Shown piece by piece: positions 1 to 64,000 of a stretch of DNA of 64,000 nucleotides. The notes under the pieces were generated by a model, which made no database searches, was not told the origin of the DNA, and worked only from the letters and a program-made list of their open reading frames with translations. The translations under genes were made by a program, and so were the position numbers. This DNA comes from Mycobacterium branderi (lineage in GTDB: Bacteria; Actinomycetota; Actinomycetes; Mycobacteriales; Mycobacteriaceae): contig NZ_AP022607.1 of NCBI RefSeq assembly GCF_010728725.1, forward strand, positions 682,001 to 746,000, written 5' to 3'. Numbering within the stretch: the first letter of the stretch is position 1; the number at the start of each line of letters is the position of its first letter.

Positions 1-817
1 GCTGGGCCGCGATGTTCTGCTTGGTGCCCTCGATGAACGAGATGCCCAAAACTTTTTCATACGTGCGGAACTGCCGTAGTCGCACTAAGCGGCGATACAT
101 TGGCCGCAGCATCCGCGAGCGCTCGGCGGGCGTGAAATCCCGATCCGGTTTGGGCAGTACCCAGCCGGGCTGGCGCTGAAAGACATAGAGTTGCTCGACC
201 AACGGCGCGATCGCAGGGACCAGCTGCGCACCGGTGGATCCGGTGCCGATCACCGCTACCCGCTTACCCCGCAGATCCACGCTGTGGTCCCAGCGCGCCG
301 AATGCAACGCTGGGCCACGAAATTTGTCCAACCCGGGCCAGCTGGGAACCTTCGGGTTGCTGAAGAGCCCGACCGCGCTGACCACCACGTCGAAACGGTG
401 GCGCTGGCCATCGGTCGTGTGGACGTCGTAGCTGTGTGTTGTCTCGTCCCATACCGCGCGGACCACCCCGGTGTTCAGCTTGATGTGCGGCAGCAGCTGG
501 AAGCGGCTGACGACGTTCTGCAGGTACTGAAGCAGCTCGGGTTGCCTGACATGGGTTCGGGTGAAGTCGAATGAGTGAAAGCTGAAGGAGTAGAACGGCA
601 CGGCGGTATCGACTTCGGCGCCGGGGAACGTGTTTTCCCACCAGGTCCCGCCGATGCCATCGCTTTTTTCGAAGACCGTGAAGTCGGCTATCCCCAGGCG
701 CCGCAGTGCCACCGCCATGCAGATGCCGCCGGCTCCGGCGCCGATCACTGCGACCCGGAGGGCGCGTTCGGTGGAGTCAACAGCAGGAACGACCGCGGCG
801 TCATCAGGGACTTCCAT
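1..817 (-). CDS. Flavin-containing monooxygenase (Baeyer-Villiger/FMO type), 3' end outside window
   Basis: Read on the minus strand from ATG at 817; 272 codons are open and the gene runs off the left edge. The N-terminus has an FAD-binding Rossmann motif (VIGAGAGGICMA, about residues 18-29), followed by the GGTWWENTFPG stretch typical of class B flavoprotein monooxygenases. Further on, VIGTGSTGAQ marks the second Rossmann fold that binds NADPH. Such enzymes insert one oxygen into ketones (Baeyer-Villiger) or oxidise heteroatoms, using FAD and NADPH in the cytosol. It is divergent from the MaoC hydratase gene at 926, and an AT-rich candidate operator lies between them, so the two are probably co-regulated. 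The substrate cannot be read from sequence. The family call is firm; ester-forming versus N/S-oxidising activity is undecided because the downstream part is missing. Confidence 0.9.
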   Translation of the reverse strand, partial: MEVPDDAAVVPAVDSTERALRVAVIGAGAGGICMAVALRRLGIADFTVFEKSDGIGGTWWENTFPGAEVDTAVPFYSFSFHSFDFTRTHVRQPELLQYLQNVVSRFQLLPHIKLNTGVVRAVWDETTHSYDVHTTDGQRHRFDVVVSAVGLFSNPKVPSWPGLDKFRGPALHSARWDHSVDLRGKRVAVIGTGSTGAQLVPAIAPLVEQLYVFQRQPGWVLPKPDRDFTPAERSRMLRPMYRRLVRLRQFRTYEKVLGISFIEGTKQNIAAQ

Positions 818-856
818 AGGCAGCTCCGTTCCCGGCCCCGAACCACTTTACACACT

Positions 857-880
857 GTCTATTAAATAGGCTAGATGTCC
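857..880. promoter_or_regulatory. AT-rich candidate operator between divergent FMO and MaoC genes
   Basis: The 109-bp gap between the divergent FMO and MaoC genes holds an AT-rich block starting GTCTATTAAATAG and ending GATGTCC. Its core CTATT-A-AATAG is an inverted repeat. A block matching at 17 of 24 positions lies at 9558-9581 in another divergent promoter of this window. A TetR-type operator is an inference; the regulator is unknown. Confidence 0.4.
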
Positions 881-925
881 TCTCAACTATCGTCAAGTCG
901 TCGATATTGCACTAGCATCACGGTC

Positions 926-1780
926 ATGCCGCTCAATCCGGACGCAGTCGGTTACACGGCCAAACCCTATGAGGCAGCGTGGGACTCGAAAGACTGTCTG
1001 CTCTACGCCCTTGGTGTCGGCGCCGGATCACTCGACCCGACTGGCTTCGAGCTGGAATACACAACGGAAAACAGCGAGGCGATTGATCAGCGGGTGCTGC
1101 CGACCTTCCCGGTCGTGGTGCCACGGGGGGCAAAAGAAGCATTGACCGCAATCGGCGACTTCAACATGGCGATGCTGGTCCACGGCGAGCAGTCCGTCGA
1201 GCTGCACACAACGATTCCGGTGGCCGGTTCGGTGTCTTCGACCACCACGGTCACCGGTATCTACGACAAGGGCTCGGGAGCGGTTGTCACCACGAGTACC
1301 GTCGCCACCGAGATATCCACCGGCACCGCGCTGTGGACGCTGACCAATGCGATGTTCATCCGCGGCGAGGGCGGCTTCGGCGGCGATAGAGGGCCGTCGG
1401 GCCGAACGGAGCTCCCTCAGCGCGATCCCGATCATTGCGTCATTTACCGAACAAGGCCGGATCAGGCTCTTCTTTACCGGCTCTCGGGCGACCGCAACCC
1501 GTTGCACGCCGATCCGCGATTCGCGGCGCGTGCCGGCTTCGACAAACCAATCCTTCATGGCTTGTGCACCTTCGGGTTCACCGGGCGCGCTTTGCTTCAC
1601 TCTGTGTGCCAGTCGGATCCCGATCGGTTCGTGCGCATGGCCGGCCGATTCTCCAAACCGGTTTTCCCGGGTGAGGACCTGACCGTTCGGGTCTGGATCA
1701 CCGGGGCGGGAAACGCAGTGTTTCAAACCAGCACCCCCGCCGCCGTGGTCATCGACGCCGGGCAGTTCCGCTTCCGGTAG
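926..1780 (+). CDS. MaoC-family 2-enoyl-CoA hydratase (double hot-dog)
   Basis: A 284-aa protein resembling the two-domain MaoC/HtdY-type (R)-specific enoyl-CoA hydratases that hydrate trans-2-enoyl-CoA in beta-oxidation-like pathways. The N-terminal hot-dog covers about residues 1-150. The C-terminal half carries the hydratase signature YRLSGDRNPLHADPRFA followed by FDKPILHGLCTFG, which supplies the catalytic Asp/His pair. I chose ATG 926 (MPLNPDAV) rather than an in-frame ATG 17 codons upstream, because the family aligns from here and the extension has no family character. Only 22 nt separate it from the molybdopterin oxidoreductase, so the two are likely co-transcribed. The hydratase call is firm; chain-length preference is not readable. 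Confidence 0.88.
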   Translation: MPLNPDAVGYTAKPYEAAWDSKDCLLYALGVGAGSLDPTGFELEYTTENSEAIDQRVLPTFPVVVPRGAKEALTAIGDFNMAMLVHGEQSVELHTTIPVAGSVSSTTTVTGIYDKGSGAVVTTSTVATEISTGTALWTLTNAMFIRGEGGFGGDRGPSGRTELPQRDPDHCVIYRTRPDQALLYRLSGDRNPLHADPRFAARAGFDKPILHGLCTFGFTGRALLHSVCQSDPDRFVRMAGRFSKPVFPGEDLTVRVWITGAGNAVFQTSTPAAVVIDAGQFRFR

Positions 1781-1802
1781 GCGACGAAAGAGGGGCGCAC
1801 CC

Positions 1803-3959
1803 ATGCATGAGGTCCACACCAACTGCCGGATCTGCGCCCAGCGATGCGGCGTCACCGTCACGGTGCAGGACAACCGGGCCGTCCGCATCGGGCCCGACAA
1901 GCAGAACCCACTTTCCTGGCGAGATTTCTGTGTGAAGGCCCGAACAGCCGCCGAGCTGGTCGAGCATCCCCGGCGCATCGTGGCGCCGATGCGCCGCGCC
2001 GGCGACCGCTATGTGCAGGCCACCTATGCGGATGCTTTTGCCGAGATCGGCGAGGCGCTCCGGGCCGTCGTCAACCGGGGTGGGCCCGATGCGGTGGGCT
2101 GCTACTTCGGCAATCCGGCCGGCTTCAACCCGTCGGCCATACCGGCCCTTATGCGCTTTATGGGCGCCCTGGGCAGCCATAGCATCTTCAACTGGGGCTC
2201 AGTCGATACCAACGCCAAGGCCGTCGTCAACGGCGAGATGTACGGGGTGACGCTGCTTCCCCTCATACCGGACGTCGATGACTGCGATTGCTTCTTGTTC
2301 GTGGGGGCCAATCCCGCCGAGAGCAAGATGAATTGGATTACCTCCGTACCCAACGGGTGGCGGCGGATCCTGGCCCGCGTGCAGCGCGGCGCCGACCTGA
2401 TCGTGCTCGACCCGTACCGCACTGCCAGCGCGGCCGCGGCAACCGCGCACTCGGCCGTGCTGCCGGGCCAGGACTGGGCATTTCTGCTCGGAATGCTCAA
2501 AGTCATCTTCGACAACGGCCTGCATGACCGGGCGGCGTGTGAGGCCGAGCACGGCCTGGAGGATCTGCGCCGCCTCGCCGACGACGCCCGGCTCCCCCAC
2601 CTCGCCGCGCGTGCCGGCGTCGAACCCGATGCCATCGAGTCCGCCGGTTTGGCCTTCGGCCGGGCCCGCACAGCGATAGCGACCGCGCGGACCGGTGCCT
2701 CACAGACCAGCCGGGGCACCCTCGCGATGTGGCTGACCGAGGTGCTCAACGTCATCACCGGCAACTGGGACCGCCCCGGCGGCAGGTACTTCCAGCCCGG
2801 CTATACCGAGCCGCACCTGCCTGCGTACGACCCCGATCCGCACGTGTCGCGGGTGGCCGGCCGCCCGGCCATCGAGGGCTGCCATTCGATGGCCGAACTG
2901 CCCGGCGAGATTCTCACCCCCGGACACGGCCAGATCCGCGCGCTGTTCATCGACCACGGCAACCCCGTTGTGTCCGGACCTGAAGGCGCCGCCCTGGATG
3001 CCGCACTGGCCGACCTGGAGCTGCTTGTCTCGGTTGACATGCTGCAGCGGGAAAGTCACCGCCGCGCCCATTGGCTGATTCCCGGCACGCACTGGCTCGA
3101 GCGCGCAGAGCTGGCGCCACATATCTCGATCCATCAGGAGTTGCCGTTTGCGCAGTACGCCGCGGCAGCCGTGCAGCCGCCCGGGCAGGTGCGCCCGGAG
3201 TGGGAGTTTTATCTCGGTCTGGGTCGGGCGCTTGAGCTGCCCGGGTATGGGCCGAACGATCCGGTGTACTCACCGGAAGATATGTGGCGGGGGGCGATCG
3301 AGCGAGGTGGGCGCATCACGTGGGATGAGATCGTCGCTCATCCGCACGGAATCATCCTGGGTGGTAGGGAGTTTGGGCATGCCCGTCACGTCCTGCGCAC
3401 ACCCGATCAGCGGATTCAGCTGGCGCCCTGGCGCTTTGTCACCGAAACGCGCCGCCAGCTCGCGTGTCCGCCCGATGCCCGCCCTGAAGGACTTCCATTC
3501 CGCCTCGGCAACCGTCGCCGCAACAGCTCGATGAATTCTTTCCTCAACGATTTGCCGGGCACGCGGCGGCTGGTTGATCGCAACAAAGCAGAGATTCATC
3601 GCATCGATGCCCAGCGACTGGGCCTCAAGGACGGCGACCGGGTGCGGGTACGGTCGGCGACTGCGACGATCGAGCTCGAAGTGGCGGTGACCGATGCGCC
3701 GCGACCCGGGGTTGTCATCGTCGAGCATGGTTGGGGCTCCCGCGTTTTCGATCCCATCGGTGCGGGCAGCCCCGATGTGCTGGGCGCCAACCGGAATCTG
3801 TTGACCGCGGCGACGGAGATAGACCCGCTATCGCAGATGTTGGCGTTCAACGAGACCTGGGTGGCGCTGGAACCGGTCGCTTGCGGTGGCGGCCACGAGA
3901 GCACCGTGCGCGTTGTCCGGCGTGGCACACCCGCCGGTTCTGGCGCTGCAGCGATCTGA
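1803..3959 (+). CDS. Molybdopterin-dependent oxidoreductase (FdhF/BisC superfamily)
   Basis: A 718-aa large-subunit molybdenum enzyme. The first 45 residues hold the [4Fe-4S] ligands C8-x2-C11-x3-C15 and C43, as in formate dehydrogenase/nitrate reductase-like proteins. The middle holds the two bis-MGD-binding lobes (for example LFVGANPAESKMNW and LFIDHGNPVVSG). The end is the Mo-dinucleotide-binding beta-barrel (LKDGDRVRVRSATATIELEV). No TAT signal is visible, so it is probably cytosolic. Comparable enzymes oxidise, reduce or hydrate small molecules; no ligand-donating Cys or Sec could be pinned down, so the reaction is open. A ribosome site (AGAGGGG) precedes ATG 1803. No electron-transfer subunit is adjacent, so the redox partner is unknown. 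Confidence 0.85.
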   Translation: MHEVHTNCRICAQRCGVTVTVQDNRAVRIGPDKQNPLSWRDFCVKARTAAELVEHPRRIVAPMRRAGDRYVQATYADAFAEIGEALRAVVNRGGPDAVGCYFGNPAGFNPSAIPALMRFMGALGSHSIFNWGSVDTNAKAVVNGEMYGVTLLPLIPDVDDCDCFLFVGANPAESKMNWITSVPNGWRRILARVQRGADLIVLDPYRTASAAAATAHSAVLPGQDWAFLLGMLKVIFDNGLHDRAACEAEHGLEDLRRLADDARLPHLAARAGVEPDAIESAGLAFGRARTAIATARTGASQTSRGTLAMWLTEVLNVITGNWDRPGGRYFQPGYTEPHLPAYDPDPHVSRVAGRPAIEGCHSMAELPGEILTPGHGQIRALFIDHGNPVVSGPEGAALDAALADLELLVSVDMLQRESHRRAHWLIPGTHWLERAELAPHISIHQELPFAQYAAAAVQPPGQVRPEWEFYLGLGRALELPGYGPNDPVYSPEDMWRGAIERGGRITWDEIVAHPHGIILGGREFGHARHVLRTPDQRIQLAPWRFVTETRRQLACPPDARPEGLPFRLGNRRRNSSMNSFLNDLPGTRRLVDRNKAEIHRIDAQRLGLKDGDRVRVRSATATIELEVAVTDAPRPGVVIVEHGWGSRVFDPIGAGSPDVLGANRNLLTAATEIDPLSQMLAFNETWVALEPVACGGGHESTVRVVRRGTPAGSGAAAI

Positions 3960-4012
3960 TCTCGTCACCCGCCGCGAGTACCACAGCGCCGAACAAAGGA
4001 TGTCTTGCCGGA

Positions 4013-4834
4013 TCAGTAGTCGGTGAATTTCGGCGGCCTGCGCTCCTGAAATGCCTTGGCGCCCTCACGGAAATCGTTCGACTCGATAAGCACCCGCTGA
4101 CCCCGCTGTTCGCGCTCGAGTGCGGCCTCCAGCTCCGTCAGCGTGGCCGCATTGATGGCCTGTTTGGTTTTCCGCAGCGCCACCATCGGCCCCTTCGCCA
4201 AGGTCGAAATCACCCTGGCCACTTCGGTGTTGAACCCATCGGCCGGGTATAGCGCCGTCACGAGCCCCCACGCGTAGGCTTCGGCCGCGCTGATCCGCTC
4301 CGCGAGCAACGCCATGCGCATCGCGCGCACCCGCCCGACCGCTGCGGCGAACAGCGCCGATGCCCCGCCGTCGGTCATCAGGCCGACCGTGGTGAACGCC
4401 AGCACGAAAAACGCGTCCTCCGAAGCTAATATGACGTCGCACGCCAGTGCCAGCGAGGCTCCTATTCCCGCCGCGGGCCCCTGCACAACAGCCACCACCG
4501 GCTGCGGAAGGTTCACGATCGATCGGATGGCGCGGCTGGCGGTGCCGACAATCTCTGCCTGAGAACCGCTTGCGTTGCGCGCCGCCTGATCTTGGGCGCT
4601 GACCCCGGCGCCGGAGGAGAACCCGCGGCCGGCCCCACCGAGCCTGACCACACGGACACCGGGATCGGTGGCCGCCCTTTCCAGGGTATCTGCCATCGTG
4701 GCGTACATCGCCGCGGTGAGTGCGTTCAGGGTGTCCGGGCGGTTCAACGTGATTGAGAGCACGCCGTCGCAGAACTCGACGGCAAGGTCGTCGATGCCGG
4801 CGTATGCCTGGCCGTCGGAGTTGATCGTCGTCAT
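4013..4834 (-). CDS. Enoyl-CoA hydratase/isomerase (crotonase) family protein
   Basis: A 273-aa crotonase-fold protein, usual length. The oxyanion-hole motif is GAGRGFSSGAGV and the second conserved stretch is VQGPAAGIGASLALACDVILAS. At the position of the first catalytic Glu in true hydratases the protein reads FTTVGLMTDGGASA, which resembles PaaG-type isomerases, so isomerase or another crotonase chemistry is as likely as hydration. It is the last gene of a minus-strand acyl-CoA operon that starts near 9304; 15 nt separate it from the ACAD upstream. A GAGGGA ribosome site sits 9 nt before the ATG. The family is certain and the reaction is not. Confidence 0.87.
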   Translation of the reverse strand: MTTINSDGQAYAGIDDLAVEFCDGVLSITLNRPDTLNALTAAMYATMADTLERAATDPGVRVVRLGGAGRGFSSGAGVSAQDQAARNASGSQAEIVGTASRAIRSIVNLPQPVVAVVQGPAAGIGASLALACDVILASEDAFFVLAFTTVGLMTDGGASALFAAAVGRVRAMRMALLAERISAAEAYAWGLVTALYPADGFNTEVARVISTLAKGPMVALRKTKQAINAATLTELEAALEREQRGQRVLIESNDFREGAKAFQERRPPKFTDY

Positions 4835-4849
4835 TGCTGGTTCGTCCCT

Positions 4850-6070
4850 CTAACGATGCGTCTCAACCACGTGCTCGAGACCGAAGTCACCGAGCTGTTC
4901 GAAGGCAGCATCCTTTGCGGCCGTATCCTTGCCGGCGCCAATCACGCTGCGGTACACCAGCGCTCGCAGCTGGTTAGGCGATCCCAGCAGGCGCGCTGAA
5001 GACGCCCAGCGTTTGAGGTAGAAGTGCAGCGGGTTCTCCCAGGTGAATCCGATGCCGCCATGCACCTGCAGGCATTCCTTCGATGCCTTGCGCAGGGTAT
5101 CGCCGGCCGCAGCCTTGGCCATCCGCGCCGATGTGATGCCCTCAGCGGCATCCGCGTTGCCGGCAACCATGTCATCGAAGCGACCCGCCGCGCGATAGGT
5201 GAGCGCTCGCGACGCCTCCAAAGAGACCAGGACATCGACAATGCGGTGCTTGAGCGCCTGGAAGGTCCCGATCGGCCTGCCGAACTGGTGACGTTGCTGC
5301 GCATAAATTGCCATGCGCTCCAGACAGGCGCGCGAGGCACCGATCATTTCCGCGGCCAGCACGATGGCACCGGCTGCCAGCGTCTGGCTGAAGAGCGGGC
5401 CCGGCTCGGTCCAGCTGACATGCTCCACGTCCTCCAGCGACACCGACACAGTTGTGAGCGGGCGGAAGACGTCCAGCACCCGCATCGGGCGAATCTGGAT
5501 GCCCGGGGCATCGTTTCCGGGTCCGGCAACGGCGATCCCGTATCGCTCGCCGTCGCGTACCGGAACCAGCAGAAGCCCCGAGTTTTCCAGCTCAGGTACG
5601 AATGCGAACGTGCCATGCACGGCACGTCCGCTCACCGTGGCCGTAGGGGCCTGCCGGACATCCCACACCGCATCGTCACCGGACCACAGCAGCGTGCCGG
5701 GTACGCCATCGGCGATCCGGGGTAACAGCTCCGCCAGCTCACTGCCTCGTGCTGCGGACAGCAAGTGAGCCACCATCGTCGTGGCCAACAGTCGTGACGG
5801 CGCCATGGCGGCGCCCAGCTCCTCGGCGGCAATTGCGGCTTCGACGCAGCCGCCCCCGAGCCCTCCTTGATCCACCGGGATCGTCAAGGCGTGCAGTGCC
5901 ATGTCGTCGCGCAGCGATCTCGCCAGCTCGGCGCCGCAGTCAGCGTGTCCATCGGCGTATTGCCGAATACGTTCGTCACCCCACGACTTTGCAAGGAGCC
6001 GACGGAACTGGGTTCGCAGTTCTCGGCGCTCGAACGTCTCGTTGCCGGTGTTAAGCGTTACTTGTGCCAA
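4850..6070 (-). CDS. Acyl-CoA dehydrogenase (FadE type)
   Basis: A 406-aa ACAD. The C-terminal FAD/tetramer motifs are clear: QRHQFGRPIGTFQALKHR and LQVHGGIGFTWENPLHFYLKRW. The open frame extends to 6184, but TTG 6070 (MAQVTLNTG) is preferred because a GGAGA ribosome site lies 5 nt upstream and the 20-nt overlap with the preceding gene is typical of a coupled operon. It lies beside a second ACAD in the same operon. Mycobacterial cholesterol-side-chain ACADs often work as heterotetramers of two adjacent FadE proteins, so an alpha2beta2 complex with the product of 8135-9304 is a reasonable inference. It would introduce the alpha,beta double bond in an acyl-CoA. Confidence 0.85.
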   Translation of the reverse strand: MAQVTLNTGNETFERRELRTQFRRLLAKSWGDERIRQYADGHADCGAELARSLRDDMALHALTIPVDQGGLGGGCVEAAIAAEELGAAMAPSRLLATTMVAHLLSAARGSELAELLPRIADGVPGTLLWSGDDAVWDVRQAPTATVSGRAVHGTFAFVPELENSGLLLVPVRDGERYGIAVAGPGNDAPGIQIRPMRVLDVFRPLTTVSVSLEDVEHVSWTEPGPLFSQTLAAGAIVLAAEMIGASRACLERMAIYAQQRHQFGRPIGTFQALKHRIVDVLVSLEASRALTYRAAGRFDDMVAGNADAAEGITSARMAKAAAGDTLRKASKECLQVHGGIGFTWENPLHFYLKRWASSARLLGSPNQLRALVYRSVIGAGKDTAAKDAAFEQLGDFGLEHVVETHR

Positions 6071-8138
6071 CGAAATCTCCCGACCGCTTAAGCATTTCGT
6101 CCATCCATTCGTCATCCTCGGCCAGCAGGGGTGCGCGGCGGTATCCCGTTCGTGGCCGGCCGGCCTCCTTCCAGGGAAGAGCAAAAATGAAGGCCTTTTC
6201 CACCTCAGGGTGGTCCAGCTCGACGACGAATCCCCGTTGCGTCAGCTGGCTGTCGTCCAAGACCTGCTCGGGGGTAAGGACAGGCAGCGCGGTCATCGCA
6301 ATGCCGGAACCGGCGGCGTTGTCGAGAATCTCCTGGCCGGTGGGCCCGTCCGCGGCCGCGCTCATATCCACCACAACGGCCCCGGCCGCCTGGGATACGA
6401 CGACGTTATCCGCGTCGATTCCCAGCGCATCGGCCACCACACCGAACGGCAGCGTGTGGGCGGTGGCGACGGCGACCTGGCTCCCGTCGGGACAACGGAC
6501 CAACAGCTCGGCGCAGCCGTCCGGCGTGTCGGCGTCGACGCCGGACAGTCCGATGCCGTCGAGCTTGGCTGCGACCACCTCTGCCATCGACAGGTCGAAG
6601 GCGCAACCATGGTCTGCCCCCAGCCACCACGCCGCTGCGACCGTCGCGCCCCACACTGCCACGCAATAGTCGGCGAACGACGTGCGCACCGTCACCTCCG
6701 CCTGACACTTCTCCTGCACCGTTTTGGCTAATCCCCCGAATGCGTGCACATTCGGGGCGTAGGCCTTGTAGTCCGCGCACGGCCCGGTTCGCCCGAAGCC
6801 CGAGATGGACACCGACGACTTTCCGGCGTCGGCGAACATCTGCGTTGACCGCACCCCCAACTGCTGCAGGCGGCGCGCGCCCAGGTTCTCCAGCAGGACG
6901 TCGGCCCACCGGCAGATCTGCTCGGCCCTGCCCTGATCCCCGCCGATACCCCGGTACACGCTGCGCTTGCAGTAGTTCGCCATCAAGAAGTAGGCGGCCC
7001 GCTCCTGCCCGGGCACCCCGTGCTTGAACGGACCATTACGACGATAGATGTCGAGGCGCTGCTGTTCTTCCAATCGGACGACTTGCGCGCCCATCGCGCC
7101 CAGGATGGCCCCGGCCAAGGGGCCGGCCAGGACGTTGGAGGCTTCGACCACTCGCAGCGCGCTGAGGGCGTTTCGCTCGTTGGTTCGGCGCTGTCTCGGC
7201 GTTCCGTGAGTCACCAGCCCGGGTAGTGTCGCGGTTCGCAAGGCGTCCGCGTCGTCGCGTATGAAGTCGCGCAACCGGAACTGGTCCGAGGTCCGGACAT
7301 CCTCGAGCGTTCGCAGTGCCACGGCCGCGACACCGCCGGATTGGAGCAGCTCCTCACAGTCGAATTTCGAACGCTCACAGGTCCATTGCGAAACAGCGGC
7401 GTTGATGACATCGCGATTGGCGAGTCGGTCAATGACCGTTGGGTATTCCGCTGGCCACGTGGGCTGCCCGAGCACCTCTGAAGCTCGGCGCCACTGATGA
7501 TCGTCCAGGACGATGATCCCGATCTCGCCATCTGTGCAACGGAAAACACCGGACGGAGTTGCATAGCGAGAAGCCCCCGCCGGCCCCCTGCACTCGTAGA
7601 GTCGGTGTGCGACTTCCTGCTGAATGGAGCAGAACGCGACCGCCTCTTGCGCGGAGACGTCGAGGTGCACCGACGGTGCGCCCTCGAGCCTCAGCGACAT
7701 GGCGTGCAGCAGTGCCAGTGCCGCCATCTGGCCGGCGACTTTCAGCGCTTGCCGGCCGGGCATCGGATAGTAGTGGCCGTTTTGATCCGACACCGTCGAC
7801 AACAAGCCGCCGGCGGCCGCGCAAAGAAGATCCGAACCCGGCAGGCCACCACGCGGGCCGTCCAGCCCGAACGCCGAAACCGTCACCCAGACACCGGATG
7901 AACGCTCCGCGACTTCGTCGATGTAGCGACTACTCGCACCCTCTGCGACCACATCGCAGATCACCGCATCAGCGGCCCGCGAGAGACCAGCTTGGGCGGC
8001 ATTCAGATCGGGACCGGTCGCCACCTGCGCCCCGAGTACACGAAGGATTTGCGCCGCGGTCACCGCGGCTTGTCCGGTGCCCAGAACGACGACGGGACCT
8101 AGCGACCGCAGCAATTCGACCGACCGCGAACTGGTCAT
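6051..8138 (-). CDS. Two-domain CaiB/BaiF family III CoA-transferase
   Basis: A 695-aa protein with two consecutive CaiB/BaiF-like halves (about 1-320 and 325-695); normal family members have one. The second half opens with LRVVEASNVLAGPLAGAILGAMGAQVVRLE and contains GRTGPCADY, typical of formyl-CoA transferase-like enzymes. Family III enzymes move CoA between carboxylic acids through an aspartyl-CoA thioester. In both halves the DVS/DLS helix (LDVSAQEAV, FDLSMAEVV) shows Glu where many relatives have the catalytic Asp, so activity should not be assumed. ATG 8138 overlaps the stop of the upstream ACAD as ATGA, so translation is coupled; an in-frame extension to 8246 is rejected for this reason. 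Likely role: CoA activation of the acid handled by this operon. Confidence 0.85.
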   Translation of the reverse strand: MTSSRSVELLRSLGPVVVLGTGQAAVTAAQILRVLGAQVATGPDLNAAQAGLSRAADAVICDVVAEGASSRYIDEVAERSSGVWVTVSAFGLDGPRGGLPGSDLLCAAAGGLLSTVSDQNGHYYPMPGRQALKVAGQMAALALLHAMSLRLEGAPSVHLDVSAQEAVAFCSIQQEVAHRLYECRGPAGASRYATPSGVFRCTDGEIGIIVLDDHQWRRASEVLGQPTWPAEYPTVIDRLANRDVINAAVSQWTCERSKFDCEELLQSGGVAAVALRTLEDVRTSDQFRLRDFIRDDADALRTATLPGLVTHGTPRQRRTNERNALSALRVVEASNVLAGPLAGAILGAMGAQVVRLEEQQRLDIYRRNGPFKHGVPGQERAAYFLMANYCKRSVYRGIGGDQGRAEQICRWADVLLENLGARRLQQLGVRSTQMFADAGKSSVSISGFGRTGPCADYKAYAPNVHAFGGLAKTVQEKCQAEVTVRTSFADYCVAVWGATVAAAWWLGADHGCAFDLSMAEVVAAKLDGIGLSGVDADTPDGCAELLVRCPDGSQVAVATAHTLPFGVVADALGIDADNVVVSQAAGAVVVDMSAAADGPTGQEILDNAAGSGIAMTALPVLTPEQVLDDSQLTQRGFVVELDHPEVEKAFIFALPWKEAGRPRTGYRRAPLLAEDDEWMDEMLKRSGDFVGTSNA

Positions 8139-9304
8139 CGTCCCAGCCCGAGACACATGGCAGCGATGATGTCGTGCTGGATCTCGTAACTCCCACCGCC
8201 GATGCGGGCGACCGGCGAGTAGAGGAACTCCTGCCAGAAATCCCAATTCCCCTCGTTCGGCGTGTATTCCGCGACGTCCAGGCCCAGGATGTCCGTCGCC
8301 AGCTCGGACAGGTCGGCCGCCAGCTCTGCGCCGACGATCTTCATCACCGATGGCATATGCGGCGGGAAGTGGCCCTCGTCCTTGGCGAGCACACTAGCGA
8401 CGTCGTACGCCATGGCCCGTGCGCTTTCGACGCGTTCAATCATTTTGCCCAAAGCGATTTCCGTGCCGGGGTCTGCGCCGCCGCGTTCGACCACCGCGGC
8501 CATCAGGTCGTCGAGGTCCCGGCGGAACATGGCTGCGGGGTTCGCACGCGCTCGTTCGTGCTGGAGCAAGACGTTGGAGGCTCGCCAACCGTTGTGCTCG
8601 GGCCCCACCAGATTGCTCACCGGCACCCGGACGTCGGAGAAGAACTCCTGGCAAAACGTGACTCCTCCGGTCAGTGACCGGATCGGATGCAGGGTCACCC
8701 CGGGAGACTTGAGATCGACCATCAACAGACTCAGCCCGCGGCCACCCCGCGACTCTGGATCTGTGCGGGCGAGCAGGATCATCCATTCCGCGTGCATCGC
8801 ATGACCGGTCCAGATTTTGCTGCCGTTGACGACGTAGTGGTCGCCTTCCCTGCGCGCGGTCGTTCGCAAAGAGGTCAGGTCCGAGCCGGCTTCGGGCTCG
8901 GAGAACCCTTGGCACCACAGTCTTTCCATCGATGCGATCTTGGGGAGGTGCTCTTGTCGCTGTTCCTCGGTGCCCAGTTCCAGAAGGATCGGCGCGAGCA
9001 TGTCCAGTCCGTTGAGGTTGGCGATCGGTACCCGCCGAAATGAGAGTTCCTCGCGGATGAGCATGTTGTCCAACGGGGTAAGACCGCGGCCACCGTAGCT
9101 CGGCGGCCAATGCGCGACCAGCCAGCCGTCGCGTGCCAGCTGGCTGTTGAACGACCTGACCCAGGCGAACTCTTCCTCGCTGGACCATTCCGGGGTTGCA
9201 CCCGATGGCCCTTCATGCTCGACGGGAAAGTTCTCGTCGAGGTACCGCTTGAGCTCGTCAAGCATTTCGGCTTGCTGAGCGGACAGCGCCACACCGGTTC
9301 TCAA
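8135..9304 (-). CDS. Acyl-CoA dehydrogenase (FadE type)
   Basis: A 389-aa ACAD with all main motifs: WCQGFSEPEAGSDLTSLRTTA (flavin/substrate loop), VNGSKIWTGHA, and the C-terminal GGGSYEIQHDIIAAMCLGLGR ending. It is first in a minus-strand operon (ACAD, CoA-transferase, ACAD, crotonase) and overlaps the next gene by ATGA. TTG 9304 is 9 nt behind a GGAGG; GTG 9292 is an alternative start. Adjacent dissimilar FadE genes suggest a heteromeric enzyme for a bulky acyl-CoA, by analogy with FadE pairs of sterol degradation. The promoter region is shared with the SnoaL-like gene at 9614. Confidence 0.88.
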   Translation of the reverse strand: MRTGVALSAQQAEMLDELKRYLDENFPVEHEGPSGATPEWSSEEEFAWVRSFNSQLARDGWLVAHWPPSYGGRGLTPLDNMLIREELSFRRVPIANLNGLDMLAPILLELGTEEQRQEHLPKIASMERLWCQGFSEPEAGSDLTSLRTTARREGDHYVVNGSKIWTGHAMHAEWMILLARTDPESRGGRGLSLLMVDLKSPGVTLHPIRSLTGGVTFCQEFFSDVRVPVSNLVGPEHNGWRASNVLLQHERARANPAAMFRRDLDDLMAAVVERGGADPGTEIALGKMIERVESARAMAYDVASVLAKDEGHFPPHMPSVMKIVGAELAADLSELATDILGLDVAEYTPNEGNWDFWQEFLYSPVARIGGGSYEIQHDIIAAMCLGLGR

Positions 9305-9613
9305 CCCTCTACGCCTCCGGATTCTTGAAACGTCTGGATGCGACGCAATCGGTCGCCGGCCCGCTGTGGGCGCTACACCTCATCGCGGGCCGGGGACTCC
9401 ATCGCTTCTCGACCGCATGGCTGTGGCTTGGATCGGGTTTGGCGGGCCGTTGTGCCGACGATCCCGGGGATCGTCGGATTTGAGGACAGCGACCCCGATG
9501 AGCAACACCGCCGACCTCCAGTCCTACCGCTGCTGCATTTCGTTCGCACTACATAGTGTCTATTTAGTAGAGTATCTATCCTGCCAGTGTTACGTCAAGG
9601 AAGGTGCGGCCGC
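9305..9613. promoter_or_regulatory. Divergent promoter region with candidate operator at 9558-9581
   Basis: This 309-bp gap separates the divergent acyl-CoA operon (minus) and SnoaL-like gene (plus). The only clear structure is an AT-rich block at 9558-9581 (GTCTATTTAGTAGAG...CTATCC), which matches 857-880 at 17 of 24 positions and lies about 33 nt before ATG 9614. The left 240 bp show no convincing coding or repeat signal. Confidence 0.4.
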
Positions 9614-10147
9614 ATGACGAACGAGCGGTTACAGGAGATGCTCGACCACTACGAGATCAGGAAGACGCTGAGCGAGTACTGCCATGGGTGCGATCGCGGC
9701 GACGAAGCCCACATGGCCAGCGTGTATCTGGAGGACAGCATCGACGATCACGGTGCGCTACGGGCCCCGGGTCCTGAGTTCGCGCACGTGATGACCGAGC
9801 GGATTGTTACCACTACCAACAGCCTGTCGCACATGCTGGGTCAGTCGCTGATCAACGTGACCGGTGATGAGGCCGGTGCGGAGACCTATTTTTTGGCGGT
9901 CGCGCGGACCACCCGCGACGACGGCGTCGAGATGTGCAATCAACTCGGCGGCCGATTCGTCGACAAGCTCCAGCGCGAGGATGGCCGCTGGCTCATCAAG
10001 CATCGTTGCGTTGTGCGTGACTGGTCGATCAGCCTGCCGATTGACGTGGACTGGACGGTTGAGGAAAAGCTCCGGCCGGGCGAGCGGACGAATGCAGACC
10101 CGTCATTCGCGGCGCTGGGAATCACACACACAACCCATCCGAACTAA
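9614..10147 (+). CDS. SnoaL/NTF2-like family protein
   Basis: A 177-aa protein of the NTF2-like cone fold (SnoaL_4 type): short N-terminal helices with YEIRKTLSEYCHGCDRGD, then beta-strands ending in DGRWLIKHRCVVRDWS. Relatives include ring-hydroxylating dioxygenase beta subunits, polyketide cyclases and dehydratases. No catalytic residues can be assigned. ATG 9614 is chosen over an upstream frame extension because AAGGAAGG lies about 9 nt before it. It is divergent from the ACAD operon and probably co-regulated. It is similar in plan to the SnoaL-like protein at 61946, which also sits in an acyl-CoA/SDR cluster. Confidence 0.78.
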   Translation: MTNERLQEMLDHYEIRKTLSEYCHGCDRGDEAHMASVYLEDSIDDHGALRAPGPEFAHVMTERIVTTTNSLSHMLGQSLINVTGDEAGAETYFLAVARTTRDDGVEMCNQLGGRFVDKLQREDGRWLIKHRCVVRDWSISLPIDVDWTVEEKLRPGERTNADPSFAALGITHTTHPN

Positions 10148-10198
10148 ACGTCACCGGTCGGGTTTGCCCTGCTGCCCTTTTTCTCATCGTCAAAAGAC

Positions 10199-10390
10199 GT
10201 GTGGGACAGTCTCTCTCGACGGACCGAGGCGTGGAAAACATTCCGGCGATGCGCCCAGCGGCTCAGCGTGCTGACCGATTTCGATCGTGAAATGGCGTAG
10301 CGGCTAAGGACTCTGGCGAGATTGGAGCGGTTACACAAGCCCAATCAGGCGCTGCCGTCGATCCCCTACCTGGTCGCGCGTTATCGATGA
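10199..10390 (+). pseudogene. Possible decayed coding remnant
   Basis: Read from GTG 10199, the frame gives a basic peptide (TEAWKTFRRCAQRLSVLTDF...) interrupted by one in-frame TAG after 40 codons, then continues to TGA at 10388-10390. The amino-acid pattern looks protein-like rather than random, but I recognise no family. It overlaps the 3' end of the AveC-like gene on the other strand by 10 nt. The flanking sequence 10148-10198 shows nothing else. Confidence 0.2.
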
Positions 10391-11451
10391 CCCGTTCGAT
10401 GCGGTGTGTTGTCAATCAACACCGGCACACCGGGGCCCGGGCAGGGGGCTGAAACCGCGACACCGCACATGTCGTTTTTCAGATAGCTGGGATAGTGCGG
10501 CATCCGGTCGACGTAGAAGGTGAACGCGATGTACACCAGGTTCATCACGACGAACATCGTGTTGGCCAGTCCGACCACTGCCAGTATGCGCAAGGATGTT
10601 TGGGTTTTCGGCGAAACCTGGAGTTCGTCGACGCCGCGCTCGACCGCCGAGCGTTCCCTGTCGTCTCTGGTGAGCCGTATCATCCCCACGACCGAGGCGT
10701 TCACGCCGGCGATGAGTGCCTCGTAGAGCGGAAACTGGTAGACGTGGCCGGAAAACAGCGACACCGAGTTGATCACGCCCGAGTAGGCGAAGAGCCGGGT
10801 CTGCAGGAAGACTGCTTCCATCACGATGTTGAAGACCCCGAAGACGAGAACACCGGTAAGGAATATCCCAACCTTGCCGATGTTGGGCCTGATCCGTCGC
10901 AGCCGACGAGCCATGGCGCAGAACAACATTCCGAACACGACGAACAGCCACGCGAACATCGGCAGGATCATCAAGAACGGTTCGGGCAGATTGGCGGCGT
11001 AGGGGCTGAGCCAGCCCGGGATATGGGAAGTCCAGGCGCCGAAGTTGATCAGGTACGAGTTGTAGAAGAAAACGGGCCTGGCAAAGTCGATGACCGGGTC
11101 CTGCCAGTACACACTGGCAAACGCGATGGCAACAAGCGCATCCCAGGCAAGTTTTCCTTCGCGCCGGGAGCGCCGCCACAGATAGATGACCAGGACGACA
11201 GCCCCGAGGACACAGGTCGCCTGCACGATCCATGCCGCCGCCTTGATCGCGGTCGGCACCGGATCGGCACCGGTCGGTTGGCGGTAGAGGTCACCGGAGA
11301 AGATCCACGATCCGTACACGTAGATCTGCACGAGCACAAAGACTGCACCCAGCCCCGACCAATAATGGATCGGGCGCAGCCGTGTGGTCAGCGCCAGCTG
11401 CTCCGGCGGTTGTGCCGCAACACCGGTGTTAGGTATCGAACGCGTCGCCAT
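10381..11451 (-). CDS. AveC-like (spirocyclase-family) polytopic membrane protein
   Basis: A 356-aa integral membrane protein with about seven hydrophobic segments (for example WSGLGAVFVLVQIYVYGSWI, LMILPMFAWLFVVFGMLF, VGIFLTGVLVFGVFNIVMEA). It resembles the AveC spirocyclase family known from avermectin biosynthesis and found in multiple copies in mycobacteria, where no reaction is established. The start ATG 11451 (MATRSIPN) removes a 53-residue non-family extension. It lies 14 nt downstream of the amidohydrolase at 11466 in the same direction, so it is probably the last gene of that transcript. A catalytic membrane enzyme acting on an oxygenated ring compound is inference only. Confidence 0.65.
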   Translation of the reverse strand: MATRSIPNTGVAAQPPEQLALTTRLRPIHYWSGLGAVFVLVQIYVYGSWIFSGDLYRQPTGADPVPTAIKAAAWIVQATCVLGAVVLVIYLWRRSRREGKLAWDALVAIAFASVYWQDPVIDFARPVFFYNSYLINFGAWTSHIPGWLSPYAANLPEPFLMILPMFAWLFVVFGMLFCAMARRLRRIRPNIGKVGIFLTGVLVFGVFNIVMEAVFLQTRLFAYSGVINSVSLFSGHVYQFPLYEALIAGVNASVVGMIRLTRDDRERSAVERGVDELQVSPKTQTSLRILAVVGLANTMFVVMNLVYIAFTFYVDRMPHYPSYLKNDMCGVAVSAPCPGPGVPVLIDNTPHRTGHR

Positions 11452-11465
11452 CGTGTCCCGCCACT

Positions 11466-12635
11466 TCAGTCGTTCAGCTTGTACAGGTTGATTGCGTTTT
11501 CGCTGAGGATCTTTCGTGCATCCGCCTCGCAGGTCAGATCGACGATCTCGTTGATGGCGTTCGCGGTGTAGCCGAAGGTGCCTTCGCTGTGCGGGTAGTC
11601 CTGCCCCCACATCACCCGGTCAGCGCCGAGATAGTCGAGCAGTTTCAGGCCGATGGTGTCGGTCTGAAACGTCGCGAACATGTTGTTGTGCCAGTAATGG
11701 CTCGGGCGGTGCTTCATCGGCCAGCCGAACAGTTCGCGGTGCGCGCCATAGGTGAGTTCGGCGTCCTGCAGAGCGCCGGCGATCCAGTTGATGCCGCCCT
11801 CGGCGAACACCACCTGCAGGTTCGGATGGCGGTCGAAGATGCCGCCGAAGATCAGGCTGCCGAAGGCCCGGCGGAAGGGAGCCGCTTGCATGATGAAGAA
11901 GGTTCCGAAGCCGCCCCGGCCGCCCGATGACGGAACCTCGCCGATGTGGAAGTTGACCGGCAGGTTCGCCTCGGCCACACACGCCCAGAAGCGGTCCATC
12001 TCCGGGCTGTCGTAGTCGATCACGTTGCCTTGAGCGTTCTTGCCGGGGTTGAACGGCAGCAGGAAGCTTTTGAGGCCGAGATCGACGATCTGCTGGATTG
12101 CTTTTTCGGCCCGATCAGGGTTCCACCAGTTGCTGCAGATGCCGACGCCGTAGAAGCGGCCGGGATTTTTCTTGTCGAGCTCGGCCATGTACTCGTTGTA
12201 GGTGCGGTACATCAATTCCTGCATGTCCTGGTCCGGGTAGCGGATGAAGGCCATCAGGCTGTGCGGATAGACGATCTCCTTGTTGATGCCTTCGGCGTCC
12301 AGGTGCTGGTTGCGGATGCGGAAGTCGAATCCGTCGTTGAGGACCGAGCGGGCGAGCGCGGTGTCGACATCGGCGCTTTCCGGATAGGCCTGCATCGCGT
12401 CCTTGAAGCCGACGCGCCAGTAACGATCGAACCAGACCCGCGGGGCGGCGTCGCGGCGGTCAGCCGGGAACCGCTCGTAGAAGATGTCTTCGGTGAGCTC
12501 GATGTGGTTGTCCGCCGAGACGAGGACGAGATCGGCGGGCAGCCTTGCGGTCTCGCGAGACTGGCCGATGCGGTCGACGATCATGCCGGCATCGGCGGCG
12601 AGCGGGTTTTCAAAGGTCAGGCGTTCGTCGAGCAT
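11466..12635 (-). CDS. Metal-dependent amidohydrolase (ACMSD/LigW-like decarboxylase family)
   Basis: A 389-aa TIM-barrel protein of the amidohydrolase_2 type. Metal-ligand motifs are SADNHIEL at the start, NFHIGE in the middle and WGQDYPHSEGTF near the end (Asp ligand). The family includes nonoxidative decarboxylases and hydrolases of aromatic or cyclic acids. ATG 12635 follows GGAGAGG. A promoter with TTGCAC and TAGCAT boxes lies about 100 nt upstream and is nearly identical to that of the paralogue at 22094-23461. Both proteins share the plan DYPHxEGT, ENAINLY/DNAIKVYGL and a family-typical helical C-terminus, so they are divergent paralogues under one regulator. Substrate unknown. Confidence 0.85.
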   Translation of the reverse strand: MLDERLTFENPLAADAGMIVDRIGQSRETARLPADLVLVSADNHIELTEDIFYERFPADRRDAAPRVWFDRYWRVGFKDAMQAYPESADVDTALARSVLNDGFDFRIRNQHLDAEGINKEIVYPHSLMAFIRYPDQDMQELMYRTYNEYMAELDKKNPGRFYGVGICSNWWNPDRAEKAIQQIVDLGLKSFLLPFNPGKNAQGNVIDYDSPEMDRFWACVAEANLPVNFHIGEVPSSGGRGGFGTFFIMQAAPFRRAFGSLIFGGIFDRHPNLQVVFAEGGINWIAGALQDAELTYGAHRELFGWPMKHRPSHYWHNNMFATFQTDTIGLKLLDYLGADRVMWGQDYPHSEGTFGYTANAINEIVDLTCEADARKILSENAINLYKLND

Positions 12636-12739
12636 GGCGACCTCTCCGTCGAATTCTTCGCAGGGCTTCGGAGGCGAGCACTCGAAGCCCCCGCCCAAGC
12701 CCAGACCTCGATCGCGGGTCTGACGGCGTGGACGAAGTG

Positions 12740-12796
12740 ATGCTAACCACATCCCGACGTAAAGTGCAACACCGTGGCAAATTTAGTCCGGCGTGG
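12740..12796 (-). promoter_or_regulatory. Promoter/operator module A of amidohydrolase gene
   Basis: On the minus strand: -35 TTGCAC (12769-12764), an 18-bp spacer and -10 TAGCAT (12745-12740). Overlapping and upstream of the -35 is an imperfect inverted repeat, CCACGCCG-N14-CGGTGTTG (12796-12767). The same arrangement with the same N14 occurs at 23517-23572. The module overlaps the last codons of the epoxide hydrolase gene. Binding by the TetR encoded at 23610 is inferred from that gene lying next to the second copy. Confidence 0.65.
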
Positions 12797-13985
12797 CAAA
12801 TATCGTGCCGGGCAGCATCTGCGGCCGCAGTGGGCGGAAAAAGGTTCGGAACTCCTCGACCAGCGCGCCGGGCTGTTCAGCGAACCCGAAGTGACCACCT
12901 CGGGGCATCAGGCTCCAGCGCTGCAGGTTGGTGCCGGCGGCTGCCACCGACCGGGGCACCAGCATGACTTCTTTGGGGTGGATGGCGAAGCCCGCCGGAA
13001 CCTCAACCGCCGGCGTCCGGTCGTGCAGCCGTCGGAACGGGTCGAAACGGTAGCTCTCCCAATAGATTCGCAGCGATGTGCCGATCGTGCGGGTGAGCCA
13101 GTAGATCGACGCGAGAGTGCACAGAAAGTCACGGGTGTACGCGCTCAGCAGGTCACCGTCGCAGTCGCTCCACGCCCGGCGGCGCTCCCAGAGCCAGGCG
13201 GCCGTTCCGGCGGGCGAATCGACGAGTGCGTAGGCCAGTGTCTGCGGATCGAGGCTCTGCACGGTGAAATGGCTGGAGATGAGATCCCGGGTTTCCGCTT
13301 TGCGGGCCAGCATCCACTGCTCATCGGATGCGTACTGCTCGTCGGTGATAGCGGCCAAATCGAGCCCTGGATAGAACGGGATCGTCGCGAAGGCGCCAAT
13401 CACCTGCTGCGGGTGGGCGTGTGCGATCTGCAGGGAGATCACCGCACCCCAGTCCCCACCGCCCACCGCATAGCGCTGGTATCCGAGCACTGCGGTCATC
13501 AGCGTTGCGAAGAGCTCCGCCAGGCGCGGCACGGCCAGGCCCGTCTGTGTGAGCGGTGTCGAGAAACCGAAGCCCGGAAGCGACGGAATGATGACGTCGA
13601 ATGAGTCGAGGACACGGCCGCGATGAGAACCGGGGTCCGACAACGGGTCGATCAGCGCCTGAAAATCCATGAACGTCCACGGCCAGCCGTGCAGCAGTAG
13701 CAGCGGCACCGCGCCCGGGTTGGGGCTGCGCACGTGCACAACGTGCAGCGGCACCCCATCGATCACAACCCGGAAGTTCGCCAGTCGGTTGATGGTCCGC
13801 TCGTGCACGCACCAGTCGTAGTCCGTGCACCAATAGGCCAGCATGTCTGCGAGCCACTCGCGCTCGACGCCATACCGCCAGTCGCGGTTGCCGAGGTCGT
13901 CGGCCCAGCGTGTATTCGCAAGGCGGAACCGAAGATCATCAAGGTCCGCCTCGGGTACTTTGACCTCAAACGGTTCAGCCTTCAC
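12783..13985 (-). CDS. Epoxide hydrolase (microsomal EH-like alpha/beta hydrolase)
   Basis: A 400-aa protein with the N-terminal EHN domain (about 1-110, including DLDDLRFRLANTRWADD) and an alpha/beta-hydrolase domain. The oxyanion-hole motif is LLLLHGWPWTFMDF, the nucleophile Asp lies in GGDWGAVISLQ, and the catalytic His is in PRGGHFGFAEQP. These enzymes open epoxides to diols through an alkyl-enzyme intermediate. The GTG start at 13985 directly follows the stop of the upstream SDR (TAAGTG), indicating coupling. The 3' end lies inside promoter module A of the next gene. The epoxide substrate is probably an oxygenated intermediate of the neighbouring pathway, which is inference. Confidence 0.87.
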   Translation of the reverse strand: MKAEPFEVKVPEADLDDLRFRLANTRWADDLGNRDWRYGVEREWLADMLAYWCTDYDWCVHERTINRLANFRVVIDGVPLHVVHVRSPNPGAVPLLLLHGWPWTFMDFQALIDPLSDPGSHRGRVLDSFDVIIPSLPGFGFSTPLTQTGLAVPRLAELFATLMTAVLGYQRYAVGGGDWGAVISLQIAHAHPQQVIGAFATIPFYPGLDLAAITDEQYASDEQWMLARKAETRDLISSHFTVQSLDPQTLAYALVDSPAGTAAWLWERRRAWSDCDGDLLSAYTRDFLCTLASIYWLTRTIGTSLRIYWESYRFDPFRRLHDRTPAVEVPAGFAIHPKEVMLVPRSVAAAGTNLQRWSLMPRGGHFGFAEQPGALVEEFRTFFRPLRPQMLPGTIFATPD

Positions 13986-14921
13986 TTAGCGGTGCTCTGA
14001 TGCCACGTATTGCTTGAGTTCCCATTCGCGGGGATCGTTGGCTGCGATCGGCAGTGCGTCGTCCGGGGTGCCGGCGATGACCTCGTCCCAGCGTGCCGCG
14101 ACGGTCTCGGGGGTGAGCGGGTTTTCGGCGAAGCCGCCGGTCTCGGCGATGTAGACGCGGTTGACGAGCCCGCCGACGCCGGTGATCGTGTCGCCGGTGA
14201 CCGGGCAGCTTTCATGCGACAAGAAGGCCGCGACTGGGGCCACCAGCTCGGCCGGAAGGCTGGTCTTGCACAGCTGATACATGGGCGAGCTCTCGTGCTG
14301 CTGGGCGGCCACCATGCGGGTAAACGCACCGGGATTCAGGGTGTTGACCTTGATGCCGTAGGCCTCTCCCTCGGCGGCCAGCGCGCGGGTGAACGAGAAG
14401 ATGCCGCCCTTGCTGGCGCTGTAGGCGACCAGCATCGGCGCGCCGCTGAACGCGCCCGAGGAAGTGTTGACGATCCGGCCATAGCCCTTCCCCTTCATGT
14501 GTGGCCACGCGGCGCGGCAAGTCCAGATGGTGCCCATTAGGTTGGTCTCGATATGCAGCCGGATGTCATCTGCGGTGATCTCCTCGAACGAGGCCGCGAT
14601 CGAGATGCCGGCGTTGTTGATCAGAATGTCGACGCCGCCGAAAGCTTCGATTGCGGTCTGGATGAGCGAGGCCGCACCCTCCACGGTCGCAACCGAATTG
14701 GTGTCCGCGACAGCGCTACCGCCCAAGGCGCAGATCTCCTCGGCTACCGCGGCGGCCGACGCAGTGCTCGGATATCCCGGTGCCACCGCACGGTCGATGT
14801 TGTTGACGATGACGTTGGCGCCGCGTGCCGCGAGCAGGAGCGCATGAGCGCGGCCGATGCCGGGATTCCCACCGGCACCGGTGACGATCGCGGTCCGCCC
14901 GTCGAAACGAAGTTCAGTCAT
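13986..14921 (-). CDS. Short-chain dehydrogenase/reductase (MFE-2/HSD17B4-like)
   Basis: A 311-aa SDR. Cofactor motif TGAGGNPGIGRAHALLLAARGA, NNAG at NNAGISIAAS, catalytic Ser in NTSSGAFSG and YSASK (Tyr-x3-Lys). The insert after the glycine motif and the long C-terminal extension resemble the dehydrogenase domain of peroxisomal multifunctional enzyme type 2 and mycobacterial 3-hydroxyacyl-CoA or hydroxysteroid dehydrogenases. ATG 14921 (MTELRFDG) is preferred over an extension with no family match. It probably oxidises a hydroxyacyl-CoA or ring alcohol made in this cluster. The downstream gene starts at the base after its stop. Confidence 0.86.
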   Translation of the reverse strand: MTELRFDGRTAIVTGAGGNPGIGRAHALLLAARGANVIVNNIDRAVAPGYPSTASAAAVAEEICALGGSAVADTNSVATVEGAASLIQTAIEAFGGVDILINNAGISIAASFEEITADDIRLHIETNLMGTIWTCRAAWPHMKGKGYGRIVNTSSGAFSGAPMLVAYSASKGGIFSFTRALAAEGEAYGIKVNTLNPGAFTRMVAAQQHESSPMYQLCKTSLPAELVAPVAAFLSHESCPVTGDTITGVGGLVNRVYIAETGGFAENPLTPETVAARWDEVIAGTPDDALPIAANDPREWELKQYVASEHR

Positions 14922-15000
14922 GAGTGCCTTTCTTTCCTCACCGAGCGGCGCTGCCCTCACTGGGTCTGACGACCCGCAGTTTTGACCGCGCGGCCTGCGT

Positions 15001-15567
15001 TCATACGTATTGGCGCAGCGCCGTGAAGCTCTTCATGGTTTCGGTGTCTTCGAGTTGGATGTCGAGCGCTCGGGTGAGCATTGCCATCGTGGTGTAGGTG
15101 CCGACCAGGGCGACGATTTCCATCAGTTCGGCCGCAGAGTAGTGCTCGGCCAGCGCTTTCCACGTTCTGTCGCTGATCGTGAAGTCGCGCACCAGCTCCC
15201 CGGCGGCACCCGCAAGCAGGTCGTGGATCGGCGACAGGCCCACACCTGTTCGGGCCGCCCGGATTTCGTCGTCAGACAAGCCGGTCGCGTGCGAAATCAA
15301 CACATGGTGTGCGGCTTCATACACTTCGCCGGTCAGCGCGCAGGTCCGCAAGATCAGCACCTGCCGATCGTGCGGCGGTAGTTCCGATTGGGCGACCACC
15401 TTGGTGAGCAGCGGTAGGAAGGCGTCGAACAGGCGCGGGTTGTGCATGAGGACCCGGTTGAAGTGCAACTCGTCCCAGCCACCCATCCTCGATTTCTGCT
15501 CGGGGGTGAGTGCGTCCACCTCGATCGGGGAAATACGCGGCGTGCGCGGGGCGGCATTGGCGGACAT
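15001..15567 (-). CDS. Carboxymuconolactone decarboxylase (AhpD-like) family protein
   Basis: A 188-aa all-helical CMD-family protein. The core helix reads RQVLILRTCALTGEVYEAAHHVLISHATGLSDDEIRA, the usual position for the AhpD redox motif, but only one Cys is present (no CxxC), so peroxidase-type thiol chemistry is unlikely and a decarboxylase or proton-transfer role is more likely. GAGGAG precedes ATG 15567. It lies between two SDR genes in the long minus-strand cluster. The 79-bp and 107-bp gaps on either side show no clear signals. Confidence 0.82.
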   Translation of the reverse strand: MSANAAPRTPRISPIEVDALTPEQKSRMGGWDELHFNRVLMHNPRLFDAFLPLLTKVVAQSELPPHDRQVLILRTCALTGEVYEAAHHVLISHATGLSDDEIRAARTGVGLSPIHDLLAGAAGELVRDFTISDRTWKALAEHYSAAELMEIVALVGTYTTMAMLTRALDIQLEDTETMKSFTALRQYV

Positions 15568-15674
15568 TGCTTCTCCTCACAAAAGGCGGCCGGAAAATGC
15601 TCGGCAACTACGTTCAGGGCGATCGGCGTTCGGCCTCACGCCCCGCAGTCGAACTGGTGGCCGCGCGGTCATGG

Positions 15675-16427
15675 TCATGCGCACAGGCCGCCGTCCACCG
15701 CGATCGTCTCGCCGGTGAGAAAGCCCGGGGCGTCGTCGCATAGCCACAGTGCGACAGCGGCGATCTCGTGTGCCTCGGCGACCCGGCCGACGGGGTTCGC
15801 CGACACCAGCTGTTCGATGATCTCGGCCGACATCGACTGCCGAAACATCGGTGTGTCGACCGTGCCGGGACAGACCGCATTCACACGCACTCCCTGCCGA
15901 CCGTATTCGCGTGCCGCCACCCGCGTCAGACCGATCACGCCGTGCTTGGCGGCCGTGTACGCCGGCACGCTGGGAGCGGCCCGCAGTCCGGCCACCGATG
16001 CACAGTTCACAATCGAACCGCCGCCCGATTTGATGAGCGCGGGAATCTCATAGCGCATACAGGACCAGGTGCCGGTCAGGTCGACGGCGATTACCCGGTT
16101 CCAGTTCTCCATGGTGCATTCCGCTGTGGCATTGCCATGTTCGCCATCGATGCCAGCCGCATTGAACGCGGCGTTGAGGCCTCCGTAGGTCTCCACAACC
16201 TGGGCCACGGTTGCCGCCACGGCCGCATCGTCGGTGACGTCACAGCCGAAAAACGCGCACTCACCCGACTCGCGCAGTTCGGCTTCGGCTTCGCGGCCCC
16301 CCTCCTTGTTCACGTCGACGAGCGCCGTCGCATAGCCGCGACGTACAAAAGCCTCTGCCGCCGCGCGACCTATGCCAGAACCCGCACCGGTCACCAAGGC
16401 GATACCGCGCCCCACTTTGGTTGTCAT
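15675..16427 (-). CDS. Short-chain dehydrogenase/reductase, classical
   Basis: A 250-aa classical SDR with all key residues: TGAGSGIGRAAAEAF (NAD(P) loop), VDVNKE with an acidic residue after beta-2 that favours NAD(H), FNAAGI in the NNAG position, catalytic Ser in NCASVAG, YTAAK (Tyr/Lys) and the C-terminal DGGLCA ending. GAGGAG lies just before ATG 16427. As part of the minus-strand catabolic cluster it most likely oxidises or reduces a hydroxy/keto intermediate. Substrate unknown. Confidence 0.87.
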   Translation of the reverse strand: MTTKVGRGIALVTGAGSGIGRAAAEAFVRRGYATALVDVNKEGGREAEAELRESGECAFFGCDVTDDAAVAATVAQVVETYGGLNAAFNAAGIDGEHGNATAECTMENWNRVIAVDLTGTWSCMRYEIPALIKSGGGSIVNCASVAGLRAAPSVPAYTAAKHGVIGLTRVAAREYGRQGVRVNAVCPGTVDTPMFRQSMSAEIIEQLVSANPVGRVAEAHEIAAVALWLCDDAPGFLTGETIAVDGGLCA

Positions 16428-16511
16428 GGCTCCTCATCTGTTGTCGTCCGGCCCGACACCAGGTGGTGCGTGTCGAAATCGGTTGTTGTCGAGACAAACC
16501 GGGCGTGGCGC

Positions 16512-17825
16512 TCAATGCAGAGCCAGCTGCCGATCCGCGCGTGGCGGACTCGCGGGCCGCTCGGCCGTTTGCGCAGTCAGTCGATCGATGACCAGCACGC
16601 CATCGCGGATGACGGCCTTGAGGGCATCGTTGGGGCGTGCGAGCAACGAAAGGTCCGCAAGAGGATCACCATCGACCACGATGAGGTCGGCCAGAGCGCC
16701 CGGCTCGATCACACCGACCCGCTCCGGCGGATCCACCAGCAGCTCGCCGGCGTTGCTAGTGCCCCAGCTGAGCACATCGGCCGCCGAAAGCCCTTCGATC
16801 GCACCATAATAGGCGAACTCGCGACCGTAGTTGCCAACCTGGTGATCGAGAGGGTCGTCGTCAAGCAGGTTGCGGAAGATGCCGCTGTAGTCGTCGCCGA
16901 TCAGGATTCGGACTCCGGCGGCCTGCGCCACCGGCAGCATGGCTCGCACATGGTCGTACTGCTCTCGCGTCACGCCGACCTCAGCGGCATAACCGATTTC
17001 GAGCAGACTCCACGGGTAGATGAGGCTCGGCACCCAGAAGGTCCCCGCCTGCACCATCGCCTCGATGACTTCCTCGTCGATCTCATCCCCATGGTCGATT
17101 AGGTCGAGCCCGAGTTCGATGCACTCCAGCATCATCGCCTTATCGGAAACATGGGTGCGTACCTTCGCTCCTCGCTCATGAGCGGTGTTGATGATCGCCG
17201 CGATCTCATCGCGGGACATGTTGCGCGTCGTGCGATGCAGCTGACCATGACCGGCACTGGCGAAGATTTTGATCGTCTCGACACCGCGATTGATCTCCTC
17301 GCGGACCAAAGCACGCATGGCCTCGGGGCCGTCAGCGCAGACGTCGGTACCCGGCGTCTGGTAGCGCTTCCACCACCGCCCACCGTTATTCATGTCGCCG
17401 GTGGTGCCCAGGTGATGCCCGCACGCCCGAATCCGGGGACCCGGGATGATGCCCTCGGCGATGGCCATTTTGAGCTGGGCATCGATATCGTGCGCGCACG
17501 ACGCGCCGGCGTAGCCGGTGAAGCCGCTTTCCAGCAGCACGCGGCAGGTGCGCACGCCGATCGCCATCATGACGCCGGGCGGTAGCTCCTTGCCCGGCCG
17601 CTCGGTGGCGGCGATGGAGATGTCGAACTTGTAGAAGTCGGGGTGCAGGTGGCAGCTGATCAGACCGGGCATCAGGGTCATGCCGCCGACATCGACCGCC
17701 TCTGCCGAGTTTGCCTGCGAATCATCGTCGATCGCCGTGATGCGGTTCCCGTCGAGCGTCACGCTGTGGGTGCCCGGCAGCATTGCGCGGCCATCGAAGA
17801 TCCTGGCGTTGTTAAGTCTCAGCAT
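16512..17825 (-). CDS. Amidohydrolase (imidazolonepropionase/prolidase-like)
   Basis: A 437-aa metal-dependent hydrolase of the amidohydrolase_1 type, different from the two ACMSD-like enzymes nearby. It has the N-terminal beta-sandwich (NARIFDGRAMLPGTHSV), the HxH metal motif in LMPGLISCHLHPDF, a likely carboxylated Lys in VETIKIFASAGHG, later His ligands in VRTHVSD and LIDHGDEID, the Asp in IGDDYSG and a C-terminal GALADLIVVDGDPL sandwich strand. Such enzymes hydrolyse amide, lactam or lactone bonds. ATG 17825 follows AAGGGA. It ends 84 nt before the SDR gene downstream and is likely part of the same transcript. No signal peptide. Confidence 0.84.
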   Translation of the reverse strand: MLRLNNARIFDGRAMLPGTHSVTLDGNRITAIDDDSQANSAEAVDVGGMTLMPGLISCHLHPDFYKFDISIAATERPGKELPPGVMMAIGVRTCRVLLESGFTGYAGASCAHDIDAQLKMAIAEGIIPGPRIRACGHHLGTTGDMNNGGRWWKRYQTPGTDVCADGPEAMRALVREEINRGVETIKIFASAGHGQLHRTTRNMSRDEIAAIINTAHERGAKVRTHVSDKAMMLECIELGLDLIDHGDEIDEEVIEAMVQAGTFWVPSLIYPWSLLEIGYAAEVGVTREQYDHVRAMLPVAQAAGVRILIGDDYSGIFRNLLDDDPLDHQVGNYGREFAYYGAIEGLSAADVLSWGTSNAGELLVDPPERVGVIEPGALADLIVVDGDPLADLSLLARPNDALKAVIRDGVLVIDRLTAQTAERPASPPRADRQLALH

Positions 17826-17863
17826 CGTCGTCCCTTCGGTCGATGTGAAATGTCTTGGCAGGA

Positions 17864-20542
17864 CTACTCGCTCGCTCGGCCGCGCCGGCTCAGCCGCCAC
17901 TCGGGGGGAAACTGCGCGTCGTTGTCGCGCACCGCATTGGTCAAACCGCGATCTCGGGTCTTGTCGTCCAGCTCAAACGAATCCGGGTCCGGCTGGAGCT
18001 GGTCGAGAGTCGACTCGAGCATGCCGGTGAGGATGCTGCCCATGTACTCGCCCTGGTGCTGCTTGAAGATCTCGAAGAACGTTTTTTGGGCGAACACCGT
18101 ATCGGTGGGCCGGGTTCGCGCACAGGCCAGGGCGTACTTCTCCGTGGTCGTTTCCAGCTCGTTGAATGGGACCACCGCGTTGACGAAGTTGCACTCGTAC
18201 ATCTCCTGAGCGGTAAACGGTCGCCCGGTGAACACCATTTCCATGAACTTGCGAAGGCCCATCATCGTGCACCACTGCCACTGGCGTGCGGCGAAACCCG
18301 CGTAGCGCCACGCGGCGTGGCCGAAAAGGGAGTCGTCGGAAGCGATCACGATGTCGGCGTCGGCGGCCTGATAGAAGTGCCAGCCGTAGCAGTAACCGCG
18401 CACCTCCAAGATGCTGATCTTCTTGAAATCCTGCAGGCTGCGCATCCCTGCACGCGGATCGGTGTAGAACTGCACGTGCGACGCCCGGTGGCGATAGGAG
18501 CCTTTCGGCGGGTATCTGACGTCGGCGTCGTCGGGCACCCGCACGGTGTGGTTCATGGTGACATCGCCGCGGCCGGCCATGATGTCCAGCAGTTCCGTCA
18601 GGTCTGCGCCGCTGCCCAGATTGGGCCCGTTCGCCCGGATCACCAGTACCTTCACGTCATCATCGATGCCGGCGCGATGAACCAGGTCGGCGAAGCGATG
18701 CTCGGCATCGATGGTCATCCCGTTGAGTTCATCGGCGCGATCGAGCGTGATCGTGGCGATCTTCGTTTTCGGGTTCTTCTGGTAGCGGACGATCTCGTCT
18801 GCCGGCGGCCGGCTGCGGTTTTCGGGCAATTGCTGAGCACCCCTGTCGATTTCCGGTTGTTTGAGGGTCGCGCGATTCGGCGTCATGTCGATGCGCGATG
18901 CGATGAACTCGGCAAGTTCGAAGAGCCGTACCTTTCCCGTCGCCGTCCGTGGCACGTCGTCATGCGAGACGAACACGATGCGGCGGGGAACCTTGAAGCT
19001 CGACAATGTCTGGCGCAGCGCCTCTTTGAGGTCGCTTTCGGTGGGCGCGGAACCGTTCGCGGGAATGACTGCGGCGGCGACGATTTCACCGCGCTCCGGA
19101 TCGGGCAGCCCGGCCACCAGCGATAATTCCACATCGGGCAGCGCGTTTAGTGCCGCCTCGACTTCCAGGCGCGAGACGTTGGCGGAGTTGGTCTTGATCA
19201 TGTCGCCGGTCCGGCCGACGAAGTAGGCGTAGCCGTCGGCGTCGAGCCGTACGAGATCACCGGTCGGATAGAACCCGTCGGGGGTAAATACCGTGCGGCG
19301 GTCCATTTTGTAGAAGCCGGTCATCAGCGCTCCGCCGCGCAGCTGGAGCTCTCCGACTTCATCGACTGCTACCTGTGCACCGGTCTGTGGATCAACGACC
19401 CGGCGTTCGATTCCGTTCACCGCGCGGCCCGACGCGCCCGCTTTGGACTCGGGCAGGCGGTGATTGATCGGCTCGGCGCTGTGCGGCCCGAAGCTCTCGG
19501 ACATCCCGAGCAGGTTGGCCTGAAGGTGTGGCGGGATGATCTCGTCGTGCTCGTCGCGTGACGGTGCCCCGGTGACCCGGATACCGTCGAGGTCGACGCC
19601 GCGAGCGGCCGCCGCCGCCCGCAGTTTGGTCGACACATGCCAGACCACGATGTTGGTGACGTTGCACCGTCCGATCGTGTCGAGCACCGTGTCGATGTCC
19701 GGGCCGGCCGGATACACCAACGTCCCACCGGTGCTCAGCACCTGCAGGGCCGTCATGATGCCGCCCATCCAGAAAGCCGGCAGCAAACACAGGGTACGGT
19801 CAGTGCTCTTCAGGCCGAAATAGGTTGCGAGCGTCGCAGGTTGGCGCGCCACCGCCCACTGGCCGTGCATGACAGCCTTGGGAACGGCGGTGCTCCCGGA
19901 GGTGTAGACGACGAACGCATCGTCGCCGGGAACGACCTCGTGCTCGAGGGCCGCCAGTAGCGCGTCATCGGGTGCGTCAGGGCCATCAGCACGACTCAGC
20001 AGATCATCGACCGATCGTGCCCACGGCAGCCCGGCGACATCGTCGAGCCAGACCGACCGCAGGTATGGTGCGCCGGCGACCCGCAGCGTCCCGGCCGTCC
20101 CGTCACACACGCCGGGCAGGGCTGCGGTGAGTTTCTCGCCGTAGTCGTGATTCAAAAAGCGGCGCGCGCCGATCACGATCTGGGCGTCGCTGGTGCGCAG
20201 GATCTGCGCGAGCTCGCTCGGTGTCGTCAGGGTGCTGATGGGTGTGACGAGCGCACCGATGCGCAAGGCGGCGTAGAAAGTCGTCAGCCACAGGGCCGTG
20301 TCGGGCGCCAGCAGAGCGATTCGGGTTCCCTTGCCGGCGCCGATCGCCAGCAGCGCCCGGGCCATCTTTGCGCAACGCTGATCGAGTTCCCGGTAGCTCA
20401 GTGTTTCGTCCGCGGCAACCAGCGCATCGTGCTCCGCGCGCGCCGCGACGGTCTGGGCGAGCAGCTTCGGAAATGTTGACACCGGTTCGATCTCCGGCGG
20501 CGTGGCGACGGTTTTCGTGGTTGGCGACACGGTGACATCCAT
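17864..20542 (-). CDS. Fused acyl-CoA synthetase and enoyl-CoA hydratase/isomerase
   Basis: An 892-aa fusion. Residues about 20-545 are an ANL adenylate-forming ligase: the ATP loop VVYTSGSTAVPKAVMHG, the GMSESFGP A5 region, YPTGDLVRLDADGYAYFVGR (A7/A8) and the C-terminal catalytic Lys in PRTATGKVRLFE. After a 30-40-residue linker, about 580-892 form a crotonase domain (ITLDRADELNGMT, NLGSGADLTELL, GYCYGWHFYQAADADIVIAS). It would activate an acid to acyl-CoA and pass it to a hydratase or isomerase. ATG 20542 lies 1 nt after the stop of the VOC gene. Both motif sets are intact and there is no frameshift, so the fusion appears genuine. Confidence 0.88.
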   Translation of the reverse strand: MDVTVSPTTKTVATPPEIEPVSTFPKLLAQTVAARAEHDALVAADETLSYRELDQRCAKMARALLAIGAGKGTRIALLAPDTALWLTTFYAALRIGALVTPISTLTTPSELAQILRTSDAQIVIGARRFLNHDYGEKLTAALPGVCDGTAGTLRVAGAPYLRSVWLDDVAGLPWARSVDDLLSRADGPDAPDDALLAALEHEVVPGDDAFVVYTSGSTAVPKAVMHGQWAVARQPATLATYFGLKSTDRTLCLLPAFWMGGIMTALQVLSTGGTLVYPAGPDIDTVLDTIGRCNVTNIVVWHVSTKLRAAAAARGVDLDGIRVTGAPSRDEHDEIIPPHLQANLLGMSESFGPHSAEPINHRLPESKAGASGRAVNGIERRVVDPQTGAQVAVDEVGELQLRGGALMTGFYKMDRRTVFTPDGFYPTGDLVRLDADGYAYFVGRTGDMIKTNSANVSRLEVEAALNALPDVELSLVAGLPDPERGEIVAAAVIPANGSAPTESDLKEALRQTLSSFKVPRRIVFVSHDDVPRTATGKVRLFELAEFIASRIDMTPNRATLKQPEIDRGAQQLPENRSRPPADEIVRYQKNPKTKIATITLDRADELNGMTIDAEHRFADLVHRAGIDDDVKVLVIRANGPNLGSGADLTELLDIMAGRGDVTMNHTVRVPDDADVRYPPKGSYRHRASHVQFYTDPRAGMRSLQDFKKISILEVRGYCYGWHFYQAADADIVIASDDSLFGHAAWRYAGFAARQWQWCTMMGLRKFMEMVFTGRPFTAQEMYECNFVNAVVPFNELETTTEKYALACARTRPTDTVFAQKTFFEIFKQHQGEYMGSILTGMLESTLDQLQPDPDSFELDDKTRDRGLTNAVRDNDAQFPPEWRLSRRGRASE

Positions 20543-20543
20543 T

Positions 20544-21086
20544 TCAGAAGCTGGCGGTCGGGTGCTTGCCGTCCCACGTCTGGGCGGCGGCGCGCATTGC
20601 GGCGAATGCGTCGTCGCGCATCGGGCTGGGTTCAAGCAGCTCGACCATGAAGCCGAGCGTGGGTGAGGTGTCCACCCAGCAGGTGCGGCTGCCCATCAGC
20701 TGGCCCTCGAATGCCAGCTCCGCCCCGGCGGCAATGTAGATGTCGCGTTCGGCCTCGTAGTCCTGGCAGATCAACGCCAGATGGTGCAGGCCGGATTGCC
20801 CGCGGGAGAACAGATCACGGAAGATGCCGGGCTCGTCGTTGTCCTGACAGACCAGCTCGACCTGTAAGTCACCGGCGTAGGCGATGGCAGCCGTGACCGC
20901 CGGGAACCCGGCGCTGCTACCCCGGTATTCACCGTGGCTGAACTGCACCCCGTCAAAACAGAAGAAGGGTCCGACGCCGGCGTCGCGTACCCAGGAGTCG
21001 ATGGCGCGCTGAAGATCCGGTACCACCCAGCACATCTGCATGAAACTGCGAGCGGCGAACGATTCCGGGAAAGGCGACGTGACCAT
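20544..21086 (-). CDS. VOC (glyoxalase/bleomycin-resistance fold) family protein
   Basis: A 180-aa vicinal-oxygen-chelate protein with two beta-alpha-beta-beta-beta modules: MQMCWVVPDLQRAIDSWVRD begins the first and SGLHHLALICQDYEAERDIY the second, ending in GFMVELLEP. The paired His and Glu positions fit a metal site, as in methylmalonyl-CoA epimerase or dioxygenase-like members. It is located one base upstream of the ACS-ECH fusion and likely acts on a related acyl-CoA or ring-cleavage intermediate. The plan resembles the VOC protein at 59756. The specific reaction is unknown. Confidence 0.8.
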   Translation of the reverse strand: MVTSPFPESFAARSFMQMCWVVPDLQRAIDSWVRDAGVGPFFCFDGVQFSHGEYRGSSAGFPAVTAAIAYAGDLQVELVCQDNDEPGIFRDLFSRGQSGLHHLALICQDYEAERDIYIAAGAELAFEGQLMGSRTCWVDTSPTLGFMVELLEPSPMRDDAFAAMRAAAQTWDGKHPTASF

Positions 21087-21155
21087 CGTTTCAAAGTCCT
21101 TGGGGCTGTGCTGGTGCCGCTCGCGCGCAGCGATGTGGGACGCGTTGCCTCACCG

Positions 21156-22013
21156 TCATCCGATCAACGGGAAGCGTTCGTCGTCGAGCGGCTGCCACTG
21201 CGTCATGGCGGTCGAGTCGAAATTCGGGGTTGGTGAGCCGTTCCAGCAGACATCGGCCGGCTGGGTGGCAAGCAGGTAGCCCCACCGAGGCCGGTCCAAC
21301 GTGTTCGCGCTCGCGCCGTGGATGGTGAGGTGGGTGTGAACCGAGATGTCGCCCAGTTCATAGGTCATCTGCTCGCTCATGCCGAGCTCGCGAAGCTCCG
21401 GGAAGACGTCCAGAGCATCACCGCCACCATAGGTGGTGTAGTCGCCGAGCACCCCGGCGCGGTGCGAGCCGTTCACGAACGACATGGTGCCCGCCTGGGG
21501 TCCGTACGACTCCAGGGGAAACCAGAAGGTCAGCCCGCCGGAGCGGTCGACGGCGAACGTGATGAAGTCCTGGTGAAAAGCGGTGGGGCCGTTTCCTCCG
21601 TGCCGAGAAGGCTTGGAACTGGGCAGCTTCGGCACGAAGTAATCTGCGTAGTATCTGACGCCCACCCCCGCGCCATCGGCCGTGCTGCGCCTTTGCAGCA
21701 GCCTCGCGTTCTTGCCCACCTCGTAGATCAGCGGGCGCATCACCGGGTCCGTCAGGCCAGAGCTCTGACCGACGTTGAAGTAGGCGATGGGATCCTGATT
21801 CGCTCCGTCAGCCGCCGCGTCACCCGCGCCCGGGTCCAGCGGATTGCTGTCGGCATCGTCGCCCATTTTTTCGCGGGCGATCTCGAGCATCCTGCGCACC
21901 ACGTCGGGATCGACGAAGCGCTTCAGCTTCACCCACCCGAATTCGTGTAGGTGATCGACTTCCTCGGCAGTCACCGCCCGGCACGGCGACTCCACGACGG
22001 TTGCGTCTGTCAC
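21156..22013 (-). CDS. Phytanoyl-CoA dioxygenase (PhyH) family oxygenase
   Basis: A 285-aa Fe(II)/2-oxoglutarate-dependent oxygenase. The metal triad is visible as FHQDF (HxD) and VHTHLTIHGAS (distal His), followed by RWGYLLATQP, which should carry the 2-OG-binding Arg. PhyH-type enzymes hydroxylate an acyl-CoA alpha carbon or a small molecule. The N-terminus VTAEEVDHLHEFGWVKLKRFVDPDVV is the usual family start. It lies in the minus-strand run between the amidohydrolase paralogue (22094) and the VOC gene, and may hydroxylate the pathway substrate. Confidence 0.86.
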   Translation of the reverse strand: MTDATVVESPCRAVTAEEVDHLHEFGWVKLKRFVDPDVVRRMLEIAREKMGDDADSNPLDPGAGDAAADGANQDPIAYFNVGQSSGLTDPVMRPLIYEVGKNARLLQRRSTADGAGVGVRYYADYFVPKLPSSKPSRHGGNGPTAFHQDFITFAVDRSGGLTFWFPLESYGPQAGTMSFVNGSHRAGVLGDYTTYGGGDALDVFPELRELGMSEQMTYELGDISVHTHLTIHGASANTLDRPRWGYLLATQPADVCWNGSPTPNFDSTAMTQWQPLDDERFPLIG

Positions 22014-22093
22014 GATTTCAGCGTCTCCTCGTCAGTATCGACAGGTTGGAAGGGAAAAGGGTCCGATCGCCCGCATGTCGTGCCCGACGGTGA

Positions 22094-23461
22094 CTAGATG
22101 AATCGCCCCGGCCCTGTGCGGAATGCGTAGAGCCCGACGACTTTATCCTCGGGAAGCGTGTAGGGCGTGGCCACTTCCTCCGGTGTCGGACCGATTTTGG
22201 CCGCGACGGTTGCCAGTTTGTCGCGGTCGAGTCCGTATACCTTGATTGCGTTGTCGCCCAAGTACTTTCGGGTGTATTTCGGATCTACGTCGCAGAACGT
22301 GAACCGGATAGCCTCTTTGGTGTCCGGCCAAGTCCCCTCGGCGTGCGGATAGTCGTCGCCCCACATGACTTGGTCGGTGAGATCCTGCTCGATACCCAGC
22401 TTCGCTTCCCAGTTGGACATGAAGCTCGCCCCGACATAGCAATTGCGTTTGAAGTACTCCGATGGCGGCAGGGACAATCCGGCGCGGACCCATTCTCCGG
22501 TTCGGTTGTGGTAGAGCCCGTCCATGTTGGCCATGACGCCGGGTGCCCAGTCCATCCACTGCTCGGTCAGTACCAGCTTTAATTTCGGATGCCGCTCGAA
22601 GACCCCGCCGAGGATCATCACCCACACGCCGCGGCGGGTCCGAAACAGCGTCTCCATCATGTACATCGCCTGGGCGCCCTGCCCCTCGTACGGGTAGTGT
22701 TCGCCTCCGCCGCCGTGCGTGTTCAGCGTCAACCCGGTCTCCTCGCACGCAGACCAAAGCGGGTCCCACACAGGGTCGTTCAGCATCGGGAAGTCGCCGC
22801 GCGGTGCCGGTAGGTTGATACCTTTCAGGCCCGCCTCGGCCGCCCATTCGACTTCACGCACACACGCCGCCGGATCCGAGATCGGGATGTGGGCGATTCC
22901 CACGTGGCGTTCCGGGGCCGACGAGACGAAGTCCGCCAGCCACCGGTTGTAGATGCGCACCCCGAGGTCCTCGAGGTGGTTGTACTTCGAGTCGCCCCAG
23001 CCGAGCAGGCCGGTGGTCGAGAACGGGATCGATTCGCCGTTGAGACCTCCGTGGAAGATCACCGATGCGGCAACGCCTTGGTCGTCCATGTCGGCAACGC
23101 GCGCTGCGGGGTCTTGGAGACCGGTGACGAAGCTGTGGTCGTAACTGCGTTTCAAAAAGCCCAGCTCGACCTGGTCCGCGTTGCGGATGCCGGCGGTCTT
23201 GCCGAATTCTTCGGCCTGGGATTGATCCAGGGACCAGTTCTCCTCAGAGCCGGAGTTGCCGGCTTCGGAGGAGCGCAAGGAGAAAAAGCCGTGTTGCTCC
23301 ATCTCTGCGACGAACTGATCGAACTCTTCGAGGAACTTCGGTTCGCAGTATTGGCGCAACTGGTGTTTGACCGACGGGCCGACGTGGCTGTCGATTGACA
23401 CGACGATGTACGGCTCGTCCGGGCAAGTGTCGGCGTCGGAGCTGATCGGGTGCTGCACCAT
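22094..23461 (-). CDS. Metal-dependent amidohydrolase (ACMSD/LigW-like), paralogue
   Basis: A 455-aa amidohydrolase_2 protein. VVSIDSHVGP holds the first metal motif (DxH), LTLNTHGGGGEHYP the second, and VMWGDDYPHAEGTWPD the terminal Asp ligand. It has an insert at about residues 30-110 that is absent from the paralogue at 11466. Two starts are possible: ATG 23512, which would sit almost at the predicted transcription start, and ATG 23461 (MVQHPISS), which has GAGGGAAGG just upstream; I chose the latter. It is transcribed from promoter module B, divergent from the TetR gene. Likely a hydrolase or decarboxylase for a cyclic acid; substrate unknown. Confidence 0.84.
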   Translation of the reverse strand: MVQHPISSDADTCPDEPYIVVSIDSHVGPSVKHQLRQYCEPKFLEEFDQFVAEMEQHGFFSLRSSEAGNSGSEENWSLDQSQAEEFGKTAGIRNADQVELGFLKRSYDHSFVTGLQDPAARVADMDDQGVAASVIFHGGLNGESIPFSTTGLLGWGDSKYNHLEDLGVRIYNRWLADFVSSAPERHVGIAHIPISDPAACVREVEWAAEAGLKGINLPAPRGDFPMLNDPVWDPLWSACEETGLTLNTHGGGGEHYPYEGQGAQAMYMMETLFRTRRGVWVMILGGVFERHPKLKLVLTEQWMDWAPGVMANMDGLYHNRTGEWVRAGLSLPPSEYFKRNCYVGASFMSNWEAKLGIEQDLTDQVMWGDDYPHAEGTWPDTKEAIRFTFCDVDPKYTRKYLGDNAIKVYGLDRDKLATVAAKIGPTPEEVATPYTLPEDKVVGLYAFRTGPGRFI

Positions 23462-23516
23462 GCCTTCCCTCGTCAGTCGTGACCTCAGTCGGAGGTCTTC
23501 CGGTGTGGGCATTGTG

Positions 23517-23572
23517 ATGCTAACCACCCGCTGCATTAAATGCAACACCGTTGTACTTTTAGCTCGGCGTGG
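23517..23572 (-). promoter_or_regulatory. Promoter/operator module B, shared by amidohydrolase and divergent TetR
   Basis: On the minus strand: -35 TTGCAT (23545-23540), a 17-bp spacer and -10 TAGCAT (23522-23517). The inverted repeat CCACGCCG-N14-CGGTGTTG (23572-23543) overlaps the -35, a position suited to repression. Over about 70 bp it is nearly identical to 12740-12796, although the flanking genes differ. It lies between the amidohydrolase and the TetR gene at 23610. Confidence 0.68.
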
Positions 23573-23609
23573 TAATTATTGCGTGCTTGGTGCAAATCCT
23601 GGTTAGAGT

Positions 23610-24260
23610 GTGGGCATGGCATCACGCGCCCAGGAACGCACTCGCCGGCATGTACTGGATGCCGCGCGGAGCTTTCTCGAGGAGCATGGAGTCGAGCAAC
23701 TGTCGATGCGCCGCCTCGCAGACGAGGCCGGTGTGAGTGTCCGTACGCTCTACAACCACTTCGGCGACAAGGACGGTCTGCTGACCGCGCTCATCCAGCG
23801 CTCGATCGATTCCATGGACGCTGCCGTTCATCATCTCTCGTCAGCCGATCCGATCGAGCGGATCTGGGAAGCTGTCGCCCTCTCGATTGACAAGGTGGTT
23901 GCCGATATTCCCAAAGCCGTCGTGCGCGCGGTGCTCATGGACGACCGGCTGCTCAACCAGATCAACCTTCGCTGGACGGGTTGGGATCTGATCGTCACCG
24001 AGATCCGGGCCGCCACTCGCCGGGGTGCGCTTCGCGATGACCTTGACCCCGACGTGCTCGCCGACCATGCCGGAATGGTCCTTTTCCACCTGCAGCGGCG
24101 GTGGACCGCCGGTGAAATCGACAGCGACGAGCTACGAGCCGGCGCGCTGCATGCCTTCGACCTGTGCTTGCTCACTGTCGCCAGGCCGCGGGCACGAGCC
24201 CGGATCCTGGAGCACGCCCAGTCACTCAAACCTGTCAGATCAAGGCTCGCCCAGGCGTGA
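23610..24260 (+). CDS. TetR/AcrR-family transcriptional regulator
   Basis: A 216-aa TetR protein. The N-terminal helix-turn-helix is clear: EQLSMRRLADEAGVSVRTLYNHFGDKDGLL. The C-terminal half is a helical ligand-binding domain of usual length. Translation may begin at GTG 23610 or ATG 23616; the two differ by two residues. It is divergent from the amidohydrolase at 22094 with operator module B in between, so autoregulation and control of both amidohydrolase promoters is the simplest model. The inducer is probably an acyl-CoA or pathway intermediate, by analogy with other mycobacterial TetR proteins. Confidence 0.88.
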   Translation: MGMASRAQERTRRHVLDAARSFLEEHGVEQLSMRRLADEAGVSVRTLYNHFGDKDGLLTALIQRSIDSMDAAVHHLSSADPIERIWEAVALSIDKVVADIPKAVVRAVLMDDRLLNQINLRWTGWDLIVTEIRAATRRGALRDDLDPDVLADHAGMVLFHLQRRWTAGEIDSDELRAGALHAFDLCLLTVARPRARARILEHAQSLKPVRSRLAQA

Positions 24261-24312
24261 GCATCGCTTAACAAGTCGCGGATTGGTGCAACATGGCCGT
24301 GCAGGTGCAGCG

Positions 24313-24882
24313 ATGAAATTGCCTCTGCCGCAAGATCACACCGAACCCGCCCGCGTGCACGACGCCCAACGACGAGAAAACCGCGCAGCTGTAGTGAGGT
24401 GGCCGAAAGCGGCTCGTGGCCGCCCGCGGGTCGCGGTGATCGCAGCTGACCTCAACGATGTCGTCCGGTCGGCGGGCGGGTGGTTATTCGACCGCACGAT
24501 GGCCGGCTGGCAGGTCGACGTTGCGATGGAGTCGATGCCTGTCGATCCTTGCCCACTGAGGATCTTGGGTGCTCACTCCGTTCACAGCATGTCCGATAGC
24601 GCGCCGAGTGATCGCGGGACATCGCGGGCCCTGCTGATTTCCACGAAGGCGCTGCATTGCAGCGTGCTCACCCTAGACAACCTTCGCGCGGCACTGCAGC
24701 GTGGTATCACCGACATCACGTTGTGGGGTACTGCATGCGAACATATCGATTTCGATTTCACCGCCGTGACACATCAACTCAGCAGCGCGGCACGGGCTTT
24801 CAAATTCCATGCGCTCGCGGCGGCAGGGACACCGGTCACTTCGGTTGACACCACAGAACAGCTGTGGCGGCCAAACGCATAG
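24313..24882 (+). CDS. Hypothetical protein, conserved-looking
   Basis: A 189-aa soluble protein I cannot assign to a family. Residues about 1-40 are basic. The centre (VAVIAADLNDVVRSAGGWLFDRTMAGWQVDV) reads like a folded alpha/beta segment, and LRAALQRGITDITLWGTA follows. No TM segment, signal peptide or known catalytic motif is seen. ATG 24313 was chosen because codons before it overlap the TetR gene and look non-coding. It follows the TetR gene by 52 nt on the same strand and could be in one transcript with it. No terminator is visible after it. Confidence 0.55.
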   Translation: MKLPLPQDHTEPARVHDAQRRENRAAVVRWPKAARGRPRVAVIAADLNDVVRSAGGWLFDRTMAGWQVDVAMESMPVDPCPLRILGAHSVHSMSDSAPSDRGTSRALLISTKALHCSVLTLDNLRAALQRGITDITLWGTACEHIDFDFTAVTHQLSSAARAFKFHALAAAGTPVTSVDTTEQLWRPNA

Positions 24883-24956
24883 CCCCATCCCGATTTTGCC
24901 CGGCACCTGATTCTGCGACATCCGTTGGGCGGGGCCAAGGTCCGCGTGGCATCGGG

Positions 24957-26024
24957 TCAGTTGAGCCCGAGGCTGGCCAGCCCGTCGAGATCGTTGATTG
25001 CCGCGCAGGCACGCTCGGTAGCCAGCGCGGTGACAGCGCTAGGTTGCATCACTTCCGGCACGGTCACCCACATCACCGGATACAAGGCGTTCTGGCGGTA
25101 TGACAGCCAGGCATCATCGAAGCTCGGCGAGTCGACGCCGCATGCAGCCAGGCCATCGAGGTAGTGGACGAGAAGGTCCCGCTCGTGCCTGCGGCGATCA
25201 TCGATCGTCAATGCACTGAGCAGCAGCTCGGTGAAATCAGCGGCATACGGTCCAACCATCGCCATCTGCCAGTCCAGCAGGCCCGGCCGCCCGGCTGAGT
25301 CTCGAAATGTGTTGCCCAGGTGAGCATCACCGTGCAGCAGGCACTGTGCGCATCCGCGGTTGGCGTCCAGCATGGCTGTCAGGGCACGAACGGTGTACTC
25401 GTAGTCGCGCAGCGCGGCCGGTACCGCAGCGGCGTAGGGCTGCTCCAGACAGCTCAGCCACGCCTGCCGGGTTAGCAGCTCGGGAACCAGGTCGGGCCAA
25501 GAGCCGAACGTCGCCAGCTGCGCGCTCCCCCACGTCGCGGCGTGCAGGCGCGCGAGCTGGGCAAGCAGATCGGCCACCGTGTCGGCGCCCACCGGCTGCT
25601 GCATTGCGCCGAAGACGACGCCGCGTAGGCGCAGGTCCTCCAGGACGACGACACTTCGCCGCTCGGCTTCGTCGAGATTCGCAAAGTAGCAGCGCGGCAG
25701 ATTGATCGTCAGCATCGGGGCGATGTCGCGATAGAACCGGGCCTCCCGTAGTTGGAGGTTCAACAGCGCCGGGGATAAGTCGTGGCCGCCGAACGTCCCC
25801 TTCAAGACAAGCCGCTCGGGCAACCCGGCATCGCGACCGGTGTCGTCGTAAGTGACCGAAACCGGGATCTTCGTTCCGGTGCCAATGATGCTGGGGTGAA
25901 CCTCCATTGAGGTGACGCACACATCTGATCGACTCCCGCTCGACAGTGCACACGACAGCCACTGCGGGGTGAGATCGCCGAGTGTGTCCGGAAGCGGTAT
26001 GTCGGACGGAACGACTTTTCCCAT
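24957..26024 (-). CDS. Aminoglycoside phosphotransferase (APH)/ecdysteroid-kinase-like protein
   Basis: A 355-aa kinase-fold protein of the APH/EcKinase group. Motifs in order: VLKGTFGG (ATP-site Lys), CLLHGDAHLGNTF (Brenner motif with catalytic Asp) and GLLDWQMAMVGPYAADF (metal Asp). These proteins phosphorylate small alcohols; in actinobacterial catabolic clusters they often sit beside acyl-CoA genes, and FadE-linked APH proteins are common. ATG 26024 follows AGGAAGG. The next gene upstream encodes a paralogue, 65 nt away, so the two are probably co-expressed. Antibiotic resistance is not implied. Confidence 0.82.
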   Translation of the reverse strand: MGKVVPSDIPLPDTLGDLTPQWLSCALSSGSRSDVCVTSMEVHPSIIGTGTKIPVSVTYDDTGRDAGLPERLVLKGTFGGHDLSPALLNLQLREARFYRDIAPMLTINLPRCYFANLDEAERRSVVVLEDLRLRGVVFGAMQQPVGADTVADLLAQLARLHAATWGSAQLATFGSWPDLVPELLTRQAWLSCLEQPYAAAVPAALRDYEYTVRALTAMLDANRGCAQCLLHGDAHLGNTFRDSAGRPGLLDWQMAMVGPYAADFTELLLSALTIDDRRRHERDLLVHYLDGLAACGVDSPSFDDAWLSYRQNALYPVMWVTVPEVMQPSAVTALATERACAAINDLDGLASLGLN

Positions 26025-26089
26025 GAGACCTTCCTGGTCATTGGCGACATGACAGCTGAACCGGCGCGGCGTGGGACGCTGGCTCGTCG

Positions 26090-27172
26090 TCACAGCCCGG
26101 CGATCAAACCAATCGTGTCGTGATCGAGCATGGCCTGGCTGACTCTGGCGGCGTTGGCCGTGTTCACCGCCTCGGCCTGATACTTCGATTCGGTGGTGAT
26201 CCAGATGAAATGGCCATAGATCAAAAAGATGCCGTACTGGCGCATCGCCTCGTCGAAGCGTGGGGCTTGCACGCCGTTCGCGCTGAGCTGATCGAGATAG
26301 TGGCCGACCAGCGCGCCCTCCCAATGGGCGCGATCGGCGACGTCGATCGCCGCCGACACGTGGTATGCCACTTCCAGCATTCCCGGCCCGCGGCTCGCCA
26401 GCGTGTCGAGGAAGCGGGGCGTCCCGTCGGCCTCGATATAGAGATTGCCCAGGTGGACGTCGCCGTGCAGGACGCATTGCGGCAGTGCTTGGCCGTATTG
26501 CGTCACCTTGGTCCAGCTGTCAATCAGCCAGTGCCGGTCGCCGAAACGCGTTGACACCGCCACTCCACGCGGCGCGCTGATGCAGCGTTCCCAGTAATCA
26601 GGTGAGCTGCATTTGTCGAAGAAGGGGCGCATGACGTCGAAGAAATCGACGAGGTCGGCCCATTTGCCGCCGGGTTTGATCTCCGTGCTGTCCCACGTCT
26701 TGGCGTGGAACTCAGCCAATACAGACAGCCGGCGGGCGACCTGCTCGTATGTTTGCGGTTTGGTCGCGTGACAGAACTGCACGCCCTTGGCGACGAGGTC
26801 TTCCATGATGATGATGCCCTGGCGGGCTTGCGCATCGTAATCGGCGAAGTAGCAGGCGGGGTGTGGCAGCGGCACCTCGGGATACACATCGCGATATCCG
26901 CGCACTTCGCGCAAGTGCATGTGGTGAAGCTCGCGCCCGTGCTCTTCGAAACCGCCCTTGACGATGACCAGTTCGGGGATTCCCGCCGCGATGGCCGCCT
27001 CATCACGGTTCAGCCGCAATCTGATCTTCGAGCATGTCGTGAAAGTGACGTCGAGGACCTCGCAATCCCGTATGGTCACCCCGGGTGCCCGCTGGCGCAA
27101 GGCCGCCGTTAGCCACTCGGCCGTCACCTCGTCGACGGTCAGCGGGAGCGGGAAATAGTCCGTCGCTGGCAT
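26090..27172 (-). CDS. APH/ecdysteroid-kinase-like protein, paralogue
   Basis: A 360-aa kinase-fold protein of the same group as its neighbour. LVIVKGGFEEHG holds the ATP-site Lys and CVLHGDVHLGNLY the Brenner motif. The metal-binding motif reads RFLDTLASRGPGML, keeping the Asp but losing the aromatic/Gln residues of the usual LDWQ, so activity may be altered. GGAAGG lies 3 nt before ATG 27172. Two kinase paralogues in a row suggest either a heteromer or stepwise divergence after duplication; both are inference. Confidence 0.8.
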   Translation of the reverse strand: MPATDYFPLPLTVDEVTAEWLTAALRQRAPGVTIRDCEVLDVTFTTCSKIRLRLNRDEAAIAAGIPELVIVKGGFEEHGRELHHMHLREVRGYRDVYPEVPLPHPACYFADYDAQARQGIIIMEDLVAKGVQFCHATKPQTYEQVARRLSVLAEFHAKTWDSTEIKPGGKWADLVDFFDVMRPFFDKCSSPDYWERCISAPRGVAVSTRFGDRHWLIDSWTKVTQYGQALPQCVLHGDVHLGNLYIEADGTPRFLDTLASRGPGMLEVAYHVSAAIDVADRAHWEGALVGHYLDQLSANGVQAPRFDEAMRQYGIFLIYGHFIWITTESKYQAEAVNTANAARVSQAMLDHDTIGLIAGL

Positions 27173-27278
27173 ATACCTTCCTATCCAATAGGCGCGCACC
27201 GAATTACGCGGATGCTGTAGCTGCAGGCCTGCTACGGCAGTGGTGTGCCCGGCTGCCTGTCGGTGCGTCGATGCAGCC

Positions 27279-28232
27279 TTAGGTTGCACCGTCATCTGCG
27301 CTGCCTTCCCGCCTGTCGACCTCGATTACCTCCGCCCGGAATTGGTCAATGGCCTCGAGGAGATGGGTCAGGCTGTCTCCAGGCATCGGCACCTGCAGCC
27401 ATGTCACTCCTATCGCCGCCAGTTTTTCCATTCGGCTCAGGTAGGTGTCTGCATTGAAGTCCGCCCGCCCGGGGGCGGAGGCGCCGTGGTTGGTGAATAC
27501 CACATCGATCTGCGACCAGTCCCGGCCGAGCACGTCACACCGGCGCCGTAAATCGTCAATGCCGGCTGCCAGGTGGTCGATCCCGTCCAGGACCGCCGTT
27601 CCGGTCATGTCGGCCAATGCCGGCTGCGCGCGGAAAGGGCACCAGCCGTCGCCGCGTACGGCCACGCGTTGTCGGGCTGAGCCGGCATTACCACCGATCC
27701 AGATCGGCGGATGCGGGCGGCTCATCGGCCGGGGATGCGCCGTGATGCCACAGGCTGTGAAATGCATTCCCTCATACGATATGTCGTCGCCGGTCCAGAT
27801 CGCCCGGATCACGTCGATGCCCTCATCCAGTAATTGGACACGCTCGTCGAAGTCCACTCCGAGAGCCGCGAACTCGCCCCTGAGGTAACCAGCGCCTACG
27901 GCCAGGGTGAACCTGCCACCGGAAAGGCGGTCCAATGTTGCGCCGGCCTTGGCGACCAGGAACGGGTTGCGGTATGGCAGCACAACGATATTCGGGATCA
28001 GGCGGAGCTTTGATGTACGCGCGGCTGCGAAACCGAGTGCAACGAACGGGTCAAGTGCGTGGTGTCCCCCCGTGTCGAGCCATTGCTGGGTGGGCGCCGG
28101 GTGATCGGTAAACCGGAATCCGCTAAACCCGGCTGATTCCGCCGCCGATGCGACAGCAGCGACCCCTTCCCCGGTGATCAGGTCCGGATGATAGGGGTGC
28201 GGGATCATCGGGTGCGTGATCGCGTAATGCAT
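27279..28232 (-). CDS. LLM-class F420-dependent oxidoreductase
   Basis: A 317-aa luciferase-like TIM barrel. Typical motifs are GFSGFRFTDHPAP near the start, GRFTLAVGAGYLRGEFAALGVDFDERV in the middle (flavin/F420-site region) and HPPIWIGGNAGSARQRVAVRGDGWCPF. In mycobacteria these proteins usually use F420H2 and reduce or dehydrogenate hydrophobic compounds. ATG 28232 follows GAGGTGA. It is divergent from the IclR regulator at 28516 and is likely under its control. Cofactor use is inferred from the family, not proven by sequence. Confidence 0.84.
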   Translation of the reverse strand: MHYAITHPMIPHPYHPDLITGEGVAAVASAAESAGFSGFRFTDHPAPTQQWLDTGGHHALDPFVALGFAAARTSKLRLIPNIVVLPYRNPFLVAKAGATLDRLSGGRFTLAVGAGYLRGEFAALGVDFDERVQLLDEGIDVIRAIWTGDDISYEGMHFTACGITAHPRPMSRPHPPIWIGGNAGSARQRVAVRGDGWCPFRAQPALADMTGTAVLDGIDHLAAGIDDLRRRCDVLGRDWSQIDVVFTNHGASAPGRADFNADTYLSRMEKLAAIGVTWLQVPMPGDSLTHLLEAIDQFRAEVIEVDRREGSADDGAT

Positions 28233-28515
28233 CGATTCACCTCGTCGGAATGATTTCGCTGACGCACTGCCACGGGCATCTCCGCTGCAGACCGCCGTCC
28301 AACATGCAGGCAACTATACGTTATGTCTACTCTATATACATTGCGTTCACTATCACGGAACAGCGCGCGCGCCCCAAGACAACTCGCTGATATCGCTACC
28401 CGCGGGGCCGCGCGAGAGACTGGATTCGTAGCGTGGTTTACAGTAAAGTGGTGTGCTAAATCCGCACTGTTGCGTGCGCTATGTATAGAGGTGTGTGAAG
28501 GGAAGCGCCGAGATC
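28233..28515. promoter_or_regulatory. Divergent promoter region, LLM oxidoreductase / IclR
   Basis: A 283-bp gap with an AT-rich block at about 28312-28342 (GTCTACTCTATATACATT), resembling in part the blocks at 857 and 9558. It probably holds both promoters and an operator for the IclR protein; the resemblance is weak and the exact sites are not resolved. Confidence 0.3.
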
Positions 28516-29181
28516 ATGAACGGTTCGCAGACGCTGGCCAGGGGTATCAATACGCTGCAGTTGGTGGCAGATGCCCCGACCGGGCTGACGGTGCAGCAGG
28601 TTGCCGACGGCGTGGGGGTGCATCGCACGATCGTCTACCGGCTGCTCGGCACGCTGGCGCAGTTTCGGTTGATTACTAAGGGCGACGATGGCCGGTACCG
28701 CCCGGCGGCGGGACTGGCGGTGTTGGGTGCGTCGTTCGACGGCAACATGCGCCAACTGTGCGTGCCCACCCTGCGGGGCCTGGCCGACGATCTGGGCACC
28801 ACGGTGTCGCTGCTGGTGGCCGAGGGCGACCAGCAGGTGGCGCTCGCGGTGATCGTGCCCACCCAGGTCGCCTACCAGCTGGCATTCCACGAGGGCAGCC
28901 GCTACCCGCTGCACCGCGGCGCGGCCGGCATCGCGCTGCTGGCGAGCATGCCGCCGCGGCCCGGGGAACGCGACCTGGTGTCGCGGGCCCGCGAGCAGGG
29001 CTGGGTCATCACCCACGGCGAGATCGAGCCGAACACCTACGGTTTGGCCGTGCCGGTTCATCGCCAACCGCCGTCGCCGCCAACGTGTATCAACCTGATC
29101 TCGCACCGCCAGGACGTCGTGCTGCGCGGCAAGGACGCAGTGATCAAGGCCGCCAAGGAATTGTCGGCAATTCTCAGCTGA
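28516..29181 (+). CDS. IclR-family transcriptional regulator
   Basis: A 221-aa protein, slightly short for IclR (about 250 aa). The N-terminal winged helix is seen in GLTVQQVADGVGVHRTIVYRLLGTLAQFRLI. The C-terminal effector domain includes YPLHRGAAGIALLASMPPR and ITHGEIEPNTYGLAVPVH. It starts at ATG 28516; a GTG at 28495 would add seven residues. It is divergent from the LLM oxidoreductase, and the downstream KstD-like gene lies 353 nt away on the same strand. It probably senses an aromatic or cyclic acid, as family members often do. Confidence 0.85.
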   Translation: MNGSQTLARGINTLQLVADAPTGLTVQQVADGVGVHRTIVYRLLGTLAQFRLITKGDDGRYRPAAGLAVLGASFDGNMRQLCVPTLRGLADDLGTTVSLLVAEGDQQVALAVIVPTQVAYQLAFHEGSRYPLHRGAAGIALLASMPPRPGERDLVSRAREQGWVITHGEIEPNTYGLAVPVHRQPPSPPTCINLISHRQDVVLRGKDAVIKAAKELSAILS

Positions 29182-29197
29182 AAGTCATCTCAGGTGA

Positions 29198-29365
29198 TTA
29201 ACGGCCAAGCGGCGAGTAGGCAAGGAGTGGAAACGCTAGGTGTTCGGTGTACCGCGGGTTGATTTGCAGGCTGTGGTGCCCTCGGCCGAGAAGCTTGTCG
29301 TACAGGTGTCGTTGAGCTTGGCGGTTCCAGTCTCCAGCGGCGCGGCGGGCATCGAAGTGGCGGCG
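29198..29365 (-). pseudogene. IS110-family transposase C-terminal remnant
   Basis: On the minus strand the translation contains HFDARRAAGDWN followed by AQRHLYDKLLGRGHHSLQ and YTEHLAFP, which matches the usual ending of IS110/IS116/IS902-type transposases (helical C-terminus, LxxxxxxxYxExxAFP). Only about 55 residues remain and no N-terminal DEDD domain is nearby. The rest of the 29182-29534 gap shows no other gene. The remnant suggests past insertion or rearrangement here. Confidence 0.55.
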
Positions 29366-29534
29366 GGTTCCTGGGGAGTGTCGCGGGGCGGCCAATGCCC
29401 ACGTTGGATCGGTTCTTTCACAAGTCGTCGAACGAAGCACTTGCCGGCCATCACCCGGCGGCAGATTCCGTACGGAACAGACCCTCGGACACTATGACCG
29501 ACATCCCATCCCTACTAAGCGATTAGGACTCTCG

Positions 29535-31133
29535 ATGCCCTTGTGGGACCACGAAGTCGATGTCGTCGTGCTCGGCAGCGGCGGCGCCGGTCTCACGGCC
29601 GCCCTGACCGCCGCCGCCAACGGCGCTTCGGTGGCGGTGTACGAGAAGGCGCCGACGGTCGGCGGCACCACCGCGGTGTCAGGCGGCGTGGTGTGGATCC
29701 CGGCCCATAACCGTTGTCCAGATGGCGAATTGACGGTTGACGACGCGTTGAGCTACCTGCGGGCACAGTCTTTCGGGTCGTTGGACGAGCCGCTGGTCGA
29801 GACGTTCGTGCGAACCGGCCCGGCGATGCTCGACTTCGTCGAGGCGCACAGCGGCCTGCGCTTCGAAATCGCGATCGGTTTCCCCGACTACAAACCGGAG
29901 CTGCCGGGCGGGCAGCCTTCCGGTGGAAGGTCATTCAGCGCCGCACCCTACGATCTGGCGCAGTTGGGCGAGTGGCGTGATCGGATCACGTCGTTTCCCG
30001 CGGACTGGTCCAACGTCGGGTTCGACGCCGAGACCCGTGCGCGGCTGCACGCGGACGTCGACGAGGGCGCCGACTTGTGCGTTGCGGGCACCGCGCTGAT
30101 CGCCGGGCTGCTCAAGGGATTGCTGGACTTGGGCGTGACGCCCTGCACCGATGCGCGCGCCGAGGAACTTCTCGTCGACGACGGACGGGTGGTTGGTGTC
30201 CGGATGACCGGGTCGACCCTTCGAGCGCGTCGCGGTGTCATCCTGGGTACCGGCGGCTTCGAGTGGAACCCTGTGTGGGTCAAGGCGTTTCTGCGCGGGC
30301 CGATGCACGGTGCGGTCTCGCCGCCGAGCAACACCGGCGACGGTCTGCGGATGGCGATGGCCCACGGCGCCGAGCTGGCCAACATGGGCGAAGCCTGGTG
30401 GGTGCCGATCGTGCAGATCCCCGGCGACACCATTGACGGGCATCAGCGCAGCCGCAGCGTGCGGCTGGAACGCACCCGTCCGCGCAGCATCATCGTCAAC
30501 CGGGCCGGCCGCCGGTTCGTCAACGAAGCCTGCGACTACAACTCGATGGCCGGCGCCTTCCACTACCTCGATCCTCGCGACGGCTACGTCAACGACCCCG
30601 CGTGGATCGTTTTCGACTCGTTGCATCTGAAACGCTACGGCTTCCTGGGCGTCGCACCCGGAGAGCCGGTTCCGGACTGGTTCAATGCCTCCGCCGATTT
30701 TGCCGAGCTGGGCACCAAGACCGGCATCGACGCCGACGGGCTGGCCCGCACCGTCGAACACTGGAACCGCAACGTCGGGGACGGATCCGATCCCGAATTC
30801 GGCCGCGGCTCAAGCGCATACGACGGCTACTGGGGCGACGAGCGCGCCACCACGCTGGCCGGAAAGACGCTGGGACCGATCGACACAGCCCCCTACTATG
30901 CGGTGCCGGTGTCGGTGGGCGCGATGGGCACCAAGGGCGGGCCGCGCACCGACCGCGACGGGCGGGTGCAGCACGTCAACGGGGCACCGATACCGGGTCT
31001 GTTCGCCGCCGGCAATGCGATGGCCGGAGTAACCGGGCGCGCCTACGGCGGTGCCGGTGGAACCATCGGCCCGGCAATGGTTTTCGGCTTCCGCGCCGGA
31101 CACTATGCGGCGACCGGCCAGTCGCTGGACTAA
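29535..31133 (+). CDS. FAD-dependent 3-ketosteroid delta1-dehydrogenase-like oxidoreductase
   Basis: A 532-aa flavoprotein of the fumarate reductase/KstD family. The N-terminal dinucleotide fold is VVVLGSGGAGLTAALTAAANG, with GGTTAVSGGVVWIPAHN as the second FAD motif. The C-terminus has GLFAAGNAMAGVTGRAYGGAGGTIGPAMVFGF, matching the Tyr/Gly substrate-hydrogen motif of KstD. It would introduce a double bond in a 3-keto ring of a steroid or similar polycyclic substrate. Clear relatives act on different steroids, so specificity is open. It is the last gene before the secretion-type operon, which is convergent with it; the 124-bp gap has no strong terminator. Confidence 0.82.
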   Translation: MPLWDHEVDVVVLGSGGAGLTAALTAAANGASVAVYEKAPTVGGTTAVSGGVVWIPAHNRCPDGELTVDDALSYLRAQSFGSLDEPLVETFVRTGPAMLDFVEAHSGLRFEIAIGFPDYKPELPGGQPSGGRSFSAAPYDLAQLGEWRDRITSFPADWSNVGFDAETRARLHADVDEGADLCVAGTALIAGLLKGLLDLGVTPCTDARAEELLVDDGRVVGVRMTGSTLRARRGVILGTGGFEWNPVWVKAFLRGPMHGAVSPPSNTGDGLRMAMAHGAELANMGEAWWVPIVQIPGDTIDGHQRSRSVRLERTRPRSIIVNRAGRRFVNEACDYNSMAGAFHYLDPRDGYVNDPAWIVFDSLHLKRYGFLGVAPGEPVPDWFNASADFAELGTKTGIDADGLARTVEHWNRNVGDGSDPEFGRGSSAYDGYWGDERATTLAGKTLGPIDTAPYYAVPVSVGAMGTKGGPRTDRDGRVQHVNGAPIPGLFAAGNAMAGVTGRAYGGAGGTIGPAMVFGFRAGHYAATGQSLD

Positions 31134-31257
31134 GTTCGCCGCCCCCATCGCTGGGTAGCCTTCCCGCGCACTCGGACAGTGAGGTCGCCAGTCTGCTCAC
31201 GAAGGCGCTTTTGACGACCACGTTTTCACACGCCGCAGACATACCGCCGTGGCCGCC

Positions 31258-33039
31258 TTACTCCGTGGTCGCCGAACCAGCGCCGCCGGTCAATGCCGAG
31301 GCCACGGCGCGGCGCATGTCGTCGGCGTTGACGATCAGTGCCGAGGGGTCGGTGGTCGCCAACTCGGCGAGTTGCTCTGGTGTGAGACGGTGGTGGCGAC
31401 GAGCCCGTTCACGTTTGCAGGCGATGACCACCTTGCGGGCGTAGCGGCCATTTCCGGCCTCATCCAGAGCGGTACCGGGCCCCAGTGGGCTGTTCCGCAG
31501 CCGGGTCGCCTCGGCATACAGCAGCGGCCAGGCCTCTTCGGCGATCGCGATCTTCTCCTTGGCCGCGATGTGTTGGGCGATCGCCACGATCTCATCGGGG
31601 GTGTAGCTGTTGAAGGTCAGCGTGAAATGGAACCGCGACGCCAGGCCGGGGTTTGCTTTCATGAAGCGGCGCATCTCTTTCGGATAGCCGGCGACGATGA
31701 CCACCAGCTGGTCACGGAAGTCTTCCATGTACTTCAGCAAGGTGTCGATGGCCTGCTTGCCGAACGAGTGGCCCTCGGTTTCGGGCACCAGCCGGTATGC
31801 CTCGTCGATGAACAACACCCCGCCGAGAGCTTCCTCGCACACCTCTTTCATGCGCTGCGCGGTCTGCGACACGTAGCCGACGACAATGTCTTCCTCGGTG
31901 ACCTCCATGACCTCCGGACGCTGAATCTTGCCCAGCCCGAACAGGATTTCGGCGACGATGCGCGCGAAGGTGGTCTTCGCGGTGCCGGGGGGTCCTTCGA
32001 GCACGATGTGGTTTTCATTGGTCGTCGACGTTTCCTGGCCCTGGGAAGCCAGCAGTTGATCGATTTGAATTTCGGTGCGCCACACCGCGATCTGCTCTTT
32101 AGGCCCATCGAGGCCGATCAACTCGTCCAGCCGGGCCTGGGCCTGGGCAAGTACTTCTTGCTGCTCGGTTGCCAGCGCCGCCGCGGCGCGCTGTTCTCTG
32201 CTGGTTTCGGTTGCAGGATCCCATTTGTCGGTCCGGGTGGCGATCGTTTCAGCGTCGGTGACGATCAGCCGGTAATGAGGGTTGTCCAATGCCTGGCGCG
32301 CAGCCTCCAGCGGTTGGCCATCCACTGTGGCGGCGTGAAACGCGGCGCGGGCGGCGTCCTCGTCGCCGAGTTCGCGCAGGCACCATCCGCGGGTGAGGGC
32401 GACGTCGGCGGCCACGTACGGGTTGTTGGTGGAGATGCGCTCGGTGAGCTGCAGCGCCGCTTGTGCCTGGCCGAGGCTGGCAGCGGCCGCCGCCGACAAC
32501 GCCGCCACCGCAGCGGTCACCTCGTCGAGGACGTAGGTGGCGTTCGCCGGTGGTGAGACGGCGGTGACTGCGCGGACGTCGGGCCAGCGGCGGGTCTGAT
32601 GGAAGAGGGCTGCCTTCATGAACTGCTGCCATTGGGCGGCCTGGGTGTCGCCGGTGATGACCGGGTCGTCGAGCGTTTCCGCGGCGGCGTCGTAGCTGCC
32701 GGTGGCGATCAGGGCACTCGCGTAGGCAAGGGCGATGGTGGGGCGTGACCACACCGGCATTGCCAGATACAGCGGCGCAGCGACCTGCCCGTGCAGGTCG
32801 CCGTCGGCCAAGCCCAGGCGGCGGGTTTCGCGATAAAGGGCGCGGGAATGCTGGTGGGCGCCGGCCAGCGTGTCCAGGTTGTGGTCTCCACAGGCGATGC
32901 GCCCCAGCCAGGCATCCGACATGGCGGGGTTGTCATTGGTGATCTGGGTGAAGGCGGCCAGCGCCCTGGCGGTATCGCCCATCTTGTAGCTGTTCATCGC
33001 GGCATCGAATGCGCGCCGCTGTTCGGTCGGCGAGGTCAT
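31258..33039 (-). CDS. eccA: EccA-type AAA+ ATPase (CbxX/CfxQ family)
   Basis: A 593-aa protein with EccA architecture: an N-terminal TPR-like helical domain (about 1-275) followed by an AAA+ domain (about 300-590). Walker A GPPGTAKTT is at 349-357, Walker B GVLFIDEA at 407-414, and the sensor/arginine region contains KEMRRFMKANPGLASRFHF. EccA proteins are cytosolic ATPases that act on ESX substrates in type VII secretion. Here it is the last gene of an operon of type IV-like envelope components, 21 nt after the polytopic membrane protein, and no ESX genes lie nearby. Length and motifs are complete. Its partner here is unknown. Confidence 0.9.
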   Translation of the reverse strand: MTSPTEQRRAFDAAMNSYKMGDTARALAAFTQITNDNPAMSDAWLGRIACGDHNLDTLAGAHQHSRALYRETRRLGLADGDLHGQVAAPLYLAMPVWSRPTIALAYASALIATGSYDAAAETLDDPVITGDTQAAQWQQFMKAALFHQTRRWPDVRAVTAVSPPANATYVLDEVTAAVAALSAAAAASLGQAQAALQLTERISTNNPYVAADVALTRGWCLRELGDEDAARAAFHAATVDGQPLEAARQALDNPHYRLIVTDAETIATRTDKWDPATETSREQRAAAALATEQQEVLAQAQARLDELIGLDGPKEQIAVWRTEIQIDQLLASQGQETSTTNENHIVLEGPPGTAKTTFARIVAEILFGLGKIQRPEVMEVTEEDIVVGYVSQTAQRMKEVCEEALGGVLFIDEAYRLVPETEGHSFGKQAIDTLLKYMEDFRDQLVVIVAGYPKEMRRFMKANPGLASRFHFTLTFNSYTPDEIVAIAQHIAAKEKIAIAEEAWPLLYAEATRLRNSPLGPGTALDEAGNGRYARKVVIACKRERARRHHRLTPEQLAELATTDPSALIVNADDMRRAVASALTGGAGSATTE

Positions 33040-33060
33040 CGCTGTTCCTGCGCTCCTGGG

Positions 33061-35070
33061 TTATGTCTCGGTGATGGGATTGACGGTAGTCGGTGGCGGC
33101 CCTGGGGGCCCATCGTCCGGCGGCGGTGGCTCGTCTTCGGGTGGTGGTTCGGGCGGCGGTGGGTCCCCGCTGTAGCCGGTCGCGGGGAGCTCGGTGATCG
33201 GCGGCACCGACGGGGTCTGACCGCCGGCGGTGCCGGCCGGCGCGTCGGCATCCACCGCCACGCCGTGATCGTCCACACCAGCCCGCGGTGAGCGGGCCGG
33301 TCCGCCCTGGCGCCGGCCTGCCTGACGACGGTGGGCCGCCGTGCTGGATTTAGGGTGCTCGCCGGGTTGCTCGTGGAGCGGGGGGACCCCGGCCGCCGGC
33401 CCGTGTGGGCCTGGGCGCTCGCCGGCAGTCCCCTGACCCTCGGCGGGTGCTTGCCTGCCCGCCGGCCGGGCGCTCGCCGCGCGGGCGGCCTCGGCGTCGA
33501 GTCTGTCGGCGGCGTCCGGTACCGGATTGAAACCGGGCCGGGGATCCCCCAGCACTTCACGGGGCTTATCCGCCGCCTGGTCGATCTGCTCCCACGGGGT
33601 CAAACCGGTGTGACGCGACCGCCGGGTCAATCCCCTGCCCGCGCTGATGGCCGCAGAGCCGGCCCATCCGGTCGCGGCGTGCATGCCCATGCCGATGGCC
33701 ACGTCGGTGGCCCGGCCGATCACCCCCCGTGTCGCCGGGTGACCGGAAAGGTCGGCTTTGATGTGGTGCAACAGGACAAACGCGGCGATCGACACCCCGC
33801 CCATCATCAGCACATGCGGAAACGGGTTGGCTCCGCCCAGTTCGGCGGGCAGCGGCTGCGACACGATCCGTTCCACCGCCAGCCCGATCACGCTGACATA
33901 GACGATGTAGACCGTTACCTCGATGCCGTGCCGGAAGAACTGCCAGACCACAGTCATCGCGCGACGCTGAGGAGCGCCGGGAATGCCGCCAAGCCACAAC
34001 GTGGGCAGCAGGATCGCCGTCGTCCAGATCGCTTTGACCGACACCTTCAGCACCGCCCAGCCCGACATCACCATGAACAAAGCCAGTAGCAGCGCTGCGG
34101 TCACGAACACCGCGCCGATCCACACGTTGGTGCCGTCCAGGTGTTCGGCATAGCTCACCGCCGCCCGATCGCCGCAAGTTGCCATGGCCCGGATCGGGCC
34201 GTCTGGTGCACCTTGACGCACAGAGCCCGACCACGCCGCCGCGCAACCGCCGACCCGGTCGACGACGTGACCAAAGTTCCATAGCTGCAACGGTTCTCGG
34301 ACGGTGTGGGTGATCAGGCTCGCCGTCAGCGTGTCGACCTGGCCCGTGAAGCCGGCACCGGTGAGCGCACCCCCCGGCCTGGCGGCCTCAGCAACGGAAA
34401 ACCCGATACGACGGCCGAACGCCAATAGCCCGTTGGGCCCGTACATTTCGCCGGCGGGATCGGCGAAGACCGCGACCGACAACGCCGGCATCGTCAACGC
34501 GACGCCGATCATCGTCCAGCCGCGACCGGCCTCGCCGCGCCTGATCGTCATCACACCGGCGAACACGCCGACCGGGATCGTCACCAGCAGCAGGCCCAGT
34601 TGGGTGGTGACCTGGATGACCGCCGCGGTGACGGCCCGGGCTATCTCACCGATCACGGTCAGCCAGTAGGTGCTGACGGTGATCTTCATCAGCCACAGTG
34701 CCAACGCGATGATGCCGATGAAAGCTCCGGCCTCGCCGGTCATGATGCTGGCCGTGGTGACGTAGCCGGCCGTCACGGTGGCGGCGTGCAGGCTCCACTG
34801 GGCCCAGCTGGCCGGATTCCAGTCCAGGTGCGGGCCCGCTTGGGTGATCTGTTCTGGTATCGAGGCGATCGCCAGGTAGTAGTCGCCGATCGGCACCCCG
34901 TAGCCGTCTTTGAGGCCAGTCCAGTTGAGCATGCCCGCGTTGGTGGAGGCGCTGGCCCGCGGCGCCGTAGCCACCGTCACCATGAACAGCCCCTGCAGCG
35001 TGGCCAGCACGAGTGCCGGGCGGCCCAGCCCCGGGTGGGCCAGATACCAGTAGTGCAGGCGGGCAGTCAT
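33061..35070 (-). CDS. Large polytopic membrane protein, VirB6/TrbL-like position
   Basis: A 669-aa membrane protein. Residues 1-40 look like a signal-anchor (ALVLATLQGLFMVTVATAPRA). Hydrophobic segments follow at about 110-135, 145-175, 185-205, 315-340, 350-370, 385-405 and 420-440, with a long loop (about 205-315) likely outside. Residues about 490-669 are a Pro/Gly/Arg-rich, low-complexity cytoplasmic tail. It overlaps the VirB4-like gene by ATGA. Size, topology and place next to the ATPase fit a VirB6/TrbL-like channel subunit of actinobacterial conjugation systems, but there is no diagnostic motif. Confidence 0.65.
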   Translation of the reverse strand: MTARLHYWYLAHPGLGRPALVLATLQGLFMVTVATAPRASASTNAGMLNWTGLKDGYGVPIGDYYLAIASIPEQITQAGPHLDWNPASWAQWSLHAATVTAGYVTTASIMTGEAGAFIGIIALALWLMKITVSTYWLTVIGEIARAVTAAVIQVTTQLGLLLVTIPVGVFAGVMTIRRGEAGRGWTMIGVALTMPALSVAVFADPAGEMYGPNGLLAFGRRIGFSVAEAARPGGALTGAGFTGQVDTLTASLITHTVREPLQLWNFGHVVDRVGGCAAAWSGSVRQGAPDGPIRAMATCGDRAAVSYAEHLDGTNVWIGAVFVTAALLLALFMVMSGWAVLKVSVKAIWTTAILLPTLWLGGIPGAPQRRAMTVVWQFFRHGIEVTVYIVYVSVIGLAVERIVSQPLPAELGGANPFPHVLMMGGVSIAAFVLLHHIKADLSGHPATRGVIGRATDVAIGMGMHAATGWAGSAAISAGRGLTRRSRHTGLTPWEQIDQAADKPREVLGDPRPGFNPVPDAADRLDAEAARAASARPAGRQAPAEGQGTAGERPGPHGPAAGVPPLHEQPGEHPKSSTAAHRRQAGRRQGGPARSPRAGVDDHGVAVDADAPAGTAGGQTPSVPPITELPATGYSGDPPPPEPPPEDEPPPPDDGPPGPPPTTVNPITET

Positions 35071-37652
35071 GCACCGGCCCGCCTGCGTTGCATCACCCGC
35101 TGCGGATTGGTGTCGAACCGGGCGGCCAGTTGTGCAGTGGGGGCCTCAAACAAACCGACTTTCCCGAAGCCGCCGAACTCATCGAGGTACCACGCTTCGC
35201 CCTCGCGTCCCGCGATGACCTTCCCGTAACGGGTGTCGATCGCGTCGTCGCCGTGGTCCACCAGCTGCACCGGGCTGGTGTTCTCCACATAGTTTTTCAG
35301 CAACTCGGGATGACGTTGCAGATCGCGGTCACACCATTCGAGGGTGGCCTTGGCGATGGCAACCTTGTTGAAGCCCAGGCACAGCCGTTGATCGATGAAC
35401 TCGTCTTCGAGCACCGCGAAGTCTTTGATCGGATGCTGGCTGATCCCGACAAACCCGGTCCACGCCTTGCGGCCTTGGCGGATGACCTTATTGGCGCATT
35501 TTTGACCGCCGGGCGAGTTGGTCCAGGCCGCGCACTCCTCCACTTCCAAGATGTCGGGACGCTCGGGGCGGGAAAAGAACAGCGACTGCGCCAAATCAGC
35601 GCCCAGCCCGTAGAGCGCCTGAGCTGCCCGCTGACCCGGTGTGGTGAGCTCATGCAGGTGCGCCGCATACTCTTCGCCGACCGCGGGTAGCTCCAACCCG
35701 GCGAAATTCCAGATGACACACTGTGTTTCAGCCAGGTCCGGGACAGGTAGGGTTTCGTCGAACAGGGCACGCAGGACCCGCTCGGTGCGCAAACCCTCCA
35801 AGCCCACCAGCAGGTCGTCATCGGCGCTGTCGCGCCCCACTTTGAGCTCACGCAGAAAGCGGATCAGCTGGTTGGTGCTGCCGATCCCATTGGCCTCCCG
35901 GGTCTCCGGTGCCAGATGGGCGCGCAGCCGTGCCGCCTGGCGGCTCAGCGCGGAAAACCCCAACTGCGGCAGCAAATGATCGATCGTGCGTTCCGCAGCG
36001 TCGTTGTAAGGAAATATCCGCAGCCCGTCGAGGCTGAACCCGGGCCGTGACAAATCGATCACTATTTTGTCGTCGAAGTCCGCCAGCGCACATTCGTGCT
36101 CTCGTGCATCGGTGGGATCGAAGATATGCAGGCCCGCCCCCAACATCAGCCATGACCAATTGAGGTTTTTGCTGACGTGCGATTTGCCACGGCCCGGCGA
36201 ACCACAGATCACCAAATTCGCGGGATTATCCCGGGCGGGCGCATCCAACAAATCGAGCAAAACCACATCACGCAGCCCCGGACTGGTCAGATTCATGCCC
36301 AGCGGCACCCCGGTATTGTTGCCGAGCTTGTTCGCCAGCAGCGGCACATACTTGGCGAAGCGCTCGCTGGTGGTTGGGTTGCGGAACTCCCCGAGCTTGG
36401 CCGACTTCTCGGTGCCCGGGTTGAACGCGCGCCACAGGCTTGGCTGGCTGCCCCGCCAGCGGCTCGATCCGATGTTTTGCCGACGGTAGGCACGCAACAC
36501 CCCGGCCGCCGCGTGGTTGACGCTGTCGGGATCGGCGCCGGCCGCGGCGATCACGATGGAGGGGTTCACGCCGCGTTCGGCGGCGCCGCGTTTGAGTTCG
36601 GAGGCCAGCTCTTTGCCGGAGGCCAGCTTGCGCACCAGCTCGTCGTCGCTGAGCGCGTGACGTCCGCGCTGGCGGTACTGGTCGCGAATGTTCTTGACGA
36701 CATTCTGGGCCGTCGATGCCGCCGACTCGGCGCCCTCGAAGGTGAAGTTGACCGTCCAGTCCAGCGTGATGTCCGGGCGGGTCAGATCGTCGAGCACCTT
36801 GAAGATCGTGGCGCGCGGCCAGCTGATCCCGGTGTCGGGAAAACTCTCCAGCGGCAGCAGCACCTGATAGGAGTCGGCGACGTCGTCGGCGGGCTCGCGG
36901 TATGCCCGCAGGAACACCTCGGTGTCGGTGCGGGCGGCACGCCAGCGCCGCCGGCGCAACCGGGCCGCTGACGGGTCGAAATACACCGGGCTAAACGCCG
37001 AGGCGGGCAGGCTGGCATCCGGATCGTGCGGCGCCGACGGCAGCGGGTGTGGCCACACCCCGCGGCTGGCGGTGTAGTTCCAGTGCCACCAAATCTGTTC
37101 AGCGCTGGCTGGTTTGGGAAAGAACACGCCCGGCAGCGCAGCGGTCATCTGGGCGGCCAGCTCGCGGTAATACGACAGCGATGATGCGCTGTCCTTGTCG
37201 CGGCCGATCGCCAGCTCGAACCAGTGTCGCCAGATGCTGGTCGCGTTTTGGCCGGCCGGCCCGTAATCCAACGGCAGGCTCAGCCAATAGATTCGCCGGC
37301 GCGGCCGATGGCCGGTGATGGTTGGTTCCCAGTGCCAGCAGTGCTGCACCCAGCGGCGGGCGGCCTCGGGGATCGTCTCGGGTCCGGTTGGCGCATCGGC
37401 GCGCAGGTCCGGATGGGTGACCAGCATCTTGCGGGCTACCTGGCGGGTAGGCACCGGCACGGTCAGCCCGCTGATCGAGCAGCCCGACGGCAGCGTGCGC
37501 GACAGCTCAGCGTGCTCGGCGGCCACCATGTTTTGCCATTCCTCGCTGAGGAAAATGAACGGCAGCCCCGAGAGCAGATAATCGGCATACACCCCGGTAC
37601 TGGTCAGGCGAAGGTTGCCGACGACGCGCAGCGGAGCCAGTGACGACATCAC
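35067..37652 (-). CDS. VirB4-like secretion ATPase
   Basis: An 861-aa protein. The N-terminal 450 residues contain the VirB4-like (TraC/TrbE) non-catalytic region. The ATPase domain has Walker A GSPGRGKSH at 484-492 and Walker B DILEVEEC at 700-707, with the acidic pair expected for VirB4, and an aromatic GFVGISQHPIKDF motif near 737-749. It would energise assembly or substrate movement at the inner membrane. It starts 9 nt after the small two-TM gene (37662), the same order as the VirB3/PrgI-VirB4 pair in conjugative elements. Not a coupling protein: no N-terminal TM pair is seen. Confidence 0.82.
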   Translation of the reverse strand: MMSSLAPLRVVGNLRLTSTGVYADYLLSGLPFIFLSEEWQNMVAAEHAELSRTLPSGCSISGLTVPVPTRQVARKMLVTHPDLRADAPTGPETIPEAARRWVQHCWHWEPTITGHRPRRRIYWLSLPLDYGPAGQNATSIWRHWFELAIGRDKDSASSLSYYRELAAQMTAALPGVFFPKPASAEQIWWHWNYTASRGVWPHPLPSAPHDPDASLPASAFSPVYFDPSAARLRRRRWRAARTDTEVFLRAYREPADDVADSYQVLLPLESFPDTGISWPRATIFKVLDDLTRPDITLDWTVNFTFEGAESAASTAQNVVKNIRDQYRQRGRHALSDDELVRKLASGKELASELKRGAAERGVNPSIVIAAAGADPDSVNHAAAGVLRAYRRQNIGSSRWRGSQPSLWRAFNPGTEKSAKLGEFRNPTTSERFAKYVPLLANKLGNNTGVPLGMNLTSPGLRDVVLLDLLDAPARDNPANLVICGSPGRGKSHVSKNLNWSWLMLGAGLHIFDPTDAREHECALADFDDKIVIDLSRPGFSLDGLRIFPYNDAAERTIDHLLPQLGFSALSRQAARLRAHLAPETREANGIGSTNQLIRFLRELKVGRDSADDDLLVGLEGLRTERVLRALFDETLPVPDLAETQCVIWNFAGLELPAVGEEYAAHLHELTTPGQRAAQALYGLGADLAQSLFFSRPERPDILEVEECAAWTNSPGGQKCANKVIRQGRKAWTGFVGISQHPIKDFAVLEDEFIDQRLCLGFNKVAIAKATLEWCDRDLQRHPELLKNYVENTSPVQLVDHGDDAIDTRYGKVIAGREGEAWYLDEFGGFGKVGLFEAPTAQLAARFDTNPQRVMQRRRAGA

Positions 37653-37661
37653 AGCGCCCCG

Positions 37662-38009
37662 TTAGCGGCGCAGCCGATGCGAGCAGCGCACCCTGGGGAA
37701 GCTGTTCTGCCACAGCCAGGCCGCGCGGGTGGACAGCGATGGACGCAGCGCGGGCAGTTTGCCCAGCAGCCACACCGCCGCCGCCGTCAGTACGACACCG
37801 ATGGCCAGGGTTCGCAAGGCGTGGCCGCTGGTGATGTTCGCCGTGACCGCCGAGCCGGTGACGACGAAACCGATGACGAAGGCAAGGGCGTCAGGGGCAC
37901 GCCATTTGTCTTTGAACGGCAGCGTGAACCCATCCCCGGAGTCACCCAGATAAATCGGCAGGCTGCGCTGATCGGAGTAGATCTTGGCGGCCGGTGCATC
38001 GTCGAGCAT
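37662..38009 (-). CDS. Small two-TM protein, VirB3/PrgI-like position
   Basis: A 115-aa protein with an N-terminal soluble stretch, two TM segments (about 41-60 and 66-84) and a basic C-terminus. Immediately upstream of the VirB4-like ATPase, with a 9-nt gap, this is the position and topology of PrgI/VirB3-like proteins, which bind VirB4 to the membrane. Sequence identity to that family is not evident by eye. ATG 38009 lies 1 nt after the previous stop. Confidence 0.6.
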   Translation of the reverse strand: MLDDAPAAKIYSDQRSLPIYLGDSGDGFTLPFKDKWRAPDALAFVIGFVVTGSAVTANITSGHALRTLAIGVVLTAAAVWLLGKLPALRPSLSTRAAWLWQNSFPRVRCSHRLRR

Positions 38010-38010
38010 G

Positions 38011-38316
38011 TCAGGGGCCCCAGGGAGTTTCCACGTTGATCGGGTTTTGGATGCCGTGGTGTCTGGCCTCGGCCACGACCGCCGCGGCGATGCCCAACGA
38101 CAACACGATCAGTACCACATGGATGATCGTGCCGATTTGCCCGGTGATCCCCGACCCCGCTCCGTGGCTGGTGTGCGCCTTGACTGAGTGGGCGGTCCCG
38201 ACCACCAGCGCAACCACCGCCAGAAAACATACCGCTGCCAGGCCAAGCCCTTTGCCGGATGAGAACAATCCCGCCACCGCCAAGGTTTGCTCGTCGGCGG
38301 TAATTGTCTCGATCAT
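38011..38316 (-). CDS. Small two-TM protein, VirB2/TrbC-like position
   Basis: A 101-aa protein with two TM segments (about 25-43 and 63-82) around a short Ser/Gly/Ala loop (AHTSHGAGSGITG), giving a hairpin like pilin-type VirB2/TrbC proteins. GGAG lies 7 nt before the ATG. The family cannot be read from residues alone; gene order (membrane hairpin, two-TM protein, VirB4) supports it. No signal-peptidase site is obvious. Confidence 0.55.
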   Translation of the reverse strand: MIETITADEQTLAVAGLFSSGKGLGLAAVCFLAVVALVVGTAHSVKAHTSHGAGSGITGQIGTIIHVVLIVLSLGIAAAVVAEARHHGIQNPINVETPWGP

Positions 38317-38334
38317 CGTTTAACTCCAGACATT

Positions 38335-39252
38335 TCAGCTATGGCCTGCTGATACGGGTTTGGGTTCAGTATCCGGACTGATCTGTGGTGATAAGTCTAT
38401 GGCCGCCACCATCCAGGTTCCGTCACTATTTTCGACCGTCAGCGGATAGGAGAAATCGATCGCGGCGAACTGGCTCGTTTGTGCGGAGACGCGTGCTTGC
38501 AGGTGAATACGCTCTTTTGGCGCCGGATGTTCGGGGATGCGGCGGTCGGTGGCCGCCGAGGTCACCACCGCGGTCTGGTAACCCCCGATCGGGGCCAGCC
38601 CCGATCCCGCGGTCACGTAGCGGTCCAGTCCACTCGTCGACGTCAGATAGGCCGCGACGAACCCTGACACCAGCGAATACAGCGGGCTGTCGCTGCTTAG
38701 CGCATTGGTGTAGGCGGTTTTGATGTCTGCCCCCGGGCCGGGGTCGTTTCTGGCGGTCGGGGTGCCGATGACCCGCAGGCGGCGATGCCACATCGAGATC
38801 GGGACCTGATAGAACGCCAGCGTGGGTGGTGCTGAGGCGTAGGGGCGTTGCATCACCGACACGATCGCCGTATAGATCGACATGTCTCCGACCGTGTCCG
38901 GTGCCGCCACCATATGGCAGTTCGGGGATGTAACCACGTATGGCGGCGTGCTGGGCAGGGCCTTCTCGGCCGGGATCGTGATAAACCGTTGCAGCGCTGC
39001 GCGATCGGCAGCGGTGGCAGTCAGCCAGGTGACGATGAAATCCTTGGCGAACGAACCCACCTGGGCGGCCTGGTTGTCGGTCTGCCGGGCGATCCCGGCG
39101 ATGTCAGGGCGCTGCGGGGTGATGAACACCTGGCACGCGGCGATGGCGCCCAGCAGCGCGCCCACGGCGATCGCGGCCCGCCCGGCCGTGCGGCTGGCGC
39201 TGCGCAGCCGCCGCAGCCGGTCCTCCCAGGTTTTCGAAAGCGCCATAACCAT
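38335..39252 (-). CDS. TcpC/VirB8-like conjugal transfer protein
   Basis: A 305-aa protein with one TM (about 26-45), a basic cytosolic start and an extracytoplasmic domain (about 50-295) that reads as two NTF2-like modules (AQVGSFAKDFIVTWL... and SPLYSLVSGFVAAYL...VENSDGTWMVAAIDL). This is the architecture of TcpC and VirB8 scaffold proteins of Gram-positive and actinobacterial conjugation systems. It lies between the discoidin-like protein and the VirB2-like hairpin. The family call is strong on architecture. Confidence 0.75.
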   Translation of the reverse strand: MVMALSKTWEDRLRRLRSASRTAGRAAIAVGALLGAIAACQVFITPQRPDIAGIARQTDNQAAQVGSFAKDFIVTWLTATAADRAALQRFITIPAEKALPSTPPYVVTSPNCHMVAAPDTVGDMSIYTAIVSVMQRPYASAPPTLAFYQVPISMWHRRLRVIGTPTARNDPGPGADIKTAYTNALSSDSPLYSLVSGFVAAYLTSTSGLDRYVTAGSGLAPIGGYQTAVVTSAATDRRIPEHPAPKERIHLQARVSAQTSQFAAIDFSYPLTVENSDGTWMVAAIDLSPQISPDTEPKPVSAGHS

Positions 39253-39258
39253 TGCTCA

Positions 39259-40332
39259 CTAGGGTTGGTATCCAAGGAATTTCATTGCGCTGACCGCGAA
39301 GGTGTAGTCGACAGGGTCGCCTGGCTGCTCGGCAGGGGCTGCGGGCCCGGTGGTCGTCGTGCTGTCGGCGGGTGCCGGCGCGGCGCCGGCGCCGAGCACA
39401 GAATCGACGAAGCCCGGCTGCTCGGCTGGGACCGGGCTTGAACTGGTCGCCGGGCCGGCGGGCGGGCGCGACGTTTGCCGCACGATCACAGTCACCCGGG
39501 ACGCCAGGATGGGCCGGTTCAGCGGGTTTGTGACAGGGCCGTGGACGTTGCCGGTGTCTTGGACGAAGATGGTGTGGTCATCGTCGTTGAAGTTGTACTG
39601 CAGCCTGCTCACCACTCGATGTGCTAACCATTCGTCCTTTCCCCCAGGGGTTTTCGCAATCCAACCGGGAGTGACCGAGATGGCCGACACTTTGTAGGTT
39701 TTGCCGAAATCGATGTAGAGCACCTGTCCGTCTACCTCGGCTCCGGGTATGCCGCGCACGCACACCCAGGCCGAGTCGGTGGTCGTGTCGGTCAATGCTT
39801 GCGCAGGGGTGGAGCCGGCGGTGGGACAGCCCGGGGCGCTGGCGGTGAACGGGATGGCCTGGTCGCGTGTCGGTGCGGTGGTGCCGGTGGACGCCGGCAC
39901 CGCAGGGGCCGGCGGCGCCACGGATGGCAACGGTGGCGGTGACGCGGGATGGTCGCTGAATGTCACCAGCCCGGCCGTGATGGCCATCGCAGCGGCCGCT
40001 ACCGCGGCGCCGAGTATCCAGGCGGTTTTCTTTGCCCCGGCGTTGACATCGTCGGGCTGGTCGGTGCGCGGCTGTGGCGAGGCCGAGTCTGGGCGGTCGA
40101 GCTCGACCGGTTCATCGCCATCGTCGCGGGGCGCCGAAGCCTCGTCACCTTCTGCTCCAGTGGCGCGGTACTCACCGTCTGCGGCGGTTTCTGCAGCGCG
40201 GTGCGTGAAGTCGGCGTCGTCGCTTTTCGTCACGGCTCGGGTGGGCGGGGCCGCCGAAGGCTCAGGGCCGAACAGCATTTCGGCCGCCCAGTCCCGCTCC
40301 ACATCCACGGGTGTGCTGCTCTCACCACCCAC
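39259..40332 (-). CDS. Single-TM protein with discoidin-like extracytoplasmic domain
   Basis: A 357-aa protein. Residues 1-100 are acidic, low-complexity and cytoplasmic. A TM segment lies at about 103-123, then a Pro-rich linker. A beta-rich domain (about 155-290: AQALTDTTTDSAWVCVRG..., VLYIDFGKTYKVSAISVTPGW, VHGPVTNPLNRPILASRVTVIV) reads like an F5/8 type C/discoidin jelly-roll. The Pro/Ala/Thr tail ends free. GTG 40332 overlaps the preceding gene by 11 nt. Such domains bind carbohydrate or envelope ligands, so this protein may anchor the machine to the cell wall or recognise a recipient; both are inference. Confidence 0.6.
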   Translation of the reverse strand: MGGESSTPVDVERDWAAEMLFGPEPSAAPPTRAVTKSDDADFTHRAAETAADGEYRATGAEGDEASAPRDDGDEPVELDRPDSASPQPRTDQPDDVNAGAKKTAWILGAAVAAAAMAITAGLVTFSDHPASPPPLPSVAPPAPAVPASTGTTAPTRDQAIPFTASAPGCPTAGSTPAQALTDTTTDSAWVCVRGIPGAEVDGQVLYIDFGKTYKVSAISVTPGWIAKTPGGKDEWLAHRVVSRLQYNFNDDDHTIFVQDTGNVHGPVTNPLNRPILASRVTVIVRQTSRPPAGPATSSSPVPAEQPGFVDSVLGAGAAPAPADSTTTTGPAAPAEQPGDPVDYTFAVSAMKFLGYQP

Positions 40333-40660
40333 GGTCGTCGTCCTCGATGACCTCGCCGTCGATCACCGGATGCGCCGGCCGCGGGCCCACCCACACCGGC
40401 ACCATCACCCAGCCCTGCGGCAAAGCGGTTTCCTGACCCCTCGGGCCCCGCGAGGCACCGCTGCGCTGGCCCCGGCCGCTGGCCGGCGCGCGGTACGGAT
40501 TGCGGGGACCGGCGCGGCGATGCAGCGCACGGGCGGCAACGATGATCCCGGCGCCCAGCACCACATAGGGGATGAGCTGGACCAGCAGCTGCACGATCGC
40601 GCCCACGATCAGCAGCACCACGAGGGTGCCCACGGCCAAAAAGCCCATAAGTGTTCTCAT
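40322..40660 (-). CDS. Small membrane protein, first gene of the secretion-like operon
   Basis: A 112-aa protein with one long or two close TM segments (about 5-43) and a basic, then Pro/Gly-rich C-terminal half (about 45-112) ending in an acidic patch. No family recognised. It is first in the minus-strand operon (40660 to 31258) and overlaps the next gene by 11 nt. It has no clear ribosome site, so leaderless translation from ATG 40660 or ATG 40648 is possible. Confidence 0.6.
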   Translation of the reverse strand: MRTLMGFLAVGTLVVLLIVGAIVQLLVQLIPYVVLGAGIIVAARALHRRAGPRNPYRAPASGRGQRSGASRGPRGQETALPQGWVMVPVWVGPRPAHPVIDGEVIEDDDRGW

Positions 40661-40685
40661 GCGGCGAAGCTAGCGCCGGGGTATG

Positions 40686-40718
40686 ACAGATGTCGGCCGC
40701 AGCAATCTGTGTGCCGAC
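40686..40718. promoter_or_regulatory. Interleaved inverted repeats in divergent promoter
   Basis: Between the secretion-like operon (minus) and the DNA-binding-type gene (plus) two inverted repeats interleave: ACAGAT (40686-40691) with ATCTGT (40705-40710), and GTCGGC (40692-40697) with GCCGAC (40713-40718). This is the only structured element in the 89-bp divergent gap and likely binds a regulator, perhaps the adjacent gene product. Confidence 0.4.
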
Positions 40719-40749
40719 TTGGCGCATCGGGGGAGGTAGGGTACGGGAC

Positions 40750-41247
40750 ATGCACGTGCCCGCCGACGGCGTCCCCCGGTTGATGCACTTCGTCGACGCC
40801 CGCCTGGATCAGTTGCGCATCAGCAAGGAGGAAGCGTCGCGGCGCGGCTTCCCCAACCCGAGCACCCTGGCCAAGGTCCGCGACCGTGACACCCAAAACA
40901 CCCCCACGGTGCGCACACTGCTGCGCATCGACCGCACGCTGGGTTGGCAGCCCGGCTCGGCGGCCGTCGTCTTGTTGGGCGGCAACCCGTTGAGCATCAC
41001 CGCGCGCACCACCAAAAGCGTTCGCGCCAAAGAACAAGCCGCCAAACCCATGACCGCCGATGAAGTGGTGACGCGACTGCTCGACCAGCTCCGGGACGAG
41101 ATCAACCGCACCTGCCGCGACCTGAACGAACTGGAGGAACGCATGCGGCGGCTGCGCACCATTCACAGCCGGCTGGTCGGGGAGTTTATGGTCGATGGCC
41201 AGCTGCTGCAGGATTTCGATGACGCGGTCGCCGAGGCGGGCGCCTAG
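40750..41247 (+). CDS. Small helix-turn-helix-like DNA-binding protein
   Basis: A 165-aa protein. Residues about 1-75 look like an Xre-type helix-turn-helix (FVDARLDQLRISKEEASRRGFPNPSTLAKVRDRDTQNTPTVRTLLRIDRTLGW), followed by a helical, coiled-coil-like C-terminus (about 100-165) rich in Arg/Glu. ATG 40750 is preferred over an extension to 40690. It is divergent from the secretion-like operon with interleaved repeats between, so it is the best candidate local regulator. Family similarity beyond the HTH is not visible. Confidence 0.65.
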   Translation: MHVPADGVPRLMHFVDARLDQLRISKEEASRRGFPNPSTLAKVRDRDTQNTPTVRTLLRIDRTLGWQPGSAAVVLLGGNPLSITARTTKSVRAKEQAAKPMTADEVVTRLLDQLRDEINRTCRDLNELEERMRRLRTIHSRLVGEFMVDGQLLQDFDDAVAEAGA

Positions 41248-41261
41248 CGGCGTCGGCGTGC

Positions 41262-41921
41262 TCACCACGGCTGGGACCGTTCGCCGTGTCGGGGCAGCGG
41301 GTGCGGATCGATCAGCCCCGGACCCGTGGTGTCGTCAGGCCCGAGAATCAGCGCGGCATCCTCGGGTGTGACGGCCCGCTTGGGCGGCGTCAGCGGCCAC
41401 CACCGATCCGATCCAGACACCGCCGGCCAGCCTTCGACGATGCCGTAGATGCCGGCCACCACCGGTGCGGCAGCGACCTGAAGGCAGATCCACGGCATCA
41501 TCACGGTTTGGCCCAGCGTGGGAGCCGGGTCGTAGAGCAGCACGATGACCAGGCCCAGCGCCGCACCGGACCACAACAGCATCGCGATCGGGTAGGCCCG
41601 TAGTGTTCCCGGGACCAGTTGGGTGACAACGCGTTTGAGCACAAACCCGGCCAGCCAACCCACTGGGGCCGCCAGCACGGCCACCGAAACTGCCAGCAGC
41701 TCCACCTGCGATGCCGGTGATTTCGTGGTGCGCAGCCACAGCGGTGGAATCAGTGTGTCGTCGTGCGGATCTGGGACGGCAGCGGCCAATTCGCGTTGGC
41801 GGGCACGGACTTTGCGACCCAGCATCTCGGCCCGGCGGCGCTGAATCATCGACCATCCTTGATGGCGGGCGATCCAGGCGCGACGCACTTCGTCGAACTT
41901 GTCGTCGCGGCGATCGGGCAT
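41262..41921 (-). CDS. Hypothetical membrane protein
   Basis: A 219-aa protein with a basic cytosolic N-terminus (about 1-70), three TM segments (about 75-98, 108-130 and 140-165) and a soluble C-terminus. No family recognised. It is convergent with the small DNA-binding protein (14-nt gap) and separated from it by no visible terminator. It lies in the accessory part of the secretion-like island. Confidence 0.55.
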   Translation of the reverse strand: MPDRRDDKFDEVRRAWIARHQGWSMIQRRRAEMLGRKVRARQRELAAAVPDPHDDTLIPPLWLRTTKSPASQVELLAVSVAVLAAPVGWLAGFVLKRVVTQLVPGTLRAYPIAMLLWSGAALGLVIVLLYDPAPTLGQTVMMPWICLQVAAAPVVAGIYGIVEGWPAVSGSDRWWPLTPPKRAVTPEDAALILGPDDTTGPGLIDPHPLPRHGERSQPW

Positions 41922-42027
41922 ACACCGACCCTAAAGCCGCCCCAGCGGGTGCTTGTGCAGTATTTCGGGCCGTCGCATAAACCTCGCGTGGGCGCGGCGC
42001 GGCGGGTCTGCGGAGGGATCGCTCATC

Positions 42028-42378
42028 TCACCGCTGCGGGTTTGCCACTTGAGCGTCCGGACTGATCAGGCGGTGAGCCACGACTCCGGCGCGCAGACTC
42101 AGGGCGATTTCTTCGATGCGGTGCTGCGAAGTGTCCCAGCCGCGGACCTTTTCGGTGCGGACCATCTGGCCCTCGTGTCTGACCACAATCTTCCACCGCA
42201 CACCGCACCACTTGGCCAGGAACCACAGCGGCCACCACACCAATGCAGCCAGCCACAACGCAAGACCCAGTAAGAAACCTTCGACGTCAAGGCCCCCGAG
42301 ATCGGGAGACCCCGGCGACGGCCACCAGCACCGCTGAACCGACCATCCGGCGCCCTGATCATCGCGAAATTCCACCAT
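42028..42378 (-). CDS. Small membrane-anchored hypothetical protein
   Basis: A 116-aa protein with one strong hydrophobic segment (about 33-60, aromatic-rich: LLGLALWLAALVWWPLWFLAKW) and a soluble C-terminus containing ISP. ATG 42378 is 6 nt behind AGGAT; a GTG two codons upstream is an alternative. No family recognised. It follows the membrane protein at 41262 on the same strand after 106 nt. Confidence 0.5.
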   Translation of the reverse strand: MVEFRDDQGAGWSVQRCWWPSPGSPDLGGLDVEGFLLGLALWLAALVWWPLWFLAKWCGVRWKIVVRHEGQMVRTEKVRGWDTSQHRIEEIALSLRAGVVAHRLISPDAQVANPQR

Positions 42379-42676
42379 TCGCACATCCTAGGAATTGATT
42401 GCTCAGCCCGGCCGCAGCGCCGACGTCCCCGGTTCTGCCGCGAGCAGTTCGATCATGGGTCGCCAATACACCTGGCCGGCAACGCCTTCCACTGAGCGAC
42501 TGCAGACTGCCGATCGAAACCGTTGTGATGCAGGCTAAGTAGCGCGGCAGGATCCGCCGTTGGCCGCTTCGATTCGTCGTGGCGGTGTCGGGATTGTAGT
42601 TGGCTGAGCCGAGGTTGCCTCGCAGGTGTTCAGGATGGATAGGCCTTGGGCGACGTGGCAAGCACCAGTAGCCCTC
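42379..42676. other. Intergenic gap without recognised content
   Basis: About 298 bp between two small minus-strand genes. I see no coding pattern, clear inverted repeat or terminator here; the promoter of the gene at 42028 is probably near its right side. Confidence 0.4.
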
Positions 42677-42913
42677 CTAACCACTCAGCGGGTCGACACC
42701 ATCGGGTGCTGCCGGCCAGGGCACCACCTCCACCTGCCGACCAGCACGCACCCCGACAATCAACACCGTCTCACCCGCGCCGATCGGCTGATCACCAAAC
42801 GCGATGTAGGTCTCCCGGCCACCCCGAACCGCCACCACCACCTCCCCCGGCCGAGCGCCGCCACCCACCGCGCTCACCACCCGCGCCACCAACCCCACAA
42901 CCTGATCAGTCAT
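42677..42913 (-). CDS. Small NfeD-like OB-fold protein
   Basis: A 78-aa protein whose residues 20-70 (ARPGEVVVAVRGGRETYIAF, then GAGETVLIVGVRAGRQVEVVPW) match the OB-fold pattern of the NfeD C-terminal domain, without the usual membrane region. A role in membrane-protein complexes is suggested by the family only. ATG 42913 is used. Convincing codon pattern but short, so moderate certainty. Confidence 0.55.
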   Translation of the reverse strand: MTDQVVGLVARVVSAVGGGARPGEVVVAVRGGRETYIAFGDQPIGAGETVLIVGVRAGRQVEVVPWPAAPDGVDPLSG

Positions 42914-43064
42914 CCCTACCCCAAGTGATACCTCGGGCGTTGTCGCGCCGGGTTTTTGAGATCGTAGGCAGGCGCCGCTGCGCCGGGCAAACAGTCACGC
43001 TGGGGGCCCGGGGCCTCAAAAATTAGTGCGGGTGGAGCATTATTTGACCTGCGAGGATGATCGC

Positions 43065-44852
43065 GTGGCAACCGAGCAGGAAAGTTCGCGGTTTGCGTGG
43101 CTGCGCGCCGCTGCCGCGGCGTTCGGGGCGGTGCTGCTGGTGTGGGCGATCGGCGTGGGACTCTACAGCGCACTTGTCGCGCAACGCATCCCGTGCGGGA
43201 AGTGTGGGGACTACTACGCAGGCGCTGCCGCGGCCGAGCATGTCGCTGTGGGTGAGGCGTGGGTTGCGGTTGGCTGTGCCGCGCTGATGGTGGCCGTGCT
43301 GGTATACGTCAGAGCGCGCCGCCGGGGCGGGGGCTTTGCCGGTGGACCGATGGGCGCTTGGGTCGTGCTGCTGCTGGTCTGGGCACTGGTGGCGCTGCTG
43401 GTGCTGCCCGAAACGTCGAACCTGAGCCTGACCAAGCTGGTGACGCTCTACCGCCGCGCGATGACGGACTTCACCGTGACTGATCAGCTGCCGACCGCAG
43501 TTGTCGCCGTGGCGTTGGCGGCGGCGGGGGCCGTCGCGGCGGGGCTTGGTGCCGGCGCGCTGGCGCGCGGTGGACAGCGATGGCCCGCGGCAGCCGGTGC
43601 CGTGTTGGCGGTGCTGGTCGGCGTGACGGCGAGCACGGCGGCGGTGCGGGCCGGTGACGATGCCCGCTACGTCGAGGCGACCACCGCGGCACCGGTGGCT
43701 GTGCCGGCGGTGCCGGATACGTTGGGACACCAGCGCTTTCATCTCAGCCTCGCCCGAGGGCTCTCCCCATACGATGAACACGCAGCGGAGTCCTTCCAGT
43801 ACGCGCCGGTATTTGCCGGCGGGGCGGGTTTCGTGGTGTGGCGCACCGCCGCCGATGGCGTGTTCGGCTATGACGGGGCCGGGCAGGAACGCTGGCATTA
43901 TCGGCGCACCGGCCCGGCCAAGGTCCGCATCGTCCAGGTTCACCTCTACGACCAGGGCAAAACCGTGGTACTCAAACTCAGCTCCAACTGGAGTGGATCG
44001 CAGAGCCAAACCCAAACTCCCACCCTGGTGGGCCTGGATGCACTCACCGGAGCGCAGCTGTGGTCGCACAGCGGCGCCGCGCTGGCCGACGCGTTCGACA
44101 GCGGTGGCTACTGGACGCCGTCACCGTTTCTGGTGGCCCGCAACAAACCTGACTGGATCGGCTTTGACGCCCGCACCGGACGGCAGATCTGGCAGATACC
44201 CAATCCGCTCGGATGCGGAGGCGGCTGGGACGCCGACACCGCGAGCCGGTTGGCCGGCATCGAAGAATGCGACGCCGATCAGCATCCCAGTTTCCGGCTG
44301 GTCACCGTCGATCCCCGCACCGGACAGGTGCAGGCCAACCGCCTGATCCTGACCCAGCCGAAGGTGGACTTTGCCTTTGTGAAAGTAGTGAGCAGCGAAG
44401 GCATCCTGCTTGACGTGGGCCGCTTCGGCAGCAACAGCGTCAAGACCTACATCAATGCGGCGACCGGCCAGGTCGCCGATGTCAGCGGCACCTTCCCCCT
44501 CAAGCAACTCCGACGGGTTGGTGACCTGGTGGCCGACGCCGGCTCGCCGGATCGGGTCATCCTGTACGGGCCGGACGGCCGCCCACGCTGCGATGTGCCT
44601 GGCAGCGCGCGACTGAGCAACATGCACGCCGTCGCCCAGCCCGCGGTGGCGTGGCTGGGGCATCAATTCGTCTACCTCGCTTCCGAACACCACGATATTT
44701 TTCTGCGCGTCACCGACCGCGCCACCTGCGCCACCGTGGCAACCCTGCCAGACCCGTGGAACACGCTCGACCTCATGGGCGCGCCCGGGGTCACGCTGGT
44801 CAGGTCTCTCACCGCCGACGGCGAGGTCGTCCTCGACGGATACGCGCCGTGA
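43065..44852 (+). CDS. Membrane protein with PQQ-type beta-propeller domain
   Basis: A 595-aa protein. Residues about 10-195 hold five TM segments (for example VLLVWAIGVGLYSALVA, AWVAVGCAALMVAVLVYV, LLLVWALVALLVLPE). About 215-595 form PQQ-like propeller repeats with blade motifs such as FGYDGAGQERWHYRR, GLDALTGAQLWSHSG and GFDARTGRQIWQIPNP. GTG 43065 follows GAGGAT and is preferred over an upstream ATG at 43026. The propeller is probably outside the membrane and could bind protein or polymer; no PQQ-dehydrogenase catalytic set is visible. It stands alone on the plus strand inside the island. Confidence 0.7.
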   Translation: MATEQESSRFAWLRAAAAAFGAVLLVWAIGVGLYSALVAQRIPCGKCGDYYAGAAAAEHVAVGEAWVAVGCAALMVAVLVYVRARRRGGGFAGGPMGAWVVLLLVWALVALLVLPETSNLSLTKLVTLYRRAMTDFTVTDQLPTAVVAVALAAAGAVAAGLGAGALARGGQRWPAAAGAVLAVLVGVTASTAAVRAGDDARYVEATTAAPVAVPAVPDTLGHQRFHLSLARGLSPYDEHAAESFQYAPVFAGGAGFVVWRTAADGVFGYDGAGQERWHYRRTGPAKVRIVQVHLYDQGKTVVLKLSSNWSGSQSQTQTPTLVGLDALTGAQLWSHSGAALADAFDSGGYWTPSPFLVARNKPDWIGFDARTGRQIWQIPNPLGCGGGWDADTASRLAGIEECDADQHPSFRLVTVDPRTGQVQANRLILTQPKVDFAFVKVVSSEGILLDVGRFGSNSVKTYINAATGQVADVSGTFPLKQLRRVGDLVADAGSPDRVILYGPDGRPRCDVPGSARLSNMHAVAQPAVAWLGHQFVYLASEHHDIFLRVTDRATCATVATLPDPWNTLDLMGAPGVTLVRSLTADGEVVLDGYAP

Positions 44853-44888
44853 TTACCGAGTACGCGCGCTGAGACCGCTCCAGGCATC

Positions 44889-44904
44889 CCTGCGAGCACG
44901 CAGG
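44889..44904 (+). terminator. Weak hairpin between convergent genes
   Basis: CCTGCG (44889-44894), loop AGCA, CGCAGG (44899-44904), between the convergent propeller gene and two-HTH gene. No U-tract follows. Possible bidirectional terminator with low confidence. Confidence 0.3.
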
Positions 44905-44924
44905 ACCGTGGGAAAGTCCAGCCG

Positions 44925-45722
44925 TTAACGCCAGCTGATCTGGCTGATCAGTGATTCGATCGCCTCGGCGGTGGCGGCAGGCAGTGCATCTTCGGCTTCG
45001 GCGCGCACGATCATGTCTTCTGCCACGCCGGCTGCCCGCGCGGTTTCCGACACCGACAAGTTGGCCTGCCGGCGCGCGGCGTAGAGGCGCTGACCCAGCG
45101 ACGCGCCCGGCGCCAGCGCCCCCCGCATCATTAAGTCGTCATAGTGGTGGCGCACCGTGCTCAGTGCCCGGATCAGCGCCGGGGTGACCCGGGCGATCTC
45201 GGTTGCCCGGACAGCGACCGCCTCTACCCGGCGCAAATCGGCCAGGATCGGTGCCGCCGCCCGGGTGAACTCGGGATCTTTGACCGGTGGCAGCGCGGCG
45301 ACGGCGTGGCTGCAGCTGTCGGCTGCGGCGATGACGGCCTGCGCGATCAACGGCACGTGATCCTCAGCGGAGAGGACTTCGGTGGCTTCTTCTCCGGGGA
45401 CGGGTGCCCCCTCGCGGATGCGAGCGATTGTGCCGGGAGGCCAGCGCAGCACTTCTTCGAGTTTGGCCCGGGTGCGTTCGCGCGGCCAACTGCGACCTTT
45501 CTCGAAATCGATGAGAGCTCCGGCGTTGATGACGCCGTCTGCCGCAAGGCTGCGCTGACTGATGTCGAGTTCGCGGCGCCGCGCTGCGGCTGCCGCCCCG
45601 GCGCGGAGCACACCTGGGTCGAGCTCCTCATCGATCTGCCAGGTGGTGGTGACGTCGAGGTCCTCTGACCCGTTCGATCGCTGCTGATCCACGGATTGCG
45701 TCGGTGCCAACTCATCAGACAT
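44925..45722 (-). CDS. Two-HTH Xre-like regulator
   Basis: A 265-aa protein with two helix-turn-helix regions: one around residues 36-80 (AAARRRELDISQRSLAADGVINAGALIDFEKGRSWPRERTRAKLEEVL) and one near the C-terminus (about 215-260: LGQRLYAARRQANLSVSETARAAGVAEDMIVRAEAE). The middle is helical and may dimerise. Its ATG overlaps the stop of the upstream 85-aa gene (TGATG), so translation is coupled. A regulator with two DNA-binding ends could loop DNA; its target is unknown, but the island's own promoters are plausible. Confidence 0.65.
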   Translation of the reverse strand: MSDELAPTQSVDQQRSNGSEDLDVTTTWQIDEELDPGVLRAGAAAAARRRELDISQRSLAADGVINAGALIDFEKGRSWPRERTRAKLEEVLRWPPGTIARIREGAPVPGEEATEVLSAEDHVPLIAQAVIAAADSCSHAVAALPPVKDPEFTRAAAPILADLRRVEAVAVRATEIARVTPALIRALSTVRHHYDDLMMRGALAPGASLGQRLYAARRQANLSVSETARAAGVAEDMIVRAEAEDALPAATAEAIESLISQISWR

Positions 45723-45979
45723 CAGTGCGCCACCCTCCGTGGGAACGCCCAATTTGGCAGCGGATTGCCGGTGATGATCACCGAACCAGTGCGCACACCT
45801 CGGCCCGGCACGCCGCTCGGGCTGCCGCCAATTACCCGCCGCGGCTCATCGACAGCCGCAACACCTCGCGAGATTGGTGAGTCGTCGATCCGCACAGTCG
45901 GCCGGGGGCCTTCACCGATGGCCACTACGGTGCGGCCGGAAGGCGGGGCAGGCTCGGCAGTCGACTCGACGTTGGTCAT
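45722..45979 (-). CDS. Small hypothetical protein coupled to the two-HTH regulator
   Basis: An 85-aa, Pro/Gly/Arg-rich, probably disordered protein. ATG 45979 is supported by a GGAG just upstream. Its stop overlaps the regulator start as TGATG. No motif recognised. The coupling suggests a partner or antagonist of the regulator. Confidence 0.5.
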   Translation of the reverse strand: MTNVESTAEPAPPSGRTVVAIGEGPRPTVRIDDSPISRGVAAVDEPRRVIGGSPSGVPGRGVRTGSVIITGNPLPNWAFPRRVAH

Positions 45980-46489
45980 CTCCGGCGATTCCTTCGAACG
46001 GGTTGCGTGAGCTGCCGCACCAATCTTAACCGTTGCGCGCTGCAGCACGCTATGCCATGACTACCGTCTCCGGCTAAAAACAACATACCAGCCGGGATAT
46101 GGGACGCGCCGTCTCCAACGTTCCGTGTCGGAAGTTCCGGAGCGGCAAGCGTCGCGGCGAGCACGGTTCGCCGATGACTGCTCGTACGCGGTGGCACGTC
46201 GCCCTACCGAATCAGCCGCCGCCTGACCAGCCGCGCGAATCTGTGTGACGAATCCATATGAGCTGCGGTGATAGATAGCGCGGGCGGACGAGCTCAGCCC
46301 AAACCATCGCCATCAAGCGGGCTGACCTATTCCACCGGGCAGACACGACACACGGTTCCCCGCTCTCAAGTGAAGCGGTGACAACCCGATCCATAGTGCA
46401 GCGCCTGGTGTTGAAATGCTGTAGTTTGTGCTGTAGTCTTCTGCCCATCGGGGCTGCGGATTGCAGCCTCACTGGAGGAACAAACGGAG
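45980..46489. other. Regulatory gap upstream of the divergent 85-aa gene and WhiB gene
   Basis: A 510-bp gap between divergent genes. The right part holds the WhiB promoter (46411-46439). The rest has GC-rich sequence with no convincing coding pattern; a long minus-strand open frame over 46212-47108 is judged a shadow because it runs through the WhiB gene and its terminator. Confidence 0.4.
46411..46439 (+). promoter_or_regulatory. Promoter of the WhiB-like gene with tandem repeat
   Basis: -35 TTGAAA (46411-46416), a 17-bp spacer and -10 TAGTCT (46434-46439), about 50 nt before ATG 46490. A direct repeat TGCTGTAGT (46417-46425 and 46429-46437) spans the spacer and -10 at a 12-bp interval, which suggests a regulator-binding site within the promoter. 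Confidence 0.5.
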
Positions 46490-46780
46490 ATGGCTGCAAC
46501 CGCTCGTTATGAGCCCCCGCTGGGTGCCTGCACACGGGACCCGGAACGGTGGACGACGGCTGCCGACGACGAAGCCAAGACGATTTGCCGGGCATGTCCC
46601 CGGCGGTGGCTGTGTGCTCGGGAAGCCTGCGAGCTGCCGGGCACGGAAGGTCTGTGGGCCGGGGTGGTGATCCCCGAATCGGGTCGGGCGCGCACTTTCG
46701 CGCTGCGTCAGTTGCGCTCCCTCGCCGAGCGCAACGGTTATCCCGTACGGGACCAGAAAGTCGCCTTGGTTCCCGCATAA
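46490..46780 (+). CDS. WhiB-family iron-sulfur regulator
   Basis: A 96-aa WhiB-like protein. The cluster cysteines are C14, C33, C36 and C42 (C-x18-C-x2-C-x5-C), with an extra C47. The tryptophan-turn motif reads GLWAGV at 54-59, compared with the usual GVWGG, and is followed by a basic C-terminal region that should bind DNA or the sigma factor. WhiB proteins bind [4Fe-4S] and act with SigA as redox/NO-sensitive regulators. GGAG precedes the ATG. A strong hairpin follows its stop. It sits inside the secretion-like island and probably controls local genes, by inference. Confidence 0.85.
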   Translation: MAATARYEPPLGACTRDPERWTTAADDEAKTICRACPRRWLCAREACELPGTEGLWAGVVIPESGRARTFALRQLRSLAERNGYPVRDQKVALVPA

Positions 46781-46784
46781 GCAT

Positions 46785-46826
46785 CAGCGCCCCGCCGCAG
46801 GTTCGAGGGGTAGCGGCGGGGCGCTG
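46785..46826 (+). terminator. Strong hairpin terminator after WhiB-like gene
   Basis: A perfect 14-bp stem, CAGCGCCCCGCCGC (46785-46798) and GCGGCGGGGCGCTG (46813-46826), with a 14-nt loop, starting 5 nt after the WhiB stop. It lacks a clear U-tract, as many mycobacterial terminators do. Confidence 0.75.
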
Positions 46827-46968
46827 TGCGCACACACCGGGCAGCCGGACGCGCAAGGATCGGGGGCACCTGTCCCGGTCGCAAGTCCGGCGGTCATGCC
46901 CGTACCAGCGCCGATTGCTGATGCAGCTTCCCAGACGCTTACCAAGCGTATCGCTAAACCGCAGTGGC

Positions 46969-47991
46969 TCAACACTTTTCGTAGAGCTTCGACAACTCGA
47001 GCTCGAGCGGCAGCCGGCGATGGTCGGGCTGGTGCCGGTAGCAGCCGCCAACCAGGATTTCGATCGGACCATCGGGAGTCTGCACCACCATCGCGGCGGG
47101 ATGGCCAAACCTGGGCAGCAGCGCCGCCACCCCGCGTCCGATGCGTTGGATGTTTTCGGCGGCCTCGGGACTCTGATCGATGTTGATTTCGATGTGCGTC
47201 TCAGTCTGATCGGTCTTGCCGCGGGGGTGGGTCTTTCCGTCGGCGTCGTAGTAGCGGCCGATCACCGCGCTGATATCGGACCACAACGCACGTTCGGTAT
47301 CGCTCGGCGGCATTGGGCTGGTGCTGTAGTTGTGGGTGGTGCCGACGTCGGAGACCACCAGGCTCAACGTCCACAAGGCATCGTCGAGTGCGGGGTCACT
47401 GCGCTGCAGCGCGGTGGCGCTTGCTTGCGTCGCGTCGCGGGCGAGCGTGACGGTAATCGCCCGGCTCGCGGGATCATCCTCGGTGGGCTGGTTCAGGTTC
47501 ACGCGTTCGGCGACCGGCGAATGGACGGCATGCATCCACGCAGCGATGCTCGCCGCGACATCGTCGACGGCGGGATCGGGATAGCCGTCGGAATGCCCGA
47601 AACCGAACAACGCGACGGACTCCTCGTCTCCTGGAACCTTGGGCAATGTGCCGGCCGTCGGGTAATACACGAACAAGGACCCGTCGTAATCGCCTAAGCC
47701 GCGGCGCAGTCGCTGATCGGTGAAAGTCCGGCCGATCGCCACGGCTTTGTCCGCGGTCGTCGCCCGCTCCAACCTGACCGCAATGTCGAAGCGTTTACCT
47801 ACACCGATGCCGCTGTTGTAGGTCATATCGGTGGCGAAAACGCCTGGCATCGCACTTATCTGCTTTTTGATCGCCTCGGCGTCATGTCGGTGATCGGCGA
47901 ACAAGCACGCTGCGACGGACCAGACGAGTGCCGTCGTGCACGCGATTGACGCCGCCTTCCGGGCTGCCCGCAGCCGGCGAGGTGGTTGCAT
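46969..47991 (-). CDS. Probable lipoprotein, hypothetical
   Basis: A 340-aa protein. Basic N-terminus (PPRRLRAARK), a hydrophobic stretch (about 14-29), then a lipobox VAAC with lipidation Cys at residue 29, so a membrane-anchored lipoprotein on the outer face. The mature part is mixed alpha/beta with a conserved-looking DSDG-like region but no family I know. ATG 47991 overlaps the stop of the 52-aa ORF (TGATG); a GTG at 47994 is less likely. It is convergent with the WhiB gene, whose terminator lies near its 3' end. Confidence 0.6.
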   Translation of the reverse strand: MQPPRRLRAARKAASIACTTALVWSVAACLFADHRHDAEAIKKQISAMPGVFATDMTYNSGIGVGKRFDIAVRLERATTADKAVAIGRTFTDQRLRRGLGDYDGSLFVYYPTAGTLPKVPGDEESVALFGFGHSDGYPDPAVDDVAASIAAWMHAVHSPVAERVNLNQPTEDDPASRAITVTLARDATQASATALQRSDPALDDALWTLSLVVSDVGTTHNYSTSPMPPSDTERALWSDISAVIGRYYDADGKTHPRGKTDQTETHIEINIDQSPEAAENIQRIGRGVAALLPRFGHPAAMVVQTPDGPIEILVGGCYRHQPDHRRLPLELELSKLYEKC

Positions 47992-48149
47992 CACCGCGCG
48001 CCGTCGACGTTGGCGGCCATCAGCTCCGAGAGCGTCGCGTGGTTATGGGCGGCGCCGAGGTCACCAACGCCGCGCCTGGCGGCGTACTGGTCGACCGGCT
48101 GCCCGATACTCGCTCGCTCTAGCACGACGTCTTGCACCCCGGACTGCAT
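47991..48149 (-). CDS. 52-aa small protein coupled to the lipoprotein gene
   Basis: A 52-aa protein (MQSGVQDVVLERASIGQPVD...) with an excellent ribosome site, AAGGAG, 9 nt before ATG 48149. Its stop TGA overlaps the ATG of the lipoprotein gene. No signal peptide or TM; helical character with an SELMAANVDGAR end. No family recognised. Coding potential rests on the ribosome site, the TGATG coupling and a sensible composition. Confidence 0.5.
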   Translation of the reverse strand: MQSGVQDVVLERASIGQPVDQYAARRGVGDLGAAHNHATLSELMAANVDGAR

Positions 48150-48518
48150 CGAATACGTCTCCTTGCTACGGTTTGTCGATATTTACCGTAGCAAGACCGT
48201 TGCACCCGGTTGCGCACGTTTTTCGGCGACAAGAATCCCGGCAAGCTTTCCGCGCAGAAAGCCCGGACTGACCTTCAAACGTGCCCGGGCGCGCGCCGTC
48301 CACCCGACAGCGACCGAGCGCAGGCAGCCCGTCGGGAAGCCGGGCTCGATGTGCCCCTAGCCGCTGAGACAATGCTGAAGTAGTGATTGGATGGCGGTCC
48401 GAGCCGGCAAGCCGCAGCGAACGCGACCCGTCGCCCCTACCGAAGACTGTCCTGTCCTGGAAGGAACCATGATCGGCGTCGGTGATCCGAGCGAGTGCGC
48501 GGAAGGCATTGTCGGCTG
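48150..48518. other. Gap between the divergent 52-aa and hydrolase genes
   Basis: A 369-bp gap. It contains the inverted repeat at 48162-48195. The remaining 320 bp are GC-rich and show no convincing gene; minus-strand open frames across 48166-48534 are composition-driven shadows. Confidence 0.4.
48162..48195. promoter_or_regulatory. Perfect 11-bp inverted repeat upstream of 52-aa gene
   Basis: CTTGCTACGGT (48162-48172) and ACCGTAGCAAG (48185-48195), perfect 11-bp arms, 12-nt AT-rich spacer. The left arm overlaps the ribosome site of the minus-strand 52-aa gene. It could be an operator or an RNA hairpin that hides the ribosome site. Confidence 0.5.
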
Positions 48519-49256
48519 ATGGCGCTGCCCGCACTGGTCCTCATCCACGGTGGTGAACATGCGGGTGACTGCTGGGATTTGACGGTGGCCGAACTGGCGG
48601 CGCGCGAACCGCGGCTGCAGGTCCTGGCCGTCGACCTGCCGGGGCGCCGGGGCAAACCCGGGGATCTGCGCGGCCTGGATATCGCTGCGGCCGTGGCATC
48701 CGTCGTCGCCGACACCAACGATGCTGATCTATCCGAGGTGGTGATCGTCGGGCATTCCATCGCTGGCGTAACGGTTCCCGGAGTGGCTAGTGCCCTCGGC
48801 TCTGCGCGAGTGCGCGAGATGATCTTCGCCGCCTGTCATGTCCCGCCGCAGGGGGCCAGCATCTTGGACGCCATCGGCGGGCCGCTGTCGATCTTTGCCC
48901 CATACAGCGCGCGCGCCACCAAGCCCTTCCGCATGCCAGGACTTGTCGCGCGACTGGCGTTCTGCAACGGCATGACCTGCGAGCAACGGCAATTCATGCT
49001 GTCGCACAGATATCGCGATTCCGTTCGGCTCTACAACGACAAAGTTGACCGCACTGCCATGCCCACCGACATCCCGCGCACGTGGATTCTCACCCGGCGC
49101 GACCGCATCTTGACCCAGCGCGCTCAACAGAAGAGCATCGCCGCACTGGGCGGTGTCCACACGATCATCCCGGTCGACACCTGCCACGATCTGATGATCA
49201 GCCGACCGGACTGGCTGGCGGACACGCTGCTGCAGCGCTGCCTACTGCACGCCTGA
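48519..49256 (+). CDS. Alpha/beta hydrolase
   Basis: A 245-aa alpha/beta-hydrolase. LVLIHGGEHAGDCW is the oxyanion-hole region, VGHSIAGV the nucleophile elbow (Ser), and VDTCHDLMI carries the catalytic His. Close in plan to esterases, C-C hydrolases and hydroxynitrile-lyase-like enzymes (MES type: short, HGGxHGxWxW). ATG 48519 is taken, with a distant GGAAGG. It is convergent with the TetR gene at 49268 and is not clearly part of another unit. Substrate unknown. Confidence 0.8.
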   Translation: MALPALVLIHGGEHAGDCWDLTVAELAAREPRLQVLAVDLPGRRGKPGDLRGLDIAAAVASVVADTNDADLSEVVIVGHSIAGVTVPGVASALGSARVREMIFAACHVPPQGASILDAIGGPLSIFAPYSARATKPFRMPGLVARLAFCNGMTCEQRQFMLSHRYRDSVRLYNDKVDRTAMPTDIPRTWILTRRDRILTQRAQQKSIAALGGVHTIIPVDTCHDLMISRPDWLADTLLQRCLLHA

Positions 49257-49267
49257 GGCGATCGGCT

Positions 49268-49903
49268 TCAGTCCTGAACCGGCCTTTGCAACCCGGTCGC
49301 GATGATCAGTGACAATTCCTCGACGATCGCGTCGGCGTCGGGAACATCGTCATCGCAGCGATAGGTATTGCGCAGAAACGTCGCCGATGTACCGACGAAC
49401 AACATCAGCAGTCGCAGCTGCAGCCCCGCCGACGAGTGCCGCAGGCCCTGGGCGGCCACGTAGCGTTCCATTGGGGCTATCAACGGCTCGAGCGTCGCGC
49501 TGATTTGGTTACGCACCCGGTCGAGCTCACCACCAGATGACTCGTCGGCGAACACGTGCACCATCGCCCGGGCGATCGACTGATTTGACGCCATGAACCC
49601 GTAGAACACCGTGGTGAAGCGGCGGATCAGGCGGTCGTGATCCATCGTGGCCAGCGCGGGATCTTCGAGCCAGCTCTGGTGCAGCCCGCCGACCGCGTCG
49701 AGCAGCGGCGCCACGACGGCATCGAAGAACAATTTCTCTTTGGTGTCGAAGTACCGAAAAATGAGGTCGTGCGAAACGCCCGCGCGCGAGGCGATTTCGC
49801 GTGTTGTGGCGCCGTAGCCACGCTCTGCGAAAACCTCCCGGGCGGCCGCCTCGAGCAATCCGGGAGCACTGCCGCGCCGAACACGTCGGCCTTGACCTGC
49901 CAT
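49268..49903 (-). CDS. TetR-family regulator
   Basis: A 211-aa TetR protein with HTH at TTREIASRAGVSHDLIFRYFDTKEKLF and a helical C-terminal domain. It is the last gene of a minus-strand operon that begins at 51528 (membrane protein, subunit III-like, subunit IV-like, TetR), 9 nt after the subunit IV-like gene. The perfect palindrome at 51588-51612 before that operon is the likely binding site, giving autoregulation. The inducer is unknown. Confidence 0.85.
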   Translation of the reverse strand: MAGQGRRVRRGSAPGLLEAAAREVFAERGYGATTREIASRAGVSHDLIFRYFDTKEKLFFDAVVAPLLDAVGGLHQSWLEDPALATMDHDRLIRRFTTVFYGFMASNQSIARAMVHVFADESSGGELDRVRNQISATLEPLIAPMERYVAAQGLRHSSAGLQLRLLMLFVGTSATFLRNTYRCDDDVPDADAIVEELSLIIATGLQRPVQD

Positions 49904-49912
49904 ACCGAAGCC

Positions 49913-50182
49913 TCAGAGCCAGAGATACATACCGGCGAGAACCACCCACAACGTGATGCAGTATGCCTCGAAGATGCCGCGCAGGATGTAGGGCGCCGTG
50001 CGCAACTCCATGAAGTCGAGGCCGACGAAACGCACCTTGATCGCCGCCAGTGCCAACACCAGCACGCCGACACCTGATCCGACCCCGTGCTCGGCGCCCA
50101 CCGTCCACGACACCAACGTGACGATGACAAGTCCCAGCCACACCAGTGTCGACCGGGCCCGCAGCAGCAATGGAAGTGTCAT
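49913..50182 (-). CDS. Cytochrome c oxidase subunit IV-like (prokaryotic) protein
   Basis: An 89-aa protein with three TM segments (about 13-28, 34-50 and 68-88), matching the small prokaryotic COX4/NorF-like subunit (SLVWLGLVIVTLVSW in the family-like first TM, KVRFVGLDFMELR between TM2 and TM3). It lies 3 nt after the subunit III-like gene. The family partners haem-copper oxidases or NO reductases, but no catalytic subunit is encoded near it. Confidence 0.75.
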   Translation of the reverse strand: MTLPLLLRARSTLVWLGLVIVTLVSWTVGAEHGVGSGVGVLVLALAAIKVRFVGLDFMELRTAPYILRGIFEAYCITLWVVLAGMYLWL

Positions 50183-50185
50183 CGA

Positions 50186-50800
50186 TCAACTCACCAGATA
50201 CAGCAGCGCGAACAAGACGATCCAGAGCAGGTCGACCAGATGCCAGAAGCATCCCCCGCCTTCGACAACGGCCATTCTGGTCGCGCTCAGTTCGGTGCGC
50301 CGGGCCTGGGTCAACAGCAGCAGCAGCACTACTACGCCGATCAACACGTGGAATAGGTGCAGGCCGGTGAGAATGAAGAAATAGAGGTAGAAGTCGTTCT
50401 GCGTCGGCACGTGGCCCTCAGCGACTTTGGCGGTGTACTCGACGGATTTCAGCCCGATGAACGCCAGCCCGCAAATCAGGGCTCCCGCGAGCAGTGCCTG
50501 CGCGGCGCCGCGCTGCGATGACCGGATCGCCCGGATGGCGGTCACCACGAGCAGTGAGCTGGTCAGCAAGATCAGCGTGTTGGCCAGACCGATGCCCATG
50601 CTCAGGGTGTGGCGCGAGTGATCGAACAACTCGGGTGCCTGTGCACGCTGGTACATGAAGGTGCCGAAGAAAACACCGAACACCACCATGTCGCCGAACA
50701 GGAAGATCCACACGCCGGGCTCGCCCGGCACGTGGCGGGCGGTCTTAGCCGTCGAGGACCGATCGCCATCGCCGACCGATCGAAGGACCATCTGGGTCAC
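50186..50800 (-). CDS. Cytochrome c oxidase subunit III-like (NorE-type) membrane protein
   Basis: A 204-aa protein with five TM segments, starting PGEPGVWIFLFGDMVVFGVFFGTFMYQR and ending FWHLVDLLWIVLFALLYLV, which is the heme-copper oxidase subunit III fold. Short five-TM versions are called NorE-like. GTG 50800 overlaps the upstream stop as GTGA, so it is translationally coupled. No subunit I is in the window, so its partner oxidase must be elsewhere. Confidence 0.82.
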   Translation of the reverse strand: MTQMVLRSVGDGDRSSTAKTARHVPGEPGVWIFLFGDMVVFGVFFGTFMYQRAQAPELFDHSRHTLSMGIGLANTLILLTSSLLVVTAIRAIRSSQRGAAQALLAGALICGLAFIGLKSVEYTAKVAEGHVPTQNDFYLYFFILTGLHLFHVLIGVVVLLLLLTQARRTELSATRMAVVEGGGCFWHLVDLLWIVLFALLYLVS

Positions 50801-51528
50801 GCCGCCGGTTCCCACTCCCGGCGCTCCGCGCGTTCCGCGCGTTCAGCCGCTTCGACGTCGACAGCCTTCGTGAGCATCACCGTCACGACGATCATCCAGA
50901 TGCAGAAGACGGTCAGCGGAATCCAGAAGGCGAACATCCCGTTCCAGGCCAACGGCCCGGTCTTGAACAGATAGATCGCGCAGCCGGGCACGCCCAGCAC
51001 CGCGTACCAGATGTTGAAGTAGCCGAACCAGCGTGGGAAGCTCGGCCGTTCGCGCTTGTCGATGAACACACAGAAGGCCAGGATGACCACTTGCGTGATC
51101 AGCGGGCCGACGAGCCCTACGAAGATGAACCAGAAGACGTCGTTGAGTGCCTGCGTCACATCGGGTGCGCGCTCGGGGCGATACGCGGCCGCGACCGCGA
51201 AAATCGCGCACAGTGAGAAGCCGAACGGGAACGTCACGCTCAACATCACCTGGGTAAGCGACATCACGCCCCAGTAGCCCTCGATGCGCCGGACTTGGCG
51301 AGACAACAGTGCGAAGAACGGCGCGAACAGGAACGCGAAGAAGATCATCAACGCCAAACCGATTCGGATACGCCAACTTTTGTGCGCATAGATCGCCGCG
51401 ATCTGCTCAGCGCTGTCACTGGGCCGCATCGGCGGGATGACACCGGCAATGAACCAGAACATGACCAGGAATGCGCCGACCATGGCCAGCCCCAACCACG
51501 CGGAGGCCTTCTCGATCGTCACGTGCAT
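50797..51528 (-). CDS. Hypothetical seven-TM-like membrane protein
   Basis: A 243-aa protein with about six or seven TM segments (for example LGLAMVGAFLVMFWFIAGVI, IGLALMIFFAFLFAPFFALL, NGMFAFWIPLTVFCIWMIVV). No family recognised. It heads the operon with subunit III- and IV-like genes, overlapping the former by GTGA, and is preceded by the 25-bp palindrome. A role in the same membrane redox complex is inference. Confidence 0.65.
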   Translation of the reverse strand: MHVTIEKASAWLGLAMVGAFLVMFWFIAGVIPPMRPSDSAEQIAAIYAHKSWRIRIGLALMIFFAFLFAPFFALLSRQVRRIEGYWGVMSLTQVMLSVTFPFGFSLCAIFAVAAAYRPERAPDVTQALNDVFWFIFVGLVGPLITQVVILAFCVFIDKRERPSFPRWFGYFNIWYAVLGVPGCAIYLFKTGPLAWNGMFAFWIPLTVFCIWMIVVTVMLTKAVDVEAAERAERAERREWEPAA

Positions 51529-51587
51529 ATGCGCACCCCTACCCTCTGCGGCAAAGAGACGCAGGTCACATTAGGCAGCGCTGGGCA

Positions 51588-51612
51588 GTTAGTCAATCAT
51601 TGATTGACTAAC
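51588..51612. promoter_or_regulatory. 25-bp perfect palindrome, TetR-type operator
   Basis: GTTAGTCAATCA (51588-51599), one central T, TGATTGACTAAC (51601-51612): 12-bp perfect arms. It is 60 nt before the start of the oxidase-subunit operon. The TetR gene in the same operon (49268) is the likely binder. The remainder of the 51529-51749 gap shows no gene. Confidence 0.7.
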
Positions 51613-51749
51613 GCATACAACGGGCGTCGGCGGCCACTCCTACCAGACAGCCGACGTACCGGTCCTGCGCTACTCCTTCAACCGTGCCCAGGGACGACCG
51701 GCAAGCCGTTGTTGAGCCGACGAGCTTGCGAGAGCGACGCTGTACTCGA

Positions 51750-52352
51750 TTACCAGCGTGACGCCAGGGGATCGTCGAATAGGTCGTATTTGCCGGTGCA
51801 CTTCCATTGCTCGAGCGCCTTGTGCGGAGCGCCGAACCATCGGACGTACGAAGCGACCTCGGCCGGGGCGCGTGCTGCGTCGGTAAGGTGCCCGGTTGGG
51901 ATTTCCTCAGGCGTAAGCGGTGCGCCCAGAAAGGGGTTAAGGACTCGGGCTCCGAACAAGATCACGTTGTGGGTCCCGGGCAGCGCAGCCGAGGGCACGA
52001 TCATTGCGGTTGCTCCGCTGTCACGAACGACATCGGCCAATACCTGCGTAGGGGCATAGTCATCGCCGACCAGCTCATCAGCGGTGAGCCCGTATCGGGA
52101 GCAATCGTCGAAGTCGACGTGGATGACGCCATCGACGTCGAGCACTGCCGTCCACAAATTCAGGACGACGTCGTCGGGATTGCCACTGCTACCGACGTTG
52201 TGGCGAAGCATTTCGGCGGCAGGGCCGAGCGGATGAAGACACAGGTATTGGATTGTGTCGCTTCGTGCACGACTGAAACGGCCGGAGCGCGAGCTCGGGA
52301 ACGCCCACCACGGCGAGTCGTAGGACGCGTGGCGAAATGCCGTCAGTCTCAT
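51750..52352 (-). CDS. RES-domain toxin (NAD+ phosphorylase-type)
   Basis: A 200-aa RES-family protein: MRLTAFRHASYDSPWWAFPSS, the GRFSR motif, and YLCLHPLGPAAEMLRH with the conserved Tyr/Glu pattern. RES toxins such as MbcT degrade NAD+ by phosphorolysis when freed from their antitoxin. ATG 52352 overlaps the antitoxin stop as ATGA, so toxin and antitoxin are translationally coupled. The catalytic residues look present but cannot be proved by eye. Confidence 0.78.
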   Translation of the reverse strand: MRLTAFRHASYDSPWWAFPSSRSGRFSRARSDTIQYLCLHPLGPAAEMLRHNVGSSGNPDDVVLNLWTAVLDVDGVIHVDFDDCSRYGLTADELVGDDYAPTQVLADVVRDSGATAMIVPSAALPGTHNVILFGARVLNPFLGAPLTPEEIPTGHLTDAARAPAEVASYVRWFGAPHKALEQWKCTGKYDLFDDPLASRW

Positions 52353-53002
52353 CCCGTCATGGCACGAGCCCCGGTGGCGGCGCCCAGAAGGTTCGGGTAG
52401 CACAGCGGATCATCGAGCAGGTCGATGGGGCGCCGGGCGAGCACCGGGTGCTCCCGGTGAAACCAGGCCACGACTCCCGGACCCGTGAACGAGTGGCGTA
52501 ACTGGTTCACGACCTGCCCGAGAATGCGGATACGCGCGGCGTCATCTGCGGCCGGCTGCGGTCCGTCCGAAGCGAGCCAGCGCTGAAGCTGGCGCACCGA
52601 AACGCCCAGCAGATCCGCGAGTGTCTTCTGCGGAGCCGCGAGGATTTCGGCCGTACGGCCAAGTACGTCGCGCACCGGAGCATCGTCGCCGTATGGCTGG
52701 TTTTCGGTGATGTCGCGCAAGGCATGGCGGAATTGTTCGAGGGCTACCCGAATATCGCGGCGCTGGTCGGTGTCATTGTCATGGCGGAGTGCTTTTTCTG
52801 CGCGAAATGCCGCTGCCCACAGCGTTGTCATCAGGTAGGGGTCGGCCTGCAATCGCAACGGCGTCGCCGCGCCCAGCGTCGGTTCCAGGCTGTCCACGAG
52901 CCGGGCTACCTCGTCGGGAACCGTCTTAGAGCGCTGTAACAGCTTGGTCGCTTCATTCACCCGCCCGAGCAGGTCATGAAGCTCAGCTGCTGTCGTAATC
53001 AT
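52349..53002 (-). CDS. Xre/MbcA/ParS-type antitoxin
   Basis: A 217-aa protein. The HTH-like ADLLGVSVRQLQRWLASDG and the DUF2384-like toxin-binding end (VVAWFHREHPVLARRPIDLLDDP) are characteristic of antitoxins paired with RES toxins. It is first in a two-gene operon with the RES toxin. A short palindrome TACG-A-CGTA at 53013-53021 lies just before its start and may be the operator. The N-terminal 100 residues are helical and probably dimerise. Confidence 0.78.
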   Translation of the reverse strand: MITTAAELHDLLGRVNEATKLLQRSKTVPDEVARLVDSLEPTLGAATPLRLQADPYLMTTLWAAAFRAEKALRHDNDTDQRRDIRVALEQFRHALRDITENQPYGDDAPVRDVLGRTAEILAAPQKTLADLLGVSVRQLQRWLASDGPQPAADDAARIRILGQVVNQLRHSFTGPGVVAWFHREHPVLARRPIDLLDDPLCYPNLLGAATGARAMTG

Positions 53003-53062
53003 GTCACTATGGTACGACGTATTTACGCAAATTAGCTACCGTGCGCGTCCAGCCGAATCAGC

Positions 53063-53695
53063 TCACCGTGTCGGCTCGGCCGTCAGATCGTCGGGACCTG
53101 CATTTTCGCTCGGGCGGTCGAACGCCAAGCCAAGCACCGTGCGTTCGACCCGGCGCCACCGTGTATTCAGTTCGGCCGTGGGGCATTTGAGTGCATGCTC
53201 AAGCAGTGGTCCCAGCAGCACGGGCGCCACTTCGACCAGCGTGCTCATGGCTGCCGCGACAGCAGAGTCCGGCGAGCCGTCGTCGGCGAATTGTGCACAT
53301 CGATGTTCGATCGCGTCGCGGAACCAGTCCGCGGGCGCAGCCGATTCGAGCAGCCCGCGCCGTAGGTACGCGGCAACGACGGGATTGGCAGCCAGGAACT
53401 CGTCGTAGCGGGCCAGATGACCGGCAAATGATCCCGGCGCCGAGCCGTCCGTGGCGCTGATGCCGGCCAGTTGCTCCGACACCCAGGACTGCACCTCGGC
53501 CAGCAACCGGTGCTTGGTCTTGTAGTGATGTTGGACCAATCCCGGTGAAACATCGGCGCGTTCGGCGACCGCCTTCAGCGTGGGTCCCCGCTGGCCTCGC
53601 TCGGCATACAGCTCCATCGCCGCGTGACGGATCCGCTCCCGGGGCGACGACTCCGCCGCCGGGGCGCGGTGAGGCGCTGCGGTGTGGTCTGCCAT
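53063..53695 (-). CDS. TetR-family regulator (PpdK-region)
   Basis: A 210-aa TetR protein: HTH at PTLKAVAERADVSPGLVQHHYKTKHRLL. The same QHHYKTK motif occurs in the TetR at 61322, so the two are related. ATG 53695 removes a 42-residue non-family extension. It is divergent from ppdK, and the 37-bp palindrome at 53821-53857 lies between. The related site at 57826-57861 suggests that it also controls the PEP-utilising protein and the 57923 operon. Confidence 0.85.
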   Translation of the reverse strand: MADHTAAPHRAPAAESSPRERIRHAAMELYAERGQRGPTLKAVAERADVSPGLVQHHYKTKHRLLAEVQSWVSEQLAGISATDGSAPGSFAGHLARYDEFLAANPVVAAYLRRGLLESAAPADWFRDAIEHRCAQFADDGSPDSAVAAAMSTLVEVAPVLLGPLLEHALKCPTAELNTRWRRVERTVLGLAFDRPSENAGPDDLTAEPTR

Positions 53696-53820
53696 CTGCG
53701 GTGTCAGCGTCTTTCCTGGTGGTCGGAGGCCGTGTCGGCACCCGGTGTGCCTCCACAGTAATTCGCCCTCGTCCTCGCGTGGCCGGATAGCTGTCCGCAT
53801 ACGCTTGCCCCGGCAGCGCA

Positions 53821-53857
53821 CGATGTGCTTGTATTGGTTTTAGATACAAACACATCG
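53821..53857. promoter_or_regulatory. 37-bp palindrome between TetR and ppdK
   Basis: CGATGTGCTTGTAT (53821-53834), a 9-nt spacer, and ATACAAACACATCG (53844-53857): 13 of 14 positions pair. It lies in the divergent promoter of TetR (53695) and ppdK (53898). CGATGTG-TTGTAT also occurs at 57826-57839, so the site is probably a shared TetR operator. Confidence 0.7.
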
Positions 53858-53897
53858 TAATGTTACAGAAGGTGAGGTCGGACCGATTTTCCCGGCG

Positions 53898-55523
53898 ATG
53901 GACGGGCCGATCACGACGCGCGTCCCCAACGATCTTCCCAGTCGCGACTCTGACGTGGTCTTGCTCGACGGCTCCGCCTGCCAGTCGCCGGACGTGCTGG
54001 GAAACAAGGGATTTGGCATCAACACGATGCGTCGCCGTGGCCTTCCGGTACCCCCGGCATTCTGTATCACCACCGACGTGTGTGCCCGCTGGTTCGACGA
54101 TCCCGACACCACCGTGGAACGAATCTGGCCGCACGTGTGCGAGAAGGTGGCGTGGCTGGAGGCCGAAACATCGCGCAGCTTCGGCGCCGGGCCACGGCCG
54201 CTGCTGGTCAGCGTGCGCAGCGGCGCCGCTCAATCCATGCCGGGAATGCTCGACACCATCCTCAACCTCGGCATCGACGACGCAGTGGAAAGCGCGCTGG
54301 CCCAAGAGTTCTCACCGGCATTCGCCCATGACACACGGGACCGATTCTTGCGGATGTACCGCAGCATTGTGCTCTGCGGCGGCGACGAGCGCATCCCTGA
54401 CGACCCGCATCAGCAATTGCGGGGAGCCATCGAGGCGGTCTTCCGGTCGTGGACCAGCGAGCGCGCGATCGTCTACCGCCGCCACCGCGGCCTGGATGAC
54501 CTTGCCGGCACCGCGGTCGTGGTACAGGCCATGGTTTTCGGCAACAAGGACAAAAACTCCGGAACCGGCGTTTTGTTCTCCCGCGATCCGAGGACGGGCG
54601 CCAACACCGCATTCGGCGAATGGCTCGCCGGCGGGCAGGGCGAGGACGTCGTATCGGGCGTTGCTGACGTCGAACCGATCGCGATACTCGCGCAGCGGCT
54701 TCCGTCGGTGCACGCCGAGCTCATGCGGGCGGCGCGCACCCTGGAAGAGGTCACCGGCGACGTGCAGGACATCGAGTTCACCGTCGAAGATGGCCGGCTT
54801 TGGCTGCTGCAGACCCGAACAGCCAAACGCTCCGCACAAGCCGCGGTGCGGCTGGCGCTCGCGCTGCGCCGTGAGGGCCTCATCGACGATGATGAAACGC
54901 TGCGGCGGGTGACGCCTGACCATGTGCGCACGCTTGTGCTGCCGGCGCTGCAGCCCGAAACACGTCTTGCGGCACGGTTGCTGGCCACCGGCCTGGCCGC
55001 CTGTCCCGGCGTGGCGGCGGGCCGGGCCTACACCGATGTCGACGATGCCATCGATGCCGCCGAACGCGGCGAAGACGTCATCCTCCTCCGCACCGCCACC
55101 AGTCCCGACGACGTGCAGGGCATGCTGGCCGCGCGCGGCATCGTGACCGAGATAGGCGGCGCAACCAGCCATGCCGCGGTGGTCGGCCGCGAACTGGGTC
55201 GTCCATCGGTCGTTGGCTGCGGACGCGGACTGGTCGAGCGACTCGCGGGGACGTTGATCACCGTCGATGGCACGCAGGGCGAGGTCCGGGAGGGCGCCCT
55301 CGAGCTGACCGCGTGGTCAGAGAGCGACTCCCCCGACCTGGCCGCGCTGACCGAGATCGCCTACCGGCACAGCCCTCTGCGTGCGCACGCCGGCGGCAAT
55401 CACCCTTGCCTGCGTGACGACTCAGAGGCAGCAGTCCGCGACGCGCTGGCCGACGGACTGTCCGACGTCTGCTCGCCGACACCATTGATCACGATGTTGA
55501 CGGCGATACACCTCACGAGATGA
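53898..55523 (+). CDS. ppdK: Short pyruvate, phosphate dikinase-like protein
   Basis: A 541-aa protein. N-terminal ATP-grasp/PPDK region: NKGFGINTMRRRGLPVPPAF and VSVRSGAAQSMPGMLDTILNLG. The histidine (phospho-carrier) domain is EIGGATSHAAVVGRELGRPSVVG with H425 as the phosphoryl acceptor. The large PEP/pyruvate-binding TIM barrel of true PPDK (about 870 aa) is missing, as in the mycobacterial short PpdK. It would transfer phosphate from ATP to its own His; the final acceptor is unclear. It overlaps the next gene by ATGA. Confidence 0.85.
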   Translation: MDGPITTRVPNDLPSRDSDVVLLDGSACQSPDVLGNKGFGINTMRRRGLPVPPAFCITTDVCARWFDDPDTTVERIWPHVCEKVAWLEAETSRSFGAGPRPLLVSVRSGAAQSMPGMLDTILNLGIDDAVESALAQEFSPAFAHDTRDRFLRMYRSIVLCGGDERIPDDPHQQLRGAIEAVFRSWTSERAIVYRRHRGLDDLAGTAVVVQAMVFGNKDKNSGTGVLFSRDPRTGANTAFGEWLAGGQGEDVVSGVADVEPIAILAQRLPSVHAELMRAARTLEEVTGDVQDIEFTVEDGRLWLLQTRTAKRSAQAAVRLALALRREGLIDDDETLRRVTPDHVRTLVLPALQPETRLAARLLATGLAACPGVAAGRAYTDVDDAIDAAERGEDVILLRTATSPDDVQGMLAARGIVTEIGGATSHAAVVGRELGRPSVVGCGRGLVERLAGTLITVDGTQGEVREGALELTAWSESDSPDLAALTEIAYRHSPLRAHAGGNHPCLRDDSEAAVRDALADGLSDVCSPTPLITMLTAIHLTR

Positions 55524-56140
55524 TTCGAGGCGAAGCCATGCTCGAACTTCAAGTATTGCAAGCGGTTCGGCTCAAGGGCCGCATCGCGCCGGCCGACTTG
55601 CAAGACACCGTCGGCGGCGACGCTGCCGCCGTAGCGGAGGCCATCGCCTCGCTGAAGCAATCGGGGTTGGTGTCCGGCGAAGGCTCGCTGCGGCTCAGCG
55701 CCGACGGCCGCGCACGGCTTAACGAGCTGCTGACACAGGAGCGCACAGAACTCGATGTGCCGGCCGTGGCGGCCGCCTATGACGAATTCCGGTCTGTCAA
55801 CGCCGAATTCAAAGCTTTGGTAGCGGATTGGCAGCTCAGGGACGGCTCGCCGAACATGCACGACGACGCCGACTACGACGCGGCGGTGCTGGCGCGGCTC
55901 GAGGACGTACATGCGCGCGCCCTGCCGGTCATCGCCGCGGCGGCAACGCAGCTCCCGCGCCTGGCGCGCTACGGCGAAAAGTTAAGCGGTGCACTGGATA
56001 AAGTCCGCGCCGGGGACACCACCTGGCTGGCGCGCCCGGTCGCCGACTCCTATCACACCGTGTGGTTCGAGCTGCACGAAGAACTCATCGCGGCGAGCGG
56101 GCTGACGCGCGAGGACGAAGCCACCGCCGGCCATGCGTGA
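55520..56140 (+). CDS. Winged-helix-type partner protein of ppdK
   Basis: A 206-aa protein. Residues about 8-75 look like a winged-helix (RLKGRIAPADLQDTVGGDAAAVAEAIASLKQSGLVSGEG...LSADGRARLNELL); the rest is helical with YHTVWFELHEELIAASGL near the end. Tightly coupled to ppdK (ATGA). The family, found next to short PpdK in mycobacteria, has no established function; DNA binding or binding of the dikinase are both possible. It is convergent with the PEP-utilising gene at 56150 (9-nt gap). Confidence 0.65.
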   Translation: MIRGEAMLELQVLQAVRLKGRIAPADLQDTVGGDAAAVAEAIASLKQSGLVSGEGSLRLSADGRARLNELLTQERTELDVPAVAAAYDEFRSVNAEFKALVADWQLRDGSPNMHDDADYDAAVLARLEDVHARALPVIAAAATQLPRLARYGEKLSGALDKVRAGDTTWLARPVADSYHTVWFELHEELIAASGLTREDEATAGHA

Positions 56141-56149
56141 CCGGCGTGC

Positions 56150-57781
56150 TCAGGCCTCCGGCACGCCCTGCTGCGCGCGCTGCAGGATCTGCACCGTACC
56201 GGCGGTGCCGTCGATGCGACAGTAGTCGCCGGTGTGCAGCGCCCGCGATCCATGCTTGGTGTTGACGATGCAGGGAATCCCCAACTCCCGGGCGATGATC
56301 GCGGCGTGGTTGAACGTCCCGCCGATGTCGACCACCAGCGCGCTGGACAAAAACATCAGCGAAGCCCAGCTCGGGTCGGTCATCCGGGTGACAAGGATTT
56401 CCCCGGGTTCGATCTCGGCGTCCGGATCGGCCGCGTCCAAGATGACACGCACCGGCCCTTCGACCACGCCCGCGCTGGCTCCCACCCCCTGCAACTGGGT
56501 GATGTCATCGACCGGCGTGTGGGTGCGCGGCGTCGGCATGCCCAGCCAGGTCGGCGGCAATTCCATCGCCTGGTATTGGCGGTGCCGCTCCCGGCGGCGG
56601 GCCACCAGGGCGGTCCAGTCGGCCCTCTGCCTCGAGGCGATCTCCTCGACGGTAAGGAAGAACACGTCCTCGGGGTCGTCCAGCGCGCCCTGCTCGGCCA
56701 GGCAGGTCCCGATTCGGCGGGCGCACGCGCGCGCCATGTCAAGTGATTGCAGGAACGCCGCCTTTGCGACGCCGCGCATCGGGATTCCCCGTGCCGCCAT
56801 CCACAGGACCACGTGTGCCAGCGGGCGCTGCCAGGCCGGCAGACGGGCCAGCAGGCGCGCCTCGAGCTCGAGGCGTTCCGCGCGTTTGCGCTGCTCGGCG
56901 GTGAGCGGATCGGCGTCATCGGCCATCGCCGCCCAGCCGGCAAGCGCGTTGCGCAGCGGGCCCTGGTCTTCGCGCCAGACCCGGCCGGACAGCTCCCCTT
57001 CGTTGGGTCCGTGGTAGCCGTGCCGGGCCACCAGCTCGTCGACGGTCAGCTTGTCGCGCGAGGCCGCCCACAGGTCGTGGACCATCGCGGTTTCGGCGTG
57101 CTCGCCATAGCCGCTCATGAAGTCGGTCATATCGCCCACGCCGGTGCGGGCCACCAGGGCCGACAGCGCTTCGAACGCCGGCTGTACGACGCAGGCGACC
57201 GCCTGCCCATCGAGAATCACGCTGCGCCGGAAGTGTTCCCGCGCGTCGGCCAGCTGGGCGATGGCCTCGGTGAGACTCATCGTCGCCACCGACCGGATCC
57301 GCCCCCGCCACCAGCGATCCACCGCCCGTTGGTTGGCGCGCAGTTGCGCGGGCAATCGCAGGAAGGCCGTGGTGGAGCGCACCGCGATCAGCGGGTAGCG
57401 GCGCCGGCGCCGGCGCGGCCGGTAGTTGGGCGGGACGATGCCATAGATTCGTTCGGCCAGCCGTGCGCCCGAGGTTCCCGGCAGCGAATCGCCCATCCGG
57501 GTAAGGAAATCCACGCGGCCGGCCACCCGGCCGAAGAAGATGTTGACGGTCCGCTCCGCCGGATCGGCCGGTACCCCGCGTTCACGCCGCGGCAGCACTC
57601 CCATGGAAACGAAGGGTTCCCGCATGCTGCATTCAGCGGGCTCGCTCCAGATCGACCAACTCAACGGCGTCATCACGCCGGGCATCGCCTCCCCGATGTT
57701 CGACGAACTCCAAAACGCGTCCGGTGCGCTATTCCCGTGCACCGGGTTGTCGTCTTCGGTGACCGCATCGGCAATAGCCAT
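56150..57781 (-). CDS. PEP-utilising-type (histidine-domain) protein without ATP-grasp
   Basis: A 543-aa protein. The C-terminal histidine domain is seen in VVDIGGTFNHAAIIARELGIPCIV (His about 492). The long N-terminal part (about 1-420) is helical, with Arg-rich stretches, as in the central helical domain of rifampin phosphotransferase and PEP-synthase-like proteins; no ATP-grasp is recognisable. ATG 57781 follows AAAGGA. Divergent from the 57923 operon, with a site related to the ppdK palindrome between. A model with phosphate relay from PpdK to this His is inference. Confidence 0.65.
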   Translation of the reverse strand: MAIADAVTEDDNPVHGNSAPDAFWSSSNIGEAMPGVMTPLSWSIWSEPAECSMREPFVSMGVLPRRERGVPADPAERTVNIFFGRVAGRVDFLTRMGDSLPGTSGARLAERIYGIVPPNYRPRRRRRRYPLIAVRSTTAFLRLPAQLRANQRAVDRWWRGRIRSVATMSLTEAIAQLADAREHFRRSVILDGQAVACVVQPAFEALSALVARTGVGDMTDFMSGYGEHAETAMVHDLWAASRDKLTVDELVARHGYHGPNEGELSGRVWREDQGPLRNALAGWAAMADDADPLTAEQRKRAERLELEARLLARLPAWQRPLAHVVLWMAARGIPMRGVAKAAFLQSLDMARACARRIGTCLAEQGALDDPEDVFFLTVEEIASRQRADWTALVARRRERHRQYQAMELPPTWLGMPTPRTHTPVDDITQLQGVGASAGVVEGPVRVILDAADPDAEIEPGEILVTRMTDPSWASLMFLSSALVVDIGGTFNHAAIIARELGIPCIVNTKHGSRALHTGDYCRIDGTAGTVQILQRAQQGVPEA

Positions 57782-57825
57782 CGTCGTCCTTTCGTGAACC
57801 GCCTCCATGCGAGCATACCGCCCGA

Positions 57826-57861
57826 CGATGTGTTTGTATTGATTTCGATACATTAACATTG
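57826..57861. promoter_or_regulatory. Second operator-like site related to the ppdK palindrome
   Basis: CGATGTGTTTGTAT (57826-57839), an 8-nt spacer and a partly matching right half (ATACA...ACATTG, 57848-57861). The left 14 bases equal the left arm at 53821 except one position. It lies in the divergent promoter of the PEP-utilising gene and the 57923 operon, which suggests control by the TetR at 53063. Confidence 0.5.
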
Positions 57862-57922
57862 ACATGCCGGACGATGGGTGAGAGGGTCGGCTTGTGCGAG
57901 CGAATGAGCCGGGACGCAAACG

Positions 57923-58939
57923 GTGATCACCAGCGCCGACGATGCCCTGCATGTGCCTGTCTCAGATGACTTCTGGTGGTCGGAGACCTACTACTTCAAT
58001 TTCGATGCGCCCGCGGCCGGCCTGTCGTGCATCGTCTATCCCTGGCTGCGCGCCAATCTGGGAGTGGCCACCTGCGGGGTGGCGGTGTGGCAGGGCTTCG
58101 CCACGTCGCCGTTTCAGATGCGGCTCTATGACTGGCAGCAGCAGTTGCCGATGCCCGAGGGCGAGCTTCCCAACGTGACGTTCGCCAACGGCGTCAGCAT
58201 CGAATGCCTGCAGCCGCTGATGACATATCGGCTGCGGTATCGCTCCCCCGCCTCGATGCGCCAGCAGACGGCATTCGATGTGACGTGGGAGGGCATCGCG
58301 CCGCCTTACGAGGTGCTCAACCATGAGCTGCGGTTTTTAGGCAAGGGCCATTACGACCAGCTCGGGCATGCCCGGGGGTGGCTGCAGATCGACGACGAAC
58401 GTCACGTCGTCGACTCGTACGTGGGCCGCGACCGCTCCTGGGGGCCGCGGCCCGATCTGGGCGACGGCATGGGATATGCCACGACGACACTCGGCGTCGC
58501 CTCCCGCGGGCTCGCCTGGCACCTCATGTGTGCCGGTTCATCCGAGGACGACTATCGCTGCGTGGGCGGGGTGCTACTTGTCGACGGCGAAGTGCGTCGC
58601 CTCGCCGGCGCCACCCGCGAAGTGGTGCGCCGGCACAGCAGCGGCCGTCCCGAGGTGGTGCGGGTGACGGGCACCGACGCGACCGGGCGCACCCTAGATG
58701 TCACCGGCGAAGCCCTCAACGGTGCACCGTTTCACGCCAGACCCAACCTGTTCTCCTGGGTGACCGCGATGCACTGGGAGGGCCGGTGGGAGGACCGCGA
58801 CACGTCCTTCTACGGCCAGGACCAGGATGCCTGGTCGTTCAGTCTGTACCGCGACCGAGTTCACCAGGGACGCTTCGCGATGGGCGCACCGGAACCGGTG
58901 ACAACGTCGCCGCGCAGCGCCACCGCACCGACACAGTAA
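57923..58939 (+). CDS. DUF7064/7065-like (CrtC/AttH lipocalin-type) protein
   Basis: A 338-aa beta-rich protein whose two halves fit the paired lipocalin-like barrels of the CrtC/AttH group (ETYYFNFDAPAAGLSCIVYPWLRANLG, GRDRSWGPRPDLG, YATTTLGVASRGLAWHLM). Related proteins in actinobacterial steroid or lipid gene clusters bind or modify hydrophobic molecules. No catalytic set recognised. It starts the 57923-63445 plus-strand run; the SDR gene follows after 12 nt. Confidence 0.7.
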   Translation: MITSADDALHVPVSDDFWWSETYYFNFDAPAAGLSCIVYPWLRANLGVATCGVAVWQGFATSPFQMRLYDWQQQLPMPEGELPNVTFANGVSIECLQPLMTYRLRYRSPASMRQQTAFDVTWEGIAPPYEVLNHELRFLGKGHYDQLGHARGWLQIDDERHVVDSYVGRDRSWGPRPDLGDGMGYATTTLGVASRGLAWHLMCAGSSEDDYRCVGGVLLVDGEVRRLAGATREVVRRHSSGRPEVVRVTGTDATGRTLDVTGEALNGAPFHARPNLFSWVTAMHWEGRWEDRDTSFYGQDQDAWSFSLYRDRVHQGRFAMGAPEPVTTSPRSATAPTQ

Positions 58940-58951
58940 CGGAGAAGAAAA

Positions 58952-59746
58952 ATGGATCTGGGAATCGCCGGCAAAGTCGCGCTGGTCTCCGGTGGGAGCC
59001 GCGGCGTGGGTCGCAAGGCCGCCGAGATGTTCGCCGAGGAAGGATGCAAGGTCGCCGTCGTCGCGCGCGGCAAGGAGGCGCTCGATGAGACGGTGGCCGC
59101 GATACGGGGGGCCGGCGGTGCGGCCATCGGGGTGGCCGCGGACCTCACCGTCGAAGCCGACGTGGTGCGCGCGGTGGCCGAGGCGACCGAGGCATTCGGT
59201 CCGCCCGACATCGCGGTATCCAACGTGCACGGACCGGGCCCGGCGAGCTTCGACGATCTGACCGATGAGAACCTCATCGACGCCTTCCAGCGCATGACCA
59301 TCAGCCTGGTGTACATGGCACGCGCGTGCTTGCCGCACATGAAGCAACAACGGTGGGGCCGCCTGGTCAACGTCGGCTCGGGCGCGGCCAAAGAGCCGCC
59401 GCCCGGGTTGCGCCACATGCTCGCCAACAGCACCCGCGCGGCCGCGGTCGGGCTGAACAAGTCGATGGCCAACGAGCTCGGCAGGTACGGCATCACGGTC
59501 AACACCGTCGCCACCGGCTGGATAGGCACCGAACGCATGCACGAGTACGTCAGCAAGGTGGCCGCCGAACGCAACATCCCGCCCGAGCAGGTACTCGGCG
59601 GGGTGACCGCCGACATCCCCGCCGGCCGGGTCGGCCGCCCCGAGGAGGAGGCCAGCCTGGTGGTCTATCTCGCCTCCGACCTCGGTGGCTACATCAACGG
59701 CGAATTCATCAACGTCGACGGCGGGTCGCACCGCAGCGCGTTCTGA
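58952..59746 (+). CDS. Atypical SDR lacking the catalytic Tyr-x3-Lys
   Basis: A 264-aa SDR. The cofactor loop SGGSRGVGRKAAEMF, the Ser region NVGSGAAKEPP and the C-terminal GEFINVDGGSHRSAF are present, but the usual YxxxK is replaced by the stretch HMLANSTRAAAVGLNKSMA, which has no Tyr. This Asn/Arg-type variant occurs in other SDRs of unknown activity. GGAG precedes the ATG. It follows the DUF7064/7065-like gene and precedes the VOC gene, so it is part of the same operon. It may bind NAD(P) without classical catalysis. Confidence 0.75.
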   Translation: MDLGIAGKVALVSGGSRGVGRKAAEMFAEEGCKVAVVARGKEALDETVAAIRGAGGAAIGVAADLTVEADVVRAVAEATEAFGPPDIAVSNVHGPGPASFDDLTDENLIDAFQRMTISLVYMARACLPHMKQQRWGRLVNVGSGAAKEPPPGLRHMLANSTRAAAVGLNKSMANELGRYGITVNTVATGWIGTERMHEYVSKVAAERNIPPEQVLGGVTADIPAGRVGRPEEEASLVVYLASDLGGYINGEFINVDGGSHRSAF

Positions 59747-59755
59747 GGAGTTGAC

Positions 59756-60313
59756 ATGCTGCAGCCCCCCGGATCCGTCATCGAGATCGCGCATGTGGTC
59801 GACGACCTCGACGCCGCGATCGGGCAGTTCATCGAATTATGGGGCGCCGGACCGTTTTACAGCGCGCCGATGCGGTTCCCGACCGGTCATCACTACCGGG
59901 GGAAAGAGGCCCCGCTGGCCATCGATGTCGGGTTCGGTTTTTCGGGCGGGCTGCTGATCGAGCTGATCCAGCCGCTGGACGGCGACCGCTCGGTCTTCAG
60001 TGAAGCGTTGGCTGCGCGGGGGCCGGGATTCCATCACATCGTGCGGCGCGAGCCGTACGAAAAGGGCGTCACGCGTTGCGAGCAGGCCGGTTTCGGCAAG
60101 GCGCTCGAACTGACGACAGCGTTCGGCGAGCGCACCGTGTTGTTCGACACCACCGCACTCAACGGCGGATTCCTCGAGGTGGTCGATTTGCACGTGACAT
60201 TCGAGCCGCTGCTGGCCACGCTGTCGCAAGCCCATGACGGATGGGACGGCGAGCGGCCGCGCCGCTCGTTGTCGGCCTTGTTCGACTACGCGGGTCCGGA
60301 CCGCGGATCATGA
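59756..60313 (+). CDS. VOC family protein
   Basis: A 185-aa VOC-fold protein: IEIAHVVDDLDAAIGQFIELWG opens the first module, and PGFHHIVRREPYEKGVTRCE the second, ending in NGGFLEVVDLH with a likely metal Glu. Similar in plan to the VOC protein at 20544. It starts 9 nt after the SDR stop and overlaps the MDR gene by ATGA, so it is co-translated. Likely a metal-dependent isomerase or dioxygenase-type protein; the reaction is unknown. Confidence 0.8.
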   Translation: MLQPPGSVIEIAHVVDDLDAAIGQFIELWGAGPFYSAPMRFPTGHHYRGKEAPLAIDVGFGFSGGLLIELIQPLDGDRSVFSEALAARGPGFHHIVRREPYEKGVTRCEQAGFGKALELTTAFGERTVLFDTTALNGGFLEVVDLHVTFEPLLATLSQAHDGWDGERPRRSLSALFDYAGPDRGS

Positions 60314-61305
60314 AAGCCCAAGCCGTCCGGTTTTATCGACACGGCGGACCGGAAGTCCTGAAAGTCGAATCGGTTACGGTGCCCGACCCCGCCCCCGGTG
60401 AACTCACCATCGCCGTCGAGGCTTTCGCGCTCAACCGCGCCGACACGTTCTTTCGCGAGGGGTGGCATCCGATCAAACCCGTGTTCCCGTCCCGGATCGG
60501 ATACGAGGCGGCGGGGCGGGTGGTGGCGATCGGCGACGAGGTGACCGGTTTTGCCGTCGGCGACCGGGTGGCGACACTTCCGGTGATGGAGGTCAACCGC
60601 TACGGCGGCTACGGCGAAGCCATGACGATTCCCGCCCGGTTGGTAGTGCCCAGTCCCGCCGAGCTGGGTCCGGCAGAGTCGACCGCGCTGTGGGCAAGTT
60701 TTATGACCGCCTACGGCGCTCTCGTCGAGCTGGTCACCATCGAAGCAGGTCAATGGGTGCTCTGTACCGCCGCATCGTCCAGCGTCGCCAATGCCGCGAT
60801 GCAGATCTGCCTGGCGATCGGGGCCAAACCCATCGGCGTGACCCAAACCCGGGCGAAGGCAGCCGCAGTCCGCGAGGCGGGCGCCACGGAGGTCATCGTC
60901 ACCGAGGACGAGGATTTGGTCGCCCGGATCACCGACATCACCGGCGGTGCGGGCGCGCACTACATCTTCGACCCCATCGGCGGGCCCGGTTTCGGACTGC
61001 TCGCCCAAGCAGCCGCGCCGCACGGCACGATCATCCTGTACGGGGCGACGTCGCCCGAAACCACCGAGCTGCCCGTCATCGCGGCGGTCAACAAAAATCT
61101 GACGTTCGCCTGCTACGCCATGCTGCTCGGCGAACAACCGGACCGCGATGAGCGCGCACAGAAATTCATCCGCGACGGCATAGCCGCGAAACGGCTGCGT
61201 CCGCGCGTCGGCCACCAACTGGACTTCGGCCACGTGCACGACGCCGTCGCGTTACTGGACTCCATGAAACACAGCGGCAAGATCGTTGTGCGGGTGGCGG
61301 ATTAG
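60310..61305 (+). CDS. Zinc-independent MDR quinone oxidoreductase
   Basis: A 331-aa medium-chain dehydrogenase: GroES-like start (MKAQAVRFYRHGGPEVLKVESV), ALNRADTFFREGWHP, and an NADP-binding region with VLCTAASSSVANAAMQICLAIGAKPIGVTQT. Zinc ligands are missing, as in quinone oxidoreductases and enoyl reductases. ATG 60310 overlaps the VOC stop (ATGA). It would reduce an alpha,beta-unsaturated ketone, quinone or acyl group with NADPH. It precedes the TetR gene. Confidence 0.85.
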   Translation: MKAQAVRFYRHGGPEVLKVESVTVPDPAPGELTIAVEAFALNRADTFFREGWHPIKPVFPSRIGYEAAGRVVAIGDEVTGFAVGDRVATLPVMEVNRYGGYGEAMTIPARLVVPSPAELGPAESTALWASFMTAYGALVELVTIEAGQWVLCTAASSSVANAAMQICLAIGAKPIGVTQTRAKAAAVREAGATEVIVTEDEDLVARITDITGGAGAHYIFDPIGGPGFGLLAQAAAPHGTIILYGATSPETTELPVIAAVNKNLTFACYAMLLGEQPDRDERAQKFIRDGIAAKRLRPRVGHQLDFGHVHDAVALLDSMKHSGKIVVRVAD

Positions 61306-61321
61306 AAACGGGAGCAGAACC

Positions 61322-61927
61322 ATGGCGACAATCGACGAAAGCGACCTGACTACCAAGGCCAGAGTCCGTGCGGCCGCACTGGCTCTGGTCGGCGAGCAGG
61401 GGCTGGATGCAACGACCATCCGGCAGGTGGCGGCACGCGCCGGGGTCTCCGTCGGGGTCGTGCAACACCACTACAAGACGAAGGCCGATCTGGCCGACGA
61501 TGTTCGTGGGTGGGTGCTGGCGCGGCTGGTGGCTGCCGCCGAAGCCGTCGGCGTTGCGCAATTCGATGCCGGACGCCCGGAGCTCGCCGGTTTCGACGAT
61601 CTCATGACCGATAACCCCATGCTGGCGGCCTACATTCGCAGGATCCTCATCGAGGCCACCCCGAACGCCAAGCGCTGGTTCGCCGAAGCCGTGCACCGCA
61701 CCACTGAACAACTGCGCGAACAGCGACCCGAGGGGCTGGCCGAAGATCCCGACGAACTGCGCACCGTCGCCGCGATGCTGCTGGTCATCACGTTCGGACC
61801 GGTGATCCTGGGCTCGGCACTGACCGATCTGCTGGACTGTTCGGCCCAGGAGGCGCAGCTGCGGTGGCGACAGACAGAGTCCCGGCTGCCCATCACCGGC
61901 AGCCTGGCCGCGCCGGCTGATCACTAG
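61322..61927 (+). CDS. TetR-family regulator
   Basis: A 201-aa TetR protein with HTH at TTIRQVAARAGVSVGVVQHHYKTKADL. It resembles the TetR at 53063 in this helix. ATG 61322 follows GGGAG. It sits inside a plus-strand operon (from 57923) 16 nt after the MDR gene, so it probably regulates its own operon. The C-terminal domain is of usual length. Confidence 0.85.
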   Translation: MATIDESDLTTKARVRAAALALVGEQGLDATTIRQVAARAGVSVGVVQHHYKTKADLADDVRGWVLARLVAAAEAVGVAQFDAGRPELAGFDDLMTDNPMLAAYIRRILIEATPNAKRWFAEAVHRTTEQLREQRPEGLAEDPDELRTVAAMLLVITFGPVILGSALTDLLDCSAQEAQLRWRQTESRLPITGSLAAPADH

Positions 61928-61945
61928 CGAAAGGATCGGAACGAA

Positions 61946-62524
61946 ATGACTGGCCTCGCTTCGGAACAAGTGCATGACGACCAGACGGGCATCGATGCGC
62001 TTGTCGCAAAGGACGCGATCCGCGACCTCGTTTTGCAGTTCTGCCGCGCCGTCGATCGCGGCGACGTGGCCCTGGCCCGGTCGCTGTATGAGCGCAACGC
62101 CCGCGACGAGCACGGCATCAACCCCACCAATACCGCAGCGGAATTCCTTGACCTGATCGAGCCGATGGAGGCGGGGCTGGCGGTGATCCAGCACAACATC
62201 ACCAACCACCTGATTCGGCTCACCGGCCCGGACAGCGCGGAAGGCGAGGCGTATGTAATCGCCTACCACCGCGCCGAATCCGGGGACACGGCCAACCTGC
62301 TGATCACCGGTGGCCGCTATCTGGATCGCTATTCCCGGCGCGAGGGACAGTGGAAGATCGCGCACCGCAAATGCACCGTCGACTGGGCGAATGAAATGGC
62401 CGTGCCGGCGGCGCTCGACCCGGCCAATCCCATCACCAACGGCAGCATCGCTGCAGGGCGGATGGACGGCGACGACCCGTCCTACGACTTTTTCACCGCG
62501 CTCAAGCGGGGCACGCGTCTGTGA
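61946..62524 (+). CDS. SnoaL/NTF2-like family protein
   Basis: A 192-aa protein of the same SnoaL_4-like group as 9614-10147: KDAIRDLVLQFCRAVDRGDVALARSLYE at the start and REGQWKIAHRKCTVDWANEM near the end. It likely has a dehydratase, cyclase or ring-hydroxylase-beta-like fold, with no reaction assigned. It follows the TetR gene by 18 nt, in the same operon. Confidence 0.78.
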   Translation: MTGLASEQVHDDQTGIDALVAKDAIRDLVLQFCRAVDRGDVALARSLYERNARDEHGINPTNTAAEFLDLIEPMEAGLAVIQHNITNHLIRLTGPDSAEGEAYVIAYHRAESGDTANLLITGGRYLDRYSRREGQWKIAHRKCTVDWANEMAVPAALDPANPITNGSIAAGRMDGDDPSYDFFTALKRGTRL

Positions 62525-62635
62525 GGCCGAAATCCACACGGCGGGAAAATGATTGGCACGATGCCAGGTTCAGCCTCGCATACCGATCGCGGCCACGCTA
62601 CACCCACCTCGATGCGGTGCACGAAAGGTAATGCG

Positions 62636-63445
62636 ATGAACCTCGGCTTACAGGGCAAGCGGGCTCTGGTCACCGGCAGCAGTTCGGGCATCGGTGCCGG
62701 AATCGCGAAAACGCTGGCCGCCGAGGGCGTCTCGGTGGTCGTGCACGGCCGCAATGTCGGGCGTGTCTCGGCGGTGGTTGATGAGATCCGGCAGCGCGAT
62801 GCCACGGCGGTGGCGGTGATCGGCGACTTGGCCAGCGAAGACGGTGCCGCGGCCGTCGCCGAGGCCGCGGCCTCTGAGTTCGGCGGGATCGACATCCTGG
62901 TCAACAACGCGGGCGGACCGTCGGACACCGAAGTGCAGTCGTGGTTCGCCTTACCGGTCTCGGAATGGGGCGTCACCTACCAACGCAACGTGCTTTCCGC
63001 CGGGTATCTGATCCACGCCCTGGCGCCGGCCATGAAAGAGAACCGGTGGGGGCGCATCATCCAGATCGCGTCGGCCGCGGGCATCATCCCGACATCGGGC
63101 CAGCCCGACTACGGACCATCGAAGGCCGCGATGATCAACATGTCGATGGGACTGTCAAAAGCGTTGGCGGGCAGCGGTGTCACGGTGAACACGGTGATGC
63201 CCGGGATGATCATGACGAAGGGATTGCGCGACTTCCTGCGCGTCTTCGCCGAGCGGCGGGGATGGGGCGATGATCTCGACCGGGCCGCACAATACGTGTT
63301 GAAGGGCACCGGTCAGACCGTGCATCGAATCGGCCAGGTCGACGACGTCGCCTACGCCGTTGCGATGCTCGCCAGCCCGAAGGCGGATTTCTTCAACGGC
63401 ATGAACCTCCACGTCGATGGCGGCGGCACGTCCTCGATCTACTGA
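62636..63445 (+). CDS. Short-chain dehydrogenase/reductase
   Basis: A 269-aa SDR with VTGSSSGIGAGIAKTLA (cofactor loop), NNAGGPS, IASAAG, YGPSK (Tyr-Lys) and a C-terminal DGGGTSSIY end; the beta-2 HGRNVGR suggests NADP preference. ATG 62636 follows AAAGG and is preferred over an extension to 62549. The 111-bp gap before it has only a short TGGCA-N3-TGCCA repeat (62554-62566). It probably acts on a hydroxy/keto intermediate of the operon. Confidence 0.83.
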   Translation: MNLGLQGKRALVTGSSSGIGAGIAKTLAAEGVSVVVHGRNVGRVSAVVDEIRQRDATAVAVIGDLASEDGAAAVAEAAASEFGGIDILVNNAGGPSDTEVQSWFALPVSEWGVTYQRNVLSAGYLIHALAPAMKENRWGRIIQIASAAGIIPTSGQPDYGPSKAAMINMSMGLSKALAGSGVTVNTVMPGMIMTKGLRDFLRVFAERRGWGDDLDRAAQYVLKGTGQTVHRIGQVDDVAYAVAMLASPKADFFNGMNLHVDGGGTSSIY

Positions 63446-63464
63446 TCCACACGATCGACGCCCG

Positions 63465-63490
63465 ACAATTACTAAAATAGTTGTATGATT
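63465..63490. promoter_or_regulatory. AT-rich promoter/operator-like site before the SDR gene
   Basis: An AT-rich stretch with a partial palindrome (ACTAAAATAGT core) and a -10-like TATGAT at about 63484-63489, roughly 50 nt before ATG 63539. It may be the promoter of the mycofactocin-type SDR gene. Confidence 0.4.
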
Positions 63491-63538
63491 CTGGGCGAGG
63501 CCACCGAGTCGCCGCCCGTCAACGGAAAGGAAGCCGTC

Positions 63539-64000
63539 ATGGGTTTGTTGGATGGCCGCGTCGTGTTCATCACGGGCGCCGCGCGTGGTCAGGGCAGATC
63601 ACACGCGGTCACGTTCGCCGAGCAGGGCGCGAACATCGTCGGGGTTGACATCTGCGAAGACCTCGACGTCATCCCGTACAAGTTGGGCACGTCAGAGCAG
63701 CTGGAAGAGACGGCGCGCCTGGTCGAAAAGACAGGGCGGGACATGGTGTTTCGCAAAGCAGACGTGCGGGACAAGGCCACCCTGCAGGCCGCGTTCGATG
63801 AGGGCGTCGCCCAGTTCGGCCACGTCGACACCGTGATCGCCAACGCGGGTGTCATCCTGACGAATCCGGACGAGCGCGACGCATCCGAAGCCCTGCGGCT
63901 CGGCATCGACATCATGCTGATCGGGGTGTGGAACACCTTCCAGGTCGCCATCCCCCACCTGAAGCAACGCGGCCAGGGCGGCAATCTCGTTGCCACCAGT
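63539..64000 (+). CDS. Mycofactocin-type short-chain dehydrogenase, 3' end outside window
   Basis: 154 codons are open from ATG 63539, and the gene runs off the right edge. FITGAARGQGRSHAVTFAEQGANIVGVDICEDLD is the cofactor region, with the insertion and spacing seen in mycofactocin-coupled SDRs (carveol dehydrogenase-like). VIANAGVILTNPDE follows, and LKQRGQGGNLVATS leads to the expected Ser. Such enzymes use a tightly bound NAD(H) recycled by mycofactocin and oxidise alcohols. The 3' half with the Tyr-Lys pair is not visible. Confidence 0.85.
   Translation, partial: MGLLDGRVVFITGAARGQGRSHAVTFAEQGANIVGVDICEDLDVIPYKLGTSEQLEETARLVEKTGRDMVFRKADVRDKATLQAAFDEGVAQFGHVDTVIANAGVILTNPDERDASEALRLGIDIMLIGVWNTFQVAIPHLKQRGQGGNLVATS

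Follow-up and report, generated by a model that had tools for sequence, protein, structure and literature searches.

The block of eight genes at positions 31258–40660 of the 64,000-nucleotide stretch of Mycobacterium branderi DNA analysed here (the window) is very probably the mating-channel module of a stretched but complete ESX-P2-type T7/T4 conjugation locus, carried by a circular megaplasmid of ~845 kb (C2), and its EccA would be the ATPase of ESX-P2. The locus is ordinary in kind; its dispersal is unusual. This assignment, drawn from sequence comparison, provides the apparently orphan EccA with its machine, the ESX-P2 on the same plasmid.

Organization of the T4SS operon

All eight ORFs are situated on the minus strand. 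An ORF check, with six of them translated, confirmed their coordinates and the spacing of -11 to +21 nt claimed in the earlier note, the junctions along the predicted operon being, in order, -11, +6, +18, +1, +9, -4, and +21 nt. Coding in all eight frames is backed by third-position GC, including two frames (38335–39252 and 39259–40332) that are absent from the automatic gene list and are also backed by tblastn of pJCM12603 proteins. A chance-ORF reading of the eight genes was ruled out by homologues, codon-position GC, and constraint.

The eight genes form a predicted T4SS mating-channel operon with the gene for the EccA-type ATPase in the last position; the earlier description of a type IV-like operon with such an ATPase is borne out by TcpC, AAA_10, and EccA N-terminal domains, all over the Pfam cut-offs. 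The first gene (40322–40660) encodes a small membrane protein of 112 aa with one long hydrophobic stretch and 36% identity to its pJCM12603 match. It is followed by a single-pass membrane protein (39259–40332) with a discoidin/CBM32-like domain, for which the Pfam match lies slightly below the cut-off (26.3 vs 28.2) and the predicted fold agrees. The VirB8-like TcpC (38335–39252), 55% identical to that of pJCM12603, matches Pfam TpcC in the scan of the window proteins (E 5.6e-10, 39.9 bits, cut-off 27). Two small two-TM proteins come next, one of 101 aa (38011–38316; two hydrophobic stretches, 46% identity to pJCM12603) and one of 115 aa (37662–38009; two hydrophobic stretches, 71% identity to the pJCM12603 counterpart, no Pfam family over the cut-off), the latter directly before virB4, a position that suggests VirB3/TcpE. 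The VirB4-like ATPase (35067–37652), 76% identical to that of pJCM12603, possesses an AAA_10/VirB4-type Pfam domain (59.7 bits, cut-off 27.5), the Walker A motif GSPGRGKS, and the acidic pair E-E in Walker B, and is the only AAA_10 match in a search of the whole genome. A PDB sequence search with this protein and TcpC gave zero matches. The polytopic protein (33061–35070), which carries a Pro-rich tail, may be of the extended VirB6-like type, as its position and a weak fold model suggest. For the small membrane proteins of the operon, no family was found in Pfam and PHROG searches. The proposed membership of the operon proteins in T4SS families holds for TcpC and VirB4 and is more tentative, by fold, for the VirB6-like protein; two small membrane proteins stay unplaced.

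Upstream of the operon, a divergent regulator (40750–41247, plus strand) and a 219-aa TM protein gene (41262–41921, minus strand) are part of the same block, with a conserved place in pJCM12603. The regulator shares 69.6% identity with a pJCM12603 protein of the same place and strand relation, is of the helix-turn-helix type by its relatives, and has a PHROG transcriptional regulator match (E 4.9e-9), with no Pfam family. The 219-aa protein is 66.7% identical to its pJCM12603 counterpart, which there follows virD4. In close relatives, the gene is flanked by virD4 and the T4SS genes; many relatives have it together with the block, but the more distant of these carry it on the other strand.

A scan of 30900–43100, weak for mycobacteria, gave no sigma-70-type promoter match and 12 terminator-like sites vs 6.8 expected; three of these sites are on the operon strand, all inside virB4. 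Around the block ends, only short imperfect repeat pairs exist, and these were taken as chance. Plasmid matches to 42.0–49.9 kb of the window are short only.

The EccA-type ATPase

The last gene (31258–33039, minus strand) encodes an AAA+ ATPase of the ESX-P2 clade, with PF21545 (T7SS_EccA1_N) at 205.3 bits (cut-off 27) in the N-terminal domain and an AAA domain at 60.4 bits (cut-off 21.2). It is named EccA-type since it narrowly misses the NCBIfam TIGR03922 equivalog cut-off (455 against 466.65 bits); its counterpart in pJCM12603, 77% identical, carries the annotation eccA. The AAA+ core contains Walker A GPPGTAKTT, Walker B GVLFIDEA, and the arginine finger LASRF, and the N- and C-terminal parts match solved EccA1, EccA3, and EccA5 chains, the EccA1 structure 9lur among them. 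The chromosomal ESX EccAs, the two other full-size copies of the genome, share the N-terminal EccA domain and the AAA+ domain, but they differ from the operon protein in sequence (34% and 38% identity). On family knowledge, the operon EccA would serve the ESX-P2 side.

The distant parts of the locus on C2

The ends of C2 overlap by 19.4 kb at 99.6%, and C2 is therefore a circle. As the earlier note had observed, the scanned proteins of the window include neither a relaxase nor a coupling protein nor any further ESX gene, and genome-wide searches with EccB, TrwC, and TraG-D_C gave no match inside the window; all of these parts were found elsewhere on C2. The ESX-P2 block at 215.1–230.8 kb comprises EccC, EccB, EccD, EccE, MycP, EspG, PE, PPE, and two small Esx-like genes, with best matches 44–76% identical to pJCM12603 and the large genes as full-length ORFs. 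The virD4 gene (446 aa, 205.7–207.1 kb; 73% to pJCM12603) encodes the one TraG-D_C coupling protein of the whole genome (47.5 bits, cut-off 22). The mobF gene at 530.6–533.8 kb (530982–533798; TrwC, 204 bits) encodes a protein that aligns, with no stop, over 948 of the 949 residues of pP4-4a MobF at 75% identity. Approximately 327 kb separate virD4 from the block (326.6 kb to the 219-aa gene), and ~179 kb lie between eccA and mobF, while order and relative strand are the same as in compact relatives.

A passage of PMC8190616 gives the relaxase, TcpC, VirB4, T4CP, and T7SS as criteria for T7/T4 conjugative plasmids, and C2 carries MobF, a VirD4-type protein, VirB4 with TcpC, and the ESX core on one replicon. 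The earlier guess that the operon belongs to one machine is judged right. The searched C2 stretches, about half of C2, contain no match to hyp15154, hyp13422, the FtsK-like protein, hyp26416, or the first 200 residues of the ParA-like protein of pJCM12603. Neither the window nor 19 other C2 stretches contain a tRNA, and no transposase or integrase occurs among ten proteins around virD4 or ten others scanned, a subset of the ORFs.

In the proposed mechanism, the MobF relaxase would nick the plasmid and remain bound to the strand, and VirD4 would pass the relaxase–DNA complex to a channel built from VirB4, the VirB6-like protein, TcpC, and the small membrane proteins, which the discoidin protein may anchor to wall sugar. 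Meanwhile, the ESX-P2 machine would export the PE/PPE and Esx proteins required for mating, with EccA as its cytosolic AAA+ ATPase, produced along with the channel. Cargo that entered the virD4–module and eccA–mobF intervals may have stretched a once compact locus with order and relative strand kept. C2 shows that a T7/T4 conjugation locus can extend across a replicon of 845 kb and still preserve its gene order, strands, and reading frames, and such dispersal means that neighbourhood-based tests for conjugative plasmids would miss it. The split also offers a natural test of gene membership in each half of the machine.

Position of eccA in relatives

The same block is situated beside ESX-P and virD4 on pJCM12603, pP4-4a (with one extra small gene), pCBMA213_2, and M. 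abscessus 50594 plasmid 2 (with an insertion inside the block). The neighbourhood of eccA and the virB4-like gene recurs in other genomes: in 16 of 19 close loci, a set that includes the near copies L119 and L120, eccA comes directly after the polytopic gene and shares its strand. Within 40 fetched stretches, some of which end at a contig end and three of which (L086, L087, L095) are near copies, eccA is right after the polytopic gene in 15, convergent in 4, upstream near virD4 in 6, and absent from the stretch in 15. The plasmid comparison covered 48 rows drawn from the best 60 of 246 VirB4 records, with 12 Rhodococcus rows left out, and EccA and EccB positions came from the best 60 rows per search and the best place per record. 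Among the matches listed, 15 of the 48 have eccA 2.06–2.30 kb after virB4 and on its strand (pJCM18538 is added by annotation), and an opposite-strand eccA lies less than 9 kb from virB4 in 24.

Alternative readings

Improbable, in our estimate, is a reading of the block as what remains of a dead or domesticated conjugative element, with another envelope function or none. The dispersal of the locus on C2 would suit such decay, as would two decayed relatives: pJCM15296, with eccB 114 kb from virB4, an annotation that splits virB4 in two, and no typed relaxase, and NZ_CP020811.1 (G087:C3), in which the virB4 match is limited to the first 134 residues. However, the large core genes of both C2 blocks are full length, and dN/dS is below 0.45 in all ten genes tested from both blocks against pJCM12603 (0.17–0.41), a value that spans the whole divergence (dS 0.74–1.21, partly saturated), not the time since stretching, and so leaves room for a recent loss of function. 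The term 'domesticated' used earlier finds no support on a replicon with intact ESX-P2, virD4, and mobF, and a chromosomal or domesticated locus was rejected since C2 is circular and carries a relaxase of its own. That the block is a new hybrid secretion machine unconnected with conjugation is hardly credible: the scanned window proteins indeed contain no relaxase or coupling protein, but both exist on the same replicon, close to the versions of compact plasmids, and a hybrid specific to this genome was rejected on the same layout in many relatives.

It is likewise improbable that EccA acts within the T4SS, for instance as an additional ATPase replacing VirB11, which an extract of a review (PMC12857230) describes as universally missing from Gram-positive T4SSs, or that it serves both machines. 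The common position of eccA as the last gene of the T4SS operon, and the survival of this link through the locus split, speak for such a role. In an EccA tree of 27 rows (L039, L043, L087, L095, L104, and L105 left out), a branch with support 93/92, unstarred and under a long-branch warning, sets the 17 T4SS-operon rows together with L103 apart from the others, and GTAKT appears in Walker A in 15 of those 17. On the other hand, two exceptions of the same plasmid type were traced: eccA directly follows eccE within the ESX-P operon of the close relative G033, where the 11.3-kb contig with the virB4–polytopic pair contains no eccA, and eccA adjoins virD4 in the close relative strain P1-18. Moreover, eccB is present in all 15 same-strand plasmid records listed. 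A shared ATPase coupling channel assembly to ESX-P2 substrates, with both machines switched on together, is given the same low likelihood, and it would account for the retention of eccA next to the T4SS genes while the locus was drawn out over hundreds of kilobases. The reading of EccA as the ESX-P2 ATPase, encoded with the mating channel, is retained.

Comparison with known conjugation systems

In a known group of plasmids, the pairing of EccA with a T4SS is the norm, so the operon EccA is not isolated from an ESX machine. A passage of PMC4791881 states that EccA is absent from ESX-P2; as far as that passage goes, the statement fails for the P2-type plasmids examined, on which an EccA-type gene ends the T4SS operon.

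The pRAW/pMK12478 group (ESX-P1 in one scheme, P5 in another), described as conjugative, contains the same kind of T4SS genes adjoining the ESX-P locus, but there eccA ends the ESX operon and is convergent with the T4SS operon. In Mycolicibacterium sp. CBMA 213 and 226, pCBMA213_2 and ICEMyc226 carry an ESX-P2/ESX-2-like locus according to passages of PMC5452490 and PMC7478629, the latter placing virD4, tcpC, and virB4 between eccE and eccA. ICEMyc226 has a published insertion of ~14 kb in the eccE–eccA stretch, and on its contig virD4 was measured ~16 kb from the 219-aa gene, compared with 326.6 kb on C2. The closest systems, of ESX-P2 type by similarity, are pJCM12603 (Mycolicibacterium poriferae, NZ_AP022571) and the M. 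vanbaalenii plasmid NZ_CP126903, with identities to C2 of 76% for VirB4, 77–78% for EccA, 75% for EccB, and 73% for VirD4, and MobF lies further on, on the opposite strand, in both. In pJCM12603, the block and its strands are the same as in the window, whereas virD4 is only 0.5 kb from the 219-aa gene.

Extent and gene order of the T4SS block

The earlier note read an operon of eight genes on the minus strand (40660–31258), and its gene reading is good; the block is, however, larger by a 219-aa membrane protein gene (41262–41921, minus strand) and a divergent regulator (40750–41247, plus strand), both conserved in the same place in relatives. A tblastn search with VirB4 (35067–37652) matched 246 plasmid records, the top match (76% identity) being to two Mycolicibacterium plasmids. 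The order ESX-P genes, virD4, 219-aa gene, divergent regulator, small TM gene, discoidin gene, tcpC, small genes, virB4, polytopic gene (33061–35070 in the window), and eccA is found on pJCM12603, pP4-4a, pCBMA213_2, and M. abscessus 50594 plasmid 2. Compared with this common order, pP4-4a has one additional small gene and the M. abscessus plasmid carries an insertion, and further genes separate virD4 from the 219-aa gene in some of the four. The same order is in print for pCBMA213_2 and ICEMyc226, in passages that name an ESX-2-like/ESX-P2 locus in which eccE and eccA flank the T4SS genes (PMC5452490; PMC7478629).

All 25 aligned VirB4 members have E-E as their Walker B acidic pair, the usual pair being D-E. 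In L111 (G087:C3, the same record as NZ_CP020811.1), a close copy of the module, the virB4 match ends after residue 134; this is a broken T4SS block.

In the window, the segment adjoining the block (42028–47994) encodes a membrane protein of 608 aa, which has a PQQ-type relative on pJCM18538, and an HTH protein whose DNA shows short matches to FHA-domain genes on other plasmids. A WhiB-type gene and the gene of a hypothetical 341-aa protein also lie there. At the eccA end (27279–31133), a luciferase-like monooxygenase, an IclR-type regulator, and an FAD_binding_2 oxidoreductase form catabolic-looking cargo.

Remaining parts of the machine on C2

The genome assembly consists of two contigs, and the window occupies positions 682001–746000 of C2 (NZ_AP022607.1), whose ends overlap by 19.4 kb at 99.6% identity; C2 is therefore a circle of approximately 844.8 kb. 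C2 holds an ESX-P2 locus (215.1–230.8 kb) with its large genes at full length, together with full-length virD4 (205.7–207.1 kb) and mobF (530.6–533.8 kb), all close to those of the compact plasmids. The whole genome contains one AAA_10 (VirB4-type) match and one coupling protein; only the window's EccA, among three of full size, and one of four EccB genes are on C2. The puzzle of the earlier note, an EccA gene without ESX partners, relaxase, or coupling ATPase, arises because the window edge excludes the remaining parts.

TrwC (MobF relaxase) matches number two, and the chromosomal one (C1:2169013–2171943), within a 1950-codon open frame, is 33% identical to the plasmid type. Two EspC-family (PF10824) matches (C2:246442–246726 and 257645–257935), 16–27 kb from the ESX-P2 locus, are possible further secreted partners. 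A chromosomal EccA (C1:4124091–4125716) groups with the EccAs of two pRAW-type loci (97/93), and an eccB lies 26 kb from its gene. Ummels 2014 is said to be the founding paper on pRAW, and Dumas 2016 reportedly gives the ESX-P classification.

Position and role of EccA

Among 19 loci from genomes with a VirB4 close to that of the window, two of them near copies, 16 have eccA behind the polytopic gene and on its strand. Among the remaining three, L125 runs into the contig end. In L132 (the contig of L112, G033), eccA is absent from the remainder of the contig, and this genome has an eccA (69–70% identical) directly after eccE in an ESX-P operon. In L136 (Mycolicibacterium sp. P1-18), no eccA occurs within approximately 8 kb after the polytopic gene, and the same 215-kb contig has an eccA (79%) at 0.16 kb from virD4; in this locus (3173–9331), approximately 6 kb separates tcpC from the small TM genes. 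Among 48 plasmid rows, 15 have a same-strand eccA 2.06–2.30 kb after virB4, 24 have an opposite-strand eccA within 9 kb, and nine fit neither pattern, including pJCM18538, in which the polytopic gene is directly followed by an AAA ATPase gene on its strand. All 15 same-strand records contain eccB, and 14 have a single EccA place. In the EccA tree, a branch supported at 93/92 separates the 17 T4SS-operon rows together with L103 from the other rows; this support is below the program's trust mark, and long branches are present. The position of eccA at the T4SS operon end is thus common, not fixed, and is probably an old arrangement.

Ala precedes Lys in the Walker A motif of L103 and of 16 of 17 T4SS-operon EccAs, giving GTAKT or, once, GSAKT; L042 has Gly, as do the nine other rows. 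In L103 (G040:C29) and NZ_CP118918.1, the EccA is 51–53% identical to that of the window and is encoded upstream of virB4, and the VirB4 is only 29–33% identical, which may reflect an exchange of eccA between plasmid types.

A 2024 review (PMC11217815) describes EccA as an AAA+ ATPase of the cytoplasm, of unknown function, whose gene accompanies every ESX system except ESX-4. A passage of another paper, PMC4791881, says that ESX-P2 lacks EccA. An EccA-type gene ends the T4SS operon in five of five loci examined, the window and the four plasmids named above, of which pCBMA213_2 and the 50594 plasmid are classed as P2 in print (PMC5452490; PMC4791881) and the other three loci (pJCM12603, pP4-4a, and the window) are assigned to P2 by similarity. 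According to the survey PMC8190616, conjugation in Mycobacteriaceae was shown to require relaxase, virB4, virD4, tcpC, and T7SS genes, and a review figure legend (PMC12857230) draws pRAW transfer as VirB4 and VirD4 working with a type VII system.

The location of eccA shifts from block to block within one machine, which makes a strict T4SS role unlikely and fits an ESX-P2 ATPase better than a T4SS part; a double role in both systems may also be compatible with such movement. Conjugation channels are formed by a relaxase, a coupling protein, and VirB4, VirB6, and VirB8 proteins. For M. branderi, the analysis shows the genes, their order, homology, and copy number; in the likely mode of action, eccA would be cotranscribed with the channel genes, EccA would work for ESX-P2, and the discoidin domain would bind the wall.

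A dispersed locus

Followed round the circle along its minus strand, C2 has ESX-P2 and virD4 and then, after 326.6 kb, the 219-aa gene to eccA; a further 179.5 kb separates eccA from mobF, which is encoded on the opposite strand. The dN/dS values of ten genes drawn from both halves, relative to pJCM12603, range from 0.17 to 0.41, which shows constraint over the whole divergence from that plasmid, function after stretching being a separate matter. A search by title or abstract opening, with subscription literature mostly outside its reach, found no published dispersed T7/T4 locus.

The order of virB4, eccA, and opposite-strand mobF on C2 is that of pJCM12603, pP4-4a, pCBMA213_2, and the M. vanbaalenii plasmid NZ_CP126903. 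The distance from virD4 to the 219-aa gene is 0.13 to 2.3 kb in the four compact records compared, and this joint accepts inserts in other elements as well, of approximately 7.6 kb in strain OAS707 and approximately 16 kb, as measured, in the ICEMyc226 contig, for which an insertion of approximately 14 kb is published in that stretch (PMC7478629). The M. branderi locus is a known kind of system in an unusual, dispersed state.
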